From assembly GCF_022347725.1 (NCBI RefSeq), contig NZ_JAKRGB010000002.1, forward strand, positions 372,001 to 436,000: DNA of 64,000 bases, in the 5' to 3' direction. The notes under the pieces were generated by a model that saw nothing but the letters and a program-made list of their open reading frames with translations, was not told the DNA's origin and did no database searches. The position numbers and the translations under genes are program-made. Of this stretch, positions 1-64,000 are shown in pieces. The stretch is from Ruegeria sp. Ofav3-42 (GTDB lineage: Bacteria > Pseudomonadota > Alphaproteobacteria > Rhodobacterales > Rhodobacteraceae). The number at the start of each line of letters is the position of its first letter. Positions within the stretch are counted from its first letter, which is position 1.

Positions 1-378
1 CTGCGACAGGCTCGCATAATCCAGGCCGTACTTCGCCAACCCACCGGGTTTGAAGTTTTCAATCAGAATGTCCGCATGCGAGGCCAAGCGTTTGATTTCA
101 GACTGTCCTTCCGGCGTGGTGATATCGATTGCAACGGACTTCTTGTTGCGGTTGGCCGCCATGAAATACGCGCTCAGATCGGATCTGTTGCCTTCAGCGT
201 CTTTTACATAAGGAGGGCCCCACTGGCGGGTATCATCGCCACCGGTCGCGGGGTTTTCGATCTTAATGATGCTAGCGCCCAGATCGCCCAACAACTGCGT
301 GCAGGTCGGACCGGCCAGAATGCGGCTGAGGTCCAGTACTTTGACACCCTTCAGCGGTCCTTCAGATCCGGCCATCAT
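1..378 (-). CDS. CaiB/BaiF family CoA transferase (N-terminal part, cut by window edge)
   Basis: The reverse strand encodes at least 126 residues beginning [20 protein letters not shown], followed by [21 protein letters not shown] and later an [12 protein letters not shown] segment. These are the characteristic N-terminal motifs of class III (CaiB/BaiF) CoA transferases, which move CoA between carboxylic acids. The C-terminal part, including the usual catalytic Asp region, lies beyond the window. Two adjacent ATG codons could start it. Its first codons overlap the end of the upstream thiamine-diphosphate enzyme gene by 17 bp, so the two are probably co-transcribed and may act on one substrate. 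The substrate cannot be read from this fragment. Confidence 0.85.
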
Positions 379-1981
379 AGCCTCCACGGTCGATTTCGGC
401 GGCAATCACAGTGAATGTGCCAGCGTTCATGGCCTCATTCAGGGCCGCTCGCAGCTCCTCGCGGTTACGGACCGTGTGCCCGTTGCCGCCAAAGGCACGC
501 CCCATGGCTGCAAAGTCATGACGGTCGAAGTCTACGCCCATATTACCCATCTGGCGTTGACGTTGTTTCAGCTCAATCAGCGCAAGGCTGGCATCGACAA
601 AGACCAGAAAGATCGGGTTTCCGCCCATCTCGGCTGCGGTTGACAACTCTCCGGCGACCATCAGGAATCCTGCATCGCCCGAGAAGCTGATGACCGGACG
701 GTCCCGTTCAGCCAGCTTCAGGCCAATTGCCATCGGTACGGCGCAGCCCATTGTGCAAAGGGCCGAGGACTGGATCAGCCCGCGTTCCTCGGAACATTCC
801 CACATCTGGCTCAGCAGGATGCGATGCGCGCCGCTGTCGGCGGTGGCCAGCGTTTCAGCGGGCAGGGTGGCGCGGGTTTCGGCAATGATAGCGGCGGGCC
901 CCCATTCATCGTTGGTCGGGAAGGCCTGCGCCAGCGCGGCTTTGGCTTGCGCGGGTTCGCCGCCCGGCCATGTCTCACGCGCGGGGTTGCCCTTGGCGAT
1001 GGCTTCCAAAGTAGGACCCGTGTTCGCAACCATATTCAGCCCGGCCTGATGCATGTAATGGTCATTGACCACGGCCGAGATATCGATGACGCGCTTTTCC
1101 TCGGGGTCCCAGATCTCGCGCCATCCGGGGCGCATTTCGATGGGGTCATATCCCAGGCACAGAACCAGATCGGCCTGTTCTACCAATGGCAGCAGGTGCT
1201 TGTCGGCCAGAGGCGACAATCCGGCTCCGCCAAGGCACAGCGGATGATCTTCAGGAATAACGCCCTTTGACTTGTAGGTTGTGACGAAGGGGATGCCGAA
1301 GTGTTCCAGAAACGCCTGAACTATGTTGCGCGATCCGTCATACAGAACATCCAGCCCGACAATCGCGATAGGCCGCTCAGCGTCGGCGACCCAGCGGCGG
1401 GCTTTCTCGACGCAATTGCCTTCGGGGGCGACGGCAGCAATCGGAGATCTACGCCGCGTTTTGACGCCGGATACGCGCGTATCCGCAACAGAAATAGGAA
1501 CGTCGATATGCACCGGGCCAGGGCGCGGTTGATTGGCCAGCGAGACGGCTTTGTCCGCGATGACATCCGCCCCCTGCGCGGTCAGCATGAACGTACCTTT
1601 GGTGATCGACCGATAGACTTGCGCGTGGTCCATCACCTGATGCGTATAGGTCAGCGCCTCATCGGCATCGACGCAGCCCGTCAGCACGATCATCGGCACA
1701 CGGTCCTGCAACGCGTTGGCGACCACGTTGATCCCGTTCATCGCACCAGGGCCCAGCGTGGCAACCAGAATGGCAGGCGCTCCATCACGATGATGCACTG
1801 CCTCAGCCATGAAACCGGCAGCGTTTTCATGCTTGGCGAGATGAAAAGTAATCCCAGCCTGCTCCAGTGCATCCACCAGCGTCAGAACCTCGCCGCCTGG
1901 CATGCCAAAGGCGTGGCGGCATCCGGCCTCATACAATCTTTGCGCCAAAAGGTCCGCGGCGCGGGGCGAGACGTCCTGCAT
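362..1981 (-). CDS. Thiamine-diphosphate-dependent enzyme, acetolactate-synthase-like
   Basis: 539 residues with the three-domain layout of the ThDP decarboxylase/acetolactate synthase family. The N-terminal pyrimidine-binding domain holds [15 protein letters not shown] and the activating Glu in the AKHENAAGF segment. A central domain follows, then a C-terminal cofactor domain with [12 protein letters not shown]. The metal-binding motif normally runs GDG...NN; here the distal part reads [11 protein letters not shown], with Asp where Asn is usual. True biosynthetic acetolactate synthases are longer and paired with a small subunit, absent here. The pairing with a CaiB-type CoA transferase suggests a catabolic acyl or 2-oxoacid decarboxylase. 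The exact substrate is unknown. Confidence 0.85.
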
Positions 1982-2060
1982 CAGTTATGCTCCGAAGTAA
2001 TCACAACTCTGCAGATTGCGGAGGACGCGTCCGGACGCAAGCAGGTTCACGTCAGTGTGA

Positions 2061-2519
2061 CTATTTGACGGCGGTTTCCGCCACTGCCTGAAACTTTGTG
2101 TCAAGTTCCTGGGCAATATCACGCAGTGGCTCACCGCCTTCGTACACATAGGGCGCGAAAACATAGCTGGGGGTTTTGTAGGACAGTGTGGCTGTTCCAT
2201 CGTCGTTTTCGGTCACATAAAACCGGATTGGTGCTTCGATCATCGCGCTGACTGACGTTTCCAGAACGCGCACGGCGTAGTCGTTGTTGAAGGCTCCGAT
2301 CACCAGATTTCCCGGAATGATGATGCCACGTGCTGCGGCGGCCTTGGTCGGTCCGGCCTGAGTGACCACGATCAGGCCGTTTTCTTTTACGGCTGACTTC
2401 GTGTCAGCGACCAACTCATCATAGCTTTTGTCCGTCGGATGAACGGCCCAACCCGAAAGCGGTTCTTGCGCAAGGGCGGGCAGGGCCAGCAAACACAATA
2501 CGGTCGAAATGGCCTTCAT
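2061..2519 (-). CDS. DUF302 domain secreted protein
   Basis: 152 residues. The start at MKAISTVLCLLALPALAQ was chosen because it gives a clean Sec signal peptide and sits behind an AGGAG-type ribosome site; an in-frame upstream extension lacks both. The mature part (DKSYDELVADTKSAVKENGL... through YEGGEPLRDIAQELD) matches the DUF302 fold, a small alpha/beta domain seen in periplasmic and cytoplasmic proteins of unknown role. It lies between the ThDP enzyme and the cobF end of the cobalamin block with no overlap to either, so it probably has its own promoter. No specific function is assigned. Confidence 0.8.
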   Translation of the reverse strand: MKAISTVLCLLALPALAQEPLSGWAVHPTDKSYDELVADTKSAVKENGLIVVTQAGPTKAAAARGIIIPGNLVIGAFNNDYAVRVLETSVSAMIEAPIRFYVTENDDGTATLSYKTPSYVFAPYVYEGGEPLRDIAQELDTKFQAVAETAVK

Positions 2520-2633
2520 CGCACGCTCCTGATCATAAGGGATGAGTGGTTGATGCCAGAAACCGGAGTGCAGCGCACTCACAATCGCGTGGGCCTTCAG
2601 GGCTGAAACCGCTGGGGAAAAGCGACGATTGGA

Positions 2634-3380
2634 TCAGTTTGTGCGCTTTTTCAGCAAATAAATATCCATGATCCAGCCGTGATCCGCCCGCGCCTGCGCC
2701 CGCGTTTCCAGGATCTGGTCAGCCACATCGGTCAGAGAGCCTTTGATCAGGATCTCTTCCTTCATCCCAACATAGGCGCCCCACCAGATGTCGTAATCCG
2801 CCATCTCAAGGCTTTGAAAGGAACACTCGCCATCCAGCATTACCGCGACTTTTGACACGCCTTTTGGCCAGCCTTCATCGCGAATTCGCCGACCGGTCGT
2901 GACCACGTAAGGCGCGCCAAGATCATTGATCGGTATCGCATGCGCCGCCGTCAGTGCCTGCAGGGCGGTAATGCCGGGAATCACTCGGGTGGCTGGTTGT
3001 GGGTCCAGCCGCGACGCGATCCGCAGAGAGCTGTCATATAGGGACGGATCACCCCAGATCAGCAGAGCAAACTGGCGCGCATCAGGGTGGGCCGAGATCG
3101 CCTCGTGCCAACGCACGGCAATCGCGTCATGCCATTCGTCAACGCCCCGCAGGTACCCATCGTCAGCGCGCCGCTTGGGAATATCGAAATATGCGATCTT
3201 TGGCGGTGTGTCGGTGACCTGCGTGATGATCTCTTCGCGCAACCCGGCCAGATCGGCCTTGTTCTCACCCTTTCGCGGGATCAGGATCACGTCCGCATTC
3301 CGAATGGCCTGCGCACCTTGAAACGTCACATGGTCCGGGTTGCCGGTGCCAATACCGATCAGCGTCAGGTCATACATCAT
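2634..3380 (-). CDS. cobF: Precorrin-6A synthase (deacetylating)
   Basis: 248 residues of the tetrapyrrole (corrin/porphyrin) methylase family, with the N-terminal SAM-binding start LTLIGIGTGNPDHVTFQGAQ and the central ITALQALTAAHAIPINDLGAPYVVTTGRR. CobF methylates C-1 of precorrin-5 and releases acetate from the ring-contracted macrocycle, a step found only in the aerobic pathway. The start at the MMYDLTLIG double Met overlaps the 3' end of cobA by about 10 bp; an in-frame extension upstream is possible but adds non-family sequence. It is the last gene of the cobL-cobE-cobM-cobB-cobA-cobF block. Confidence 0.93.
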   Translation of the reverse strand: MMYDLTLIGIGTGNPDHVTFQGAQAIRNADVILIPRKGENKADLAGLREEIITQVTDTPPKIAYFDIPKRRADDGYLRGVDEWHDAIAVRWHEAISAHPDARQFALLIWGDPSLYDSSLRIASRLDPQPATRVIPGITALQALTAAHAIPINDLGAPYVVTTGRRIRDEGWPKGVSKVAVMLDGECSFQSLEMADYDIWWGAYVGMKEEILIKGSLTDVADQILETRAQARADHGWIMDIYLLKKRTN

Positions 3381-4098
3381 CGAACTCTGCCAGTGGCCCA
3401 TAGAGGATCAGCGCCGGGGCCGTTCCGATTTCATCTGCCAGCTTCTCAGCCAGCCCGCCAACTGTGGATCGCTGCAAAGACTGATCCGGCGTCGAGACGG
3501 ACTCGGCCATCAGTGCCGGTGTGTCCAAAGGCAGACCGTGTTCGTGCAAGGTGCTGGCCAATAGGGGGAATGTGCGTTTGCCCATGAAGACAACGGTTGT
3601 GGCATCCGGATCGGAGAGGGCAGCCAGATTCAGATCGTCGGGCAGCTTGCCGCTGACGTCGTGGCCTGTGACGAACTGCACGCGTCTTGCCGTCAGGCGC
3701 CGGGTTAGCGGAATGCCCGCCGCTGCGGCAGCTGCCACGGCCGAAGGGATCCCCGGGATGATCTCGTACTCGATTCCAGCCTCGCGCAGCGCCACCAGCT
3801 CTTCTTCCAGCCGTCCGAACAGCCCGCCGTCACCGGATTTCAAACGCACCACGCGGGCGCCGGTCTTGGCATAATCCACCAGCAATCGGCTCACGTGGTC
3901 CTGCTTGGGCGACGGGCGCCCGGCGCGTTTTCCAACGCCCACCAGATCGGCGTCCTCATGAGCATGGCTCAGGATCGGTCCGCTGCTGAGGTCGTCAAAC
4001 AGCACAGCATCCGCCTTTTGCATCCGGTCAACAGCCTTGAGCGTCAGCAGTTCCGGATCACCCGGTCCAGATCCAATGAACGAAACAAAACCGCTCAT
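3370..4098 (-). CDS. cobA: Uroporphyrinogen-III C-methyltransferase
   Basis: 242 residues, the size of a stand-alone CobA rather than a CysG fusion. It carries VSFIGSGPGDPELLTLKAVD at the N-terminus, the LKSGDGGLFGRLEEE loop and IPGIPSAVAAAAAAGIPLT, all hallmarks of SAM:uroporphyrinogen-III methyltransferases. It makes precorrin-2 by methylation at C-2 and C-7, the entry point into B12 (and siroheme). Its ATG overlaps the cobB stop in an ATGA arrangement, indicating translational coupling inside the cob block. No siroheme dehydrogenase or chelatase domain is attached. Confidence 0.93.
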   Translation of the reverse strand: MSGFVSFIGSGPGDPELLTLKAVDRMQKADAVLFDDLSSGPILSHAHEDADLVGVGKRAGRPSPKQDHVSRLLVDYAKTGARVVRLKSGDGGLFGRLEEELVALREAGIEYEIIPGIPSAVAAAAAAGIPLTRRLTARRVQFVTGHDVSGKLPDDLNLAALSDPDATTVVFMGKRTFPLLASTLHEHGLPLDTPALMAESVSTPDQSLQRSTVGGLAEKLADEIGTAPALILYGPLAEFDDV

Positions 4099-5411
4099 GC
4101 CTGTGCCTCTGCGATCAGGTGAAAGAATGTTCCGGTTACATTGCCACGTACCGAACCTGTTTGTGGGCCTTCAACGCCTTCGGCATCAAATACACGGGCC
4201 AAAGGCGCATCCGGTTGTTCCACGATGGACGAATAGTGGAACTCGTGACCGCGCAATGTCATGTCAGTTGCGTAACCCGGCATGGGGGCCAGCAATTGCG
4301 CCTTTCGATACCCGAGGTTGAACTTGCGCTTTTCGTAGGACGTCACAAGCCCAAGCAGGCCCGCCATCTGATGCCGGACACCTTCCTTGTCGATCAGTGC
4401 CTCACCCAGCGCCATATATCCTCCGCACTCGCCATGTACGGGTTTTGTCTCCGCGTGCTTGCGCAGGCCGGTCAGGAAGGTATTGGCGGCAGCCAGAGTG
4501 CCAGCGTGCAGTTCGGGATAACCGCCCGGCAACCAAACAAGATCGGCATCTGCTGCTGGGGCTTCATCGGCCAGTGGTGAAAACGGCAAGATTGCCGCCC
4601 CAGCCGCATGCCAGCCCTCCAGCAAATGCGGATAGGTGAACGAAAAAGCGGCGTCCCGGGCCAGTGAGATCCGCTGGGCCGGAGGCCGCGGCAGCGCGGC
4701 TGACGATGGCTCCTTGGGGCCTGAGGAAGCCGCTGCCTTGATTGCGTCAAGATCCACATGCTCGCGCAGGAACGCGGCATATCCGGCAATCGCGCTTTCC
4801 AGATCGGGGTGCTCGACTGCTTGAATCAGGCCAAGATGCCGCTCGGGCAGGGTCAAATCTCCGCGCCGGGGCAACACGCCCAGAACGGGGAGGCCCGCGC
4901 GCTCCATCCCCAATCGGGTCAGGCGCTCGTGACGGGGGCTGGCACAACGGTTCAGGATCACCCCTGCAAAGGGCAGGTCGGGATTGTACATCCGGAACCC
5001 CAGTGCCGTCGCCGCCGCAGATTGCGCCTGACCGCCGACATCCAGCACCAGAACCACCGGCCAGCCCATGCGCTGGGCGGTTTCGGCGCTGGACCCATGG
5101 CCCAGTTCCCCCGGCTTGGCCACGCCGTCAAACAACCCCATCGAGCCTTCGGCCACCACAATGTCTGCGCCCTCAGCTTGCGAAGAAATCGCACCCAGCA
5201 AGGGTTCGGCCATTGCCCAGCTGTCCAGATTGAACGACGCCCGCCCGGCGGCGGCCCGATGAAAGGCCGGGTCGATATAGTCCGGTCCGCTTTTGAACGG
5301 TTGCACCTTAAGGCCGTCCTCGGCCAGTGCGCGCAGCAGGCCCAGCATCACGGTGGTTTTGCCGGTACCGGAGGACGGCGCAGAGATCAGAATTCCTGGT
5401 GGGTTAGTCAT
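4095..5411 (-). CDS. cobB: Cobyrinate a,c-diamide synthase (hydrogenobyrinic acid a,c-diamide synthase)
   Basis: 438 residues. An N-terminal dethiobiotin-synthetase-like ATP site ([20 protein letters not shown]) is joined to a C-terminal class I glutamine amidotransferase domain whose nucleophile is the Cys of [12 protein letters not shown]. It amidates side chains a and c of hydrogenobyrinic acid with glutamine as nitrogen donor, producing the substrate of the CobNST chelatase. The ATG before TNPPGILIS was chosen over an upstream in-frame start, which would add about 39 non-family residues lying over cobM. The chosen start overlaps the cobM stop by 8 bp. Confidence 0.93.
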
Positions 5412-6198
5412 CCCCATGGCTCCAGCTTGACCATGGGCTCTCAGCACTTTGCGGGCGATAGCGGCGGTCGTAGTCTTTTGAATAGAGGCAGCTTTCGTCA
5501 AAGCCTTCTCCGGCAAGTGCGGGACCAACCATGATCAGGGCAGTGCGCGAGATGCTTTCGTCCAGCGCCTCTTTCAGAGTTGCCAGAGTGGCGCGAATGA
5601 TCCGCTCGTCCGGCCAACTGGCGCGATACACCACGGCCACCGGGCATTCTGCACCATAGGCCGGGGTCAGATCGGTGATCACTTTGTCCAGATTGCCGAT
5701 CGACAGGTGGATGGCCAGAGTCGCCCCGGTGCGGGCAAAATTCTCAAGCGTCTCACCTTCGGGCATCGATGACGCACGACCGGGTGTGCGGGTCAAAACC
5801 ACAGATTGCGCCAGACCGGGCAGGGTCAGTTCCGTCCCAAGCGAGGCAGCGGCGGCGGCAAACGAGGGCACGCCGGGTGTCACACTGACCGGGATCCCCA
5901 TTTCTTTCAGTCGCCGGATCTGCTCGCCCATCGCGGACCAGACCGAAAGGTCACCGGAATGCAGACGCGCCACGTCTTGGCCCGCCTTATGGGCAGCTTC
6001 AATCTCGGCCATGATCTGATCCAGATCCATCGGCGCGGTGTTCACGATCTTTGCGCCTTCGGGGCAATGACCCAGAATCTCTTCCGGTACCAGCGATCCG
6101 GCGTAGAGGCATACCGGGCAGGACGCGATGATGTCGCGTCCGCGCAGGGTCAGCAGGTCGGCGGCACCTGGTCCGGCGCCTATGAAATGAACGGTCAT
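5404..6198 (-). CDS. cobM: Precorrin-4 C11-methyltransferase
   Basis: 264 residues of the tetrapyrrole methylase fold: [20 protein letters not shown], then the diagnostic CobM/CbiF segment [35 protein letters not shown] and [20 protein letters not shown]. It converts precorrin-4 to precorrin-5 by methylation at C-11. The C-terminal tail after [12 protein letters not shown] is Ser/Trp-rich and probably not catalytic. Its ATG overlaps the cobE stop as ATGA, so expression is coupled to the gene before it. Confidence 0.94.
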
Positions 6199-6563
6199 AT
6201 CTGTCCTCCGATGGCGACGGCGCAGGTTGCAAGCCGGTCGTCCGAGATCTGTCTGGGAGAGGTCAGCCGCGCGCCGGGACCGGCGGCGGCAAGGGCGGAT
6301 GCTTCGGCCACGCTGCCAGTGCCATATGTGGCGCGGCTGCGATTCGAGCAGGTGAGTGTGCGCTGTCCGGCAAGATCGGCAGGCGCGATGAAATGCAAGG
6401 GCAGGGCGGCGGTCAGGGCAAATTCGGCAAGTGCCGCGTGGCCTTCCTTGTCTGCGACCGTGGCTAGCGCGTCCACATTTTGACCGACGCTGGCCTGTTC
6501 AAACGCCGCACGCAGGCTGTCGACGGTAGCTGTCGACGAGAAACCAAGCCCCGCCACGATCAT
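6195..6563 (-). CDS. cobE: Cobalamin biosynthesis protein CobE (CbiG C-terminal-like)
   Basis: 122 residues beginning [20 protein letters not shown], the typical opening of CobE/CbiG_C proteins, with a conserved [14 protein letters not shown] segment near the end. CobE is a small protein of the aerobic pathway with an unclear biochemical role, related to the C-terminal domain of anaerobic CbiG. The ATG overlapping the cobL stop (ATGA) is preferred. A start five codons earlier (MERDHM) is also in frame but lies inside cobL. It sits between cobL and cobM, a common order in alphaproteobacteria. Confidence 0.85.
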
Positions 6564-7759
6564 ATGGTCACGCTCCACTGCACTACCGGATAGGCTGATT
6601 TCCAGCCACGCCGTGGACCCAATGCCGAGGCTTGCGCCAGCTCGATACGCAAAAGTTCTCCGCCCAGCTTGTCATGCCATTGCGCCAGCAAGGCCTCGCT
6701 TTCCAACGTCACGGCGTTGGCAACGAGACGTGTACCAGTGGGCAGAGACGTTTGCAGCCATTCCAGTAAGTCAACGCTCAGACCGCCCCCGATAAAGACC
6801 ACATCCGGCAGCGGAAGGCCGTCCAGCGCGTCCGGAGCGGTGCCGTGCACCACGCTCAGCCGATCCTGCCCCAACGCATCCGCGTTGCGACGGATGCGTT
6901 CAGCACGGTCTGTAAGGGGCTCGATCGTAGTTGCGGTCAGGGTCGGGTCGCACATCAGCCATTCGATGCTGATCGAGCCGGTCCCACCGCCGATGTCCCA
7001 CAGGTGTTCCCCGCGCTTGGGGGCCAGCGCCGACAGGGTCAGTGCGCGCACCGGGCGCTTGGTGATCTGTCCGTCGGTTTCGAATATCTCGTCTGGCTTG
7101 CCGGATGCTTTTGGCAGAGCCTGACCTTCGCCCGCAACCTCAAGCCCGACGCAGACCGGGTGGTCGAACCCGCCCAGCAATGCCTCGGTCAGGGTCACAC
7201 TGCGCGACCGCTCGCGCGGACCGCCTAGCGCTTCCATGACGTGCAATTGCGTATCGGCAAAGCCGGTTTCGTTGAGGTACGTTGCAAGCTCAGCCACTGC
7301 GGCCCCGTTCCGAAGTAGCAGAATGGCGCGCAATCCCGGTGCAAGGTGCGGCCGCAGTCGCGTAAGCGGTGCTGCGTGCAGGCCAAATGTCTGCGTGCTT
7401 TCCAGCGGCCAGCCGAGACGGGCGGCTGCCAGCGAAAAGGTGGATTGACCGGGCAGGGCAACCCACTCTCCGACGTCGAAATTGCGGGCGATGACTGATC
7501 CCGCACCGAACCAGAACGGATCGCCTGAGGCGAGAACAACCGTCGGCCGCCCCCGAAATCCGGTCAGAATCGGCAGCCCGTCGGCAAAGGGCACCGGCCA
7601 TTCAACACGCTGGGCACCTGCGTCTGGGATCAGAGACAGGTGGCGCTGCGGACCCATGATAATTTCGGCGCGCTCCAGCACTTGACGGCTTGCGGGCGGC
7701 AGTCCATCCAGTCCATCTTCGCCCAAGCCCAAAACGCTTAGCCACGGAGCCTCATGCAT
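6560..7759 (-). CDS. cobL: Precorrin-6Y C5,15-methyltransferase (decarboxylating)
   Basis: 399 residues, the length of the CbiE-CbiT fusion. The N-terminal half is a tetrapyrrole methylase (LSVLGLGEDGLDGLPPASRQ). The C-terminal half is a Rossmann-type SAM methyltransferase with LWDIGGGTGSISIEWL and PDVVFIGGGLS. It methylates C-5 and C-15 and decarboxylates the C-12 acetate of precorrin-6B. It heads the second cob block. Its start codon shares two bases with that of the divergent cobK, and a strong AGGAGGTG ribosome site lies within the first codons of cobK. Confidence 0.94.
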   Translation of the reverse strand: MHEAPWLSVLGLGEDGLDGLPPASRQVLERAEIIMGPQRHLSLIPDAGAQRVEWPVPFADGLPILTGFRGRPTVVLASGDPFWFGAGSVIARNFDVGEWVALPGQSTFSLAAARLGWPLESTQTFGLHAAPLTRLRPHLAPGLRAILLLRNGAAVAELATYLNETGFADTQLHVMEALGGPRERSRSVTLTEALLGGFDHPVCVGLEVAGEGQALPKASGKPDEIFETDGQITKRPVRALTLSALAPKRGEHLWDIGGGTGSISIEWLMCDPTLTATTIEPLTDRAERIRRNADALGQDRLSVVHGTAPDALDGLPLPDVVFIGGGLSVDLLEWLQTSLPTGTRLVANAVTLESEALLAQWHDKLGGELLRIELAQASALGPRRGWKSAYPVVQWSVTI

Positions 7760-7772
7760 GACTCACCTCCTG
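7746..7772. promoter_or_regulatory. Overlapping divergent start codons of cobL and cobK with reciprocal ribosome sites
   Basis: At CATGCATG the cobK ATG occupies 7758-7760 on the plus strand and the cobL ATG occupies 7759-7757 on the minus strand. The cobL ribosome site (AGGAGGTG, minus strand, opposite 7764-7771) is formed by cobK codons 3-5. A GGAG at 7746-7749, formed by cobL codons, can serve cobK with 8 nt spacing. There is no intergenic promoter space, so each gene's promoter must lie inside the other gene or further away. Confidence 0.8.
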
Positions 7773-8507
7773 ATTCTTGGCGGCACGACCGAGGCCAATG
7801 CGCTGGCCAAAGATGTGGCCGAGCAGGGCATTCCGGCAACGTACTCTTACGCGGGACGCGTGGACAGCCCGCGCCCTCAGCCGCTGCCGGTGCGCGTTGG
7901 CGGGTTTGGTGGAGCTGATGGGCTGGCGGGTTACATTCGGGATCACTCGGTCACCCACGTCGTCGACGCGACGCATCCATTCGCGGCCCAGATGAGCAGC
8001 AATGCGGTTGCGGCATGCGACGAAACCAATGTGCCGCTGGCCGCGCTGACCAGACCGGCTTGGTCCGTTCAGCACGGCGACCGGTGGGACCATGTCCCCG
8101 ACATAAATAGCGCAGTCGCGGCCCTTGCAGGGCCAGCTCAGCGCGTTTTTCTGGCTGTGGGGCGAATGCATCTGGATGATTTCGCTGCCCAGCCCCAACA
8201 TCATTATCTGCTCCGCCTGGTGGATGAGCCGGACGCACTGCCCTTGCCGCATTGCGATGTGGTGGTGTCGCGTGGGCCGTTTACCGAAGCGGATGACCGG
8301 GTTCTGATGCAACGCCACGGTATCGAACTGGTTGTGTCCAAAAACGCGGGCGGCACCGGAGCACGCGCCAAGCTGGACGCCGCGCGGGCGTTGGGCTTGC
8401 CGGTGCTGATGATCGACCGTCCGGCCCTTCCGCAAAGGACTGAACTGTCGAGCGTGACGCAGGTTTTGGACTGGCTGGCTCATTCCGGTGTGAACCTCGG
8501 GGTGTAA
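7758..8507 (+). CDS. cobK: Precorrin-6A (cobalt-precorrin-6A) reductase
   Basis: 249 residues with the family opening MTHLLILGGTTEANALAKDV, a DATHPFAAQMSSNAVAAC motif and the C-terminal VVSKNAGGTGARAKLDAA. These are diagnostic of CobK/CbiJ, the NADPH-dependent reductase that forms precorrin-6B. It is the only cob gene on the plus strand here. It starts on top of the cobL start codon and ends 28 bp inside the 3' end of cobJ. It therefore sits as an inverted island between two cob blocks, and transcripts running through from cobJ would be antisense to it. Confidence 0.94.
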   Translation: MTHLLILGGTTEANALAKDVAEQGIPATYSYAGRVDSPRPQPLPVRVGGFGGADGLAGYIRDHSVTHVVDATHPFAAQMSSNAVAACDETNVPLAALTRPAWSVQHGDRWDHVPDINSAVAALAGPAQRVFLAVGRMHLDDFAAQPQHHYLLRLVDEPDALPLPHCDVVVSRGPFTEADDRVLMQRHGIELVVSKNAGGTGARAKLDAARALGLPVLMIDRPALPQRTELSSVTQVLDWLAHSGVNLGV

Positions 8508-9232
8508 ACGATCGGAGCGCTGTCTCGTTCTATCACGCGGGTCAGAGATGAGCCTACAATGACCACCGTCTGCATGTCTGCCATGTCCGGTGTTGCCTCT
8601 GCGAGGGTCGAGATACGGATCGCCTGATCCGGACGTGACACCGCGCGGGCGAACAGGATCAGACGCCCGGGCTCGCATTCTTCGCGCAGGATTTCCAGCG
8701 TTTTGACAAAGCCTTCGGGGCGGGACTTTGATCGCGGATTGTAGAATGCCATGGCAAAATCGCCTTGCGCCGCCAGACGCAGTCGCTTTTCGATCAGGGC
8801 CCACGGTTTGAGATTGTCGCTGAGGTTGATCGCGCAGAAATCATGCCCCAACGGAGCACCGGCGCGCGCCGAAGCCGCAAGCATCGCGGTAATCCCCGGC
8901 AGGACGTCGATCGGAACATCGCGCCATTCAACCGGCCCGTTTTCCAGAGCTTCGAACACTGCAGCCGCCATGGCGAATACACCCGGATCGCCAGAGGACA
9001 CCACGACCACACGTTTCCCTTCGGCGGCCATCTGCAAAGCGTGTTGCGAGCGGTCGATCTCAACCCGGTTGTCACTGGCGTGCAGCGTCAGGCCGGGGCG
9101 TTCCGCCACGCGCGCGACGTAGGGAATATAGCCGACCACATCCGTGGCCTCAGCCAACGCGGCCGAAACTTCGGGCGTCACCAAGTCTTCGTTGCCCGGC
9201 CCAAGGCCAGCGATCTTGATCCAACCGCTCAT
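8480..9232 (-). CDS. cobJ: Precorrin-3B C17-methyltransferase
   Basis: 250 residues of the tetrapyrrole methylase family, with IKIAGLGPGNEDLVTPEVSAA, VVSSGDPGVFAMAAAVFEAL, LPGITAMLAASARAGAPLGHDF and MAFYNPRSKSRPEGF. CobJ methylates C-17 and drives ring contraction to precorrin-4. Its ATG overlaps the cobI stop (ATGA). Its 3' end overlaps convergent cobK by 28 bp, and no hairpin terminator is visible at the junction. It is the last gene of the riboswitch-headed block. Confidence 0.94.
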   Translation of the reverse strand: MSGWIKIAGLGPGNEDLVTPEVSAALAEATDVVGYIPYVARVAERPGLTLHASDNRVEIDRSQHALQMAAEGKRVVVVSSGDPGVFAMAAAVFEALENGPVEWRDVPIDVLPGITAMLAASARAGAPLGHDFCAINLSDNLKPWALIEKRLRLAAQGDFAMAFYNPRSKSRPEGFVKTLEILREECEPGRLILFARAVSRPDQAIRISTLAEATPDMADMQTVVIVGSSLTRVIERDSAPIVYTPRFTPE

Positions 9233-9957
9233 GGCCGCCGCCCTTGACCATGCACGATGATGATCGAGAAATAAGGGGTAACTTTTTCACAAGCCTCGGA
9301 CAGTTTCGTTACCGTCTGGTTCGGCATTTGTGCAAATTCAACAATCCATGCGCGATCGTACAGGCCAGCGGTTTTCAGCGCCCGCTTCACCTTGTCGATG
9401 TTACGCCCGATCTTCATGACCACCAGCGCGTCAGTCTGCGCCATGCGCCGTGCCAAATCGTCCTCGGGTAGGGTGCCGACCAAAACGGTCAGAACATCGT
9501 CTCCCCAGGTGATCGGGTCTCCGGTCGCTGTCCAAGCACCGGACATGCCGGTGATGGCGGGAACGACTTCGACTTCAGCTTGATCGCGCAATCGGCTGTA
9601 AAGATGCATGAAAGACCCGTAGAAGAACGGATCGCCTTCGCACAGGACCACAACCTCTTCGCCCTGATCCGACAGCGATTTCAGATGTGCTGCGCATTCC
9701 TCGTAGAACGCTGACAGCAACTCGTTGTAGCGCGGGTCGGTCAGTGGGATTTCGGTGGTCACGGGGTATTCCATCGGGAACTCCACTGCATCTCCCGGAA
9801 TCATGCCGTTGACGATTTTACGCGCCTGACCGCTGCGGCCCGGTTTGCGGAAAAACGCCACGTGACGCGCGTTTCGCAGCAGCCGGTCGGCCCGAACGCT
9901 CATCAAGTCCGGATCACCGGGGCCGAGGCCCAACCCGTATATCTTGCCCGCGCTCAT
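9229..9957 (-). CDS. cobI: Precorrin-2 C20-methyltransferase
   Basis: 242 residues starting MSAGKIYGLGLGPGDPDLMS, with VVLCEGDPFFYGSFMHLYSRL and VVPAITGMSGAWTATGDPI, the pattern of CobI/CbiL. It methylates C-20 of precorrin-2 to give precorrin-3A. The chosen ATG overlaps the cobH stop (ATGA). A longer in-frame reading begins inside cobH but adds an Arg/His-rich stretch with no family match. The tetrapyrrole methylases here (cobA, F, I, J, L, M) are recognisable paralogues of one another. Confidence 0.93.
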   Translation of the reverse strand: MSAGKIYGLGLGPGDPDLMSVRADRLLRNARHVAFFRKPGRSGQARKIVNGMIPGDAVEFPMEYPVTTEIPLTDPRYNELLSAFYEECAAHLKSLSDQGEEVVVLCEGDPFFYGSFMHLYSRLRDQAEVEVVPAITGMSGAWTATGDPITWGDDVLTVLVGTLPEDDLARRMAQTDALVVMKIGRNIDKVKRALKTAGLYDRAWIVEFAQMPNQTVTKLSEACEKVTPYFSIIIVHGQGRRP

Positions 9958-10583
9958 TCCGCGCGGCTCGCGATGGCGTTGATGGCGGCGACAGTAATGG
10001 CGCTTCCGCCCAGACGACCTTTGACGATGCACGAAGGCACGGGTTGTGCTTCCCACAGTGCGTCTTTGGACTCTACCGCGCCGACAAATCCAACCGGGCA
10101 GCCAATGATGGCGGCGGGGCGTGGGCAGTCGGGGTCTTCAAGCATGTTCAGCAGGTGGAACAGGGCGGTCGGCGCGTTGCCAATGGCCACCACTGCCCCC
10201 TCCAGCTGGGGACGCCACAGCTCCAGCGCAGCGGCCGAACGGGTATTGCTCATTTCAGCGGCCAGAGGACGAACCCGCTCGTCATGCAGAGTGCAGATCA
10301 CCTCGTTATCGGCGGGCAGGCGGAACCGGGTCACGCCTTCGCTGACCATACGCGCGTCGCATAAGATCGGCGCGCCGTTTTCCAGTGCCGCTCGGGCAGC
10401 CGTCACAAAGCCTGGCGAGAAATGCACGAACTCTTCCAGACCGACCATCCCGGCGGCGTGGATCATGCGCACTGCGACCTGTTCTTCGTCGGCGTCAAAA
10501 CGGGCCAGATCAGCCTCGGACCGGATCGTGGCAAAGCTCTGTTTATAGATCGCTGCGCCATCGGTTTCGTATTCATAGGGCAT
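9954..10583 (-). CDS. cobH: Precorrin-8X methylmutase
   Basis: 209 residues. The motif VRMIHAAGMVGLEEFVHFSP contains the expected catalytic His (H42) that moves a methyl group from C-11 to C-12, yielding hydrogenobyrinic acid. The C-terminal IIGCPVGFVGAVESKDAL and CIVKGRLGGSAITVAAINA segments are strongly conserved in the family. Its start overlaps the last base of the cobG stop (TGATG), consistent with coupled translation. Confidence 0.95.
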   Translation of the reverse strand: MPYEYETDGAAIYKQSFATIRSEADLARFDADEEQVAVRMIHAAGMVGLEEFVHFSPGFVTAARAALENGAPILCDARMVSEGVTRFRLPADNEVICTLHDERVRPLAAEMSNTRSAAALELWRPQLEGAVVAIGNAPTALFHLLNMLEDPDCPRPAAIIGCPVGFVGAVESKDALWEAQPVPSCIVKGRLGGSAITVAAINAIASRAE

Positions 10584-11710
10584 CAGGTCAGGTCCATAGT
10601 CTTAAGTGTTTCGGGGCTTAGCCCACGCTGGAATGGCTCATCCCCTGCGCGGCCGTTTTTGACAAGATCAAATCGTCCGTGATTGCCGACCAGAGTGACA
10701 TTTGCTGTGCCCATGCGGGCACATCCTTTGGAGCAACCCGAGACGTGCAGACTGCCTGCGACCCGAGCGGCCAATGCACGCGCAATAGTGCGGGTTTCCA
10801 CCTGGGCCTGCGGGCAGAACGGTGCGCCGGGGCAGGCGTCGGTCGTCATCAGCGGGTCGGTGCCATTTGTGACAAAGTCTGGGGCAGGTATCGCCGCCCC
10901 GCCTTCCAGCAGGATCAGCCGCCACGGCGTGACCCGCAAGGCAGAGGCGCCGCTGTCTTCAATCAGGTCATGCAACTTTCGTGCCGGCAATTGCCCGAAC
11001 GCGGCACCATATAAGGCACCTAGCGGGCAAAAAGACGGCTGCAGCGGGCCTGCTGTCGGCCCGGGTGCCTTGCCTTGCCATGCCGCCGGCAGGCCCGTGG
11101 CGGCAACAAGGCGCGCCATACGACGGGTGTCAGAGGTGTGATGTTCGGCAAACCACCGTGCCAATTCGATCAGTTGATTGACGGCTTCGGCTTCTTTGAC
11201 AGCTCGACCTGTCGGCGCGCCGTCGGCTCGCAGCACCAGCCCGTCCACACCGGTTTCCAGCCGGATATCGGCCGAGTCGTCTGACAGCAGCCGCGCCGGG
11301 CCGGTGTCGATCGCGAAACCGAACTTGGCCGGCAGTGCAGGCAGTTCGCCCAAACGATCGATTAACTCCTGCGTCAGTCGCGCGGTCAGATCGCCCAATT
11401 GATACAGTGGCGAAACAAGGATGTTGCGGCGCACTTCAATTCCCGGCTCAGCGTCCAACAGATTGAGCGAAGCCAACTTCTTGAGCAATGGTTGGTGATC
11501 GTCTTCCTTGACCCCGCGCAACTGAAGGTTAGCCCGGTTGGTCAGGTCGATCGTGCCGTTGCCAAATCGCTCAGCCAGGTCACACAGGCCAAGCGCCTGC
11601 GCGGCGCTGAGACGGGCCAGCCGTGGCCGCACGCGCACGACAAGCCCATCGCCCGACATCATCGGTCGATGGGCACCCGGACACCAACCCTGGACAATGG
11701 GCGCACTCAT
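10583..11710 (-). CDS. cobG: Precorrin-3B synthase
   Basis: 375 residues of the nitrite/sulfite reductase ferredoxin-like fold. The Cys pairs in CPGAPFCPQAQVETR and SGCSKGCARMG are the expected [4Fe-4S] ligands. CobG is an O2-dependent monooxygenase that hydroxylates precorrin-3A, so its presence marks the aerobic pathway. The ATG before SAPIVQGWCPGAHRP was chosen because it overlaps the cobN stop as ATGA; an upstream in-frame start would lie within cobN. Next in line is cobH. Confidence 0.92.
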   Translation of the reverse strand: MSAPIVQGWCPGAHRPMMSGDGLVVRVRPRLARLSAAQALGLCDLAERFGNGTIDLTNRANLQLRGVKEDDHQPLLKKLASLNLLDAEPGIEVRRNILVSPLYQLGDLTARLTQELIDRLGELPALPAKFGFAIDTGPARLLSDDSADIRLETGVDGLVLRADGAPTGRAVKEAEAVNQLIELARWFAEHHTSDTRRMARLVAATGLPAAWQGKAPGPTAGPLQPSFCPLGALYGAAFGQLPARKLHDLIEDSGASALRVTPWRLILLEGGAAIPAPDFVTNGTDPLMTTDACPGAPFCPQAQVETRTIARALAARVAGSLHVSGCSKGCARMGTANVTLVGNHGRFDLVKNGRAGDEPFQRGLSPETLKTMDLT

Positions 11711-14700
11711 CCCAGCCCCTCCAAATCGGCTCGGATCGAGTTGCGGCGTGTGTTCCATAGACCTGCCTCCAACAAGGCGCGGAACCGGTCCTGCATGGCC
11801 TGATGCGCCTGAGGGTTGGCCTCTTGCAGGAAGGCGTCGACCTCGGCGTCGCCGAGAGTGGCGTCGTGGTACAGGTCGAACAGATGCGGCGCGACCGTGC
11901 CGGACAGATGTGCAAACGAGGCCATGTGATCCAGTGTTGCCGCGATCTCGGCCGCACCCCGGAATCCGTGCCTTTGCATTCCTGCGATCCAGCCCGGATT
12001 GGCTGCACGGGCATGTACGACGCGACTGATTTCCTCGGGCAGGGTTCGGGCGCGCGGGTTTTCGGGGTTGGTATTGTCCAGGTGATACAGCTGCGCGGTA
12101 CCACCAGTGATCTTCTTGGCGGCCGCAAATCCGGCCTCATGGGTGGCATAGTCGTTGGCCAGCAGAAGGTCGGTTTCAGTCAGGTCCTGCAGATGGACAA
12201 AGCTGTCCGCGTTGGCGACGCGTTGACTGATGCCGTCGACGTCCTGCGCGATATGCACACCTTCCAGCGCGAATGAGCTGGCGTCCAGCCAGGCCTGCCC
12301 GGCCTGTTCGCGCGCCTCGTCGGTGTAGGTTTCGGACAGATGAGTCATGTTCAGGCCATAGCTACCCGGCGCCGGGCCATAGACGCGAGCTGCCGGAACC
12401 TGCCCCGCATAGGGGTTCCAATCAGTCGCCTCATCACGTTCGCACAAGGCGCGAACCGCCTGACCATAAAGCGCCGAGAGCGTCGGAAACACGTCCCGGA
12501 ACAGGCCCGAGACACGCAGCGTGACATCCAGACGTGGGCGGCTGAGGTCAGTGATCGGCAGCACTTCAATGCCGGACACCCGCTCGGACCCCTTGTCCCA
12601 GACCGGTTTCACACCCAGCAGGTGCAAGGCCATGGCGAATTCCTCGCCGGCTGTGCGCATTGTGGCAGAGCCCCAGAGGTCAACGATCAAACCCTTTGGA
12701 TAGTCGCCTTCCTCTTGCAGGTGCCGCCGCACCAGTTCCTCGGCCAGTTTCACGCCCTGTGTGTAGGCCGCGCGAGTGGGCACTGAACGTGGATCGGTGG
12801 TGTAGAGGTTCCTCCCGGTTGGCAGCACGTCCGAACGGCCGCGATAGGGTGAGCCGGACGGCCCGGCCTCGATCCGTTTTCCGGCCAACGCGTCAATTAG
12901 GGCACTCCGCTCGGCATTGGCCGAGGGTGCGGGATCGAAATTGCCTGTCACCTCGGGTATGCGGCCAAAGATGTGCAGCCCGTCACCGAACTGGCTTTCC
13001 TTGATGTCACAGACAAAACGGTCGATGCGGGTGATCGCCTCGGCGGTGCAGGTCGCCTGATCGAGGCCCAGATCGCTTTCCAGCCCGATGGCATGCGCCT
13101 CGTCCCGGATATCCTCTTGCAGTCGGTCGCGGCGCTTAGGGTCCAGCCCGTCGGCGTTCGAGAACTCATCCAGCAGCGATTCCAACCGAACCATCCGATC
13201 CGGCGTGCCGCTTTCCTTCATTGGGGGCGGGATATGGCCCAGCGTGACGGCTCCGATCCGGCGCTTGGCCTGCGCGGCCTCGCCGGGGTCGTTGACGATG
13301 AATGGGTAGATAACCGGAAGATCGCGGATCAGAACCTCGGGCCAGCATTTGTCGGACAGGGCGACCGATTTGCCCGGCAGCCATTCCAGCGTGCCATGGG
13401 CGCCGATATGGATCAGCGCATCGGCACCAAGGCTTTTGCGCAGCCACAGATAAAACGCGACATAGCTGTGCCGCGGCGTGCGCGACAAGTCATGATAATC
13501 GTCATCGCGCAATTCAGGCGTGCCGCGTTCAGGCTGCAGCGCGACCAGCGCTTTGCCCCGGTGCAGAGCCGTGAACTGAAACGCGCCATCGGTGAAGGCT
13601 GGATCATCCTCGGGGTTCCCCCAGACGGTGTTCAGATCTGAACGCAATTGCTCTGGCAAATCGGCAAGTGTGGTGAGGTAATCCTGCAGCGGCCACGAAA
13701 TTCGGGCGTCCAGCAAAACATCTGCAATCGGCTCTGCCGGTGCAGTGTCATAGCCCTCGTCCTGCAGATCGGCCAGCATCGCTTCGGCCGAAGCAAGTGC
13801 ATCGAGGCCCACCGCATGGGCCATCTGCCAATCCTTGCCGGGATAGGTGGACAGCACCAAAGCAGGCACCTGATCCTCTTTAGGTCGGTCATTCAGGTTC
13901 AGCCAACCAGTTACACGGTCGATGATCGCTTCGATCCGTTCAGGTTCGGCCCGGTGGGCGAAGCGGGAATACTCAAGGTGCGGGTCGCGTTTGCCGGGCT
14001 CTTTGAAGGAGGCAATACCGGCCGAGATACGCCCATCCACTTCGGGCAGCACCACATGCATGGCAAGGTCGGCGGGGGACAGCCCTCGCTCCGCCTCGGC
14101 CCATGCTTTGCGGCGCGAGGTCGCCAGGGCGACCTGAAACACCGGCACATCTGCTGCATCCAAGGGGGATGTCCCCGACGCGCCTTTGCCCGAGAAGGAA
14201 GTGGCGTTGATGATCGCGGATGGGCTCAGGGCATCAACCTGTTCGCGCAACCAGTCGGCCGCAGCGGGGGCTTTCAGCGACGGCGCGAACAGCCCAACCG
14301 CGTCCAGGCCACGGTCTCGTAAGCTGCGGATCAAAGTTGCGACCGGAGCGGTGTCCGCCGCGGTCAGATAGGCCCGATAGAAGCTCACAAGGATGCGCTT
14401 CGTATCGCCCGAGAACGCCTTGTCCACGGGGATAACGCCGCGATCCGGACACCATGCACCGCATTCCGGCAGGGTCTTGGCTCCCATCACCGGCCCGGCA
14501 TAAAGCCCCGCCGCCAGCGCCATTTGCGCCAAAGCAGCCTGTGCCGCGACTTCACCGCCAGTGTCACAAAGATGCGCCAGCCGCCGCAGGGTCGAGACGG
14601 GCAGGGTTGAGTAGTCGTCCAGCCGCGTATCCTCGCGCCCGTCGGCGGGCAGAACGGCCAATGCAATGCCCTTGGCCTGCGCCAGCGCCAAAACCTGCTG

Positions 14701-15000
14701 CAGGCCGTAGGACCAGTAGGGTACGCCGCCGATCAAGCGAATCAGAATACCCTTGGCCCCCTCAAGCGTCTGCTCGACATAGGTGTCGACGGAAAGCGGG
14801 TGCTTCAACGCCGTCAGATTGGCCAGCCGCATCGTTGGCATACGCCCTTCGGCCCCGCCACCGCGATGCCAGCCTGCCGCGAAAGCGCCAAGGTCGCTGT
14901 CCGAGAAGGACAGCACCACCAGATCCGCCGGGCTCTGGCCCAGATCGGTCGGGGTTTCGGTTTCTTCTAACCCGTGGCTTTCGCGGAAGACGACGTGCAT
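11707..15000 (-). CDS. cobN: Cobaltochelatase subunit CobN
   Basis: 1097 residues, the large subunit of the ATP-dependent CobNST chelatase that inserts Co2+ into hydrogenobyrinic acid a,c-diamide. Typical CobN/BchH-family segments are visible: HIGAHGTLEWLPGKSVALSD, PVIYPFIVNDPGEAAQAKRR, LIVDLWGSATMRTAGEEFAM and YGPAPGSYGLNMTHLSETY. It is somewhat shorter than the Pseudomonas prototype, but no internal break is apparent. It starts 3 bp after the cobW stop and overlaps cobG by four bases. CobS and CobT are not in the window. Confidence 0.95.
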   Translation of the reverse strand: MHVVFRESHGLEETETPTDLGQSPADLVVLSFSDSDLGAFAAGWHRGGGAEGRMPTMRLANLTALKHPLSVDTYVEQTLEGAKGILIRLIGGVPYWSYGLQQVLALAQAKGIALAVLPADGREDTRLDDYSTLPVSTLRRLAHLCDTGGEVAAQAALAQMALAAGLYAGPVMGAKTLPECGAWCPDRGVIPVDKAFSGDTKRILVSFYRAYLTAADTAPVATLIRSLRDRGLDAVGLFAPSLKAPAAADWLREQVDALSPSAIINATSFSGKGASGTSPLDAADVPVFQVALATSRRKAWAEAERGLSPADLAMHVVLPEVDGRISAGIASFKEPGKRDPHLEYSRFAHRAEPERIEAIIDRVTGWLNLNDRPKEDQVPALVLSTYPGKDWQMAHAVGLDALASAEAMLADLQDEGYDTAPAEPIADVLLDARISWPLQDYLTTLADLPEQLRSDLNTVWGNPEDDPAFTDGAFQFTALHRGKALVALQPERGTPELRDDDYHDLSRTPRHSYVAFYLWLRKSLGADALIHIGAHGTLEWLPGKSVALSDKCWPEVLIRDLPVIYPFIVNDPGEAAQAKRRIGAVTLGHIPPPMKESGTPDRMVRLESLLDEFSNADGLDPKRRDRLQEDIRDEAHAIGLESDLGLDQATCTAEAITRIDRFVCDIKESQFGDGLHIFGRIPEVTGNFDPAPSANAERSALIDALAGKRIEAGPSGSPYRGRSDVLPTGRNLYTTDPRSVPTRAAYTQGVKLAEELVRRHLQEEGDYPKGLIVDLWGSATMRTAGEEFAMALHLLGVKPVWDKGSERVSGIEVLPITDLSRPRLDVTLRVSGLFRDVFPTLSALYGQAVRALCERDEATDWNPYAGQVPAARVYGPAPGSYGLNMTHLSETYTDEAREQAGQAWLDASSFALEGVHIAQDVDGISQRVANADSFVHLQDLTETDLLLANDYATHEAGFAAAKKITGGTAQLYHLDNTNPENPRARTLPEEISRVVHARAANPGWIAGMQRHGFRGAAEIAATLDHMASFAHLSGTVAPHLFDLYHDATLGDAEVDAFLQEANPQAHQAMQDRFRALLEAGLWNTRRNSIRADLEGLG

Positions 15001-15003
15001 GGC

Positions 15004-16059
15004 TTACTCGGCAGCCTCGGCTACACCTACGAGGATATCGCGGATTGCGGCCTCTTTGATGTCGTCATGCTCGGCGATCACGACCAAACGCGAGCGGCGC
15101 TCTTCACCGGGTTCCCACGGACGGTCGTACTGGTGACGCACGCGGGCACCAACAGCCTGAACCAGTAGGCGCATGGGCTTGCCCTGAACGGCTGCATAGC
15201 CTTTGACGCGCAAGATATTCAGCTCATTGGCCAAACGTTCGATATTGGCGACCAGTTGAGCCGGGTCTGTCTGTTCCGGCAACTCGACGATGATGCTTTC
15301 GAAATCGTCGTGCTCGTGATCGTGATGACCGTCGTGATGCGACGGGCGGGCGTCCATGTCATCCTCGGCAGCGGCCTCCAGACCCAGCACGACGCGGACG
15401 TCCACGGCACCTTCGGCAACTTCGACAACCGGCAGGGGACGCGGAGCCTCAGCCGCAATGATCTCTTTGGCCTTGGCAACCCCTTCCGGACCGGCCAGAT
15501 CGGGCTTGGTCAGCAGGATGATGTCGGCGCAGGAGATCTGATCCTCGAACACCTCGGACAGAGGCGTTTCGTGGTCGATCGAGTCGTCAGCCAGGCGCTG
15601 GGCGTCCACGGCTTCGACATTCGGAGCAAAGCGTCCTGCGGCCACGGCCTCGGCATCTGCCAGAGCGATCACACCATCAACTGTGATTTTGGAGCGGATA
15701 TCAGGCCAGTCGAATGCCTTCAGCAGCGGCTTTGGCAACGCGAGGCCAGAGGTTTCGATCAGGATGTGATCAGGGCGCGGCTCCAGCGCCATCAGCGCCT
15801 CGATGGTCGGGATGAAGTCATCTGCCACGGTGCAACAGATGCAGCCATTGGCCAGTTCCATGATGTTTTCCGCAGGGCAATCCGGGATCGCGCAGGATTT
15901 CAGGATGTCGCCATCGACACCCACATCGCCGAATTCATTGACCACAACAGCCAGACGTTTGCCCTGCGGGTTCTGCATCAGGTGCTTTACCAGCGTGGTC
16001 TTGCCCGAGCCCAGAAAGCCGGTGATCACAGTGACAGGGAGTTTTTCGAGATTGCTCAT
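15004..16059 (-). CDS. cobW: CobW-type GTP-binding metallochaperone
   Basis: 351 residues of the G3E GTPase family. It has the P-loop TGFLGSGKTTLVKHLM, the metal-binding CICC motif within ANGCICCTVADDFIPT, a Walker B-like ILIETSGLALP, and LTKPDLAG as the guanine-specificity loop. A His/Asp-rich run (HHDGHHDHEHDD) near residue 245 is a likely metal-binding linker. CobW supplies cobalt to the CobNST chelatase, which fits the gene lying directly before cobN. Its ATG overlaps the stop of the DUF1636 gene (ATGA). Confidence 0.94.
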   Translation of the reverse strand: MSNLEKLPVTVITGFLGSGKTTLVKHLMQNPQGKRLAVVVNEFGDVGVDGDILKSCAIPDCPAENIMELANGCICCTVADDFIPTIEALMALEPRPDHILIETSGLALPKPLLKAFDWPDIRSKITVDGVIALADAEAVAAGRFAPNVEAVDAQRLADDSIDHETPLSEVFEDQISCADIILLTKPDLAGPEGVAKAKEIIAAEAPRPLPVVEVAEGAVDVRVVLGLEAAAEDDMDARPSHHDGHHDHEHDDFESIIVELPEQTDPAQLVANIERLANELNILRVKGYAAVQGKPMRLLVQAVGARVRHQYDRPWEPGEERRSRLVVIAEHDDIKEAAIRDILVGVAEAAE

Positions 16060-16436
16060 TTCAGGGCTCCAATCGGGGGAATGCGGGCCGCACAGTTTTT
16101 GCGGAAATGTTCGGGGCGCTCACGCCATTTTACCAGACCGTCTTCGGCGGCGAGATACTTGGTTGCACCGTCAACGATGGTTTCGACGTGGTCGGTCTCG
16201 TTGAGATTTTCATAAACGAAGGTCCAGCGGGATGGGCCACCGCGTAACACGATAGAACATCCCTGATCGCAGTTCGAAAGGCATTCCACTGGCTTCAGAT
16301 CGACGCCGTCGGGCAGGCCAGCCTGTTCCAGCGCCTTGTGCAACAAGGTGCCGGGCCGTTGCGCATCATCCTCGACAGGCAGTCCACGGCGGCACGTGGT
16401 GCAGACCAGCAATTCGACTGGTGTGGTCGCGGTCAT
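16056..16436 (-). CDS. DUF1636 ferredoxin-like metal-binding protein
   Basis: 126 residues from MTATTPVELLVC; a start three codons earlier (MRDMTATT) is equally possible. Cysteines in CTTCRRG near the N-terminus and CLSNCDQGCSIVLRGG near the middle resemble the [2Fe-2S] or metal-binding pattern of thioredoxin-like ferredoxins. DUF1636 proteins recur next to cobW and cobN in alphaproteobacteria, which suggests a part in cobalt delivery or redox support of chelation; this is inferred from context. It is the first gene behind the cobalamin riboswitch. Confidence 0.8.
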   Translation of the reverse strand: MTATTPVELLVCTTCRRGLPVEDDAQRPGTLLHKALEQAGLPDGVDLKPVECLSNCDQGCSIVLRGGPSRWTFVYENLNETDHVETIVDGATKYLAAEDGLVKWRERPEHFRKNCAARIPPIGALK

Positions 16437-16540
16437 GTCTCTCATCCCCCCAAATCCTCTTCGTGGGGGACGGGGTTTCATGCGGGCCACGTATGCGACA
16501 TGGACCCGACACCGGAACACCCCGCCCGGTTTCATCTACG

Positions 16541-16722
16541 GCTGCTGGCAGGTCTCCCGGCTTGCGGATGTCAGGGCCTTGGCCCTGTCGGATGTCCCGC
16601 CTTCCCGGCCTTGCGGCCAGTGGCTTTGGGCACCCTCTCCGGTCACGGTCGCGGGGGCGGCTGTGCTTGACGGAATTTCCGCTGGCACATTCCCTTTTCA
16701 TCCATCCGAAGATGGACACCAA
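16541..16722 (-). ncRNA. Cobalamin (AdoCbl) riboswitch upstream of DUF1636-cobW-cobN
   Basis: Read on the minus strand, the segment contains the conserved B12 box AAGCCGGGAGACCTGCCAGC (about 16564-16545). Before it come GCCACTGGCCGCAAGGCCGG (stem) and GCCCCCGCGACCGTGACCGG, the usual GCCCCCGCAACTGTGA-like core. A GGTGTCC 5' element lies at its upstream end. This is the expected element order of the cobalamin riboswitch class. It lies about 100 bp before the first gene of the block, so rising adenosylcobalamin should shut off translation or transcription of the block. Confidence 0.92.
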
Positions 16723-16810
16723 CGCAAGGGACATGCGGCACGGGCAGGGGGCTTGTCAAGCGCGAGCAGGGTGCAGAAAACGCGCAGGTCGGAAAAGCGA
16801 CAAGCCAGTG

Positions 16811-17695
16811 TCAGTCAGCGGCATCCGCAGCCAGGCGATCACGCAGCCAGGCACAGAATACGCCCGCTGCGGCGGATGAGTGCGTGCGCCCGGGCGCGGA
16901 GATCAGGTAGTGCGACTGCGCAAACGGAATCGCCGGGCCTGCAATTTCTATCGGCGCGCCCTGAGCAATGGCATTTTGAGCGAACCTTTCCACAATGGTC
17001 GCGCAGCCTGCACCGGCCATCACCAACTGCAATGCTGCGACGGATGTATCGACCGAATGAAGTGACGTTTGTTCGGGCGGCTCCATATCGTGTGCCTGAA
17101 AATAGCGCGCCCAGTTGTCCTCGTATCCGAGGATGTGAATCAGCGGCCCTTGTCGGAGGTCCAGCAAGCTTGGGTTAGCCGTACCGGCCCGACAAACCGG
17201 CACCAGGTTCTCATCGCTCAGCTTTTCAGAGATGACCGCCGGCCAATCGCCATAGCCCATCCGGATTTCGACATCCACATCGTTTGGCGCGATGCTGTCA
17301 TTCCAGATGTGCGATACCAGCCGAACGGGAATGTCCGGGTATTGCGTGTTGAACTCGGGCAGTTCAGCGGCAATCCAATATGTCGCCGTGGAAATCGCGG
17401 CCCGAACCGTAAGCGTTTGTCGGGACGCAGGGCCAAACAAGCTGTTGGTGGACAGCGCGATGTCACCCAAGGCGCGCCGAACAGTCAAAGCATAAGATTG
17501 CCCCAGCTCGGTCAATTCAAGCCGTCGTGCATTTCTGGTGAACAGGTTTTGGCCAAGTTCCGCCTCAAGGGACCGAATATGCAGAGATACGGCTGTCTGG
17601 GTCAGCCCAAGTTCCCGTGCCGTGGTGGTGAAATTCAGGTGCCTTGCGGCGCATTCAAAGCTGCGCAGCCATGCCGGGTTTGGAAGTCGGTCCAT
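16811..17695 (-). CDS. LysR-family transcriptional regulator (GcvA-like)
   Basis: 294 residues. An N-terminal winged helix-turn-helix (LRSFECAARHLNFTTTARELGLTQTAVSLHIRSL, quoted only as its span, residues 10-43) is followed by a LysR substrate-binding domain. The LPNPAWLRSFECAARHLNFT opening resembles GcvA-type regulators. It is divergent from the oxidoreductase gene with about 110 bp between, the standard layout for a LysR regulator controlling its neighbour. The inducer is unknown. No relation to the cob block is implied beyond adjacency. Confidence 0.9.
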   Translation of the reverse strand: MDRLPNPAWLRSFECAARHLNFTTTARELGLTQTAVSLHIRSLEAELGQNLFTRNARRLELTELGQSYALTVRRALGDIALSTNSLFGPASRQTLTVRAAISTATYWIAAELPEFNTQYPDIPVRLVSHIWNDSIAPNDVDVEIRMGYGDWPAVISEKLSDENLVPVCRAGTANPSLLDLRQGPLIHILGYEDNWARYFQAHDMEPPEQTSLHSVDTSVAALQLVMAGAGCATIVERFAQNAIAQGAPIEIAGPAIPFAQSHYLISAPGRTHSSAAAGVFCAWLRDRLAADAAD

Positions 17696-17808
17696 CTATC
17701 ACCAAAAATTTTTTGCCATAACGCGGCTTATTATTCGTTTCGCTTTTGGAATTGCAACGTGGATACTCGATCAACAGCATCGCAGACGTACACTTTCGGG
17801 AGGGAAAC

Positions 17809-18765
17809 ATGAAAGTCGGCTTTATCGGATTGGGAAACGTTGGCGCAAAACTGTCGGGTTCGCTGCTGCGCAACGGCGTGGACCTGACGGTTCATGACCT
17901 CAACGCGGATTTGGTGCAGAACTTCGTGGCCAAAGGTGCCAATGCAGCCGAAAGTCCGGCGCAGTTGATGCGTGATTGTGATGCCGTCATCACCTGTCTT
18001 CCATCCCCGGCCGCCTCTGACGCCGTGATGCAGGAAATGTTGCCTGAAGTTGGCCCCGGAAAAATTTGGATGGAAATGTCCACGACGGACGAGGCCGAAG
18101 TCAAGCGCCTGGGTACTATGGTGATTGAACGCGGTGGTGCTGCCGTCGATTGTCCGGTTTCCGGTGGCTGTCACCGGGCCGCCACGGGCAATATTTCGAT
18201 CTTTGCCGGCTGTGATCGCGCGACTTTCGAAAAAATCCTGCCATTCCTGACGACGATGGGGCGACGCATCCTGCACACGGGCGAACTGGGATCTGCCTCA
18301 GTCCTGAAAGTTCTGACCAACTATCTGGCAACCGCAAACCTGATCACCTGCGCCGAGGCGCTGGTGACCGCCAAGGCTGCCGGCATGGACCTCAACACGA
18401 CGTACGAGGCAATCAAGATCTCGTCGGGCACATCGTTCGTTCACGAGACGGAAAGCCAGGTAATCCTGAACGGCTCGCGTGATATCTCCTTCACGATGGA
18501 CCTCGTGAAAAAGGACATCGGCCTGTTCCAGGAGGTCGCGGACCGCGCCGGAGTGCCGCTGGAAATAAATCCGGTGATGATCCGGATCTTCGAAGACGGA
18601 ATTGCCCGGTACGGAGACCGCGAACTCTCGCCCAATATCATCAAGCGGCTTGAGGATGCGACGGGTCTGGATATCCGCGCCCCGGGTTTCCCGCCCGAAA
18701 TGCTGGACGATGAGCCGGAAGAGGCCGGCTATGAGGTTGTCCCGCAAGGACGTGAGGCCGTGTGA
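17809..18765 (+). CDS. NAD(P)-dependent oxidoreductase, 3-hydroxyisobutyrate dehydrogenase family
   Basis: 318 residues. The Rossmann dinucleotide motif GFIGLGNVGAKLSGSLLRNG opens the protein. It continues with the beta-hydroxyacid dehydrogenase signatures DCPVSGGCHRAATGNISIF (substrate-binding) and GSASVLKVLTNYLATANLI, where the Lys is the likely catalytic residue. The start follows a GGGAGG ribosome site; an in-frame extension upstream lacks one. The family oxidises 3-hydroxyisobutyrate, tartronate semialdehyde, 6-phosphogluconate and similar compounds. The true substrate is not determinable, and the divergent LysR gene probably regulates it. Confidence 0.9.
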   Translation: MKVGFIGLGNVGAKLSGSLLRNGVDLTVHDLNADLVQNFVAKGANAAESPAQLMRDCDAVITCLPSPAASDAVMQEMLPEVGPGKIWMEMSTTDEAEVKRLGTMVIERGGAAVDCPVSGGCHRAATGNISIFAGCDRATFEKILPFLTTMGRRILHTGELGSASVLKVLTNYLATANLITCAEALVTAKAAGMDLNTTYEAIKISSGTSFVHETESQVILNGSRDISFTMDLVKKDIGLFQEVADRAGVPLEINPVMIRIFEDGIARYGDRELSPNIIKRLEDATGLDIRAPGFPPEMLDDEPEEAGYEVVPQGREAV

Positions 18766-18808
18766 CGCACGCCATGTGCGACCGGAATATACCTTCTAAT
18801 CAGAAGAG

Positions 18809-18822
18809 TGGAGGCGAGTACC
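18809..18822 (+). repeat. Candidate attL: copy of the tRNA-Cys 3' end
   Basis: TGGAGGCGAGTACC is identical to 38739-38752, the last 14 bases (complement) of tRNA-Cys including the encoded CCA, and lies in the same orientation. Direct repetition of a tRNA 3' end at the far side of an integrase-bearing segment is what site-specific integration leaves behind. Sequence on either side of the 14 bp does not match. Confidence 0.65.
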
Positions 18823-18872
18823 TGTTTTGAAATTGAGCTGCGGCAAGATTCGTACCTATTGAAAACAAGTAC
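18818..18872. repeat. Inverted repeat beside attL (possible integrase arm sites)
   Basis: GTACCTGTTTT (18818-18828) and AAAACAAGTAC (18862-18872) form an inverted repeat matching at 10 of 11 positions, separated by 33 bp. The left arm overlaps the end of the 14-bp tRNA copy. Such symmetric short sites next to an att core could bind integrase or excisionase; function is inferred. Confidence 0.45.
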
Positions 18873-19048
18873 TTATAACAAGACACCTCTCTCCAAGCCT
18901 AAAAATGTTGCGGGATTTGTTGCGGGACCGAAATCTGAAAATGCAGTGTCTTTCGTGTGAGGTCGTCTGCAGTTCAGCGGTTTTGATAGGCCAATTTTCA
19001 AACATTTGTGTGCAGCGTACTTTGACTACTGATCGTTGCATTGTGGCT
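18873..19048. other. Noncoding AT-rich stretch inside the left end of the island
   Basis: No convincing gene. Open frames here lack ribosome sites or are antisense to the secreted-protein gene that follows. The composition is clearly AT-richer than the chromosome to the left, consistent with the change at attL. Confidence 0.5.
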
Positions 19049-19381
19049 TCAATTGAAGGGGTTTTCGCTAAGAGCGATCGTGGTAACTCCGATCGAAGTT
19101 TCCGAGATGCCGTAAACGTCTTTGGTCAAGCCGCCTCTCTTAAAAATTCTCAATACCTCTTGAGAGTTTTCAAAACTATCAGAGAGCGAAGTCACATAAA
19201 TGCGCTCATCGTCCACTTTAATAAGGAAGCGTTTCCTTAGATTTTTGGCCCGAAAATCTTCGTCAGCGTCGAAACTAGTCATATCCACAACACCGCATTC
19301 ATAGTCATCTCCTGCGGCCAATGCGCTTGTGGAAAGAAGTAGAGAAACAAGAATTGATGAAAGTAGCGGAATTGTCTGCAT
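19049..19381 (-). CDS. Small secreted protein of unknown function
   Basis: 110 residues starting MQTIPLLSSILVSLLLSTSA, a Sec signal peptide with likely cleavage after ALA before AGDDYECGVVD. A GTG four codons upstream is possible, but the ATG has a GAGG ribosome site at 7 nt. The mature part holds one Cys, alternating charged residues and strand-like stretches (KRFLIKVDDERIYVTSLSD). I recognise no family. It is isolated, AT-richer than the surrounding chromosome, and the first gene inside the putative island. Confidence 0.6.
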   Translation of the reverse strand: MQTIPLLSSILVSLLLSTSALAAGDDYECGVVDMTSFDADEDFRAKNLRKRFLIKVDDERIYVTSLSDSFENSQEVLRIFKRGGLTKDVYGISETSIGVTTIALSENPFN

Positions 19382-19507
19382 TAGTTGCCTCACTAGCCGC
19401 CATTCGTTCGCGGCGCAGCAAGGATTTGGGTGTCAAGGATCGGGTCGCGGGACTTTGTTGCCTTTTGTTTGCTAGCCAGTGAGTTCCGCTTTTCGACGTT
19501 CGGCTGG

Positions 19508-19554
19508 TATGCAGTAAGAATACTGCACTTGATATGCAGTATTCTTACTGCATA
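19508..19554. promoter_or_regulatory. Double palindromic operator upstream of the ArsR gene
   Basis: A perfect 20-bp inverted repeat (TATGCAGTAAGAATACTGCA at 19508-19527 and its reverse complement at 19535-19554) is separated by 7 bp. Each arm is itself a dyad, TGCAGTA-N4-TACTGCA, so there are two 18-bp operators (19510-19527 and 19535-19552) with centres 25 bp apart. They end 10 bp before the ArsR start codon. The placement and dyad symmetry are as expected for autoregulation by a dimeric winged-helix repressor. Confidence 0.75.
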
Positions 19555-19562
19555 TAGGGTGT

Positions 19563-19871
19563 ATGACAGATGACCAACTCGACCTAATTTTCAAAGCTCT
19601 TTCAGACAGCACCCGTCGTCGCATCATCGGCCATCTGAGCAAAAGGCCCGCTCAATCGTTGTTCGAAGTGTGCGCGGCTTCGGTTGCAGAGGATGGGATT
19701 GCTTTGTCCCGACAAACGGTCTCCCAGCATCTCGCTGTCTTAGAGAAAGCGGGATTGATTGAGATTGAGTGGAGGGGGCGAACAAAGGCGCATTCATTGA
19801 GCGTCAGCGAAGACGACATCGCGGCGGCATCGTGGCTCACAAAGTTCAAACCGAAAGGAACCAAGACATGA
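19563..19871 (+). CDS. ArsR-family transcriptional regulator
   Basis: 102 residues with the ArsR-type winged helix: LIFKALSDSTRRRIIGHLSK, recognition helix SRQTVSQHLAVLEKAGLIEI and wing WRGRTKAHSLSV. No Cys pair for metal sensing is present in the usual alpha-3 position, so it belongs with the SdpR/YlaC-like ArsR regulators paired with glyoxalase or SRPBCC proteins rather than with arsenic sensors. It overlaps the VOC gene (ATGA) and lies just behind a double palindrome, its probable operator. Confidence 0.88.
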   Translation: MTDDQLDLIFKALSDSTRRRIIGHLSKRPAQSLFEVCAASVAEDGIALSRQTVSQHLAVLEKAGLIEIEWRGRTKAHSLSVSEDDIAAASWLTKFKPKGTKT

Positions 19872-20260
19872 AAATCTACGTCACAAGCGTCTTTGTTGAC
19901 GATCAAGACAAGGCCGAAAAATTCTATACTGAAGTGCTCGGCTTCAAAGTGAAACACAACATTCCATTGGGCACCAACCGCTGGCTGACCGTTGTCTCAG
20001 AAGAAGACCCAGACGGTACAGAGTTGCTGCTTGAGCCAAGTGACCATCCAGCCACAAGAACCTTCAAGGAAGCTATCGTTGCCGATGGCATTGCAGCCCA
20101 TTCGTTTCAGGTGCAAGACCTCGATGCAGAGTGGAAGAAGCTGACCGACCGAGGCGTAGAGTTCACCACCGAACCAATGGATGCGGGCGCAATTCACATG
20201 GCTGTTTTTGATGACACCTGTGGCAATCTGATCCAGTTGATCCAGATGAAAGACGCCTAA
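19868..20260 (+). CDS. VOC (glyoxalase/bleomycin-resistance fold) family protein
   Basis: 130 residues forming two beta-alpha-beta-beta-beta repeats. The first runs from MKIYVTSVFVDDQDKAEKFY and the second from IAAHSFQVQDLDAEWKKLTD, ending FDDTCGNLIQLIQ. His, Glu and other candidate metal ligands fall at the usual strand positions. Members include glyoxalases, extradiol dioxygenases and drug-binding proteins; the substrate is unknown. It is co-transcribed and coupled with the ArsR regulator, so it is probably induced when that repressor is released. Confidence 0.88.
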   Translation: MKIYVTSVFVDDQDKAEKFYTEVLGFKVKHNIPLGTNRWLTVVSEEDPDGTELLLEPSDHPATRTFKEAIVADGIAAHSFQVQDLDAEWKKLTDRGVEFTTEPMDAGAIHMAVFDDTCGNLIQLIQMKDA

Positions 20261-20564
20261 ATGGCCACTTTGGCTGGCCGGACGGCAGCTTCCGCACCGT
20301 CCGGTCAGCATGCAGCAATTAGGAGTTTGGGCTCGCAGTCAGAATTCGCCGTCCGTTGCATGAGCGATAACTACCGAGGCACCAGTAACTGTCCGTTCAG
20401 CGACCTTGCACAAGATCAATAGCTTATCCACACCCGGTTCCACGGTGCCTGATCCCCGCCGCTTGCTGCACAGGCATTGGGCCGCGAAGAGCCCATACTT
20501 TCGAGTGCGTCAAGTCGACCGAATGGCCGTAAACTGAACTTAATTCGAGTAGAAGTTAGCGTAC
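20261..20564. other. Intergenic stretch, no gene seen
   Basis: The region between the VOC gene and the convergent RcnB-like gene contains no open frame with a ribosome site. Just after the VOC stop, GGCCGGACGG at 20277-20286 and CCGTCCGG at 20297-20304 can form a hairpin that may act as a terminator, but no strong T-run follows. Confidence 0.4.
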
Positions 20565-20951
20565 TCAATTCAGAATATCGGCGATTGCCCCAATCAGGTT
20601 CAGTACTTCATGCGTTTCACGGTTTACTTCGTAAACGTAATCTCCGGCTCGTACGTAGTATCCATTGCGCCGTAGTCCCCAACGGCTGGGATCATCGATG
20701 CGGACATACCCATCATAGATGTAATCACCACGGCGGTATTTCTTTGCCTGTCCAGGCGGTACGCACGGGATGGCCTTTTTCGCCAATCCCGGTGGACAAT
20801 GCCCGGATTTGGATTTCACTTGTATTGGTGCGGTCGTTACTACAGCGATACCGTGCAATTTGTCTTGGTTCCACAGATTGTGATGTGCACGCGCCACAGA
20901 CGCGCCCTGAACGGTCACGGCTATCGCCAAAATTCCAACAGATATCTTCAT
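20565..20951 (-). CDS. RcnB-like periplasmic protein
   Basis: 128 residues. A signal peptide (MKISVGILAIAVTVQGASVA, cleaved near ARA) leads into a His-bearing N-terminus. A CPPGLAKKAIPCVPPGQAKK segment with two Cys is followed by RGDYIYDGYVRIDDPSRWGL and YYVRAGDYVYEVNRETHEVL. The Pro-Gly-Gln-Ala-Lys-Lys followed by Tyr-rich strands resembles RcnB family proteins, which in E. coli affect Ni/Co homeostasis. A metal role here is only by analogy. It has no operon partner. Confidence 0.75.
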   Translation of the reverse strand: MKISVGILAIAVTVQGASVARAHHNLWNQDKLHGIAVVTTAPIQVKSKSGHCPPGLAKKAIPCVPPGQAKKYRRGDYIYDGYVRIDDPSRWGLRRNGYYVRAGDYVYEVNRETHEVLNLIGAIADILN

Positions 20952-21286
20952 TCCTCACGCCTTTTTAGCTTCGTGGCTTAGATATGCCATTGAACCGGCA
21001 TTGGCGAGTTGATCGGCAAAGAGTTGCTTTCCAGTGCGGAAATTAGCCCGTGCTTCGTGGAAACTGAGTGAGGAGCCTCTTTTCTCAGAGGTAGCCTAAA
21101 GCACCAGGACAGGATGTCCTTCGTCCACCTCATCGCCAATTCTCTCTTTCGTTTGTCTTTATTTCGCGAACAACATTAACAGAACGTGAACAATGTATTC
21201 TCAGAGTGTTCAACCAAGCTGAGGCATAGTGATCCTGTTGGATCGAACACGTGGTGTGTCGTTTGATCTCTAACAAGGGGAAACGC
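20952..21286. other. Intergenic region upstream of two divergent genes
   Basis: It holds the promoter regions of the RcnB-like gene and of the 62-residue small gene. A short hairpin CCTCT...AGAGG occurs near 21077-21091. No convincing coding sequence on either strand: a minus-strand frame across 21130-21501 lies over the small gene and has no good start. Confidence 0.4.
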
Positions 21287-21475
21287 ATGATCAAGTCTGC
21301 CTTTGTGACTGAAGAATCCAGCACAACAGCTGTGATGCAAACCTCCGGCAAAAGTGCCGTAGAACGTTTGTCAACCATGACCAAATCGAGCAGTGGTCGC
21401 TTCCCTCCTATCGAAAATGCACTAACAGAGATCGTTAAGAACAAGCGGCTTTTTGAGGCACATAACAACGTCTGA
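21287..21475 (+). CDS. Small hypothetical protein (62 aa)
   Basis: 62 residues beginning MIKSAFVTEESSTTAVMQTS and ending KRLFEAHNNV, behind a good AAGGGG ribosome site at 7 nt. A classical terminator lies about 70 bp downstream. It is Ser/Thr-rich with a basic C-terminal helix and no transmembrane segment. I recognise no family. The ribosome site plus terminator support it as a real gene; coding support from sequence alone is modest. Confidence 0.45.
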   Translation: MIKSAFVTEESSTTAVMQTSGKSAVERLSTMTKSSSGRFPPIENALTEIVKNKRLFEAHNNV

Positions 21476-21542
21476 AGGCAGTTCAGCAGACCCCCAAACA
21501 ATTCCCGATATTCGTCCTAAATTTCGGAATTGAAAACTTAAT

Positions 21543-21571
21543 CCCGCTCCGTCTTGGGGCGGGGTTTCTTT
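21543..21571 (+). terminator. Rho-independent terminator
   Basis: CCCGCTCC (21543-21550), loop GTCTT, GGGGCGGG (21556-21563), followed by GTTTCTTT. An 8-bp stem with one G-T pair and a T-rich tail follows the 62-residue gene. Confidence 0.8.
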
Positions 21572-21613
21572 ATTGGGTATAGTGCGGATACTGTTTCAGG
21601 TTGAGACGCGGGT

Positions 21614-21668
21614 GTAAAAATGCGGGCCAGCCGCTTCCCATCTCCGTGAAGCATGTGGCTGGCCCGGC
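21614..21668 (-). terminator. Terminator of the Gly/Lys-rich coiled-coil protein gene
   Basis: On the minus strand CGGGCCAGCC (21666-21657) pairs with GGCTGGCCCG (21632-21623). An inner GCTTC/GAAGC stem lies between, and ATTTTTAC follows the stem. It lies about 70 bp beyond the stop of the gene it would terminate. Confidence 0.75.
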
Positions 21669-21733
21669 TTTCAGTACTTCCGTGAGTGGTCAGCACTGAA
21701 GGAATATTGACGCGAGGAGGCTGTGGACTTTTG

Positions 21734-22840
21734 TTACAGGCCCAACAGCGCCTTAACCTCTTCTTCAACAGCGTCAGTGACAGGTTTGTTGGCAGCAGCT
21801 TCCAGTGCTTCCCGCTCGGTTAATTCCTGTTCCTCAACCAAATCAGCGAGTTCCTGCACTTCTTCAGTCGCTTCCTCGTATTCGACAGCAGCCTGACGTT
21901 CATCGTTCAGGTCCTGCGCTTCTTCGACCGAATTATCTAAATCCGTACGTGCCTCTTCCAGTTGTTCCTCGATCTCGGGATCAGTTCCGCCGGCGTCTTC
22001 AAGTGCCTGTTCAAGGTCTTCGACCCGCTCTCGATTCTCTTGCACGTCGTCCAGTGTGGTACGCAGGTCTTCTTCGATCTCGGGCACTGTCCGCTCCGGA
22101 GGCTCCAATCCGGTGAGTTTTTCCAACTGTTCCGCAAGTTCCTCGCGCAGCGAATCCCCGGCCAGTACGGTATCTCGATAATTGGCAATTCGACCGACGC
22201 GGGAATTAGGTGCAGCGTTTGCCAATGCAGTTGCGCTGGCGTTGGCTGCGTTTAATGCACCCAGTTCAGATGGGTGAGCACCAAGAAGCGCAGCCATTCG
22301 GTTGCCCTTGGTCCGGACAGCTGGGCGAATGGATTCTTCGACAATCACAGATTTCGAAGGCGTCTTGTACGTCCTGGGCTTTTGTTTGCCACCACTGGTT
22401 GTCGAGCCTTTCTTTGAGGTGGCAGCTGTTCTCGACTTACCCTTGCCGCTGAAGAGGTCCTTCAAGGAAAAACGGCCGCCCTTGTCCGAAGCCGAGCGCG
22501 AGGACTTCGACTTCGAGTTACCGACAGAGGATTTCCCGGCTTTTCGGCCACCACGGCTTTTGTCGGCACCTTTCTTTCCGCCTTTGTTACCGGCGGAACT
22601 GTTGTCCCCACGGTCTCCTTTGGCAGAGTTCCCTTTGCCGCCGCTACCGTTTCCACCACCGTTTCCGTTGTCTCCGCCCTTGCCATTTCCTCCACCGTTA
22701 CCTTTTCCGCCCCCATTGCCTTTACCTTCCTTTGCAAAGGCAGCATCTGGCGTAGCGATAGTGGCGACAATGGTTGCTGATCCCAACAACGCGATTGCCA
22801 GGGTGGTTGCTTTCAGCAGTCCCAAACTGGTGGTTTTCAT
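21734..22840 (-). CDS. Exported Gly/Asn/Lys-rich protein with acidic coiled-coil C-terminus
   Basis: 368 residues. A long signal peptide ends near DAAFA (about residue 36). Residues about 38-75 are GNGGGKGNGGG-type repeats, 80-165 a highly basic Lys/Ser/Arg-rich segment, and 180-215 an Ala-rich patch. From about 225 to the end is a very acidic predicted coiled coil rich in EE/DL heptads (QENRERVEDLEQALEDAGG). The mixed basic-then-acidic architecture suggests a surface or matrix scaffold that could self-associate; this is inference. It is divergent from a PepSY protein bearing the same GN repeats, and a terminator follows it. Confidence 0.75.
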   Translation of the reverse strand: MKTTSLGLLKATTLAIALLGSATIVATIATPDAAFAKEGKGNGGGKGNGGGNGKGGDNGNGGGNGSGGKGNSAKGDRGDNSSAGNKGGKKGADKSRGGRKAGKSSVGNSKSKSSRSASDKGGRFSLKDLFSGKGKSRTAATSKKGSTTSGGKQKPRTYKTPSKSVIVEESIRPAVRTKGNRMAALLGAHPSELGALNAANASATALANAAPNSRVGRIANYRDTVLAGDSLREELAEQLEKLTGLEPPERTVPEIEEDLRTTLDDVQENRERVEDLEQALEDAGGTDPEIEEQLEEARTDLDNSVEEAQDLNDERQAAVEYEEATEEVQELADLVEEQELTEREALEAAANKPVTDAVEEEVKALLGL

Positions 22841-23038
22841 TTCAACCTCCTCGGTGGAAATTAGCGGGCAACAATTCTTTCGATCGGTCCGCTGTGTTCA
22901 ATCGTCTAGATTCCTGCACGAATCTTCAAAGCTCACTGCCATTTAACTTGAGGGTGCTTGAACGCAGGGCTAACTGATTGTTCATCATCGGTTCATGTCA
23001 AAAAACGTAATCTCTAGCCGCGAAACACGAGGATTTTC

Positions 23039-23683
23039 ATGCGCGCGAAGGTGATCTTGGTTGTTGCGAGCTTGCTTGTTGCTTTGCCCTTTGGCGAAGC
23101 GACCGCCCAGACACGTGAGCTCAAGCAAGGTGAGCTGCGCAAGGCGACCCTGACTGGCGGCGCGATCCGATTGAAACGGGTGATCAAAGGGGTCGAGAAA
23201 GCCTATGGTGGCACTCCGGTCGATGCGCGGGCGTTTCAGGCTGATCAAATTTACTATCGCATTCTTGTCAAAAAGCCTGATGGAAAAATTGTCAGTGTCA
23301 TTGTGAATGCCCAGACCGGTACAGTCGTTTCCAATCGATCCAGTGTTGGGCGCCAAATATCGAAAGCAGCCCGTTCGAACCCCGCCAGCGCCAGCAACAG
23401 CCGCAACACCAACAGCAACCGTGGTGCTTCTGCGAGCCGTGGAAACAACGGCAACAGCGGTGGCAATGCTGGTGGAAACGGCAACGGTGGCGGCAACGGC
23501 AACGGCGGCGGTAATGGCAACGGCAACGGCGGCGGTAATGGCAACGGCGGCGGCAATGGCAATGGAGGTGGAAATGGTGGTGGAAACGGCGGTGGTGATA
23601 GCGGTGGTAATGGTGGCGGAAACAGCGGTGGTAACGGTGGCGGCAATTCTGGCGGGAACGGCAAAGGCAACGGCAAAAAATAG
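23039..23683 (+). CDS. PepSY-domain exported protein with Gly/Asn repeat tail
   Basis: 214 residues. A signal peptide (MRAKVILVVASLLVALPFGE, cleaved near ATA) precedes a PepSY-like domain at residues about 30-100, ending with ILVKKPDGKIVSVIVNAQTG. A Ser/Asn linker and then about 75 residues of NGGGNGNGGG repeats end in GKGNGKK. PepSY domains bind or inhibit peptidases and often sit beside two-component systems. The gene lies 38 bp before the response regulator, so it is probably in the same operon. The repeat DNA (about 23455-23660) is codon-level repetition of GGC AAC/AAT GGC GGC and is prone to slippage. Confidence 0.82.
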   Translation: MRAKVILVVASLLVALPFGEATAQTRELKQGELRKATLTGGAIRLKRVIKGVEKAYGGTPVDARAFQADQIYYRILVKKPDGKIVSVIVNAQTGTVVSNRSSVGRQISKAARSNPASASNSRNTNSNRGASASRGNNGNSGGNAGGNGNGGGNGNGGGNGNGNGGGNGNGGGNGNGGGNGGGNGGGDSGGNGGGNSGGNGGGNSGGNGKGNGKK

Positions 23684-23721
23684 GGCTTAAACCAAAGCTG
23701 TTGTGACTGTAGTTTTTGAAT

Positions 23722-24381
23722 ATGAGAGTACTTCTGGCCGAAGATGAGCCGCAGCTATGCGAGCAGATCAAGAAACTACTAAGTGCAGAGGGCCGCGTGG
23801 TGGACGTGGCTAGCAATGGAACTGACGCCCTGCACTTGGGCGCGACCGAACCTTACGACATGATCATCCTCGACATCGGGCTACCAGAACGCGACGGTAT
23901 ATCAGTCCTGCGTGAATGGCGAAGCGCGGGCGTCAAGACACCTGTGTTGATCCTGACGGCCCGCGATGGGTGGAGCGAGCGTGTGGATGGCCTTGATGCA
24001 GGCGCCGATGACTACATGACCAAGCCGTTTCACATGCCCGAGTTGGCGGCACGTGTGCGCGCAATCCTGCGCAGACAAAGCGGTCAGTTGAACCCGGTTA
24101 TCGAGATGGGGGACGTCACTCTTGATACGCGAAACGGGCGTGTCAGTGTAGGCGGTATTCCTGTTGATCTGACCGCGCAAGAAATCGCAGTTCTGACATA
24201 CCTTGCCCACAACATGGGACGCATGGTGTCTCGCACCGAGTTGTCGGAACACATCTACGAATACGACGGTGACCGGGACTCGAACACCATTGCTGTTTTC
24301 ATAACCCGGCTGCGTAAAAAACTGGGCTCTGACCTCATCACTACGGTCAGAGGGCGCGGCTATATGATCGATACAGCCTGA
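23722..24381 (+). CDS. OmpR/PhoP-family response regulator
   Basis: 219 residues. The receiver domain has the acidic pair in LLAEDEP, phospho-acceptor D51 in MIILDIGLPERDG, Thr in LILTARDG and K101 in DDYMTKPFHMPEL. A C-terminal winged helix follows (LTAQEIAVLTYLAHNMGRMV ... TVRGRGYMID). The ATG was preferred to a TTG two codons earlier; no strong ribosome site is visible. It is followed immediately by its kinase (TGATG overlap). Regulation of the upstream PepSY gene and the divergent coiled-coil protein gene is likely from position. Confidence 0.93.
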   Translation: MRVLLAEDEPQLCEQIKKLLSAEGRVVDVASNGTDALHLGATEPYDMIILDIGLPERDGISVLREWRSAGVKTPVLILTARDGWSERVDGLDAGADDYMTKPFHMPELAARVRAILRRQSGQLNPVIEMGDVTLDTRNGRVSVGGIPVDLTAQEIAVLTYLAHNMGRMVSRTELSEHIYEYDGDRDSNTIAVFITRLRKKLGSDLITTVRGRGYMIDTA

Positions 24382-25709
24382 TGCTATCGCTGCGCCAACG
24401 CGCATTGCTTGGCGGCCTCGCGACCGGTGCGCTTTCTGTCGGTGTCGGAACGCTGGTTGTGTTTTCCTACATCAATACACGCGTTCTGGAGCAGTTCGAC
24501 GAGACGCTGCGCGACCGGCATACGCAGCTCATTGTTGGCCTGAGTGCGACTACGGATGACCCAGAAGCATTGCGTGACCTGATGTTCGACCCGGCCTATG
24601 GCACGCCGTACTCAGGCAGATACTGGCAGGTAACAGATAGCGGCGGCGCTGCATTTACATCTGCCTCACTTTTTGACGAAACAATTTCCGAGCCTGCGCG
24701 CGTGAGGGAAGAGGCAGTCGTCTGGAACACATCCGGTCCGGACAATGAGGCCGTTCGCGGTGTCTATCAGAAAATCACGTTCGAAGACGGGACCGAGTGG
24801 GGCGTGACGGTCGCTGAAAGCAGATTTGAACTGATCAGCGAACGCCGGGCCGCCCAAAACAACTTGCTTCCGGTTTTTGGGTTGGTCGGCTTAATCGGAG
24901 TTGCTGGCTCGCTGTTATTGATGTCTGCAATCATCGGCCCCCTCAGGAAACTGCGGGCAGATGTGGCGCATCGTTGGGACAAGGATGACGATCTGAAGCC
25001 GGAAGACTATCCGGAAGAGGTTTCGCCGCTTGTTGAGGATCTCAATCAATTGCTGCACAGAAATCGCGAGATTGTATCTGGTTCTCGACGGCAAGCGGCG
25101 GATCTGGCGCACGCGCTCAAAACGCCGACAGCAATACTTCGAAACGAACTCGCAACCTTGTTGGATAAAGGGGCAGACACCGAACCTGCTGACGAGGCGC
25201 TGAACAGGATTGACGCTCAGTTGAAGCGGTCTCTGGCGCGCATGCGGGCGTCAAACACCGCTGAACTTACGCACTCACGAACTGATCTCACAATTTCCGT
25301 CAACAGGCTGTCCAGATTGTTTTCGATCATGGCAGAGCGCGAAGGAAAATCTCTGACGACAGATTGCGAGGGTGGCCTAAGGGTCCGAATGGACACCCAG
25401 GATATTGAAGAAGTGATTGGAAACCTCCTCGACAACGCCCTCAAGTGGTGTCGAACAACAGCACACATCGCCGCAAAGCGTGTTGAGGGCGGCATTGAGA
25501 TTTGCATTGAGGATGACGGGTCGGGAATTCCGGAAGATGCGCGTGAAGAGCTGCTTCGATCTGGAGGTCGGCTGGACACCTCTGTCAGCGGCACGGGATT
25601 GGGTTTGGCCATTTCTGTTGATCTGCTGAACGCTTATGGCAGCAAGCTGAAACTCGGGACATCAGCGAACCTTGGAGGCTTGGCCTGTCATTTGCTGTTG
25701 TCAGCATAA
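24381..25709 (+). CDS. Sensor histidine kinase, PhoQ-like
   Basis: 442 residues. Transmembrane helices lie at about 9-29 and 163-183 and flank a periplasmic sensor domain of roughly 130 residues. The DHp helix has phospho-acceptor H244 in ADLAHALKTPTAIL. The ATPase domain has the N box NLLDNALKWCRT, G1 box IEDDGSGIPEDARE and G2 box VSGTGLGLAISVDL. The ATG overlaps the response-regulator stop. A PhoP/PhoQ-like pair next to PepSY and low-complexity exported proteins suggests sensing of envelope conditions (cations, peptides); the ligand is not known. Confidence 0.93.
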   Translation: MLSLRQRALLGGLATGALSVGVGTLVVFSYINTRVLEQFDETLRDRHTQLIVGLSATTDDPEALRDLMFDPAYGTPYSGRYWQVTDSGGAAFTSASLFDETISEPARVREEAVVWNTSGPDNEAVRGVYQKITFEDGTEWGVTVAESRFELISERRAAQNNLLPVFGLVGLIGVAGSLLLMSAIIGPLRKLRADVAHRWDKDDDLKPEDYPEEVSPLVEDLNQLLHRNREIVSGSRRQAADLAHALKTPTAILRNELATLLDKGADTEPADEALNRIDAQLKRSLARMRASNTAELTHSRTDLTISVNRLSRLFSIMAEREGKSLTTDCEGGLRVRMDTQDIEEVIGNLLDNALKWCRTTAHIAAKRVEGGIEICIEDDGSGIPEDAREELLRSGGRLDTSVSGTGLGLAISVDLLNAYGSKLKLGTSANLGGLACHLLLSA

Positions 25710-26275
25710 ATTTGACCGCATCTGGTTAAGAAACGGTCATTGAGCGCAAGTATTGAAGGGCGGCGTTTTTTACGCGTCGTGATGCTCAGATGTTGTGGCG
25801 CCGAAGATACATTTTGAATTCTGGCGAGGTTAGCACGGATGAACGACTGCTTCGGTGAAATTCTCTGCGCCGCCGAAAAGACCCCGCCGCACGTGCAAGT
25901 GATTGCTGCATGAGCTATGGCGGTGTCAGAAATAGGCGGGTCTGTCCGCGTCTCACCAGTTGATGCGGCAGGCAGCGAATGGTGCTGTTTTCTTGAACCG
26001 GCCACTCATGGTCGACGCGGCGAAGGTGTCGGGCGAGCCCGACTCGGTCATTGTTATTTCGTGCTGCACGCGCACGCAACGGATAATTCGCTGCATTGGC
26101 ATCCACGCCGACGCTACCACGCCGCGGAAAAACCGGCCATTCATTTCCGGCGCAGCGATCACGGAGGCTCGAATTCACAAGTCGCGGTACAAAGCATGAG
26201 TAATCGGGCTGGCCTGATGGATGGGTTGGGTTCTCGATAGAGTTGCAGTGATTGCTGCAATCTTAGGAGAACGAG
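25710..26275. other. Long noncoding region: end of the two-component operon and left flank of the IS110-family element
   Basis: 566 bp without a supported gene. Frames are open on both strands at 25915-26240, but none has a ribosome site. Notable structure: a hairpin GTCGGGC-GA-GCCCGAC at 26028-26043; AGTGATTGCTGCA present twice (25898-25910 and 26247-26259); and a dyad TTGCAG-N6-CTGCAA at 26243-26260 just before the transposase. In IS110-group elements the noncoding region before the recombinase encodes the bridge RNA, so this is where one would be expected. Confidence 0.5.
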
Positions 26276-27560
26276 ATGGATTACTTTGCTGGTTTGGATG
26301 TTTCACTTCGGTCTGTTGCCGTTTGTGTGATTGATGCAAATGGCCGGACGGCTTTTCAGCGTTTGGTTACGTGTGAGATCGAAGACATCAGCGGATGTCT
26401 TGCAGACTTCACGGCTTGTGATCTTCGGATCGGGTTCGAAGCTGGCGCGATGAGCCAGCATCTGTTCTTCGGCCTGCAGGCGAATGGTTTCGACGTTGTC
26501 GGCATGGAAGCGCGGCAAGTGAATGCCGCACTTTCGGCCATGGGCAACAAGACCGACAAGACAGATGCACGGGGGATCGCCAACATACTTCGTTCTGGCT
26601 GGTTCAACCCTGTCCATGTGAAGAGCCGAGAGGCACATGCCATCCGTGCGCTACTGAGCAGTCGAAAGGCAGTTCAGCAAAAGTGCATTGATCTGGCAAA
26701 TGAGATGCGCGGGTTGTTCCGGATCTTTGGGTTGCGCCTGCCATCTCGTATCGATCAGGCGTCTTTTGATGAGAGGGTGCGTTCCATCATCGAAGCGGAC
26801 CCAAACCTGTCTCATGCCTTATTGCCGCTGTTGGACGCTCGCGCGGCGCTCTTTGCCACATACCGGGAGCTTGATCGACGCCTCAAGCAAGCGGCCAGCC
26901 GTGATGAGACCTGTCTGCGCTTCATGGCAATCCCCGGAGTCGGGCCGATTGCAGCCCTGACTTTCAAGGCGGCAGTGGATGGCCCCAAACGCTTCACCAG
27001 TTCAAGGACCGTCGCCGCGCACTTTGGTCTGACACCGAGGCGCTACCAGTCAGGGGAGATGGACAACCCTGGCCGTATCTCGAAAGCAGGCGACGCCGAT
27101 GTTCGATCCGCGCTCTACGCAGCGGCGAACGCGATGATGATGCGATCCGTCGCCAGCTCTGAAATCAAGAGCTGGGGTCTTCGGGTGATGCGCCGAAAAG
27201 GCCGCCGCAAAGCGGTCGTTGCCGTTGCCCGAAAGCTTGCTGTCGTTATGCACCGCGTGTGGGCAGACAATACCGAGTTCCGTCAGAGACCGTTGGAGGG
27301 CGCCGTATGAAACTGAACCTTCGAGCATCAATGACGGGATCGTCCCTCACCGGACGAGGCCTGCGGATGACGCCGAAAATGGCTGCTGCGCCATCCAAAG
27401 CGCGAGACTAAGCTGGGCGCTCCGCGACCGATCCGGCACATGCATGCAGCGGTCCAATCGAACCGCACCAAAAATGACTGCGAAGAGAAGCTTGACCCGG
27501 ATGAGAGACCCGATCCCAAAGGACGGAAACAAAACGATGAAATGAACTTGACCCAAACGC
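25898..27560 (+). mobile_element. IS110-family insertion sequence (boundaries approximate)
   Basis: A single intact DEDD-type recombinase gene has about 370 bp of noncoding DNA on the left and at least 250 bp on the right. IS110 elements lack terminal inverted repeats and target duplications, so the ends cannot be fixed from one copy. The left limit is set tentatively at the first AGTGATTGCTGCA copy and the right limit after the structured downstream segment. It separates the two-component operon from the LacI-controlled operon inside the island. Confidence 0.45.
26276..27310 (+). CDS. IS110-family transposase (DEDD/serine recombinase)
   Basis: 344 residues, full length. The N-terminal RuvC-like domain has D8 (MDYFAGLDVS), E55 (IGFEAGAMSQ), and D94/D97 (GNKTDKTDARGIA). 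The C-terminal Transposase_20 domain has the helix-hairpin motif MAIPGVGPIAALTF and the conserved HFGLTPRRYQSGE ... GRISKAGDADVR region with the candidate catalytic Ser259. A TTAGGAGAACG ribosome site precedes the ATG. No frameshift is seen, so it may be active. In characterised members the enzyme works with an element-encoded bridge RNA that specifies target and donor. Confidence 0.93.
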   Translation: MDYFAGLDVSLRSVAVCVIDANGRTAFQRLVTCEIEDISGCLADFTACDLRIGFEAGAMSQHLFFGLQANGFDVVGMEARQVNAALSAMGNKTDKTDARGIANILRSGWFNPVHVKSREAHAIRALLSSRKAVQQKCIDLANEMRGLFRIFGLRLPSRIDQASFDERVRSIIEADPNLSHALLPLLDARAALFATYRELDRRLKQAASRDETCLRFMAIPGVGPIAALTFKAAVDGPKRFTSSRTVAAHFGLTPRRYQSGEMDNPGRISKAGDADVRSALYAAANAMMMRSVASSEIKSWGLRVMRRKGRRKAVVAVARKLAVVMHRVWADNTEFRQRPLEGAV

Positions 27561-27709
27561 CCGATTAGAGAAGCTGCCTTTCGCGTTATCCGCCGCAGTG
27601 TCCGCAGCCAGACCATTCTAGCCGTTCGCCCGTACGCCAACTAGCCTCTGTCGCTCTATCAAAGAGAGCGGAATGCCCTCCTTCGCCGCATCAGGTTCAA
27701 TGGTCAGAT
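27311..27709. other. Right noncoding flank of the IS110-family element
   Basis: About 400 bp between the transposase stop and the LacI gene stop. Open frames on both strands have no ribosome sites or family features. It must contain the right end of the insertion sequence and the 3' flank of the LacI gene. In IS1111-type members of the family the guide RNA lies on this side instead, so this flank is the alternative bridge-RNA location. Confidence 0.45.
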
Positions 27710-28738
27710 TTACTCATTGAGAACTGCGTTTCGAATAGTTGAGCTTCTTTCGATCAGCTTAGCTTCAAGTCTTTCCGGTTGCGGTCTTTCTTGCGCAGAA
27801 ATCCAGCGTGCCAACGCGATGGCTGCCCTTTCACCCATTCGGGAAACAGGGAGATGAACCGTTGTTAAAGACGGTACGGCAACGGCAGAGCTCGGCAGAT
27901 CGTCCAAGCCCATCAACGAAACGTCCTCCGGAATACTTACTCCTTTGGACTGAAGGCCAAACAAAACTCCTAGAGCGACAACGTCCGAAAGGCATAGGAT
28001 AGCGTCCGGTTTGCTTGAATTGCTTTCAATTCGCGCGGCGGCATCGGCGCCCCCGCGAAGACTGATCTCTGTCTCGAAGGTCGTTAGCTCACCTTCCCAA
28101 CTTAATGAGTGCAGCCCGGATAGTCGGGCCTGTGTCCGATCATTATTGTGAATGGGGCCGTGCACCACGGCAATCCGCCGATGCCCGAGTTCAATAAGGT
28201 GCCGCAAAGCCAATTTCGCCGCGGCTTCATTGTCGTAACCGATCGTCGGCAACGGATTGGAATTGTCAAAGTAGGACGTGATAATCGTCGGCATCATTGT
28301 GCGTTCGATCAGTTCGTAAAACTCAGGACTGTGGGAGGCGCCGGTGATAATTAGCCCTTCTGCTCCTATGTCCACCAAACCTTTTGCTTTCGCGGCCTCG
28401 ATATCAGGATCAGAGTCCGTTGTAGCCACGACCAGTGACAACCCATCGTCGGATAGCTTTCTCTCGAGTGCCGCAAGAAACCGGGCGAAAATCGCATTGT
28501 CCAAAGTAGGAATCAACGCGCCGACGAACCGGGTGCGACCAGAATTGATTGCCCTCGCGGCAGCGCTTGGAACGAATCGAAGTTCAGCAATTGCCTTTTG
28601 AACTTTTTCCAGAGTGTCCTTTTTGACCACTCCCGGTTCATTCAGCACCCGAGATACCGTTGCGACTGATACGCCCGCAGCTTTTGCGACATCCCTGAGA
28701 TTTGAGCGTTTTTTCGGCGCTTGGGCTTTTTGTGTCAC
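27710..28738 (-). CDS. LacI-family transcriptional regulator
   Basis: 342 residues from a GTG (VTQKAQAPKKRSNLRDVAKA). The HTH is RDVAKAAGVSVATVSRVLNE, followed by a periplasmic-binding-like sensor domain (FVGALIPTLDNAIFARFL ... LMGLDDLPSSAVAVPSLTTV). The frame stays open to an ATG at 28822, which would add 28 residues (MKLVTKVDETS...). Those codons are made of two copies of a probable operator, so the shorter form of normal LacI length is preferred; neither start has a clear ribosome site. It is divergent from the DUF1989-GcvT/ABC operon and probably represses it. Confidence 0.88.
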   Translation of the reverse strand: MTQKAQAPKKRSNLRDVAKAAGVSVATVSRVLNEPGVVKKDTLEKVQKAIAELRFVPSAAARAINSGRTRFVGALIPTLDNAIFARFLAALERKLSDDGLSLVVATTDSDPDIEAAKAKGLVDIGAEGLIITGASHSPEFYELIERTMMPTIITSYFDNSNPLPTIGYDNEAAAKLALRHLIELGHRRIAVVHGPIHNNDRTQARLSGLHSLSWEGELTTFETEISLRGGADAAARIESNSSKPDAILCLSDVVALGVLFGLQSKGVSIPEDVSLMGLDDLPSSAVAVPSLTTVHLPVSRMGERAAIALARWISAQERPQPERLEAKLIERSSTIRNAVLNE

Positions 28739-28777
28739 CTGATCTTGTGTCCGTATTCTGGGTTCCTCAGGAAAGAG

Positions 28778-28822
28778 TTGACATATGTAACTAGTTTCAT
28801 CAACCTTTGTAACTAGTTTCAT
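28778..28822 (+). promoter_or_regulatory. Promoter element and tandem LacI operators before the DUF1989-GcvT operon
   Basis: A TTGACA (-35-like) at 28778-28783 is followed by two direct copies of TGTAACTAGTTTCAT (28786-28800 and 28808-28822), 22 bp apart, two helical turns. Each has the AACTAGTT dyad at its centre. A convincing -10 at the usual spacing is not evident (the 17-bp position reads CAACCT). The position between the divergent regulator and operon supports an operator role. Confidence 0.65.
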
Positions 28823-28843
28823 AACCGAGAATCTAACAACACC

Positions 28844-31171
28844 ATGTATGGTTCGTCAGTCCTGCACGAGTTCACGAATTCCGGGTTTAACAGCCCGGGG
28901 CGCAGATTTCCGGGCTTCCCAAAAGTCTCTGGTACACGATCTCATATTCTGGCCCCGCGCGAAGCAAGCCGTGTGACAATGAACTCGGGCGACCTGCTTT
29001 CTATGGATGGGGTCACGCCAGCGTTGCCTCTGGAGCTTGTGGCTTTTTCGGATGCAGGGACCTGCAACCTTGCAAGCTTAGGGCTAAAGGCGAATGGGAC
29101 AGTCAATCAGGCTGAGTTTAGTAACGATCAATTCAAAGGCTGGATCAGTTCGCAAGGCGGGGATCCTGGGCTACCGGTTTCAAGCTATGAATTGGTGACC
29201 GAGGCGGATCCCGTGATTTTTCGCGCGACCCAACCAGTGACGGTATGGTTGATAAGGCCGGCATCGATTGACGGCTTGATCGAAGGAAATGGTGCAGGTT
29301 GTGTTACGATCCTGCATAAACATGCAGCTGCGGATGAACCTCTATTACCACCGTTATTGGGGGATGCTCGGGACGAGTTTACAATTCCGCGTGGTACCGG
29401 GTTCGGCTATGAACTGAAAGCTGGCGAGTTTGTTCAAATCATAGATGTCGAAGGGCAGCAGTGTTCGGATTTTATGGCCCTTCGTTCCGATGGGTTAGAT
29501 CGCGGAAACGAATGGATGATCGACTCGACCGCCACCCGGTCGATGGTACGTCGAGCCTATCCGGGCCCCGGACTCCTGGACAAGTTTTATGATCGGGAGA
29601 TGCGCCCGCTCCTGAACGTGGTGCAGGATACATGTGGACGTCACGACACGTTCGGCCTGGCCTGCACTGCCAGAGGTTATGAAGAGCGCGGCTTTCCCGG
29701 TCATGTGAACTGTTCCGACAACATGTCGAACGTGCTGGCGCCTTATGGTGTTGCGCGTCGATCGGCCTGGCCTGCTATCAATTTCTTCTGGAATACGTGG
29801 ATCGACCCGGCGACGCACCATATCCTGACCGAGGAATCCTATTCCCGCCCTGGTGACTATGTCGCCATGCGCGCAATGGAAGATCTGGTATGCGTCTCGA
29901 CCGCATGCCCGGACGACATAGATCCAATAAATGGCTGGAATCCGACGGATATTCACGTGCGCATCTATCGCCCGGAAACGCCTATCCGGCGTGCTGTTGC
30001 CTACCGTGAAAAGGAAGATGCTCCCATGTCAATTAGTCAGGAGTCCGCATTTCATGACCGTCTCGCCCCCTTGACCCAACATTTCGCTCCGGCCCGCGAT
30101 CTGTGGGCGCCAGTCAGCTTCCCTGCCCACGGCACGTTGGGTGAATACTGGGCATGCCGCGAGGCGGTGACGGTACAGGACATGAGCGGGTTGCGCAAAT
30201 ACGACATCGTCGGGCCGGATGCCGAAAAACTTCTACAGCAGGCAACGACACGAAACGTGGCTAAACTGCCGGTCTGGCGCGGGTCTTACACCATCATGTG
30301 TGACGAAAGTGGGTCGGTCATCGACGATGGTACACTGTTCAGGCTTGCGCCCGAGATCTTTCGCTGGTGCTGCGGATCCGAGGAAAGCGGTCGTACGTTG
30401 CAGGCACTGGCGACAGAACTGGACATGCAGGTTCGGGTGCACGCACTGCGGAACGCGATGCCGAACCTTGCCATTCAGGGGCCGAAATCGCGCGAGTTGC
30501 TACGCAAGATTGCCTTTACGCAGCCTCATGTGCCGTCTCTGGATAATCTCAAGTGGTTCGGTGTCACGATCGCTCGCCTGCATGGCCGGGAAGGGGCTCC
30601 TTTCATGTTGTCACGCTCGGGCTACACCGGCGAGTTAGGCTATGAAATATTCTGCTCCAATTCCGACGCGGTGGCGATTTGGGACGCGGTGATGGAAGCG
30701 GGTGAGGAGTTCGGGATCACACCTATGGGCTCTGCTGCGCTGGATATTGTCCGGATCGAGGCCGGGTTGGCCGCAGCAAATGCAGAGTTTGCGCCGGATG
30801 TCGATGCGTTCGAGGCCGGTCTGGGGTTCGCTGTTGATATGAACAAGACCAGTTTCACAGGCAAAGGCGCGCTTGAGCGAAACGCGCGAGACCCGCGCCG
30901 CGTGCTCAAAGGGTTGTTGATCGGGTGCGATGACGTGCCTGCCCATGGCACTCCGGTATTTGCCGGCGAGCGGCAGGTGGGCGTGGTCACTTCGGCCACC
31001 CGCTCACCAATGCTGGAACAGGCGGTCGCCATGGCGCGGCTGTCGGTCGAACACGCCGAGAACGGCACCCATCTGGAAATTGGGCAACTCGACGGGCGGA
31101 TGAAACGCCTGGGGGCAACCGTCTCGGACATTCCATTCATAGACCCGCAGCGCAAGCGGGCGCGCGCCTGA
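28844..31171 (+). CDS. DUF1989 - aminomethyltransferase (GcvT) fusion protein
   Basis: 775 residues. Residues about 180-380 form a DUF1989 (urea carboxylase-associated) domain, with FTIPRGTGFGYELKAGEFVQ, C207 in GQQCSDFMA, H267, and CPDDIDPINGWNPTDIHV. Residues about 405-770 are a GcvT/dimethylglycine-oxidase-type folate domain, with DMSGLRKYDIVGPDAEKLLQ, LSRSGYTGELGYEIF and GLGFAVDMNKTSFTGKGAL. Residues about 34-140 look like a decayed second DUF1989 half. GcvT domains pass one-carbon units from amines to tetrahydrofolate. With the following betaine-type ABC importer this suggests demethylation or cleavage of an imported N-methyl compound. No strong ribosome site precedes the ATG. Confidence 0.85.
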   Translation: MYGSSVLHEFTNSGFNSPGRRFPGFPKVSGTRSHILAPREASRVTMNSGDLLSMDGVTPALPLELVAFSDAGTCNLASLGLKANGTVNQAEFSNDQFKGWISSQGGDPGLPVSSYELVTEADPVIFRATQPVTVWLIRPASIDGLIEGNGAGCVTILHKHAAADEPLLPPLLGDARDEFTIPRGTGFGYELKAGEFVQIIDVEGQQCSDFMALRSDGLDRGNEWMIDSTATRSMVRRAYPGPGLLDKFYDREMRPLLNVVQDTCGRHDTFGLACTARGYEERGFPGHVNCSDNMSNVLAPYGVARRSAWPAINFFWNTWIDPATHHILTEESYSRPGDYVAMRAMEDLVCVSTACPDDIDPINGWNPTDIHVRIYRPETPIRRAVAYREKEDAPMSISQESAFHDRLAPLTQHFAPARDLWAPVSFPAHGTLGEYWACREAVTVQDMSGLRKYDIVGPDAEKLLQQATTRNVAKLPVWRGSYTIMCDESGSVIDDGTLFRLAPEIFRWCCGSEESGRTLQALATELDMQVRVHALRNAMPNLAIQGPKSRELLRKIAFTQPHVPSLDNLKWFGVTIARLHGREGAPFMLSRSGYTGELGYEIFCSNSDAVAIWDAVMEAGEEFGITPMGSAALDIVRIEAGLAAANAEFAPDVDAFEAGLGFAVDMNKTSFTGKGALERNARDPRRVLKGLLIGCDDVPAHGTPVFAGERQVGVVTSATRSPMLEQAVAMARLSVEHAENGTHLEIGQLDGRMKRLGATVSDIPFIDPQRKRARA

Positions 31172-31207
31172 CGGCGCAGGCAACACCACGTAACGGGAGA
31201 GAAAGAT

Positions 31208-32179
31208 ATGAAGAAACTGGCAACATTGACCGCAACGTTCGCGTTGGCCGTGGGGGCCACAACGGTGATGGCACAGGAGAAGGTTATGGTAGGCGAGCCC
31301 AGTTGGCCCGGTGCCAAGATTATGAGCCGTGTGATCGGTCAGGTCATCGAAACCCGCCTCGGTGGCGAGGTAGGCTATGCGCCGGGTGCCAACGCCGTGA
31401 TTTTTGCCGCGATGGACGGTGGGCGTGGTGACATTGATGTGCATCCGGATGTCTGGCTGCCAAACCAGTCCTCGTTCACCGATGAGTATGTCGATCAGAA
31501 GGGCACCGTGGCGCTTTCGTCCGGCAGTTACGAGGGCCGCGCGGGGATTTGTGTTCCGAACTACATGGTCGAAGATCACAACATCAAATCGATTTACGAT
31601 CTGGCCACTCCGATAGCGCAGGAACTGTTCGACTCCGATGGCGATGGCATGGGCGAAGTTTGGGTCGGTGCATCTGGCTGGGCTTCGACCAACACCTTCA
31701 AGGTGCGGGTGCGTGATTATGGTATTGAGACCTTCCTGACGCCCACCACCGAGGACGAGACGGTTTTCTATTCGCGTCTCAAGGATCAGATTGATCAGCA
31801 AAAAGGTGCCGCGTTTTATTGTTATGCGCCGCATTACGTGCACGCGTTGTATGACGTGACCATTCTGGAAGAACCCGAACACGACGCCGCAACCTACAAG
31901 ATGGTGCAACCGGATCAGGATGCGGATTGGTACAACAATTCGCATGTTAGCACCGGCGAGCCTGTCAAAACCGTGACTGTTGCGCATTCCAAGTCACTGG
32001 AACAGCGCAATCCGGCTGCTGCGTCTTTCCTGAGCAACATCAATATGAATGCCGATCAGCTCAGCGCTCTGACTTATGAAGTCGTCGTCAAAGGTCGCGA
32101 GACGGATGAGGTCGTGGCCGAATGGATCGCCGCCAATGACGAGACGGTCGACGGCTGGCTTGGTTTGAAGACCAACTGA
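31208..32179 (+). CDS. ABC transporter substrate-binding protein, glycine betaine/proline (ProX) type
   Basis: 323 residues. The signal peptide MKKLATLTATFALAVGATTV is cleaved near MAQ. The mature protein has the OpuAC/ProX motifs GEPSWPGAKIMSRVIGQVIE, DIDVHPDVWLPNQ and DADWYNNSHVSTGEPVKTV, with several Trp and Tyr that could build a cation-binding aromatic cage. It should capture a quaternary or N-methylated compound in the periplasm. It follows the fusion enzyme by 36 bp with a GGAGAG ribosome site. A strong intercistronic hairpin follows it, as is common where the binding protein is made in excess. Confidence 0.9.
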   Translation: MKKLATLTATFALAVGATTVMAQEKVMVGEPSWPGAKIMSRVIGQVIETRLGGEVGYAPGANAVIFAAMDGGRGDIDVHPDVWLPNQSSFTDEYVDQKGTVALSSGSYEGRAGICVPNYMVEDHNIKSIYDLATPIAQELFDSDGDGMGEVWVGASGWASTNTFKVRVRDYGIETFLTPTTEDETVFYSRLKDQIDQQKGAAFYCYAPHYVHALYDVTILEEPEHDAATYKMVQPDQDADWYNNSHVSTGEPVKTVTVAHSKSLEQRNPAAASFLSNINMNADQLSALTYEVVVKGRETDEVVAEWIAANDETVDGWLGLKTN

Positions 32180-32186
32180 TACCAAA

Positions 32187-32216
32187 GCGCCCCCGGCCCG
32201 ATCTTGCCGGGGGCGC
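32187..32216 (+). terminator. Intercistronic stem-loop after the binding-protein gene
   Basis: GCGCCCCCGGC (32187-32197) and GCCGGGGGCGC (32206-32216) form a perfect 11-bp stem with an 8-nt loop and no T-run. It is more likely a 3' stabiliser or partial terminator that raises binding-protein mRNA over the ATPase and permease than a full stop. Confidence 0.7.
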
Positions 32217-32247
32217 AATCTGCAAGCTCAACCAAAGTGGGGCCAGT

Positions 32248-33297
32248 ATGACGGCGGATATCGCAATTGATGCACGTGGCGTTTGGAAGGTGTTCGGGGC
32301 ACGAGCGCAAGACGCATTGAAAGCCATTCACAGCGAAGGGCTGAGCAAGGCCGAAGTGCTGGACCGGTTCAATTGCGTTGTTGGTGTTGCCGACGCCAGC
32401 TTTGAGATTGAACGCGGTGAATTGTTCTGTGTCATGGGCCTGTCCGGCTCGGGCAAATCGACACTGGTCCGCCATGTGAACCGCCTGTTGGAACCAACTG
32501 ACGGCCACATCTATCTGGACGGCGATGATGTCATGGGCCTCAACGACGACGGTTTGCGCGATCTGCGCAATCGTCGCGTTGCCATGGTTTTCCAAAACTT
32601 CGGCCTGCTGCCTCACCGAACCGTGCGCGACAACGTCGCCATGCCCCTGGAAATCCGGGGCACCGGCAAGGCGCGTCGGTGGGAAGAGGCCGACCGGGTT
32701 CTGGAACTGGTAGAACTGAACGGCTGGGAAGACAAATACGCGCATGAGCTGTCCGGGGGTATGCAGCAGCGTGTCGGTCTTGCCCGGGCCATCGCCGCGG
32801 ACCCGGAGATCCTGCTGATGGACGAGCCGTTCTCGGCCCTTGATCCGCTGATCCGCAAGCAATTGCAGGATCAGTTCATGGAGTTGAGCCACAAGCTCAA
32901 CAAAACAACAATGTTCATTACCCATGATCTTGATGAGGCCATTCGTATCGGCCATCGCATCGCGATCATGAAAGACGGTCGCATCGTGCAGATTGGCACT
33001 CCGGAGGAAATCATCCTGAACCCCGCCGATGACTATGTCGCAGACTTCGTTGCCGGAATTTCCAAGCTCAACATGATCTTCGCCCATGCGGTGATGAAGC
33101 CGGTGGATGAGTTCGAGGCACATCACGGTGAAATCCCGGATGACGCAAAAGAGGCGCATCCCAATATGGACCTGTCCGACCTGATGAACCTCTGCGTCGA
33201 TGGGCATGGCGTGGTCGCGGTCACGCAAGACGGCAAGACCGTGGGTGTGATCAACCGCGCGGGACTCATCCGCGCCATTCAGGACAGCCAGGCATAA
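32248..33297 (+). CDS. ABC transporter ATP-binding protein, glycine betaine (ProV) type
   Basis: 349 residues. Walker A is GLSGSGKST (64-72), the signature LSGGMQQR (169-176) and Walker B ILLMDEP (189-195), with a switch His in MFITHDLDEAIRIG. The N-terminal helical lead (WKVFGARAQDALKAI) and C-terminal extension with CBS-like sequence (LMNLCVDGHGVVAVTQDGKT) are typical of ProV/OpuAA, where the CBS part senses ionic strength. It lies between its binding protein and permease. Confidence 0.93.
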   Translation: MTADIAIDARGVWKVFGARAQDALKAIHSEGLSKAEVLDRFNCVVGVADASFEIERGELFCVMGLSGSGKSTLVRHVNRLLEPTDGHIYLDGDDVMGLNDDGLRDLRNRRVAMVFQNFGLLPHRTVRDNVAMPLEIRGTGKARRWEEADRVLELVELNGWEDKYAHELSGGMQQRVGLARAIAADPEILLMDEPFSALDPLIRKQLQDQFMELSHKLNKTTMFITHDLDEAIRIGHRIAIMKDGRIVQIGTPEEIILNPADDYVADFVAGISKLNMIFAHAVMKPVDEFEAHHGEIPDDAKEAHPNMDLSDLMNLCVDGHGVVAVTQDGKTVGVINRAGLIRAIQDSQA

Positions 33298-33307
33298 GGG
33301 AACGGTT

Positions 33308-34825
33308 ATGAAACACGTTGACGCACAACAGGTCAAACCTGAAACCGCCGACCGTTTGGAAGGCCTGATCGGGGAATTCGTAGGTCAGAGTCAAGCTTAT
33401 TATCAGAAAGCTTTTGCCTACATGATGCAGGCTCCGGGGTACCGGTTCACACTGAACAAGGCTGCAGCAATCCTCGGACCAATCTGGTTCGGTGCACGCG
33501 GGCTCTGGTCCTGGTTTCTGGGATTTTTGGTCCTCGAGACACTGGCATACATACAGATCGGTTTAGGGCTTTTCGGCGATCTGGGGCGTGAATTCCGTGA
33601 ACGAGCCGCCCAGATTGAGCAAACGCTGGACCTACGCCGTCAGCAGATAGAAGCAGCGGAACAGTCCGGAGCGGCTTCCCTCGATTCACTGAAACGAGCG
33701 GCAGAGTCGCTGGAGGGCGCTTTGGCCGGGGCGCAGGAAGCTGCCCGAAGCGCGGACTCTACAGGCATCACGTATTTGGCAGTGGGAATAGTCCTGTTGC
33801 TGGCGGTGAAGTTTCTTTCGGCATCGTTGGCCAACTGGACTCTGGAAGGTCAGTTCGCACGTTGGCGGTCGGATACCAGCGTGGCGCATGGTTGGTCTGT
33901 TATACGGATGATCGTCGCCTCCGTTCTGACCGTGGTGGTCGTCGTACTTTCCGCAATCAAGTTTGCGCAACCTGACGCGCTGGCCGTTCTGAAGACCTTT
34001 CCGACCAATCGGGACTGGCGATTGAACGTCGGCGACGGAGTGCAGGCCGTTTTTGAATGGACCAAGACTGCGGGACGCGGGTTCTTTGACGGATTAACCT
34101 ACGGAATGCGTACCCTGTTGGACTGGATCGAAGTGGTGTTGGTCGATACCCCCTGGCCCGTGGTTGCGCTGGTGATCATCATGCTGGCCTTTCTGTCCGC
34201 TGGCCCACGCGTGGCGATTTTCACCGGTGCGGCGCTGGCCTATCTGGGCCTGCTGGATTTCTGGGAAAAGGCGATGACCACCATCGCCTTGCTTGGGGCC
34301 GCCGCGCTGATCTCGATCACGTTGGGTATTCCGCTTGGTATTTACTGCGCGCGCCGTCCGCGTGCATTTGCCATCGTGCGACCAATTCTGGACTTCATGC
34401 AGTCGATGCCGTCATTCGTGTATCTAATTCCGGTGGTCGCTTTCATTGGGTCCGGCAAACCTGCCGGTGTGGTGGCGACTATGATCTTCGGCAGCCCACC
34501 GGTGATCCGCTTTACGGTACTGGGTCTTCAGCAGGTGCCTGAGACGGTGCGTGAGGCCGCAATGGCCTTTGGCGCAACGCCGCGCTACCTGCTTTGGCGT
34601 GTCGATCTTCCACTGGCACACAAGACTATTATGGCTGGAGTAAACCAGACCATTCTGATGTCTCTGGCCATGGTTGTTGTAGCGTCATTGATCGGTGCCA
34701 AAGGATTGGGTGAAGACGTCCTGGAAGCGCTGCAATACGCGGCGGCAGGGCAAGGTATCCTGGCTGGCCTCGCGATCCTTTTCTGCGCACTTATCTTGGA
34801 CCGTATCGTAGCGGGAAAGAAGTGA
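33308..34825 (+). CDS. ABC transporter permease, glycine betaine (ProW) type, with long N-terminal extension
   Basis: 505 residues. The C-terminal half (about 285-500) is a binding-protein-dependent permease domain with five or so transmembrane helices and the EAA loop VREAAMAFGATPRYLLWRVD. The N-terminal 240 residues are unusual: a hydrophobic segment near 55-85, a helical coiled-coil stretch with Gln/Glu/Ala (about 95-150), and two more transmembrane segments near 155 and 200. ProW proteins normally have a shorter N-terminal tail, so this extension may be regulatory. It starts 10 bp after the ATPase stop, behind GGGAACGG. Confidence 0.9.
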   Translation: MKHVDAQQVKPETADRLEGLIGEFVGQSQAYYQKAFAYMMQAPGYRFTLNKAAAILGPIWFGARGLWSWFLGFLVLETLAYIQIGLGLFGDLGREFRERAAQIEQTLDLRRQQIEAAEQSGAASLDSLKRAAESLEGALAGAQEAARSADSTGITYLAVGIVLLLAVKFLSASLANWTLEGQFARWRSDTSVAHGWSVIRMIVASVLTVVVVVLSAIKFAQPDALAVLKTFPTNRDWRLNVGDGVQAVFEWTKTAGRGFFDGLTYGMRTLLDWIEVVLVDTPWPVVALVIIMLAFLSAGPRVAIFTGAALAYLGLLDFWEKAMTTIALLGAAALISITLGIPLGIYCARRPRAFAIVRPILDFMQSMPSFVYLIPVVAFIGSGKPAGVVATMIFGSPPVIRFTVLGLQQVPETVREAAMAFGATPRYLLWRVDLPLAHKTIMAGVNQTILMSLAMVVVASLIGAKGLGEDVLEALQYAAAGQGILAGLAILFCALILDRIVAGKK

Positions 34826-34951
34826 ACTTGGATGCACGGTAACATTGGTTAGGTCGGCCTGCGATCTGTAATCTGATGGTTCAGCGTTTACGGAAGGCGG
34901 CCGCGCCGGCCATTCAACCAAAGATTTTGTGTTTCCACAGCCCAATTGTCC

Positions 34952-36295
34952 TTAAAGGGAAAATGCTGAAGTTGTGGTCCAATGTCGGCTTAGACATGCT
35001 GAAACGCGGCGGCGGTTGAAATAGAAAGGCCGTCTTTGGGCTGTTCTCAACTCTGACGACAGGACGCTCACCACAGCCTTGCAAAGGTCACTATCCGACT
35101 GGATCGAGCCATCCTCGCCGAAGACAGGCGGACCGAGACGATAGAAGCGGAAGCCGCCACCGCCTTCCCAATTCTGCGCCTTGGTAATCCCGCCCTGTTC
35201 GCCGTCCGTGACCTTTTGCAGACGCGGCGCACAATGGGTGACGGCATGTTCGCCCATCTCGATCCCGATGTACTGACGACCCATCTTATGTGCCACGGCA
35301 GCCGTAGTGCCAGAGCCGAGGAAGCTATCGAGCACGAGGTCGCCGGGGTTGGTCGCGATGTTCAAAACGCGCTCCAAAAGTCTTTCGGGTTTAGGTGTAT
35401 CGAAAGCATTGGTGGCCCCAAAAAGAGCATTGATCTCTTTTTTGGCTTCTTGATTGTGACCTACATCTTTGTTGGTCCACCAACTCCATGACTTCACGCC
35501 GTTGGCTTCTGAAAGATAGTTTTTGATCCTTGGCCGAGCCTTCCCGTTCTTGCCGAACCACATGCGGCCTTCAGCAAAGAAACGTTTGAAATTGTCCTCA
35601 ATGTTGCCCCAACAACGCCCTTCTGGCGGGGTGTACTCAGCTCCGCCTGGAGTGACGATCGTATACATTTGGTTGGGCCGATATCCTTGCGCTGTAAAAT
35701 CAGTTGAAACCCATGGGCCTTTGGGGTCGTCGTCGGGGTTTTTGTAAGCTTTCGCCTGATCTTCGTTTAAATTGAGCTCGTTGAATTTTGCTCGCGCAGT
35801 CTGAGAGCCGTAGACAAGAATGTGATCATGAGCGTCTCCCATGTGGATTCGACCATCTGGTGAAGTGCGCTTTTGCCAAAGCGCGTTCACAATGAAGTTC
35901 TTTCTCCCGAAAACTTCATCAAGCATGACCTTCATGTAGTGGGCTTCATCGTCATCAATGCTTACCCAGATCGAGCCATCCTCGGCGAGCAACTCCCGCA
36001 GCAGTTCCAGCCGGGGCCACATCATGGCCAGCCACTGCGAATGCTCCAGATTGTCGTCGTAATGCTCGAACGCTGACCCAGTATTGTAGGGTGGATCGAT
36101 ATAGATGCATTTCACTTGTCCGGCATAGTAGGGTAGCAGCGCCTTCAACGCCTCAAGGTTGTCGCCCTAGATCAGCATATTGCCCGCATCCTGGTCGCCA
36201 TAGCCCAGTTCAGGCACTTCCTCTAACAGGCGGTAAGGCACCTTCTCCGCGGCTCTTACATCGTCATCTCTGGTCAACCAGAGTAGGGTGGGCAT
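34952..36295 (-). pseudogene. Site-specific DNA adenine methyltransferase (type III Mod-like), disrupted
   Basis: The reading frame opens at 36295 (MPTLLWLTRDDDVRAAEKVP) and runs 42 codons to NMLI. It then meets an in-frame TAG at 36169-36167 and resumes GDNLEALKALLPYYAGQVKC. Intact relatives usually read IQGDNLEAL, so a CAG to TAG change is likely. Beyond it are the DPPYNTG catalytic motif and the SAM-binding DSFLGSGTTAAVAHKMGRQY. The C-terminus also departs from the family after FGEDGSIQSD, ending in a short basic tail, so the gene is probably 3'-truncated. No restriction subunit is next to it. Internal initiation at TTG 36148 could still give a fragment with both motifs. Confidence 0.8.
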
Positions 36296-36335
36296 CTGCT
36301 CTTTTCTTTCTTATTGGGCGCAAATTGCGCCGGTC

Positions 36336-36677
36336 TCAAATCTCGTTAACGTGCAATCGGCTTAGGCGATGCATTTCACGCAGGACGTAAAACATCATGG
36401 GGTACCAAAGGAGGAAGGCCGTGGTGCCAGCCAGTCGCCAAGTGTCGGAAAAGGTTGCAACGGTCAGCGCGATGATCGCTATCCCACAAGAGGCAAGGCC
36501 GAGCTGGAACGGTCCGCGTAGCGCGCCTTTCCAATGCTCCTGCACCTTCCGTGCTTGAACGCTTAAAGGTTTCTCGCACCACACCGACTGACGTTCCTCG
36601 ATCGACAGGAGCGGATCCATGAGCTGGTCGATTTCTTCGTCGGAGAGCCCCGGTGGGATTTGGAGCGCGCTTTTCAT
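36336..36677 (-). CDS. Small membrane protein of unknown function
   Basis: 113 residues starting MKSALQIPPGLSDEEIDQLM, with two transmembrane helices near residues 60-78 and 83-100 and a basic C-terminus. Its ATG overlaps the stop of the repressor gene (ATGA), so the two form an operon. I recognise no family. Placement behind a phage-type regulator inside the island suggests an island-maintenance or accessory role; this is inference only. Confidence 0.7.
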   Translation of the reverse strand: MKSALQIPPGLSDEEIDQLMDPLLSIEERQSVWCEKPLSVQARKVQEHWKGALRGPFQLGLASCGIAIIALTVATFSDTWRLAGTTAFLLWYPMMFYVLREMHRLSRLHVNEI

Positions 36678-37096
36678 TGTGCCACCTCCAGCCAATTGTC
36701 GATTTCAGAGACGGCGACCTCTGGCACATCTTCGCTTTGCTTCGCAGCCATGACGCGCTCGACGCAAATCCGACAGGCTATCAGCCATCTTTTATCAAAT
36801 TCGATGGAAAGGCCCCGTTCCTCAGCGCGATTGTCAACTGCTTGAAGTATGTGCTTCATCTCATCGAGAAGGGATGTTGTGCGGTTCGTAAGGCCCTCGT
36901 CACCCTCATGGAGCCATGCTGGGTGAGTGCCGTACTTCTCAAGGATCGCGGAAAACACATCAGATGGGATGGCCCGGTGCCCTCGGATGTACTTGAAATA
37001 TGAGTTGCGGCTTATACCCAAAGTTTCTGCAAACGCTTCTTGTGAAAGACCGCTTTTGTTTCTGACCACTTCGATGCGTTCGCCGATGCTGCTCAT
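36674..37096 (-). CDS. XRE-family phage-type repressor
   Basis: 140 residues. The N-terminal HTH_3 domain is GERIEVVRNKSGLSQEAFAE followed by LGISRNSYFKYIRGHRAIPS. The motif YGTHPAWLHEGDEG after the HTH is typical of phage and island repressors. The C-terminal part is helical with no LexA-type Ser-Lys protease motif. It is divergent from the excisionase-like gene with a palindrome between them, the usual genetic-switch layout controlling excision. Confidence 0.85.
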   Translation of the reverse strand: MSSIGERIEVVRNKSGLSQEAFAETLGISRNSYFKYIRGHRAIPSDVFSAILEKYGTHPAWLHEGDEGLTNRTTSLLDEMKHILQAVDNRAEERGLSIEFDKRWLIACRICVERVMAAKQSEDVPEVAVSEIDNWLEVAQ

Positions 37097-37121
37097 ACTC
37101 TTTGTTTACTTAGTTTACACA

Positions 37122-37141
37122 TTGTATCGTATGGGATACAA
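37122..37141. promoter_or_regulatory. Palindromic operator between repressor and excisionase-like gene
   Basis: TTGTATC-N6-GATACAA is a perfect 7-bp inverted repeat in the divergent region, 26 bp upstream of the repressor start and 77 bp upstream of the excisionase-like start. It is a probable repressor binding site. Confidence 0.6.
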
Positions 37142-37217
37142 ATAACTCAGATGTTTAGATTCGTGTTGATTGTACTCGGATACATCATGTGAGCCAACAG
37201 TTGCAGGGAGTGCCCAA

Positions 37218-37430
37218 ATGGAGACAGCGCGCAACCAAGAGTACGAAAGCCCAGCCGAGGTTGCTCTTCGCTTAGGTTGGCCGCTGGCCCGTGTGCGTCG
37301 GTTGATCCGAAGCAAAGAGGTCAGGCACATCAAAGTCGGTGGGCTTTATCTGTTACCGGCTGGTGCGATGGAGGAATACCTCAACGCGAACACGGTCGAA
37401 CCGCTGCGGGACACGCCGGAAAAGCGCTGA
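37218..37430 (+). CDS. Excisionase-like small DNA-binding protein
   Basis: 70 residues from METARNQEYESPAEVALRLG, behind a GGGAG ribosome site. The segment EVALRLGWPLARVRRLIRSKEVRHIKVGG (residues 15-43) fits a MerR/excisionase-type winged helix, and LLPAGAMEEYLNAN ends it. An in-frame extension upstream overlaps the palindrome and was rejected. Its position between repressor and integrase supports a role as recombination directionality factor. Confidence 0.7.
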   Translation: METARNQEYESPAEVALRLGWPLARVRRLIRSKEVRHIKVGGLYLLPAGAMEEYLNANTVEPLRDTPEKR

Positions 37431-37439
37431 GGGTAAAGT

Positions 37440-37646
37440 ATGGCACGGTATGTTCCACTCGCGGCTAAGGAAAGTACGGCAGCTCAACTACTCGACATGT
37501 CCGTTCCTGAATTCAGAGCTGGTGTTGAATCGGGTCATTTGCCAGATGCCAGAATTATCGCTGGAGAGAAGCGGTGGGACACCAAGCTCTTGGAGTTGAT
37601 TGTATCTGGTGAGCTCGTTGACGGACACGAGGAGATTTCTTGGTGA
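37440..37646 (+). CDS. Small excisionase-like protein
   Basis: 68 residues, MARYVPLAAKESTAAQLLDM onward, with a helical pattern (STAAQLLDMSVPEFRAGVES ... LPDARIIAGEKRWDT) resembling the helix-turn-helix plus wing of small AlpA/Xis proteins. It starts 9 bp after the previous gene, and its TGA overlaps the integrase GTG (GTGA), so the three genes form one coupled unit. The family assignment is tentative. Confidence 0.6.
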   Translation: MARYVPLAAKESTAAQLLDMSVPEFRAGVESGHLPDARIIAGEKRWDTKLLELIVSGELVDGHEEISW

Positions 37647-38707
37647 GCCGAAAGAAGTACCTTTGGCAACACCCAAGTGGCCGTTGGTATGTTCGCAAAG
37701 GCGGGCAGTACTACCGAATTCACGCGGATGCAGGCACACAAGCGTTCGACGACGAGTATTGGGAAATACTGCGCGGCAAACGCCATGTGTCGAAGCGGTC
37801 TTGGTCAGTACTGATCGAAGAATTTCGAAAGACGGACAAATGGGCAGGCTACGAGCAGCGTTACCGAGAGGACTTGGAGAAGTCCTTCATTTATCTGGAT
37901 GAGAAAATTGGCAAGCGAGACGTTGCAAGGCTCTCGGCAGCCGACATCTATAATGCGATGGACAAGAATGCCCACCGAGTCAATTTCGCGAACTACATTC
38001 CTGTAGCGGTAACATTGCTGGCGAAACTAGCGAGGCGAAAAGGTTGGCTTCACGAAAACCCAGCTGCAGGAATCGAACGCTTGCGAGTTCCTGACGACAG
38101 GAAAAAACCACACATTCCGTGGACAGATGTGGCCGTGGAGACTTGGCGAAACAACGCAAGTGAATTGCCAATGCTCATTTTTGAGCTCGGGGTGGGTACT
38201 GTCCAACGACCAAGAGACTTAAACGGTTTCACTTGGTTACACTATAAAGACAAGAACCTCGATTTGACCCAGAATAAAACGGGAGTGGAACTTCAACTTC
38301 CCTGTACACCAAATCTTATAGCTCAACTTGATGCTTTGAAAGCTGCACTTGGCGAAAAAGCTAAGCCAGATCGTCCAATATTGGCCAATGAAGACGGTTC
38401 ACCCATGAGTTATCACAAGATCGCTCGCATTATGCGCGCTGAGCGCAAGCGCCTCGGCGTTTTGGCGCATGATTTACATGCCATGCGCTATCGCGGTGTT
38501 ATGGAACTGGCTTGGGCAGGCTGCGATGACGACGAGATCATGAGCTACAGCGGTCACAAAACTAAGAAAATGGTGATCAAATATGCTGGTTTTGCGCGTC
38601 AGATCATGCGCGCTAAAACCGCTGCAGAGAAAAGAATGCTGTGGGAGCAGCTATTGAACGAAACGAGCACAAAGCAAGAAACTGATACTAGAGGTGATAC
38701 CCCATGA
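37643..38707 (+). CDS. Tyrosine recombinase/integrase of the island
   Basis: 354 residues from the GTG overlapping the previous stop; a TTG one codon earlier is possible. The N-terminal arm and core-binding part (to about 165) is followed by a catalytic domain with the active-site Arg near GTVQRPRDLNGFTW, His-x-x-Arg in DLHAMRYRGVMEL, a second His in SYSGHKTKKM and the nucleophile Tyr in MVIKYAGFA. Codon use is AT-richer than in the cob genes. The gene ends 31 bp before the 3' end of tRNA-Cys, the classic integrase and attachment-site arrangement. Confidence 0.92.
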   Translation: MSRKKYLWQHPSGRWYVRKGGQYYRIHADAGTQAFDDEYWEILRGKRHVSKRSWSVLIEEFRKTDKWAGYEQRYREDLEKSFIYLDEKIGKRDVARLSAADIYNAMDKNAHRVNFANYIPVAVTLLAKLARRKGWLHENPAAGIERLRVPDDRKKPHIPWTDVAVETWRNNASELPMLIFELGVGTVQRPRDLNGFTWLHYKDKNLDLTQNKTGVELQLPCTPNLIAQLDALKAALGEKAKPDRPILANEDGSPMSYHKIARIMRAERKRLGVLAHDLHAMRYRGVMELAWAGCDDDEIMSYSGHKTKKMVIKYAGFARQIMRAKTAAEKRMLWEQLLNETSTKQETDTRGDTP

Positions 38708-38738
38708 CAGCAGAAATTCATAACCCATTGATTTTATT

Positions 38739-38752
38739 GGAGGCGAGTACCG
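38739..38752 (+). repeat. Candidate attR core within the tRNA-Cys 3' end
   Basis: TGGAGGCGAGTACC, identical and co-oriented with 18809-18822. Integration within the tRNA 3' end leaves the tRNA intact on this side. It lies 31 bp past the integrase stop. Confidence 0.65.
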
Positions 38753-38811
38753 GAATCGAACCGGTGTACACGGATTTGCAATCCGCTGCGTCACCACTCC
38801 GCCAACTCGCC
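38739..38811 (-). tRNA. tRNA-Cys (GCA)
   Basis: The minus strand folds as a tRNA: acceptor 5' GGCGAGT pairs with 3' ACTCGCC, followed by T and an encoded CCA. The anticodon loop is GATTGCAAATC with anticodon GCA, and the T arm contains GGTTCGATTCC. Its 3' end borders the island, and the 14 bases at that end recur at 18809. Confidence 0.96.
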
Positions 38812-39038
38812 TTTTCAAGTAAAATCAAATACTTGCCGTGGTGTGACAGGCGTTTTAGCAGCTTTCTGCAGGGGCGTCCAGAGGGGCAGGCGCAAATTTC
38901 GGGCTCAGGCGTCAACTTCGTCTTGGGTTGCGACGTTATAGCTTGCGATAATTGGAGAGTTTCGGTGTCGGAGCCGTTGCCGGTGTTCCAAGGATGTGGC
39001 AAAACTCGGTCACCCAAGGGAACAGAACGAGCGATCCA

Positions 39039-39692
39039 ATGACAGATTTCGCAGCCCGGCGCCGGACGATGGTTGATACGCAGGTACGCCCCTCTGATGT
39101 TACGAAATTCCCCATCATAGATGCGATGCTGACCGTCAAGCGCGAGAATTTCGTGCCGGATGCGCAGCGCGAGGCGGCTTATGTCGAGGGGTTGATCGAC
39201 CTGGGGGAGGGGCGCTGTATGCTGGAGCCTCGGACACTGGCCAAGATGTTGGATATTCTGAACATCTCCAACGACGAAGCGGTTTTGGATATCGCCCCCG
39301 CGATGGGGTACTCGACCGCCGTTGCCGCGCGAATGGCGCAGCTTGTCGTTGCCGTCGAGGAAGATGAAAACCTGGCCGCCGAATCTCAATCGATTCTGCT
39401 GGAAGCCGACGCCGACAACGCGATTGTCCACGTCGGTCCGTTTGAACAAGGTGCGCCCGAGCATGGCCCGTATGATGTCATCATGATTCAAGGTGGGGTT
39501 GAACAGGTGCCGGACACATTGCTCGCGCAACTCAAGGATCATGGTCGCATTGCGTGCCTTTTTGTCGAAGGAGAGCTGGGCACGGTTCGAATTGGGCACA
39601 AATCTGGTGATCGTGTGACCTGGCGGGACGCGTTCAACGCCAATGCGCCGATTTTACAGGCATTTTCAACGAACCGTGTATTTTCGCTATAG
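39039..39692 (+). CDS. Protein-L-isoaspartate O-methyltransferase-like protein
   Basis: 217 residues from MTDFAARRRTMVDTQVRPSD. The PCMT family signatures are visible: RENFVPDAQREAAYVEG near the N-terminus, the SAM motif VLDIAPAMGYSTAVAARMA (usually GxGxG; here APAMG), and YDVIMIQGGVEQVPDTLLAQ. PCMT repairs isoaspartyl residues. The altered glycine motif suggests a divergent member, and in related bacteria this gene commonly precedes tolC. An in-frame upstream extension begins without a ribosome site. Confidence 0.82.
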   Translation: MTDFAARRRTMVDTQVRPSDVTKFPIIDAMLTVKRENFVPDAQREAAYVEGLIDLGEGRCMLEPRTLAKMLDILNISNDEAVLDIAPAMGYSTAVAARMAQLVVAVEEDENLAAESQSILLEADADNAIVHVGPFEQGAPEHGPYDVIMIQGGVEQVPDTLLAQLKDHGRIACLFVEGELGTVRIGHKSGDRVTWRDAFNANAPILQAFSTNRVFSL

Positions 39693-39787
39693 TTTGACGG
39701 CAGATTGTTCTGCCGCCTTGATTAGTTGAACACAAACGCGCAAACTGTGGTCAGGACAGCGTAATTTTGATTTGAGAGGATTTCGTT

Positions 39788-41206
39788 ATGAGTTCTATGG
39801 CGGGAGGCAAGCTGGTCAAGGCGCTGGCGGTGACGGCTGGAGTCGCACTCAGCATGATACCAGGGCGAGCGGTCTGGGCTGATAACATAACGGACGCATT
39901 TATCGGCGCGTACAACACCAGCGGGTTGCTGGAACAGAACCGCGCGTTGCTGCGTGCGGCGGACGAAGACGTCGCGATCGCGTTGTCGGCGCTTCGACCG
40001 ATCATCAACTGGACGGTGCGCGTCAGCAGTGACTATACGCGACGGAACATCGACAATGTCGTGACCAGAACCGAACCAAACAACTTTTTTACCGGACTGA
40101 CGCTCGCCCAACTGCTCTACGATGGCGGTGCTGCTGTACTGGGCAAGCAATCGGCGCAGGAAACTGTTCTGTCCACACGGCAGACCCTTCTGGATATCGA
40201 ACAGCAGGTCTTGTTCCGGGGAGCAAACGCTTATCTGGAGGTTCTTCTGCAGGAAGAAACGGTTCAGATTCGACTGAACAACGTCGATGTTTCGGCCGAG
40301 GAACTGCGCGCGTCGCAGGACCGGTTTGATGTTGGCGAAGTGACACGAACAGACGTTGCGCTGTCGCAAGCGCAGCTTGCAAGCTCGCAAGCCGATCTGG
40401 CGGTGGCGCGCGGTAATCTGGATACGGCGCAGGCAGAGTATGTGAACGCCGTTGGCAAATCGCCCGGACGGACCGCCGGTCAGCCGAGCCTGCCGAACCT
40501 GCCAAGCTCGGAAGGGCAGGCCGTCAGCCTGGCGCAGCGTAATCACCCGGCCATTCTTTCGGCACAGCACCAGGTGCGTGCCTTCGACCTGATCGTTGCG
40601 CAGCAGCGCGCCAACCTTGGTCCGAACGTCAGCCTGAACGCTCGGGGCGGAATCACTGAAAGCTATGACAACGACGACAGCATCGAAGACGCACAGGTTT
40701 CTCTGGATTTCACCCAGCCGATTTATGCCGGTGGCCGTCTGGCCGCAAACGTGCGCCGGGCAATGGCGACACGGGATGCATCGCGCGCAAACCTGCTGAA
40801 CGTGCAGAAAGACATCACTCAGGGTGTTACCGAAGCCTATGCGCGCTTTCAGGCCGCAACAGCAAGTCTGCGGGCGTCGACCGAGCGGGTCCGCGCATCG
40901 CAGGTTGCGTTTGACGGTATCCGCGAAGAGGCAACCCTGGGCGCACGGACCACTCTGGACGTTCTGAACGCTCAGCAGGACCTTCTGGACGCGCAATTGG
41001 CCGAGGTCGCATCGCGGATTGAACGGTCGCGGGCAGCTTATCAGTTGCTGCAAGCGCAGGGTCTGCTGACCGCCGAGCGTCTTGGGCTGGCAGTGCAGAT
41101 TTATGATCCGACGCTGTATTACAATCTTGTCAAGCGCGCACCGGCTCAGGTCAGCAAGCAAAGCAAGGACCTTGATCGCGTCCTCAAAGCATTGCGCCGC
41201 GACTAA
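39788..41206 (+). CDS. tolC: TolC-family outer-membrane channel protein
   Basis: 472 residues. An N-terminal signal (KALAVTAGVALSMIPGRAVW, cleaved before ADN) is followed by two homologous OEP repeats. Each has long helical hairpins such as LRASQDRFDVGEVTRTDVAL and VAFDGIREEATLGARTTLDV, the signature of trimeric type I secretion and efflux channels. A ribosome site GAGAGGA precedes the ATG. The inner-membrane partners (ABC exporter, membrane-fusion protein) are not in the window. Confidence 0.92.
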   Translation: MSSMAGGKLVKALAVTAGVALSMIPGRAVWADNITDAFIGAYNTSGLLEQNRALLRAADEDVAIALSALRPIINWTVRVSSDYTRRNIDNVVTRTEPNNFFTGLTLAQLLYDGGAAVLGKQSAQETVLSTRQTLLDIEQQVLFRGANAYLEVLLQEETVQIRLNNVDVSAEELRASQDRFDVGEVTRTDVALSQAQLASSQADLAVARGNLDTAQAEYVNAVGKSPGRTAGQPSLPNLPSSEGQAVSLAQRNHPAILSAQHQVRAFDLIVAQQRANLGPNVSLNARGGITESYDNDDSIEDAQVSLDFTQPIYAGGRLAANVRRAMATRDASRANLLNVQKDITQGVTEAYARFQAATASLRASTERVRASQVAFDGIREEATLGARTTLDVLNAQQDLLDAQLAEVASRIERSRAAYQLLQAQGLLTAERLGLAVQIYDPTLYYNLVKRAPAQVSKQSKDLDRVLKALRRD

Positions 41207-41280
41207 GGGCCAATACTGCCTGTTGTTACGCCCGTTATGTTTGGCTACACTCAATCCTGAGGATAGAGCGGTAGAGAACC

Positions 41281-42048
41281 ATGACGGATAAAGTCGCAAA
41301 CAGCGGAGTAGAGGACGTGCTGTCCTCGATCAAACGGCTGGTTGGTGAAAAAGGTCAAAAAGCCTTGGATACGATGCCATCGTCAATCGCCCGCAAGCCC
41401 GGGCGATTGGTGCTTACAGATGCATTGCGGGTTGGCGGGACGTCCAGTGTTCAGGACGGTCCAGAAAACGAGCCTGAGGCCAAAGAGGGCTACACTGCCG
41501 ACGCGTCGGTCAAGCCAATGCTCCTGCGTGCTTGTGATATCGTCGCTCGTGAGGACTCTGCCGACAATGTGCCCCTGAAGCCCGAACAACCTAAAGACGC
41601 CACGAACAGCCTGAGTGCGAAGATCGAAGCCCTGGAGGCAGCGATTGCCCGGACTGAAGATCAATGGGAGCCGGACGGCGATAGCGAGGATGCCTACTCC
41701 GGGACGCCTACAAGGTCGCTGGATTGGAGCAAAAAGGAAGATACTTCCAAACCTGACACTTTGGAAACAAGTGATGCAGCGTCTGAGACTGAGGTTGATA
41801 AGGAAAAATCGTCGCCCGACGTGATGGCGACGTTTATCCGGGATCCGGATGTGTTTTCGCTGACCAGCGCCGAGATTAAGCAAGAAGCGGAGTCGCCAAA
41901 AATCGATGAAGAGGCGCTGCGCAAACTCATCGCACAGGTGGTGCGCGAAGAGTTGCAGGGCGTGCTGGGCGAACGCATTACGCGGAATGTGCGCAAGATG
42001 GTACGGCGCGAGATCTACAAGGCGCTGGCTGAGCAGGAGTTGGAGTAA
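41281..42048 (+). CDS. Acidic low-complexity protein with conserved C-terminal helix (PopZ/DUF2497-like)
   Basis: 255 residues. The short N-terminal helix VEDVLSSIKRLVGEKGQKAL is followed by a long acidic, Ser/Pro/Asp-rich disordered middle. The C-terminal helical block EEALRKLIAQVVREELQGVL ... RKMVRREIYKALAEQ is well ordered. N- and C-terminal helices around an acidic linker recall alphaproteobacterial PopZ-like polar organisers, but the match is by architecture only. It follows tolC by 75 bp and converges on cobQ with 3 bp between stops. Confidence 0.6.
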   Translation: MTDKVANSGVEDVLSSIKRLVGEKGQKALDTMPSSIARKPGRLVLTDALRVGGTSSVQDGPENEPEAKEGYTADASVKPMLLRACDIVAREDSADNVPLKPEQPKDATNSLSAKIEALEAAIARTEDQWEPDGDSEDAYSGTPTRSLDWSKKEDTSKPDTLETSDAASETEVDKEKSSPDVMATFIRDPDVFSLTSAEIKQEAESPKIDEEALRKLIAQVVREELQGVLGERITRNVRKMVRREIYKALAEQELE

Positions 42049-42051
42049 CTC

Positions 42052-43509
42052 TCAGGCCCTTCGAGGCGTCTCGGCAAGCGCCAGCAGGCGGTCCAGATCC
42101 ATGTTCTTTTCCAAGTGGTCTGCCAGCGCGTCCAGCGTGTCTTCGACACCGTCGTCATAAGCCAGGTCCGACACGACACCCAACTGTGACAGGTAACTGG
42201 CCCGAAACGCGTCCGAGGTGAATATACCGTGCAGGTAACTGCCGCGAATGCGACCAGATGCATTCGCCGCACCTTCAGGCCGCCCATCGACTTCCAGCCA
42301 GGCGCGGGCGCAATCGAGGCCTTCGGTCCGACCCATGTGGATTTCGTAGCCCGACACCGGCTCTCCACCCTCAAGGGCGCGGGCCGAGGTCAGAGTCACC
42401 TGTTTCTTCCCGGCCATAATGGTTTCAACATCCAGCAGGCCCAGTCCTTCAACAGTGCCCGGTCGTCCATCGACCCCATCGGGGTCCGCGATGGTCCTTC
42501 CCAACATCTGATAGCCGCCACACAGGCCCAACACATGGCCGCCCCGGCGGACATGCGCATACAGATCCACGTCCCAGCCTTGCGCGCGGAAGTATGCCAG
42601 ATCTCCGATCGTGGACTTGCTGCCGGGCAGCAGAACCAAATCAGCGTCGCCGGGCAGGGCGCGGCCTGCCGGAACAATCTCAACCGTTACTCCCGGCTCG
42701 GTCGATAGCGGATCAAGATCGTCGAAATTGGCCATGCGTTCCAGTTGCGGCACTACGACCTTGCATGCACCGCCGCTGTGCGAGCGGATATCCATCATAT
42801 CCTCGGCGGGCAGCTTCCACGCGTCGTTAAACCATGGCACGACGCCCAGACAGGGCCAGTTTGTGCGCGCGGCGATGTCGTCGCGCCCTTCGTCGAACAG
42901 GGAAACATCGCCTTTGAACCGATTGACGGCAAAGCCCCGGATCAACTCAAGATCACTCGTATCCAGAACCGCCTGAGTGCCCACGATCTGCGCAATCACG
43001 CCGCCCCTGTGAATGTCACCAACCAGAACAACAGGCACACCTGCAGCGCACGCGAATCCCATATTGGCGATGTCGCCCTTGCGCAGGTTGGTTTCCGCCG
43101 GGCTGCCCGCTCCTTCGATCAGGACCAAGTCAGCATCGCGGCAGAGTCGGTCAAAGCTTTCAAGCGCCGCACCCAACAGTTTAGATTTATCCTTGCGGTA
43201 ATCGCCTGCTTTCATCGTGCCCGCCCGCTGGCCCTGTACGATGATCTGAGCGCCAGTGTCGGTTTCGGGCTTCAGCAGGATCGGATTCATGTCCGTATGT
43301 GTTGCACGCCGCGCCGCACGCGCCTGCAACGCCTGCGCGCGCCCAATCTCACCGCCATTTTCGGTGACGGCCGCATTGTTCGACATGTTCTGTGGTTTGA
43401 ACGGTGCAACCCGCAAACCGCGCCGTGTATAAGCCCGGGCCAGACCGGCCACGAGAACCGATTTCCCGACATTGCTGCCGGTGCCCTGAATCATGATGGA
43501 CCGAACCAT
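42052..43509 (-). CDS. cobQ: Cobyric acid synthase
   Basis: 485 residues. The N-terminal ATP site is [20 protein letters not shown] and the C-terminal glutamine amidotransferase domain has its nucleophile Cys in [13 protein letters not shown] and the family ending [17 protein letters not shown]. It amidates side chains b, d, e and g of adenosylcobyrinate a,c-diamide, late in the pathway whose early genes lie at 2.6-16.4 kb. The ATG before VRSIMIQG was chosen; an upstream in-frame frame overlaps the divergent gene. No riboswitch is visible in the short space upstream. Confidence 0.94.
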
Positions 43510-43569
43510 GGCCTGTCTCCTATGTTGACGCGCAGATGACCTGATTTGCAGGCAAAGGAAAAGCCCAAG

Positions 43570-44139
43570 TTGAACACGCCAGCGCATCTTTTGATCGGGG
43601 CCGCTGCTTTTGCCCGCCCAGCCCATGGGCGAATCCTGTGGGCGGCGCTATTGGGATCGTTGCTGCCTGACCTTTCGCTTTACGTGATGGCGGGCACTTC
43701 GCTGTTCGTGCTTGGCATCCCCGAAAGAGTTGTTTTCAACCAGCTCTATTTTTCCCAAGGCTGGCAGACAGTGTTTGCGATCGACAATTCCTTTGTTCTC
43801 TGGGGGGTGGCGCTGTGTGTCGGGATTTGGCGAGGGTGGACCGTATTGACCGTCGGAGCGTCAGCCGGGTTTTTACATCTTTCGATGGATTTCCTGTTAC
43901 ACGCAGGGGACGGGCGGCCTCAGTTCTGGCCGCTCATCGACTGGGTGTTTCATAGCCCGGTCAGCTATTGGGACAGCAGCCACCACGCTTTATGGGTCGC
44001 GCCGCTATCCATGGCAGTTTGCGTTGCGTGCTATGTTGTCCTGTGGCGTCGCGGGATGTCTGTGTCGGCGAAAATGTCCTTCGCCGCACTGCTCGCTGCC
44101 GAGTTCTGGGTCGCGCGGCAGTGGCTTTTGTTCTTCTGA
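43570..44139 (+). CDS. Integral membrane protein (uncharacterised, divergent from cobQ)
   Basis: 189 residues from a TTG (read [20 protein letters not shown]) behind an AAAGGA ribosome site; this opening is typical of a conserved alphaproteobacterial membrane family related to YdjM/DUF457 putative metal-dependent hydrolases. There are five or so transmembrane helices. His and Asp residues occur at loop positions ([32 protein letters not shown]) where such families bind metal. It is divergent from cobQ with 60 bp between. The function is not known. Confidence 0.75.
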
Positions 44140-44153
44140 AACCTGACAAAAAG

Positions 44154-44187
44154 AAAAGCGCGCTCCCTTTTCAGGAGCGCGCTTTTT
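44154..44187. terminator. Bidirectional terminator between convergent genes
   Basis: GCGCGCTCC (44158-44166), a 7-nt loop, GGAGCGCGC (44174-44182), flanked by AAAA on the left and TTTTT on the right. It can stop transcription from both the membrane-protein gene and the convergent DUF6280-like gene. Confidence 0.88.
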
Positions 44188-44207
44188 CCATCAGAAGTCG
44201 CCCTGGA

Positions 44208-44528
44208 TCAGGCGGCTTCGGCTTGCTGTGCGGCGTTGCGACGTTCGCTTTCCTCGCGCGACAGCGCGACCGAGGTGCGAACACCACGTCCAACGAACTC
44301 CATCAGCCCGCCAACAACCCGCTCATTCGGGTCGATACCCGCGCAGGACAGTACCTCGCGACCATCACGAGAGCGCGCCCAGCGGGCGATCTGCTCCGGG
44401 CCATTGCCATATTTCTTGTCATCGGCAATAGCGTCATCCAGTGCAGCCAGTACAACGGCCGCGAAAAGTTTCCGAGCACGATTGCCTTGCTCATTGTTAA
44501 AGGCAGTGCCGTCAACGAAATCTCTCAT
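44208..44528 (-). CDS. DUF6280-like small conserved protein
   Basis: 106 residues, MRDFVDGTAFNNEQGNRARK onward, with a central DDAIADDKKYGNGPEQIARW segment and SCAGIDPNERVVGGLMEFVG. I believe this is the small cytoplasmic protein conserved in Rhodobacteraceae and now classed as DUF6280; the function is unknown. It is divergent from efp with about 220 bp between, and is closed by the shared terminator. Confidence 0.75.
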   Translation of the reverse strand: MRDFVDGTAFNNEQGNRARKLFAAVVLAALDDAIADDKKYGNGPEQIARWARSRDGREVLSCAGIDPNERVVGGLMEFVGRGVRTSVALSREESERRNAAQQAEAA

Positions 44529-44746
44529 CTCGTCTTCCTTGTTGTTCTTGCTCTTGCATTTTCGGCGTGACGGTTCTTATGACCGATTAAGTGCGATTCG
44601 GATACACTTAAAATGCATAGTTGCGTTGCGTCATTTGCATAGCTTGCTGCAAGTGCAGCACTAGGTCTCGTTGTCTTGTCAGGTGTGTTCCCGCCAGATA
44701 TAGGGACGGGAACTGACGCATCAACCGTTTGTGAAGGATTTAAGTC

Positions 44747-45310
44747 ATGCCCAAGATAAATGGGAACGAAATTCGCCCCGGAAATGTGCTTGAGCATAAC
44801 GACGGGCTGTGGGCCGCAGTCAAGGTCGACCACGTAAAGCCCGGTAAAGGCGGCGCTTTTGCGCAAGTCGAACTGCGTAATCTTCGCAATGGGTCGAAGT
44901 TGAACGAGCGGTTTCGCTCGGCGGACAAAGTAGAACGTGTGCGTCTTGAGCAGAAAGATCAGCAGTTCCTGTACGAATCCGACGGCATGCTGGTGTTCAT
45001 GGATTCCGAGACCTACGAGCAGATCGAACTGCCCGCAGAACTGCTGGGCGAACGCCGCCCGTTTCTGCAGGACGGCATGACAATTGTTGTCGAATTTTAT
45101 GAAAGCGAGGCGCTGAACGCCACGCTGCCGCAGAAAGTGACGTGCAAAATCGTTGAAACCGAGCCGGTGGTCAAAGGTCAAACCGCAGCGAATTCGTTCA
45201 AACCGGCGATTCTGGACAATGGCGTCAAGGTCATGGTGCCACCGTTTATCGGTCAGGATGAAATGATCATCGTGAACACGGAAACTATGGAATACTCCGA
45301 ACGCGCGTAA
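44747..45310 (+). CDS. efp: Elongation factor P
   Basis: 187 residues, full length, with three OB-like domains. The domain I loop [20 protein letters not shown] carries the Lys at the modification site (VKPGKGG), followed by the EF-P signature near [23 protein letters not shown] relieves ribosome stalling at polyproline stretches. Genes for Lys beta-lysylation (epmA, epmB) are not in the window. A terminator follows directly. Confidence 0.96.
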
Positions 45311-45333
45311 AGCGGCGCTTTCAGGGACAAGAG

Positions 45334-45366
45334 AAACCGCGTGGACCTGTACCGCGCGGTTTTTTG
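45334..45366 (+). terminator. Terminator of efp
   Basis: AAACCGCG (45334-45341) pairs with CGCGGTTT (45355-45362), and the T-run TTTTTTGTTTT continues the tail. It lies just before the convergent ABC membrane-domain gene. Confidence 0.82.
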
Positions 45367-45369
45367 TTT

Positions 45370-46314
45370 TCAGCTTCTTTTTTCGATTTGCCGATAGCGT
45401 TCCGGGTGCGGGCCAAAAAGTTCGAGCATGAGTTCGTACTTGATGCGGTTTGCGCTGACCTGCCGGTAGAACGCGATCAGGAATGCCGTGGGGCCCTGAA
45501 TTCGACCAAGCCCGCTTGTGGCGGCAACAACTGTCCCGACATCCGTTTTCCCGTTCAGCACCAGATAACCGCCCAGCATCAGGACGCCGACGGTTCCCGC
45601 CCCGTTGATGACGCTGAGAAGAAACTTGGCGGACAGCTTCCACAGGAACATCCTGCGCCGGGTCTCAAAAATATCGTCGAACAAGGCATCGACTTCTTTC
45701 GAGACCGCGTCGATGTCTTCAACCGTCAGCTTGTCGGTTGCGCCCCTAAGGATACGGACGCGTTCGGCAACAAAGACGTTCACCTTACGCTGCGAGATCA
45801 GCACGATGATGATTTGGGGGACGATCATCGAAAAGGCGATCATGCCCAGACCCGGTTGAGTTGAAGAGATATAGCCGATCACGCTGATCAGGGTTCCGAT
45901 CTGGACCACTGGATCTGAAAATGCGCCGCCTGCGAATTTGCCCAGCTCTTCCGCTTCGGCCGAAATAGCGGTGCTCATCGTGCCTTTGCGAACGTCCTCG
46001 CCAGCCGCCTTTATATCTGACGCGCGCACCAACAATCGCTGTCGGATCAGTCGGATCACGTCCTCGCCCAGCGTTCCGGCGCGATATCCCAGAAGCCATT
46101 TCAAGGCGAGGCTGAGCAGAATGACGGATATCATTCCTGTGCCCAAATAGATCAACTTGTCCGTGCTGACATTGTCGGCGGTGAGGTGGTTGATGATATC
46201 GCGCTGAAATTCCAGCGGAACGGCCGCCAGACCCGCGATAGCAATCGACAAAACGATGAGAATGATCTGCCGGCCAGCGCTGGCGCGCCAGATCGCTCTG
46301 TATAGCTGGAACAT
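45370..46314 (-). CDS. ABC exporter transmembrane domain protein without ATPase domain
   Basis: 314 residues resembling the six-helix ABC_membrane domain: FQLYRAIWRASAGRQIILIV at the N-terminus, the intracellular loop RLIRQRLLVRASDIKAAGEDVRKGTM with DSPV-like FSDPVVQIGTLISVIGYI, and GGYLVLNGKTDVGTVVAATS near the end. It stops before the nucleotide-binding domain normally fused to such proteins, and no ATPase gene adjoins it. It could be a half-transporter using a remote ATPase or a repurposed membrane protein. The intact flanks and clean stop argue against recent truncation. Confidence 0.75.
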   Translation of the reverse strand: MFQLYRAIWRASAGRQIILIVLSIAIAGLAAVPLEFQRDIINHLTADNVSTDKLIYLGTGMISVILLSLALKWLLGYRAGTLGEDVIRLIRQRLLVRASDIKAAGEDVRKGTMSTAISAEAEELGKFAGGAFSDPVVQIGTLISVIGYISSTQPGLGMIAFSMIVPQIIIVLISQRKVNVFVAERVRILRGATDKLTVEDIDAVSKEVDALFDDIFETRRRMFLWKLSAKFLLSVINGAGTVGVLMLGGYLVLNGKTDVGTVVAATSGLGRIQGPTAFLIAFYRQVSANRIKYELMLELFGPHPERYRQIEKRS

Positions 46315-46420
46315 AGGTGAATCCGGATTTCTGAGTTCAAGCCAGTGTGACAGCGCGCCGGGCTATATTCAAACCTGACGGCAGACACCGGTGGGACCGC
46401 CGTGCCGGTTCGGCAACATG

Positions 46421-47158
46421 TTAAGGATCTAACCGCAAGGTGGCACCATCGGCCTGCATCTCATCCCCGACGCGGTCCAGGCGCAGATAAGCGATCGCGT
46501 GGCCATTGGACTGGGTGAACAAGGTTCCGGCCGGTTTTCCGTTCAACGTAATAGCGGTTCCAACGGCGGCAGACCCGGTGATGCTGACACTGCGCAGGCC
46601 CTTGCGCAGCTCCGTCTTGTGCTTCATCCGAGCGGTGACCTCTTGCCCGACATAGCAGCCCTTTTTGAAGTCCACGCCGTTCAGCGCCTCGAACCCGGAT
46701 TCCAGGATGTAACTGTCGGGGGTCAGTTCGATGCCCGTTTCAGGAATGCAGTGGCGCACGCGAATTGCATCCCAATCGGTGCCATCATCGCTTTCTGACT
46801 CAGTTGTGTAAGCCCGCCACCCCATTTCAGGGTGGCGCGGGTCGGGCAGGGCGCCTTCGGGAACTGGGCCGCTGCCTCGCTGCAGGTTCAGGCCGCTATC
46901 CTCGATGCGCACATCTGCGCGCAATTTGTACATGCCTAACCGTTTGGCCAACCCGTCTGCCAGATCCTCAGCCACGTCCAGCAGAACCGTTTCGCCATCG
47001 CGTTTGAGAAAGAAATCCGCCAGATACTTGCCCTGAGGGGTCAGCAAGGCCGCATAGACCAGCCCGTCTTTCAAGCCGTCGATATTATTGGTGACCAGAC
47101 CCTGCAAAAAGCTGTCTGTGTCCGAGCCGCTGAGGCGCAGAATACGGCGATTGGGCAT
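46421..47158 (-). CDS. ygfZ: tRNA-modifying/Fe-S assembly protein YgfZ (folate-binding)
   Basis: 245 residues. The N-terminal GcvT-like domain has RLSGSDTDSFLQGLVTNNID and the diagnostic YgfZ motif KGCYVGQEVTARMKHKTELR contains the conserved Cys. YgfZ proteins bind folate and assist assembly of Fe-S enzymes such as MiaB. A single gene, divergent from the glycosyltransferase. Confidence 0.93.
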   Translation of the reverse strand: MPNRRILRLSGSDTDSFLQGLVTNNIDGLKDGLVYAALLTPQGKYLADFFLKRDGETVLLDVAEDLADGLAKRLGMYKLRADVRIEDSGLNLQRGSGPVPEGALPDPRHPEMGWRAYTTESESDDGTDWDAIRVRHCIPETGIELTPDSYILESGFEALNGVDFKKGCYVGQEVTARMKHKTELRKGLRSVSITGSAAVGTAITLNGKPAGTLFTQSNGHAIAYLRLDRVGDEMQADGATLRLDP

Positions 47159-47232
47159 CTGAGTTGTCCTCGTCTTTTCCTCGGGCCTCGTGATATAGGA
47201 GTTTCCGCTGCCATGACCAGAGGGTTTCCGCC

Positions 47233-47907
47233 GTGCCTGCGCCGATTAGCATCGTAATCCCGACCCTGAATTCGGGTGAAACGCTTCCCGCGACCCTTGG
47301 CGCCTTGATGGAGGGGCTGCACGCCGGGCTGATCCGTGAATTGATCGTCACCGATGGCGGGTCCACGGATCAAACGCTGGAAATCGCTGATGAGGCAGGG
47401 GCTGAGATCGTAACAGGGCCCGCCTCGCGCGGCGGGCAGTTGCGCCGAGGGTGCGCTGCGGCCAAGGGTGAATGGCTGCTTGTTCTGCATGCCGACACCA
47501 TTCTGCAGGAAGGGTGGAGCAAGGTCGTTGGCGACCACCTTAGATCCGGCGATCCGGCAACGTTTCGGCTGGCGTTTCGGTCCTCCGGCTTCGCGCCCAC
47601 ATGGGTCGCCGGTTGGGCCAACCTGCGCAGCCGTCTGTTTGGTCTGCCGTATGGAGATCAGGGTCTGCTGATCCCCCGCGCTATGTACCAGAAGGTCGGA
47701 GGGTACCGCGACCAACCTCTGATGGAGGACGTGGCACTGGCCCGCAGTTTGTCGGGTATCAAATTGCTGCCCTGTCGGGCCTTTACGAGTGCGGATCGGT
47801 ATGAGCGGGCGGGCTGGATGCGTCGCGGGGCGCGGAATCTGTGGACGCTGACCCGGTATTATCTGGGGGTAGATCCCGAGCGGCTGGCGCAGGACTATCG
47901 GCGCTGA
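47233..47907 (+). CDS. Family 2 glycosyltransferase (TIGR04283-type)
   Basis: 224 residues from a GTG (PAPISIVIPTLNSGETLPAT). The GT-A fold elements are visible: VTDGGSTDQTLEIADEAGAE, LLVLHADTILQEGW with the DxD-like HAD, and GDQGLLIPRAMYQKVGGYRD followed by LMEDVALARSL. The size and motifs match the small TIGR04283 glycosyltransferases often found beside the TIGR04282 DUF2064 partner, which is absent here. The acceptor is unknown. Its 3' end overlaps the convergent gene by 125 bp. Confidence 0.88.
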   Translation: MPAPISIVIPTLNSGETLPATLGALMEGLHAGLIRELIVTDGGSTDQTLEIADEAGAEIVTGPASRGGQLRRGCAAAKGEWLLVLHADTILQEGWSKVVGDHLRSGDPATFRLAFRSSGFAPTWVAGWANLRSRLFGLPYGDQGLLIPRAMYQKVGGYRDQPLMEDVALARSLSGIKLLPCRAFTSADRYERAGWMRRGARNLWTLTRYYLGVDPERLAQDYRR

Positions 47908-48670
47908 GCGAAGCGTGCAGCTCGACAATGGATTTCCCCAATCGGAAGGGTGCCGCAAAACTGACCAGACAGAGGGCGACGATCTGCAACACCAGAATAT
48001 GCGCGTTGGCCTGCAGGTATTCCCATTCGTCCTTCAATTTGCCGACTTGTTCGACCAGATCGTCATAACTTTGGGCCAGGATCAGGTAATCTCCGGCAAT
48101 CGCGGGCACCTTGCGGCGCATGTTGTCGATAGCGGCCTGAGTCATGTCATCCAGCGTGGTGAAGACAAGGAACTGGTCGATGTTGAACGCATCAGCCTTG
48201 GCGGCCATTGCGCGCATTTCATCCTGTTCGTCTTTTGCCTGACGGCCAAACAGAAAATGCAGCCCCTGCAGCGGAGCAACCTCGTTTGTGACGGCGATAA
48301 ATAATGGCAGGTCCGCATTGCTGGCGGTAGAGGCGGACAGGAATTCGACCTTGTCGCACAGCACCGCAGTATCGGGGTCAAAAGCCGGATCGCAGAACCG
48401 GAGCCGAAATCGTGCCGCATCGCGGTCAAAGGCAAGCGTCGCGGCATAAGCGACGTCGATCTGCCGATCCAATCGTGAACTGTCCGAGGTGTAAAGCCCC
48501 GCCAGAACTGCCACTAGCGCACCCACGCCGCCCAGCACGACCCAGACCAGATCGGCAAGTTTCCATGCGCGATGCCCTGCGGGTTTACGGAACAGAAAGG
48601 CGGTGCCAATCGCCCCCAGCAGAAAGAAGAGGATCAGCAGAGGCAGCTGGTTGTCGGTCACGAAACTCAT
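47783..48670 (-). CDS. Membrane protein of unknown function with Pro/Ser-rich tail
   Basis: 295 residues from MSFVTDNQLPLLILFFLLGA. Two transmembrane helices lie near 8-27 and 40-62. A soluble region of about 170 residues follows (SRLDRQIDVAYAATLAFDRD ... GKLKDEWEYLQANAH). A third transmembrane helix is near 232-250, and a disordered Pro/Ser/Asp C-terminal tail lies over the end of the opposite-strand glycosyltransferase gene. The soluble part has three Cys. No family recognised. Confidence 0.65.
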   Translation of the reverse strand: MSFVTDNQLPLLILFFLLGAIGTAFLFRKPAGHRAWKLADLVWVVLGGVGALVAVLAGLYTSDSSRLDRQIDVAYAATLAFDRDAARFRLRFCDPAFDPDTAVLCDKVEFLSASTASNADLPLFIAVTNEVAPLQGLHFLFGRQAKDEQDEMRAMAAKADAFNIDQFLVFTTLDDMTQAAIDNMRRKVPAIAGDYLILAQSYDDLVEQVGKLKDEWEYLQANAHILVLQIVALCLVSFAAPFRLGKSIVELHASLSADSPAPAARDLPPDNTGSASTDSAPRDASSPPAHTDPHS

Positions 48671-48747
48671 GACATCAAAGTGACGGCGCGCCATGCGACT
48701 GGCAACACTCCTCACGTTCAGTTGTTCCGTTTGGCTGGAAAAAGGTG

Positions 48748-49617
48748 TTATGAGCCCGAGCTTTGCCCGAACTTTCGGAACAGCTTGGTGCGGTCAAACG
48801 CCTGTTCAAGCTCGTCTGTACGTTCCTTGACCGAATCCCAAAGTCTTTCCTGCACTTCGGCAATGACGCATTCCATCAGGACCAGAATGGACGCCATCGA
48901 ATCCCAGGCCGACGGCACAGCGATACGCGCGGCAAAGGTGTGTTTGGCCAGCCTGTGAATGGGCGAGCGCCATTGATCCGTGAACAACACGATCTCGGCT
49001 TCGCGTTCATGGCACAGTTGGCCGATCAACAAGGATGAGTTCTCGTAACGGCGGACGTCCAGCGCGACCAGCACATCATCTTTGCGCACATCCAGCAGGT
49101 CATGGGTCCATGACGCCGCAACGGGCAGTAGACGTACATCGGGACGGATCATCTGCAGGTGCAGATACAGGTACTGCGCCAGCGTGCCGGTGATGCGGCC
49201 GCCGGTAATGAAGATGCGCCGGTCGGGATCACATAACAGGTTGCAGAAACTGTCGAATTCGTCCGGGTCGACCTCATCAATGGTGCGTTTTTGATTGGCC
49301 AGTGTCTGCTGAGAATACCGGTTCAGAATGTGTTCTTCGGGCAGGTCATTCTGCCAGAGATCGCGTTTCGCGACCGGTCCCGAGATCATCTCTTTCACCT
49401 CGCCCCGTAAGGCGGCCTGAAACTGCGGATAGCCGTCAAATCCGGTTTTTTGCAGCATGCGCGCGACGGTCGTTGTTGAAACCGACGCGGCGCTGGCCAG
49501 TTCGGTGATGCTGCCAAGGCCCGCCATTGGGTAGTCGTCCAGCAGAACGCTGACCAACTGTCGTTCGGAGGGGGTCATTTTTTCTTTATGAGCCAGCAGC
49601 CTGTCCGTCACCCGCAC
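48748..49617 (-). CDS. MurR/RpiR-family transcriptional regulator
   Basis: 289 residues. The N-terminal RpiR helix-turn-helix (KMTPSERQLVSVLLDDYP ... LASAASVSTTTVARMLQKTG) is followed by a SIS domain (RIFITGGRITGTLAQYLYLH ... VLVALDVRRYENSSLL) that normally binds phosphosugars or other small ligands. It is divergent from the amidohydrolase/TRAP operon with palindromes in between, so it probably senses that pathway's substrate or intermediate. Confidence 0.9.
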   Translation of the reverse strand: MRVTDRLLAHKEKMTPSERQLVSVLLDDYPMAGLGSITELASAASVSTTTVARMLQKTGFDGYPQFQAALRGEVKEMISGPVAKRDLWQNDLPEEHILNRYSQQTLANQKRTIDEVDPDEFDSFCNLLCDPDRRIFITGGRITGTLAQYLYLHLQMIRPDVRLLPVAASWTHDLLDVRKDDVLVALDVRRYENSSLLIGQLCHEREAEIVLFTDQWRSPIHRLAKHTFAARIAVPSAWDSMASILVLMECVIAEVQERLWDSVKERTDELEQAFDRTKLFRKFGQSSGS

Positions 49618-49651
49618 TCAGCGTTCCTCCTGCATACGTTCGACCCTAGTG

Positions 49652-49740
49652 TGAATAATTTTTCAGCAGGATCAAGTGTGGTGGATTTTGTACAGGAAAA
49701 TTATTGACAGGTTAAGGTCGTATGTGGAAATTTTTCCACA
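49652..49740 (+). promoter_or_regulatory. Operator region between RpiR regulator and amidohydrolase operon
   Basis: TGTGGAAATTTTTCCACA (49723-49740) is a perfect 8-bp-arm palindrome 10 bp before the amidohydrolase ATG. Further upstream AATAATTTTTC (about 49655-49665) and GGAAAATTATT (about 49695-49705) form an inverted pair. TTGACA at 49704-49709 is a possible -35 element. AT-rich dyads of this kind are typical RpiR targets; binding is inferred. Confidence 0.6.
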
Positions 49741-49750
49741 CGCATCTTTA

Positions 49751-50527
49751 ATGGAATCGCAGGGCGGTATTTTGGACTTCGGAACAGTTGTTCACACGGA
49801 CATGGCGGATGGTCCTTTTTCAGTGGTGTTGGTTTGCGAACACGCGTCCAACCGCATTCCTGAATATTTGGGTGATATGGGTTTGTCTGCCGATGCCTTG
49901 CAGAGCCACATCGCTTGGGACCCGGGGGCCTTGGCTATTGCAAAGCTGATGGCCGAGCGCATGCAGGCACCATTGGTGCATGGTGGTGTATCGCGGCTGG
50001 TCTACGACTGTAATCGCCCACCCGAAGCTGCTGGGGCAATGCCCGTGCGCAGTGAGGACTATCAGATTCCGGCCAATGCCGACATGTCCGATCAAGAGCG
50101 CAAAAGCAGGATCGAAGGCATCTATAAGCCTTTTATCGCGGCATTGGCCGGTCTGATCGCCGACAACCGGACCGCGCTTGAGCTTATGGTGACGATCCAC
50201 AGTTTCACTCCGGTCTACCATGGCCAAAGGCGCGAGGTTGAACTGGGCGTTCTGCACGGCGTGGATGACCGGTTTGCGCAGGCAATGATGGTGTCGACGC
50301 CTGATGATCCGCCCTTTGTGATCCGTTTGAACGAGCCGTATTCGGCCGCCGATGGGGTTGCGCACACGCTGGATGCCCAGGCTCTGCCGCATGGCTTGCT
50401 GAACGTCATGATCGAAATCCGGAACGACCTGATCCAAACGCCCGAGCAGCAAGAAGCGATGGCTGACTGCCTAGTGCCGTGGATCGTGCAGACCCTTGCG
50501 GAGTTGAAGAAAGGGGGAGCGGCGTGA
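49751..50527 (+). CDS. N-formylglutamate amidohydrolase family enzyme
   Basis: 258 residues from MESQGGILDFGTVVHTDMAD. The family motifs are VVLVCEHASNRIPEYLG, RLVYDCNRPPEA, VTIHSFTPVYHG and NVMIEIRNDLIQ, with the His/Glu metal ligands in CEHASN and the catalytic HSFTP region. Family members hydrolyse N-formylglutamate in histidine breakdown or related amides. No hut genes lie nearby, and the operon contains TRAP permease genes, so a different gamma-glutamyl or N-acyl amide may be the substrate. It overlaps the next gene as GTGA. Confidence 0.88.
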   Translation: MESQGGILDFGTVVHTDMADGPFSVVLVCEHASNRIPEYLGDMGLSADALQSHIAWDPGALAIAKLMAERMQAPLVHGGVSRLVYDCNRPPEAAGAMPVRSEDYQIPANADMSDQERKSRIEGIYKPFIAALAGLIADNRTALELMVTIHSFTPVYHGQRREVELGVLHGVDDRFAQAMMVSTPDDPPFVIRLNEPYSAADGVAHTLDAQALPHGLLNVMIEIRNDLIQTPEQQEAMADCLVPWIVQTLAELKKGGAA

Positions 50528-51108
50528 TCAAAGCGATGGTGTCATATGTGCGGATCGTTGATGCGATAAATTACCGGATCGGGCGTGTCATGATGTGGGG
50601 CCTGTTCGTGATGATGGGCATCCTGCTTTGGTCCTCGATCTCGAAGACGTTCTTCCTGCCATCGCTTTGGACGCTGGAAATGGCGCAGTTCGCGATGGTG
50701 ACCTATTACATCATGGGTGGCCCTTATTCGATCCAGATGGGTTCGAACGTGCGGATGGACCTGTTCTACCACAACTGGAGCCCGCACCGGAAAGCCTGGT
50801 TCGATGCGATCACCGTTCTGCTGCTGATCTTCTACCTGGGTGTCTTGTTCTATGGCGGGCTTGGTTCCACGGCCTACAGCCTTGGCTACTGGGGCGATGA
50901 ACCGGTTTTCTACTTTTTCGGTCTGCTAACCGGCAGTGAGGAAATCGGGCGGCTTGAACGCTCATCAACCGCGTGGCGCCCCTACATCTGGCCGATCAAA
51001 ACCATCATGGTGTTCGGCTTCTTCCTGATGCTGCTGCAGGCGATATCGGAATTTTTCAAAGACATAGCCCGGATCAACGGGCAGGAAATCGGGGTCTCAC
51101 GGGCATGA
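50524..51108 (+). CDS. TRAP transporter small permease (DctQ type)
   Basis: 194 residues from a GTG overlapping the previous stop. Four transmembrane helices are visible (near 24-44, 52-72, 96-118, 158-178), with the DctQ pattern WTLEMAQFAMVTYYIMGGPY followed by NVRMDLFY. A longer than usual loop of about 35 residues lies between helices 3 and 4. It couples to the large permease downstream (ATGA overlap). Confidence 0.9.
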   Translation: MIKAMVSYVRIVDAINYRIGRVMMWGLFVMMGILLWSSISKTFFLPSLWTLEMAQFAMVTYYIMGGPYSIQMGSNVRMDLFYHNWSPHRKAWFDAITVLLLIFYLGVLFYGGLGSTAYSLGYWGDEPVFYFFGLLTGSEEIGRLERSSTAWRPYIWPIKTIMVFGFFLMLLQAISEFFKDIARINGQEIGVSRA

Positions 51109-52424
51109 GCCAGGAATATATCGCCATCTTCATGTTCGCGCTGATGATGCTGATGCTGTTTACAGGTCAGCGCGTTTTTGGAGCGATTGGTGCAGTTGCA
51201 ACAATCGCGGCACTGGCGCTGTGGGGCACAGGCGGGCAGGACATTACATTCTCGGCCGCGATGAAGCTGATGAAATGGTATCCGCTGCTGACGCTGCCGA
51301 TGTTCATTTTCATGGGCTATGTGCTCAGCGAGAGCCGGCTGGCCGATGACCTTTATCGGATGTTCCACGTCTGGATGGGGCCGGTGAATGGTGGTCTGGC
51401 CATCGGCACGATCGGGTTGATGGTTTTGGTCTCTGCCATGAACGGCCTTAGCGTCGCGGGCATGGCCATCGGTGCAACCATCGCGCTGCCCGAGCTTTTG
51501 CGGCGCGGCTACGACAAGACGATGGTGACAGGGGTCATTCAGGCCGGGTCCAGTCTTGGTATTCTGGTGCCCCCATCGGTGGTTCTGGTTCTATACGCGA
51601 TGATCGCGCGTCAGCCTGTCGGGCAGCTGTGGTTAGCGGGTATCGTTCCGGGTTTGCTGATGGCCGGGATGTTCATCCTGTACATCTGGATCCGCTGCCG
51701 CATTCAGCCAGAGCTCGGCCCTGCGATGCAAGACGCACATGAAGTGCCACGGGCCGAGAAAATCCGGCTGCTCGGGGCAGGGGCACTGCCGCTGATCATC
51801 TTCGCGGCGATGATGGTGCCATTTGTGAATGGCTGGACCTCACTGGTCGAAAGCTCGGCCATCGGCGCGCTGACCGCATTGGCCGTGTCCGTCATCAAAC
51901 GTCGCATGACCTGGAAGATTTTCGAGGACTGCACCAAGCAGACGCTTGCCATTTCCTGCATGTTCATGTGGATCATTCTGGCCGCTCTGGGCTTTGGTGC
52001 GGTGTTTGATGGTCTGGGCGCGGTGAAAGCCATCGACAATCTGTTCACCGAACAACTTGGTCTGTCGCCGTGGATGATCCTGATTCTGATGCAGCTCAGC
52101 TTTATCGTCATGGGGACGTTCCTGGACGACACGGCCATGCTGGTGATTGTTGCGCCGCTCTATGTGCCGCTCGTCGGAGCGCTGGGCTTTGACCTGATCT
52201 GGTACGGGGTGCTTTACACCGTCACCACTCAGATCGCCTATATGACGCCGCCCTTCGGCTATAACCTTTTCCTGATGCGCGCGATGGCACCGCCCGAGAT
52301 CGGGTTGAAGGACATCTATACCTCGATCTTCCCCTTTGTCGGGGTGATGGTCCTGGCCCTCACAATCATCATGATTTTCCCGGAAATCGCGCTTTGGCTG
52401 CCCGGATATGTTTATGGAAACTAA
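51105..52424 (+). CDS. TRAP transporter large permease (DctM type)
   Basis: 439 residues from MSQEYIAIFMFALMMLMLFT, with about 12 transmembrane helices. Family motifs are LPMFIFMGYVLSESRLADDL, NGLSVAGMAIGATIALPELL, GVIQAGSSLGILVPPSVVLV and MGTFLDDTAMLVIVAPLYVP. It forms the Na+-driven channel that takes substrate from the periplasmic binding protein. The ATG overlaps the small-permease stop; an in-frame upstream extension lies inside dctQ. Confidence 0.93.
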   Translation: MSQEYIAIFMFALMMLMLFTGQRVFGAIGAVATIAALALWGTGGQDITFSAAMKLMKWYPLLTLPMFIFMGYVLSESRLADDLYRMFHVWMGPVNGGLAIGTIGLMVLVSAMNGLSVAGMAIGATIALPELLRRGYDKTMVTGVIQAGSSLGILVPPSVVLVLYAMIARQPVGQLWLAGIVPGLLMAGMFILYIWIRCRIQPELGPAMQDAHEVPRAEKIRLLGAGALPLIIFAAMMVPFVNGWTSLVESSAIGALTALAVSVIKRRMTWKIFEDCTKQTLAISCMFMWIILAALGFGAVFDGLGAVKAIDNLFTEQLGLSPWMILILMQLSFIVMGTFLDDTAMLVIVAPLYVPLVGALGFDLIWYGVLYTVTTQIAYMTPPFGYNLFLMRAMAPPEIGLKDIYTSIFPFVGVMVLALTIIMIFPEIALWLPGYVYGN

Positions 52425-52430
52425 TAAGAA

Positions 52431-52447
52431 TGCCCGGCAAACGGGCA
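52431..52447 (+). other. Intercistronic stem-loop before the TRAP binding protein
   Basis: TGCCCG-GCAAA-CGGGCA forms a 6-bp stem with a 5-nt loop between the permease and binding-protein genes. It may set the 5' end of a more abundant binding-protein mRNA after processing. Confidence 0.5.
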
Positions 52448-52475
52448 CAGAAACTTTAACGGAGAGGAAATTGAC

Positions 52476-53510
52476 ATGACGACAAGACGTAAGTTTCTGA
52501 AAACAGCCGGTGTTGGCGTTGCAGCCGCACCGCTGGCGACGCCCGCGCTGGCGCAGAACACAATCACATGGCGGATGCAGACCTATGCCGGTCCCGCTCT
52601 GGCCGAGCACGTGATTGATCCGGCCATCAAGATGTTCAACCAGATTGCTGGTGATCGGATGCAGATCGAACTGTTCTACGCCGATCAGTTGGTTCCTACG
52701 GGCGAACTGTTCCGTGCGATGCAGAAGGGTACAATCGACGCGGTGCAGTCGGACGATGACTCGATGGCGTCGCCGACCGAAGTCACCGTGTTCGGCGGAT
52801 ACTTCCCCTTTGCGTCGCGCTATTCGCTCGACGTGCCGGTATTGTTCAACCAGTGGGGCCTGAACGAAATCTGGGACGAGGAATACTCCAAGGTCGGCGT
52901 CAAGCACATCAGCGCCGGTGCATGGGACCCGTGCCACTTTGCGACCAAGGACCCGATCAACTCGCTTGCAGACATGAAAGGCAAGCGCATTTTCACCTTC
53001 CCAACGGCGGGCCGGTTCCTGTCGCAGTTCGGCGTCGTGCCAGTGACCCTGCCATGGGAAGACATCGAAGTCGCGGTTCAGACCGGCGAGCTGGACGGCA
53101 TCGCATGGTCGGGCATCACCGAAGACTACACAGTTGGCTGGGCCGACGTGACCAACTATTTCCTGACCAATAACGTGTCGGGCGCATGGGCGGGTCATTT
53201 CTTTGCCAATATGGACCGTTGGAACGAACTGCCCGAAGATCTGCAGACCTTGTTCAAGGTGTGCTGTGATCAGTCGCACTATTATCGCCAGTGGTGGTAC
53301 TGGGGTGGCGAAGCCAACCTGCGTGTCAACGGCACCAAGATGCAGCTGACCTCCATCCCGGACGAAGAATGGGCAACCGTCGAGGAAGCCGCAGTGAAGT
53401 TCTGGGACGAAATCGCCGCGGAATCCGAGACTAAGGCGAAAGTTGTCGACATCTTCAAGCGCTACAACGCCGAAATGCTCAAGGCCGGTCGGCCTTATCG
53501 TTACGGCTGA
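52476..53510 (+). CDS. TRAP transporter substrate-binding protein (DctP type)
   Basis: 344 residues. The N-terminus TTRRKFLKTAGVGVAAAPLA is a twin-arginine signal, cleaved after ALA before QNTITWRMQ. The mature protein has the DctP fold, with FYADQLVPTGELFRAMQKGT and MKGKRIFTFPTAGRFLSQFG (the Arg that usually salt-bridges a carboxylate is in this region) and ELDGIAWSGITEDYTVGWAD. Conserved Arg contact implies a carboxylate-bearing ligand in most members. A strong hairpin follows. Confidence 0.92.
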   Translation: MTTRRKFLKTAGVGVAAAPLATPALAQNTITWRMQTYAGPALAEHVIDPAIKMFNQIAGDRMQIELFYADQLVPTGELFRAMQKGTIDAVQSDDDSMASPTEVTVFGGYFPFASRYSLDVPVLFNQWGLNEIWDEEYSKVGVKHISAGAWDPCHFATKDPINSLADMKGKRIFTFPTAGRFLSQFGVVPVTLPWEDIEVAVQTGELDGIAWSGITEDYTVGWADVTNYFLTNNVSGAWAGHFFANMDRWNELPEDLQTLFKVCCDQSHYYRQWWYWGGEANLRVNGTKMQLTSIPDEEWATVEEAAVKFWDEIAAESETKAKVVDIFKRYNAEMLKAGRPYRYG

Positions 53511-53517
53511 TAAGCGA

Positions 53518-53553
53518 AATCCCGACGCGAGGGGCACTCCTTGCGTCGGGATT
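53518..53553 (+). terminator. Strong stem-loop after the TRAP genes
   Basis: A 15-bp stem with one G-T pair: AATCCCGACGCGAGG (53518-53532) with CCTTGCGTCGGGATT (53539-53553), loop GGCACT. No T-run follows, so it may act as a processing or stability element as much as a terminator. Confidence 0.75.
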
Positions 53554-53656
53554 AGACATCAGGAAGCAACATCATTTATGTTCACATCTGTTCCAGAAAT
53601 AGAACGAATAAGCCGGATGCACACATGGGCGCATCGGTTGATAGAGGTGTGAAGAT

Positions 53657-55342
53657 ATGGCTATCGCGAGCTTTTTGATTGAGATTTTTGCGGCAACCAT
53701 GTTGCTGCTGTTTGCCGTGCGTTTGGTGCGTACCGGTATTGAACGGCGCTTTGGTGCTCTGTTCCAGTCGATCCTGACGCGCCACTCCAACAGCTTCGTC
53801 GCGGGCGGGGCGGGGATGGTCCTGGCCACGATCCTGCAAAGTTCAGCTGCTGTGACGGTCTTGCTGACCGGCTTCGCCGCAGCGGGGATGGTGACGTTTG
53901 GGATGGCTCTGGCGGGTGTGCTGGGCGCCGATCTGGGCGCCGCACTCGTCATTCAGGTTCTGTCCTACGATCTGGGCTGGCTTCAGCCCGCATTGTTGGC
54001 GTTGGGCGGTTGGCTGTACCTCAAATCCGAAAGGTCGAATGTTCGGCTTATGGGACGGATCGTTCTGGGCGTCGCCTTCATTCTGATCTCGCTCCAATTC
54101 CTGCGCGAAGCGGTTGAGCCGATCCGTGAAAGCGCGTTTCTGCCTGCGATTGCAGGATATCTTGAAGCCGACTATTTCAGCGCCTTTATCGTCGGTGCGG
54201 TACTGGCTTTTGTCATGCACAGCTCGGTTGCGACGATCCTGATGTGCGTTGCCCTGGTTCAGATCGGCGCGATCCCGTTCGCCGCGGGATTGTCTCTGGT
54301 TTTGGGGGCAAACCTCGGTTCGGCCTTTATCCCGATCTGGCTGACGCGAGATATGACCGTCACAGCCCGACGTATTCCGCTGGCCAACTTGCTTCTGCGG
54401 GGCACCGCAGCCCTGGTGATGCTGATTGTCGTCAACGTCGCCGGTTTGCACGACGCGCTATTGGTGACAAGCGCAGCGCAGTCGCTGATCTTCGCGCATA
54501 TCGGGTTTAATCTTGCAGTTTTCCTGGTAGCGACGGGATTTGTGAACCAGTTGGAACAGCCTATGGCCCTTCTGCTGGCAGAACCCAAAGTCGAGAAGAA
54601 TGCGTTGGATCAGTTCTCTGATGCGCTTACGCCGCTGGGGGATCCCGGCGGTTCGAGGGCCAGCGTTGCCATGTCGTCCGTGCGCCACGAGCTGTTGCAG
54701 ATGATCACGCAGGTCGAACGTATGTTCCGCCCAGTGCTGGATATCTACGAGCAGGATGACAGTGACGCGATTTCAGCGCTTTGGCAGCAGGACGAGCGGG
54801 TCAATACGCAATTGACCGAAATCCGCCGCTTTGTCGCGCGTATGCCCCGGCAGAACATGAGCAAAGCGCAGATAAAAACCGCGCGGGGACTGGTGGAATA
54901 CGCCATCCGACTTGAGGCAGCGGGCGATGTCGTCTCAAACCGGATGACACGTACGGCGCAGATCAAGCACACGGAGCGTACCGAGTTTTCGGCGCAAGGT
55001 TGGAAAGAGCTGACGGATCTGCATTCGGCAATTCTGGAAAGCTTCTCTTTGGCGCGGCATGTGCTTTTGGTTGACGACATGGATTGTGCCCGTCGGCTGG
55101 TGCTGGACAAGGCCGAGGTCAAACGGATGTCGCGCGATAGCCGCAAGGCGCACCTGAAACGGCTGGAGCGCGGACAGACCGAGAGTTTTCAGTCCAGCGA
55201 CCTGCATTTGGAAACCCTGCGGTCCATGCGCGATCTGCACGGGCACATCGCCGCCATCGCCTATCCGATCCTCTACAAAAGCGGTCAGGTTCTGGAGACG
55301 CGCCTGGTTATGGAAATGGACAAGGAAGCTGCCGATGACTGA
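53657..55342 (+). CDS. Na/Pi-cotransporter family protein with PhoU-like C-terminus
   Basis: 561 residues. The N-terminal half carries two Na_Pi_cotrans repeats with the QSSAA/HSSVA signatures (VLATILQSSAAVTVLLTGFA and VLAFVMHSSVATILMCVALV) and glycine-rich GADLGAA/GANLGSAF loops. Residues about 330-550 are helical and PhoU-like (HELLQMITQVERMFRPVLDI ...). It probably moves phosphate or a related anion with Na+. Its place between TRAP and catabolic genes is unusual, and it follows a strong stem-loop, so it may be separately expressed. Confidence 0.9.
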   Translation: MAIASFLIEIFAATMLLLFAVRLVRTGIERRFGALFQSILTRHSNSFVAGGAGMVLATILQSSAAVTVLLTGFAAAGMVTFGMALAGVLGADLGAALVIQVLSYDLGWLQPALLALGGWLYLKSERSNVRLMGRIVLGVAFILISLQFLREAVEPIRESAFLPAIAGYLEADYFSAFIVGAVLAFVMHSSVATILMCVALVQIGAIPFAAGLSLVLGANLGSAFIPIWLTRDMTVTARRIPLANLLLRGTAALVMLIVVNVAGLHDALLVTSAAQSLIFAHIGFNLAVFLVATGFVNQLEQPMALLLAEPKVEKNALDQFSDALTPLGDPGGSRASVAMSSVRHELLQMITQVERMFRPVLDIYEQDDSDAISALWQQDERVNTQLTEIRRFVARMPRQNMSKAQIKTARGLVEYAIRLEAAGDVVSNRMTRTAQIKHTERTEFSAQGWKELTDLHSAILESFSLARHVLLVDDMDCARRLVLDKAEVKRMSRDSRKAHLKRLERGQTESFQSSDLHLETLRSMRDLHGHIAAIAYPILYKSGQVLETRLVMEMDKEAADD

Positions 55343-55392
55343 TGGCAGACAATCGAAATCGAGGTCTCTCTGAGTGACAAAGGATACTAAAG

Positions 55393-56754
55393 ATGGGCAA
55401 TGATGCGATTTTGGCCGATCTGAAAGCCAAATTCGAAGCAGGCGAGGTCGACACGGTTCTGGTCTGTATGGTGGACATGCAGGGCCGCCTGATGGGCAAA
55501 CGTTTCCACGCCGGACACTTCGTGGCAGGCGCGTGGGAAGAGACGCATTGCTGCAACTATCTGCTGGCCACGGATCTTGAGATGGCCACACCGGACGGTT
55601 ACTCCGCGACCAGTTGGGAGCGCGGTTATGGCGACTATGTCATGAAGCCCGACCTCAGCACCCTGCGCCCGGTGCCCTGGCTGGAGGGCACGGCGATGGT
55701 GATGTGCGATGTGCTGGATCATCACACGCATGAGGAGGTGCCGCACGCGCCGCGCTCGATCCTGAAAAAACAGGTCAATCGTCTCAAGGCCATGGGTTAT
55801 GACGCGATGTGTGCCACCGAACTGGAGTTCTTCCTGTTCGAAAAGAGCTTTGACCAGATTCGTAAGGAAGGCTTCCGGAATCTGGAGCCGATCTCGGGCT
55901 ATAACGAAGACTATCACATCCTCCAAACCACCAAGGAAGAGCATGTGATGCGCCCGATCCGCAACCATCTGTGGAATGCGGGGATACCGGTTGAGAACTC
56001 AAAGGGTGAGGCCGAGACCGGGCAGGAAGAGCTGAACATCAAATACGCGCCTGCCATGGACACGGCCGAGTATCACTCGATCGCCAAAAACGCGGTGAAA
56101 GAGATCGCGTGGCAGCACGGTCATGCGGCGACGTTTCTGCCGAAATGGCATCACGACAAGGTCGGCAGTTCGAGCCACGTGCACCAGTCGCTTTGGGCCG
56201 ATGGCAAGCCTGCCTTCTATGATGCGGCGGATGAACTGGGCATGTCCGCGCTGATGAAAAGCTACATGGCAGGTCTGCTGAAATACGCAGGCGATTACAC
56301 CTATTTCATGGCGCCCTACATCAACAGCTACAAACGGTTCATGAAGGGAACCTTTGCGCCCACGCGGATCATCTGGTCGGTCGACAACCGCACTGCCGGT
56401 TTCCGTCTGTGCGGGGATGGGACCAAGGCGGTTCGGGTTGAATGCCGGATACCGGGCTCGGACATGAACCCCTATCTGGCGATGGCCGGAATGCTGGCGG
56501 CCGGGATAGCAGGCATAGAAGAAAGTTTGGAGCTGCAGCCGCCGACTACGGGCGACGTGTATCAGGGCGAAACTGGCATGATCCCGGGCAACCTGCGCGC
56601 CGCGCGGGATGCGTTGCATGGATCGGCCATGTTGCGTGCAGCCATGGGTGATGAGGTTGTTGATCACTACACTCGCGCGGCTGAGGTCGAGATCGAAGAG
56701 TTCGAGCGTGTGGTGACCGATTGGGAAGTTGCGCGCGGATTCGAGCGTGCGTGA
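55393..56754 (+). CDS. Glutamine-synthetase-family ligase (gamma-glutamyl-amine synthetase-like)
   Basis: 453 residues. GS fold motifs are present: catalytic ATELEFFLFEKSF, AETGQEELNIKYAPAMD, KVGSSSHVHQSLWADGKPAF and WSVDNRTAGFRLCGDGTKAV. The N-terminal beta-grasp is VDTVLVCMVDMQGRLMGKRF. It lacks the adenylylation-site Tyr region of GlnA and resembles PuuA/IpuC-type enzymes that join glutamate to an amine. With the aldehyde and alcohol dehydrogenases that follow it probably starts a gamma-glutamylation pathway. It begins 50 bp after the Na/Pi gene. Confidence 0.88.
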   Translation: MGNDAILADLKAKFEAGEVDTVLVCMVDMQGRLMGKRFHAGHFVAGAWEETHCCNYLLATDLEMATPDGYSATSWERGYGDYVMKPDLSTLRPVPWLEGTAMVMCDVLDHHTHEEVPHAPRSILKKQVNRLKAMGYDAMCATELEFFLFEKSFDQIRKEGFRNLEPISGYNEDYHILQTTKEEHVMRPIRNHLWNAGIPVENSKGEAETGQEELNIKYAPAMDTAEYHSIAKNAVKEIAWQHGHAATFLPKWHHDKVGSSSHVHQSLWADGKPAFYDAADELGMSALMKSYMAGLLKYAGDYTYFMAPYINSYKRFMKGTFAPTRIIWSVDNRTAGFRLCGDGTKAVRVECRIPGSDMNPYLAMAGMLAAGIAGIEESLELQPPTTGDVYQGETGMIPGNLRAARDALHGSAMLRAAMGDEVVDHYTRAAEVEIEEFERVVTDWEVARGFERA

Positions 56755-56765
56755 GACCGGGTTAG

Positions 56766-56806
56766 GCTGGGGGCTCTGCCCCCAGACCCCCGAGGTATTT
56801 TGGGCC
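56766..56806 (+). repeat. GC-rich palindromic repeat typical of roseobacters
   Basis: CTGGGGGC-TCT-GCCCCCAG (56767-56785), followed by ACCCCCGAGGTATTTTGGGC. From memory this hairpin and following sequence recur between genes in many Rhodobacteraceae genomes. Only one copy is seen here. Confidence 0.55.
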
Positions 56807-56849
56807 AGATGAAGCAGGGGATCCTGTTTCTTTCGGAAATGGAGTGAAT

Positions 56850-58232
56850 ATGGGGCAGATGTTGCAATGTGTCTCGCCGATCGACGGATCGGTTTATGCG
56901 GAACGTGAGGTGCTGTCGCGTGGGGCTGCGTTTGAAGCCGCAGCTCGCGCAAGGGCCGCACAGGCCGAATGGGCTGCGCGTCCTCTGCAGGAGCGGATCG
57001 ATCTTGTGATGGCGGGCGTGGCGGCCGTTGGCGCGATGAATGATGAGATCGTGCCCGAGCTGGCGCACATGATGGGCCGCCCGGTGCGTTACGGCGGAGA
57101 GTTTGGCGGCTTTAACGAGCGCGCCAGCCATATGGCAGAAATTGCCGAGGCGTCTCTGGCCGAAATCGCGGTCGGTGAGGATGAGACTTTTAAGCGTTAC
57201 ATTAAGCGCATCCCGCACGGCGTGGTTTTTGTGGTGGCGCCATGGAACTACCCTTACATGACGGCGATCAACACAGTGGCCCCGGCATTGATCGCGGGGA
57301 ACACTGTGATCCTGAAACATGCCACACAGACGCTGCTGGTGGGTGAGCGTATGGCGCAGGCGTTTCATTCGGCGGGTGTGCCCGAGGATGTGTTCCAGAA
57401 TGTGTTCCTGAGCCATGACGTGACCAATGACCTGATCGCGGGAAATGCGTTTGATTTCGTGAATTTCACCGGCTCGGTCGGTGGCGGTCAGGCGATGGAG
57501 CGTGCGGCGGCGGGTACGTTTACCGGTGTTGGCACCGAGCTGGGAGGTAAAGATCCCGGTTATGTCATGGATGACGCTGATCTGGATGCAGCCGTTGATA
57601 CTCTGATCGACGGGGCAATGTTCAACTCGGGTCAGTGCTGTTGCGGGATCGAGCGGATTTACGTCCATGAAAGCCTATACGATGATTTCGTTGCCAAGGC
57701 GGTTGAGGTCGTAAAGGGTTACAAGCTGGGCAATCCGCTGGACACTGAGACGACAATTGGTCCGATGGCCAATGTCCGGTTTGCCGATGAGGTGCGCGCG
57801 CAGATTGCCGAGGCTGTCGAAGCCGGGGCAGTAGCCCATATCGACACCTTCCCTGAGGATGATGGTGGCGCTTACCTGACGCCGCAGATTCTGACCAACG
57901 TCTCTCATGACATGCGCGTGATGCGGGATGAGAGCTTTGGACCGGTGGTTGGCATCATGAAAGTGTCGTCAGATGAAGAAGCCATCGCTCTGATGAATGA
58001 TAGTGAGTTCGGCCTGACCGCTAGCCTGTGGACCCGCGATTTGGACCGCGCGGCACGTGTGGGCGACGCCATCGAGACCGGCACCGTGTTCATGAACCGC
58101 GCGGACTATCTGGACCCCGGCCTCTGCTGGGCAGGCTGCAAGAACACTGGGCGCGGCGGCGGTTTGTCCGTCATCGGCTATCACAACCTGACACGTCCCA
58201 AATCCTACCACCTGAAAAAGGTTACAGGCTAA
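56850..58232 (+). CDS. Aldehyde dehydrogenase family protein
   Basis: 460 residues from MGQMLQCVSPIDGSVYAERE, behind GGAG at 5 nt; a GTG two codons earlier is weaker. NAD-dependent ALDH motifs are present: FVVAPWNYPYMTAINTVAPA, FTGSVGGGQAMERAA, the general base Glu in TELGGKDPGYVMDD and the nucleophile Cys in FNSGQCCCGIERIYV. In context it probably oxidises a gamma-glutamyl aminoaldehyde to the acid. Confidence 0.93.
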   Translation: MGQMLQCVSPIDGSVYAEREVLSRGAAFEAAARARAAQAEWAARPLQERIDLVMAGVAAVGAMNDEIVPELAHMMGRPVRYGGEFGGFNERASHMAEIAEASLAEIAVGEDETFKRYIKRIPHGVVFVVAPWNYPYMTAINTVAPALIAGNTVILKHATQTLLVGERMAQAFHSAGVPEDVFQNVFLSHDVTNDLIAGNAFDFVNFTGSVGGGQAMERAAAGTFTGVGTELGGKDPGYVMDDADLDAAVDTLIDGAMFNSGQCCCGIERIYVHESLYDDFVAKAVEVVKGYKLGNPLDTETTIGPMANVRFADEVRAQIAEAVEAGAVAHIDTFPEDDGGAYLTPQILTNVSHDMRVMRDESFGPVVGIMKVSSDEEAIALMNDSEFGLTASLWTRDLDRAARVGDAIETGTVFMNRADYLDPGLCWAGCKNTGRGGGLSVIGYHNLTRPKSYHLKKVTG

Positions 58233-58239
58233 GGGCACC

Positions 58240-58276
58240 GGCCTGCTCTGGACAGCCCCCCTCGCCAGAGCAGGCC
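58240..58276 (+). other. Intercistronic stem-loop
   Basis: GGCCTGCTCTGG (58240-58251) and CCAGAGCAGGCC (58265-58276) form a perfect 12-bp stem with a 13-nt loop between the aldehyde and alcohol dehydrogenase genes. No T-run follows, so it is probably an RNA processing or stability element. Confidence 0.65.
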
Positions 58277-58300
58277 TCAAATCACAAAGGAAAACCTGAC

Positions 58301-59446
58301 ATGTCACTCGTTGGAAACTGGTCGTACCCGACCGCGATCAAATTCGGGGCAGGGCGCATCAAGGAACTGCCCGAAGCCTGCGCGGCTGCGGGCATGAAAA
58401 AGCCTCTGCTGGTCACTGACAAAGGGTTGGCCGACCTGCCGATCACAACGCAGACGTTGGACATAATGGAGGCCGCCGGTCTGGGCCGTGGACTGTTCAG
58501 CGATGTGGACCCGAACCCGAATGAAAAGAACCTGGAAGCCGGCGTGGAAGCCTACCGCGCGGGTGGCCATGACGGGGTGATCGCCTTTGGCGGTGGCTCG
58601 GGGCTGGATTTGGGCAAGATGGTCGCCTTCATGGCGGGGCAGACGCGTCCCGTCTGGGATTTTGAGGATATCGGCGACTGGTGGACCCGCGCAAATGCAG
58701 ACGCCATTGCGCCGATCATCGCGGTGCCTACGACCGCGGGAACGGGTTCCGAGGTTGGCCGCGCCAGCGTCATCACCAATTCCGAGACGCACGCCAAGAA
58801 GATCATCTTTCACCCCAAGGTTCTGCCATCGGTGGTGATCTGTGACCCCGAGCTGACCGTCGGCATGCCCAAGTTCATCACCGCCGGTACCGGGCTGGAT
58901 GCCTTCGCACACTGCGTCGAGGCGTTCTCCAGCCCGCACTACCACCCGATGAGCCAGGGCATTGCGCTGGAAGGCATGCGGCTGGTTAAGGAATATCTGC
59001 CGCGCGCCTACGCGGATGGTAGTGATATCGAAGCCCGCGCTCAGATGATGAGCGCCGCTGCGATGGGTGCAACCGCCTTCCAGAAAGGGCTGGGTGCAAT
59101 CCACGCAATGAGCCACCCGGTTGGTGCTGTGTTCAACACGCATCACGGTACAACGAATGCCGTCTGTATGCCTGCGGTTCTGGAGTTCAATGCCCCGGCC
59201 ATTGCAGACCGTTTCCAGTCGGCGGCTGCCTATCTGGGCATAGACGGTGGTTTCGACGGGGTCCGTGCTTTTGTGCAGTCATTCAATGACTCGCTGGGGA
59301 TCCCGGTCAAACTGTCCGAACTCGGCGTGACCGAGGATGCGATCCCGGAACTGGTGCAGGGGGCGATCATTGACCCGTCCTGCGGCGGCAACCCGATCAA
59401 GCTCACTGAGGATAATCTGACCGACTTGTTCAAAGCCGCGTTGTGA
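58301..59446 (+). CDS. Iron-containing alcohol dehydrogenase
   Basis: 381 residues from MSLVGNWSYPTAIKFGAGRI, behind an AAAGGAAAACC ribosome site. Group III ADH motifs are present: the NAD site FGGGSGLDLGKMVAF, TTAGTGSEVGRASVI, and metal ligands in GTGLDAFAHCVEAFSSPHYH and IHAMSHPVGAVFNTHHGTTN. It probably oxidises an alcohol group to the aldehyde used by the preceding dehydrogenase. A terminator follows. Confidence 0.93.
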   Translation: MSLVGNWSYPTAIKFGAGRIKELPEACAAAGMKKPLLVTDKGLADLPITTQTLDIMEAAGLGRGLFSDVDPNPNEKNLEAGVEAYRAGGHDGVIAFGGGSGLDLGKMVAFMAGQTRPVWDFEDIGDWWTRANADAIAPIIAVPTTAGTGSEVGRASVITNSETHAKKIIFHPKVLPSVVICDPELTVGMPKFITAGTGLDAFAHCVEAFSSPHYHPMSQGIALEGMRLVKEYLPRAYADGSDIEARAQMMSAAAMGATAFQKGLGAIHAMSHPVGAVFNTHHGTTNAVCMPAVLEFNAPAIADRFQSAAAYLGIDGGFDGVRAFVQSFNDSLGIPVKLSELGVTEDAIPELVQGAIIDPSCGGNPIKLTEDNLTDLFKAAL

Positions 59447-59472
59447 TCGGTTCACCGCTGTGCAAGTAACGT

Positions 59473-59501
59473 AACCGGCCCGTTTCTCGGGCTGGTTTTC
59501 T
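59473..59501 (+). terminator. Rho-independent terminator after the alcohol dehydrogenase
   Basis: AACCGGCCCG (59473-59482), loop TTTCT, CGGGCTGGTT (59488-59497), then TTCTCT. A 10-bp stem with one G-T pair marks the probable end of the amine-catabolism operon. Confidence 0.82.
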
Positions 59502-59520
59502 CTGTGCGAAAGGTTGGGAC

Positions 59521-60360
59521 GTGACCCCGTTTGTCATAGCCATCATTTTGACGGCCGCGCTGTTGCACGCAGTGTGGAACGCGATTGTCAAAACCGCAGT
59601 CGATCGGACCACGACACTGGGGCTGGTCGCGCTGGGTCATGTCATCCCCGCGACAGCGATGATCTTGCTATTGCCGCTGCCCAGTGCCGAGAGCTTTCCG
59701 TACATCCTGATCTCAACCGTCGTTCATTTCGGATACTACTACATGCTGGGCAAAGCCTATCAGCATGGAGACCTGAGCGTCGTTTACCCGATAGCGCGTG
59801 GTATCGTGCCCGCGCTGGTCTCGCTATGGGCGATGTTGCTGGTGGGCGAGGTGCTGCCTTTGCAGGCTTGGGGTGGGATCGCGCTGATCGCGCTCGGTAT
59901 CCAGCTCAGCAGTTGGAAGGCCTTGCGGTCCGGCGTCGGGCGCTGGGCCCTGGGGTTTGCGGTGGGCACTGGCTTTTGCATATCGGTTTATTCGGTCGTG
60001 GACGGTATAGGCGTGCGGCTGTCCGGCAACACGCTCAGCTACTGGGCCTGGGGCGCATTCCTGCACCTGTTCATCGCCGGGTTCGTCGGCATCAAAAAGC
60101 GCGACACCCTGGCCAGCCTTCCCGCCAAGACGTGGATGATCGGCATTTTGGGCGGGCTGGTGTCGATGACAGCCTATGGCCTTGTGCTTTATGCCAAAAA
60201 CTTCGCCCCGCTGGGCGCGGTTTCGGCGCTGCGCGAGACTTCGGTCATTTTCGCCGCACTGATCGGGTTCGTTTTCCTGAAGGAAGGCAACTGGATGCGT
60301 CGGCTGGGGGCTGCTGTTCTGATGGCGTTTGGTGTCGCACTGATCGGCATGGCTGTCTGA
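59521..60360 (+). CDS. DMT-superfamily (EamA) transporter
   Basis: 279 residues from a GTG (TPFVIAIILTAALLHAVWNA), with ten transmembrane helices in two EamA repeats. Conserved features are LLHAVWNAIVKTA, HFGYYYMLGKAYQHGDLSVV with YPIARGIVPALVSL, and the second-repeat LRETSVIFAALIGFVFLKEG. DMT members mostly export amino acids, nucleosides or drugs. It lies 20 bp after the terminator of the catabolic genes; a functional link is possible but not shown. Confidence 0.9.
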   Translation: MTPFVIAIILTAALLHAVWNAIVKTAVDRTTTLGLVALGHVIPATAMILLLPLPSAESFPYILISTVVHFGYYYMLGKAYQHGDLSVVYPIARGIVPALVSLWAMLLVGEVLPLQAWGGIALIALGIQLSSWKALRSGVGRWALGFAVGTGFCISVYSVVDGIGVRLSGNTLSYWAWGAFLHLFIAGFVGIKKRDTLASLPAKTWMIGILGGLVSMTAYGLVLYAKNFAPLGAVSALRETSVIFAALIGFVFLKEGNWMRRLGAAVLMAFGVALIGMAV

Positions 60361-60428
60361 TCCGGACGGCCTTGCCGCTTGCGGCCTTCGTCTCGCATAG
60401 TGGGTGCGAGTGACGAGGGAGCGTTTTG

Positions 60429-61199
60429 ATGACCAAAGAGATTGTTCTGATCCATGGGGCCTTTGCCGGTCCGTGGTGCATGCAAGACTACGCCGACTTC
60501 TTCCGCGCGCGCGGCTGGACGGTTCACACCCCCGCGCTGCGCTATCATGGCGGAGATCCCAAGGCCGAGCCCGATCCGGGGCTGACCGACACCAGCGTCC
60601 TGGATTACGCGGATGACATCGCGGCTTTTGTGCAGGGTTTGGGCAGCAAACCTGTGCTGCTGGGCCACGCCATTGCAGGCGTTGTGGCGCAGCAGGTGGC
60701 CTCACGCGGGCTGGCCAGCGCCATTGTCCTGATCAACCCCAACGCGCCGTGGGGGACGCTGCCCGAAACCGATGACGAACGCGCCATCCCGCGCGCGCTG
60801 ATGGAGAGTGGGGCCTTCTGGAAACAGCCCATGCGGGTCGAGTTCGACCTGATGACCCCCTTCGCGCTGAACAAAATGCCCGAGGCGCAGCAGCATGAGG
60901 TCTTCGACCAACTGGGCGCAGAAAGCGGGCGTGTGATGTTCGAGATGTTCTTTTGGATGTTCGACGACCACCACGCGATGAAAGTGGATATCGACAAAGT
61001 CGACTGCCCGGTCTTGATCGTCTCAGGGACCGAGGATCGTGCGGTAAACCCCGATACCTGCCGTGCCTTGGCCAAGCTGTACGGAGACCGCGCGACCTTC
61101 ATGCCGGTCAAAGACCACGCGCATTTCCTGTTCATGGAGCCGGGCTGGGAACAACCCGCTGGACAGATCGCGGACTGGCTGGACGAGAAGTTGGGCTAA
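60429..61199 (+). CDS. Alpha/beta-hydrolase fold protein lacking the nucleophile serine
   Basis: 256 residues from MTKEIVLIHGAFAGPWCMQD, behind GGGAG. The oxyanion-hole HGAFAG and core strands are standard. The nucleophile elbow, however, reads LLGHAIAGVVAQQ, with Ala81 where GHSxGG would place Ser. The acid (VSGTEDRAVNPDTC) and His (KDHAHFLFMEPGW) of the triad seem kept. It may therefore be non-hydrolytic, a binding protein or a lyase/dioxygenase-like variant. A TTG one codon earlier is an alternative start. Confidence 0.85.
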   Translation: MTKEIVLIHGAFAGPWCMQDYADFFRARGWTVHTPALRYHGGDPKAEPDPGLTDTSVLDYADDIAAFVQGLGSKPVLLGHAIAGVVAQQVASRGLASAIVLINPNAPWGTLPETDDERAIPRALMESGAFWKQPMRVEFDLMTPFALNKMPEAQQHEVFDQLGAESGRVMFEMFFWMFDDHHAMKVDIDKVDCPVLIVSGTEDRAVNPDTCRALAKLYGDRATFMPVKDHAHFLFMEPGWEQPAGQIADWLDEKLG

Positions 61200-61217
61200 T
61201 TCGCCCATCCACTCAGT

Positions 61218-61499
61218 TCAGCGATTGACATGAATACCGCTCTCCGGTTTCCACTTCATGACGCCATCGCCGCCTTTGATACAACGCAACAGATGTTCTT
61301 CGCGCGTGCTGGACGTTTCGGTCACGGTGTTGTCGCCATGGAGCACAACAAAGGCGTCCACCGAATACGCCAAGCCGTTGTAGTAGCAGAACCGTAACTC
61401 TGCCCCGACCGGAATAGGCGATGCGCCGATCAGTGACTGCTGCGCGCTCGCCTGGCTGGCCAGCAAGGCAAAAGCCAGCCCGAGGGTTATTGATTTCAT
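61218..61499 (-). CDS. Small secreted protein
   Basis: 93 residues. The signal peptide MKSITLGLAFALLASQASAQ is cleaved near SAQ. The mature part, about 73 residues, has PVGAELRFCYYNGLAYSVDA and HLLRCIKGGDGVMKW, with two Cys that could pair. A ribosome site (GGGAGGACGAC on the minus strand) precedes the ATG. No family recognised with confidence. Confidence 0.7.
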   Translation of the reverse strand: MKSITLGLAFALLASQASAQQSLIGASPIPVGAELRFCYYNGLAYSVDAFVVLHGDNTVTETSSTREEHLLRCIKGGDGVMKWKPESGIHVNR

Positions 61500-61905
61500 G
61501 TCGTCCTCCCGTTCGAAATTTATGTTCGTTCAAATTGGGTCTTGGACGCTCGGAACTTTGAGCGTCGGTCTTGGATGACGGATTGAGCGCAAGTGTGAAC
61601 GGGATCAACGGGTTAGGCAAGGGGGGTGTTTGGGGGCGCTTGTGGGGGCGCCCCGAGCTATCCGTCTTATGCTTGCTGAAAAGTATTAAGAAAGCGCCTG
61701 ATCAGTCCCTTGTGTGGATGCATCCTGCCTGTACCATGCAGGCGCAAATCTCGGGATGATTGTTAGTATAATTGGAAGGATGCATACGCCGTCATTCCAG
61801 AGCTCAATTAGTACTGACTGAGCGAATTCGGCTAATTTAGTTAATAAATTCCCGGTTTTTGTGTTAAATTCGGCCATATTTTTTGGAATTTTGTAGGAGA
61901 AAGTT
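61500..61905. other. AT-rich noncoding region before the M15 peptidase gene
   Basis: About 400 bp. The right part (from about 61680) is markedly AT-richer than the genes on either side and carries the TTGTAGGAGAAAG ribosome site of the next gene. No supported gene on either strand. Confidence 0.5.
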
Positions 61906-62766
61906 ATGTTTGTACTTTCCAGAAGTGGAAAAAATGTCCCGGCTGAAGTTCAACGCTGGCAGTATTTTCTGAGAAAACAAGGTTTTTCGCAGGTCGGTCC
62001 CATAGACGCTTCTTTTGGGGGTAATACTGAACTAGGGACAAAAATGTTTCAGGTTTCTATCGGTTTAAAACCCAACGGTAAAGCAGACAAGAAGACAATT
62101 TCGGCTGCAGAAGGATACGGCTATCGAGTTTTGAATAAGGACTATTACAAAGAAAGAGAAAGTTTGAGCTGGCCACCCAAGCCAAGTAGCTTGAAATCTC
62201 CATCCAATAAATGGAGAAATAAACTCTTTGATTGTTTTGAGTTTATTCAGAGGCCATTGAACATGCGCCCTGACAAAGAATCAATCGTAATCAAAGGAAA
62301 CTGCTCTGATAGCGTTAATGACTGGGAAGACGAGTACATAATTAACTTGTCTGATGATAGGTTTCAGTTTGTCGACGGGTATAGGGGGTATATTCGTTGT
62401 CACAGATTTGCTGCATCTGCATTGACCGCGCTACTTGATAAATGGGAGGAAGAAAGCCTGTTGCATTTGGTACTTAACTACGCAGGATGCTTTGTTCCGA
62501 GGTACAAAAGAAATCAAGCGCCTAGCGGAACCAGCGGACACTCGAAGCGTAGAAGCAGGGACGTAGATGAGCTAAGCAACCATTCTTTCGGGTCGGCGAT
62601 AGATATTAGTACAACGTGGAATTGGATAGGTGAAACCCCTGCGCGTTGTGGACGAAAAGGGTCTATACGTGAGCTTGTCGATTCAGCAAACAATATTGGG
62701 TTCTACTGGGGGGGGCACTACAATGGAACAAAGGATGGCATGCACTTTGAATTAACAAAGTTATAG
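61906..62766 (+). CDS. Peptidoglycan-binding M15-family peptidase, endolysin-like
   Basis: 286 residues. The N-terminal peptidoglycan-binding helical repeat is VPAEVQRWQYFLRKQGFSQV ... SFGGNTELGTKMFQVSIGL. The C-terminal VanY/M15-type metallopeptidase has zinc-ligand motifs NHSFGSAIDISTTW (His, Asp) and KDGMHFELTKL (HxE). There is no signal peptide, so export would need a holin-like or lysis route. Base composition is much more AT-rich than its neighbours, with AAA/GAA/TTT-rich codons, pointing to recent acquisition. No phage genes adjoin it. Confidence 0.82.
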   Translation: MFVLSRSGKNVPAEVQRWQYFLRKQGFSQVGPIDASFGGNTELGTKMFQVSIGLKPNGKADKKTISAAEGYGYRVLNKDYYKERESLSWPPKPSSLKSPSNKWRNKLFDCFEFIQRPLNMRPDKESIVIKGNCSDSVNDWEDEYIINLSDDRFQFVDGYRGYIRCHRFAASALTALLDKWEEESLLHLVLNYAGCFVPRYKRNQAPSGTSGHSKRRSRDVDELSNHSFGSAIDISTTWNWIGETPARCGRKGSIRELVDSANNIGFYWGGHYNGTKDGMHFELTKL

Positions 62767-62778
62767 TTTTAGAAGCTC

Positions 62779-64000
62779 TCAAACATCCAACTCCTCCACG
62801 AACCGCGCGTTCTCCTGAATGTACTGGAACCGCAGTTCGGGTTTCTTGCCCATCAGGCGCTCGACCAGATCGCCGGTCTCACCGGGTTCGTCCTCGTCGA
62901 TGGTGACCCGGATCAATTTTCGGGAATTGGGGTCCATCGTAGTCTCTTTCAGGTCCTTGGCGTCCATTTCGCCCAGACCTTTGAAGCGCGAGACGTCGAT
63001 CTTGCCTTTTCCGCCCAGACCCTTCTCAAGCCACTCGTCGCGTTCGGCTTCGTCAAGGCAATAGACGCGTTTCGCCCCTTGCGTCAGGCGGTACAAAGGC
63101 GGGCAGGCGAGGTACAGGTGGCCCGCGTCAATCATCGGGCGCATCTGGGTGAAGAAGAACGTCATCAGCAGCGAGGCGATATGCGCCCCGTCCACATCCG
63201 CGTCGGTCATGATGATGATCTTGTCATAGCGCAGGTCGTCGACGTTGAACTTGGTGCCAAGGCCCACACCCAGCGCCTGCGTCAGGTCGTTGATCTCGGC
63301 ATTGGTGCCCAGCTTGGAACTGGCTGCGCCCAGCACGTTCAGGATCTTGCCGCGCAGGGGCAGCAGAGCCTGTGTCTTGCGGTCACGGCCCATTTTGGCG
63401 GACCCACCCGCAGAATCGCCCTCAACGATGAATAATTCCGTGCCGTCGCGTGTTGAACTAGAACAGTCCACCAGCTTGCCGGGGAGACGAAGTTTCTTAG
63501 TGGCGGACTTGCGTTGTGTTTCCTTCTCGGCCCGTCGGCGCAGACGCTCCTCAGCCCGCAGGATGAGGAAGTCCAGAATGGCGCCGGCGGATTTCGTGTC
63601 CGCGGCCAGCCAGTTATCGAAATGGTCGCGGACCGAATTTTCCACCAGTCGCTGAGCCTCGACCGTAGCAAGGCGATCCTTGGTCTGGCCCACGAATTCC
63701 GGCTCGCTGATGAAGCACGACACCAGCGCGCAGCCACCGGTGATCAGGTCATCACGCGTAATCTGACCGGCCTTCTTGTTGTTGATCAGTTCCCCATAGG
63801 CCTTGATCCCCTTGAGGACTGCGGCCCAGAACCCGGCCACATGGGTCCCACCTTCAGGCGTGGGGACGGTGTTACAGTAGGATTGGATGAATCCGTCGCG
63901 CGAAGGCGTCCAGTTGATCGCCCATTCGACCTTGCCGGGGGTGCCAAACTTTTCGTTGAAGTCCACGGTGCCGGCAAAGGGTTGCTCGGCATAGGTTGAG
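62779..64000 (-). CDS. parE: DNA topoisomerase IV subunit B (C-terminal part, cut by window edge)
   Basis: At least 406 residues of the transducer and TOPRIM parts of a type IIA topoisomerase B subunit. TOPRIM motifs are ELFIVEGDSAGGSAKMGRDR, IIIMTDADVDGAHIASLLM and PLRGKILNVLGAASSK. The C-terminus FKGLGEMDAKDLKETTMDPN and the lack of the long GyrB insertion favour ParE over GyrB. The N-terminal ATPase domain lies beyond the window; the frame continues through the last base. Confidence 0.9.
   Translation of the reverse strand, partial: STYAEQPFAGTVDFNEKFGTPGKVEWAINWTPSRDGFIQSYCNTVPTPEGGTHVAGFWAAVLKGIKAYGELINNKKAGQITRDDLITGGCALVSCFISEPEFVGQTKDRLATVEAQRLVENSVRDHFDNWLAADTKSAGAILDFLILRAEERLRRRAEKETQRKSATKKLRLPGKLVDCSSSTRDGTELFIVEGDSAGGSAKMGRDRKTQALLPLRGKILNVLGAASSKLGTNAEINDLTQALGVGLGTKFNVDDLRYDKIIIMTDADVDGAHIASLLMTFFFTQMRPMIDAGHLYLACPPLYRLTQGAKRVYCLDEAERDEWLEKGLGGKGKIDVSRFKGLGEMDAKDLKETTMDPNSRKLIRVTIDEDEPGETGDLVERLMGKKPELRFQYIQENARFVEELDV

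Follow-up and report, generated by a model that had tools for sequence, protein, structure and literature searches.

A probable ethanolamine-utilization operon in Ruegeria sp. Ofav3-42

Positions 48748 to 59446 of the analysed stretch of DNA (64,000 nucleotides, hereafter the window) very probably hold an ethanolamine-utilization operon of the eto, or gamma-glutamylethanolamide, type. The core pathway is already known, having been published for an orthologous operon, and this marine ethanolamine route, by which lipid nitrogen is recycled, would be encoded here in another Ruegeria-like genome. A reading made from the letters alone had proposed glutamate ligation, two oxidations and hydrolysis of an amino alcohol; this scheme coincides with the pathway of the orthologous operon as given in passages of PMC10132767 and PMC6529630, and its amino alcohol can be narrowed to ethanolamine, possibly together with alaninol.

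Our analysis established the identities and order of the genes. Those named in the sequence-only reading (RpiR, FGase, TRAP DctQMP, GS-like ligase, aldehyde and iron alcohol dehydrogenases) are all present as open frames within 48748-59446, and their SIS and HTH_6, FGase, DctQ, DctM, DctP, Gln-synt_C, Aldedh and Fe-ADH domains exceed the Pfam gathering cut-offs. A single divergently oriented gene for an RpiR-family regulator (HTH_6 and SIS by Pfam; 48748..49617, minus strand) precedes a head-to-tail run of eight plus-strand genes: an FGase-family hydrolase, predicted to be a gamma-glutamylglycine amidohydrolase (49751..50527; PF05013, 135 bits), whose frame is open from GTG 49676 and for which ATG 49751 was taken as the likely start; the TRAP small permease DctQ/EtoV (50536..51108; PF04290), with a frame open from 50479 and a guessed start; the large permease DctM/EtoW (51105..52424; PF06808); the TRAP solute-binding protein DctP/EtoX, assigned by Pfam and carrying a Tat signal (52476..53510); a Na/Pi-cotransporter-family protein with a PhoU domain, a candidate phosphate exporter (53657..55342; PF02690 and PF01895); the GS-like ligase, a predicted ethanolamine gamma-glutamylase (55393..56754; PF00120); an aldehyde dehydrogenase predicted to act on the gamma-glutamyl aldehyde (56844..58232; PF00171, 384 bits); and an iron alcohol dehydrogenase, a predicted gamma-glutamylethanolamide dehydrogenase (58301..59446; PF00465). 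An EamA permease gene on the same strand (59521..60360; PF00892) possibly belongs to the unit, and EamA-type genes of 81-86% identity come after the Na/Pi gene in L155, L156, L159 and L161. The earlier gene list thus holds for the genes that it named, but it had missed the Na/Pi-PhoU gene inside the interval and left out the EamA permease. Chance grouping is excluded by conservation, since the ligase and the TRAP binding protein occur together in 62 of the 80 related loci fetched.

Apart from the single inserted Na/Pi-PhoU gene, gene set and order are those of RpiR, GGAH, EtoVWX, ETAGA, GAADDH and GETADH. According to passages of PMC10132767, Phaeobacter sp. MED193 has an ethanolamine operon (MED193_10021-10056) with all eight of these genes, RpiR among them, arranged alike, and its GGAH, EtoX, ETAGA, GAADDH and GETADH rise on phosphorylethanolamine. 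The GlpR-type protein MED193_11439 is likewise induced by phosphorylethanolamine. The gene list in the legend of its Fig. 5 shows nothing between EtoX (10041) and ETAGA (10046), whereas in the window the Na/Pi-PhoU gene occupies this position; a further difference from that list is the EamA gene that follows the alcohol dehydrogenase gene in the window. The Streptomyces coelicolor GlnA4 / SCO1611-1615 cluster, as presented in passages of PMC6529630, shares the gamma-glutamylethanolamide logic, and an FGase-family protein is the proposed enzyme of its final step; however, it has a short-chain rather than an iron alcohol dehydrogenase, its list includes no TRAP importer, and its regulator is of another kind.

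Substrate of the importer and the ligase

Both EtoX and the ligase are closely related to proteins of the Chromohalobacter salexigens type. The window DctP is 83% identical to Csal_0678, the solute-binding protein of C. salexigens, which belongs to another class of bacteria than the window's host, and it is orthologous to that protein with 635 bits (4uab/4xf5), the next solved relative reaching 72.5 bits. Csal_0678 and its neighbours reportedly come from the work of Vetting et al. 2015. By sequence, VIA-align and Foldseek alike, Csal_0678 is the top match for DctP; the structural match uses a model built with 33 aligned sequences, the window's included, that has a modest pLDDT of 60 (a single-sequence model, with a mean of 37, was useless), and we cite it solely on account of the agreeing sequence identity. 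Passages of PMC10132767 cite Csal_0678 as ethanolamine-binding and give a Kd of 7.9 uM for ethanolamine with Phaeobacter MED193 EtoX, and a table in PMC9397018 shows the C. salexigens neighbours to be of the same enzyme families as in the window (PF00120, PF00465, PF00171 and PF05013). EtoX homologues (E <= 1e-100) are found in 160 of 295 family genomes.

The same enzymes might serve mainly another small amino alcohol (alaninol, serinol or similar), with ethanolamine as a side substrate: Csal_0678 has a second structure entry, 4xf5, whose ligand we take to be an aminopropanol, and IpuC-type alaninol pathways follow the same gamma-glutamylation logic. We consider this improbable, given that the orthologous Phaeobacter operon is induced by phosphorylethanolamine and its EtoX binds ethanolamine, as passages of PMC10132767 report.

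Among solved chains, the ligase matches 5dm3 with 798 bits and 11zs with 567, while chains named glutamine synthetase reach at most 190; it also falls below the NCBIfam cut-offs of TIGR00653 (253 bits, cut-off 429) and TIGR03105 (232 bits, cut-off 470). The DGSS segment and the Glu of GFEAP, which we take to be ammonia-site parts of glutamine synthetase, are present in the genome's own GlnA and absent from the ligase. Judging from its sequence, the ligase is not a canonical ammonia glutamine synthetase; action on ammonia only, which the sequence-only reading had counted against itself, is made unlikely by the missing segments. A putrescine or polyamine (Puu-type) cluster is almost certainly not what the interval represents, even though the ligase scores 196 bits against the gamma-glutamylputrescine synthetase model (cut-off 650). 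Two other GS-like genes, at C22:466-469 kb, adjoin an FAD oxidase that looks PuuB-like by its translation, and they are 30-31% identical to the window ligase; there is no amine oxidase within 48748-59446, and the orthology of DctP to the EtoX-type Csal_0678 also counts against such a cluster. EutB is absent from the genome by a search in which, of 14 control genomes, E. coli alone gave a match.

Proposed pathway and its regulation

We infer every reaction in this strain. Ethanolamine would be imported by EtoX(DctP)-EtoVW and joined to glutamate by the GS-like ligase with ATP; the iron alcohol and aldehyde dehydrogenases would convert gamma-glutamylethanolamide to gamma-glutamylglycine, which the FGase may hydrolyse to glutamate and glycine. 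Since this last step frees glutamate, glutamate would act as a recycled carrier. Ethanolamine is a component of membrane lipids.

The substrates of the two dehydrogenases are assigned from gene context because neither reaches the cut-off of an NCBIfam model among those listed: the aldehyde dehydrogenase stays under that of each of the 25 models (of 45) listed, and the iron alcohol dehydrogenase under that of its nearest model, 4-hydroxybutyrate dehydrogenase (365 bits, cut-off 500). The FGase scores 250 bits against 2odf Atu2144, has no NCBIfam family at E <= 0.001, and is accompanied by three further FGase genes elsewhere in the genome. An amidohydrolase as last step, which had been regarded as unusual, agrees with the assignment in print but is not new, as it already appears in passages of PMC10132767, PMC6529630 and PMC9397018, where the evidence for the FGase and dehydrogenase steps is prediction or induction. 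Induction by histidine intermediates, raised earlier as a competing explanation, is unlikely because the interval 48748-59446 holds no hut genes and the FGase has no NCBIfam match.

A TTGACA at 49704..49709 (plus strand), invariant in an alignment of 13 rows (the window and 12 loci), is a candidate -35 element of the operon promoter, as judged from the sequence. Downstream of it, a mismatch scan gave the 18-bp near-palindrome TGTGGAAATTTTTCCACA (49723..49740, no strand), a candidate RpiR operator, which at no more than three mismatches is the sole site in the window (2 rows, one per strand; 0.06 expected). Regulator type and palindrome co-occur across loci: the near-palindrome is found with at most three mismatches in 13/13 loci with the window-type RpiR and has at least four in 50/50 loci with a divergent RpiR. 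An RpiR repressor may bind at 49723-49740 in this strain, probably with induction by the substrate.

The Na/Pi-PhoU gene

The gene inserted between etoX and the ligase gene (53657-55342) is the genome's sole frame with PF02690, and its protein has two PF02690 cotransporter stretches and a PhoU domain (PF01895), all over cut-off. The core pathway does not explain it, as a phosphate exporter would have no evident purpose where free ethanolamine is imported. From gene context, its most likely role would be phosphate export or balance when ethanolamine derives from phosphoethanolamine. Ethanolamine, phosphatase or aminoethylphosphonate genes lie near the Na/Pi homologue in 29 of 40 family loci at >=45% identity and near remoter homologues in 3 of 20. 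The other 11 of those 40 loci, among them L163 and L166 on contigs under 5 kb, have none of the scored context genes, which speaks against the export link.

Six of the 62 TRAP loci, all Ruegeria, have the Na/Pi gene between etoX and the ligase, and in L077, where this space falls ~680 bases short of that in the remaining five, the gene looks truncated; both facts argue that it is dispensable. Three further genera (L149, L150 and L151) have it at the same spot as the window. In the tree, for which L077 was too short and whose context labels, taken from ~9 kb each side, are rough, these three and the window share a starred ten-row clade whose single exception is L172 (an aminoethylphosphonate cluster). 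The shared spot and clade oppose a recent accident, and the tree does not nest the window gene within a cluster type without TRAP, as derivation from that type would have it.

A smaller though appreciable chance goes to a role other than phosphate export, as an additional transporter of amines or anions or as an importer recovering Pi released outside the membrane. The eto-TRAP clade of Na/Pi proteins has a long stem branch (0.68 changes per column), so the function may have shifted; no phosphatase gene adjoins the gene in the window, and import is possible for Na/Pi cotransporters. On the other hand, many Na/Pi relatives accompany pathways releasing Pi in the cytoplasm, and enterobacterial YjbB, another Na/Pi cotransporter likened to the window's by its description, is said in passages of PMC11389368 to promote Pi export. 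Phosphate export or balance remains the likelier role.

Clusters without the TRAP importer

A second cluster type, without TRAP, makes up 18 of the 80 loci, and an inositol-monophosphatase-like gene occurs in 10 of these 18 vs 0/62 TRAP loci. Together with the Na/Pi contexts, this pattern points to phosphoethanolamine being used inside the cell and its phosphate exported, but two observations count against the export link: the Na/Pi gene is present in just 4 of the 10 phosphatase-type loci, and L062 has phosphatase and ligase without the other enzymes. We infer the link to the transporter; phosphoethanolamine use of this kind would be a candidate for the PhoB/PhoX-independent route that passages of PMC10132767 leave open.

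Tentatively, and with rather more doubt than confidence, we read all loci jointly as a gamma-glutamylethanolamide pathway of the Rhodobacteraceae with two front ends. One would be TRAP import of free ethanolamine through EtoX, as already known. The second, without TRAP, would have the inositol-monophosphatase-like phosphatase and, in part of the loci, a DeoR/GlpR-like regulator, a PehA-like phosphoester hydrolase and Na/Pi-PhoU; phosphoethanolamine or its phosphodiester would enter the cytoplasm, where its phosphate would be stripped and then exported, giving a route independent of PhoB and PhoX. The window would be a hybrid of TRAP front end and exporter. Its own genome does not back the intracellular model: the best inositol-monophosphatase-like match is only 37% identical, and the PehA-like homologue (64%) stands without a phosphatase or regulator beside it. 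No PhnW over cut-off was found in this genome.

A keyword search of a collection of open-access papers found no publication that connects Na/Pi cotransporters with phosphatases and with phosphonate or ethanolamine clusters, nor do passages of PMC8316502, PMC10590968, PMC10574752, PMC8154272 and PMC9381506 make such a connection. Marine bacteria that consume aminoethylphosphonate are reported to export phosphate in passages of PMC8316502, which name no exporter; the same Na/Pi subfamily may be this missing exporter of aminoethylphosphonate catabolism. If so, one Na/Pi candidate would serve phosphate export from both phosphoethanolamine and aminoethylphosphonate.

The predicted ethanolamine operon and its published relatives

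In the window at 48748-59446, an RpiR regulator is divergent from a plus-strand gene run encoding, in this order, an FGase-family hydrolase, DctQ, DctM, DctP, a Na/Pi cotransporter with a PhoU domain (53657-55342, + strand, between the DctP and ligase genes), a GS-like ligase, an aldehyde dehydrogenase and an iron alcohol dehydrogenase. The genes named in the sequence-only reading are correct, but the Na/Pi gene was left out. Passages of Westermann et al. 2023 give the operon RpiR-GGAH-EtoV-EtoW-EtoX-ETAGA-GAADDH-GETADH of Phaeobacter sp. MED193, alike in gene set and order, and describe its genes as close kin of the C. salexigens and Agrobacterium ethanolamine pathway (PMC10132767). In MED193, phosphorylethanolamine raises five proteins of the operon, and EtoX binds ethanolamine (Kd 7.9 uM), with no phosphorylethanolamine binding detected (PMC10132767). 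An identical series of steps, ended by the formylglutamate-amidohydrolase family, appears in parts of PMC6529630 and PMC9397018. Since operon and steps are both in print, the gamma-glutamylation pathway proposed earlier is supported and already known, including the amidohydrolase last step that had been called unusual.

The window DctP scores 635 bits to PDB 4uab and 4xf5, both of which are Csal_0678 of Chromohalobacter salexigens (83% identity); the score for the solved chain ranked after these drops to 72.5 bits. EtoX homologues (E <= 1e-100) occur in 160 of the 295 family genomes. The ligase scores 798 bits to 5dm3, which we take to be Csal_0679, the neighbour in C. salexigens, and 567 bits to 11zs; the chain after these, which is named glutamine synthetase, gets 190 bits. 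In an alignment with GlnA from the same genome, the window ligase lacks DGSS and the Glu of the GFEAP motif, presumably ammonia-site residues, and the glutamate, metal and arginine positions of GlnA appear by eye to align with it. Its closest named ligases among the best 80 of 587 matches are those of Ruegeria atlantica HKCCD6212, Ruegeria sp. Alg231-54 and THAF57, at 96% identity, which makes Ruegeria the likeliest host. Of four GS-family genes in the genome, one is GlnA, one is the window ligase, and two adjoin a FAD oxidase and resemble a putrescine set. No EutB, which is B12-dependent and acts on ethanolamine, was found in this genome, though cobalamin-synthesis-like genes run from 2634 to 16059 (several methylases, a 1097-aa CobN-like frame and a CobW-like frame, from translations only).

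A candidate operator

Between the RpiR and FGase genes lie a TTGACA at 49704 and an 18-bp near-palindrome at 49723-49740. We checked the palindrome in the 63 of 80 loci (best 80 of 587) where RpiR and FGase point away from each other across a gap of under 400 bases. Its best match has at most 3 mismatches in all 13 loci whose RpiR is at least 81% identical to the window's, and at least 4 in all 50 whose RpiR is at most 51% identical. Because 12 of those 13 are rows aligned beside the window, many being close relatives, this is support rather than proof for the candidate RpiR operator.

The Na/Pi-PhoU gene and a predicted role in phosphate export

A TRAP binding protein is present at 62 of the 80 ligase loci (best 80 of 587 confirmed matches), and the Na/Pi gene lies between it and the ligase in six of these 62; it is likewise placed in loci L149, L150 and L151, from three further genera. 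In L077 (Ruegeria sp. THAF57; ligase at 10001) the Na/Pi gene looks shortened, because the DctP-to-ligase space is 1209 bases versus 1888-1896 in five relatives.

Na/Pi homologues (E <= 1e-60) occur in 96 of 295 family genomes, the window's own counted. We scored neighbours within about 9 kb, in overlapping classes, for all 40 matches of at least 45% identity (window excluded) and for 20 of the 61 below 45%, those 20 being 32-40% identical. Scored genes lie near 29 of the 40 close loci (ethanolamine glutamylation 8, IMPase-like phosphatase or PehA-like hydrolase 16, aminoethylphosphonate catabolism 16), versus 3 of the 20 remote ones (L190, L192 and L195; 3, 0 and 1 by class; Fisher p = 3e-5, a value that takes no account of kinship or of some contigs being short). 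When one representative per class was scanned against NCBIfam, PhnW, PbfA, PhnA, PhnS2 and PhnU2 scored above the cut-offs; the hydrolase stayed below the cut-off for PehA (450 bits, 900 needed) and the phosphatase below that for HisN (243 bits, 275 needed), which makes these two names family-level only. In the Na/Pi tree, the window falls in a starred clade of nine eto-TRAP rows and locus L172, nested in a larger starred clade mixing other contexts.

Nitrogen drawn from a phosphorus amine leaves phosphate in excess. Phosphate export with aminoethylphosphonate as sole nitrogen source is reported in a passage on marine strains including Aliiroseovarius (PMC8316502), and a passage of PMC11389368 presents the Na/Pi cotransporter YjbB as exporting phosphate; because of this surplus and these precedents, phosphate export is the most likely predicted role of the Na/Pi-PhoU gene. 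Against it, the window operon is predicted to take up free ethanolamine, no IMPase-like phosphatase gene adjoins it, and the genome's top match to that phosphatase is only 37% identical.

Clusters without a TRAP binding protein

No TRAP binding protein was found at 18 of the 80 ligase loci (best 80 of 587), two of which, L018 and L022, are 4-kb contigs starting at the ligase. In this sample the 18 include the phosphatase (at least 45% identity) in 10, the PehA-like hydrolase in 5 and the Na/Pi gene in 5, versus phosphatase and hydrolase in none of the 62 TRAP loci (phosphatase, Fisher p = 3e-8, uncorrected for kinship). The ligase of L086 is immediately preceded by a PhnS2/PhnU2-type importer, above cut-off. 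Genomes were searched for 13 of the 18 loci; 12 of these genomes have a single ligase copy (E <= 1e-150), and EtoX (E <= 1e-80) was not found in 8. In the nine phosphatase-type genomes among them, EtoX is absent in five and elsewhere in four (one partial). On the simplest reading, TRAP-less clusters would be fed by phosphorylated ethanolamine, the putative substrate of their phosphatase, whose nearest named family is histidinol phosphatase. The Na/Pi transporter and the TRAP-less clusters make two open steps of the marine phosphorus cycle directly testable.

Leisingera daeponensis DP1N14-2 carries both a phosphatase-type and a TRAP-type locus (L037 and L046), with two ligase copies. An oligopeptide-type ABC importer, with a binding protein of ~680 aa, recurs close to hydrolase, DeoR, phosphatase and Na/Pi genes in loci L155, L019 and L020 (and, by eye, L165).

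Other features of the window

An integrase-like frame (37640-38707, +) ends beside tRNA-Cys (38738-38811, -), and GC is 51-59% across 16-40 kb versus 59-64% before, which suggests a possible integrated island at this tRNA. Also named from translations are an IS110-type transposase-like frame (26276-27310) and, at 28844-34825, what seems to be an ABC importer of the glycine-betaine type, with binding protein, ATPase and permease, behind a 775-aa frame that is in part aminomethyltransferase-like.
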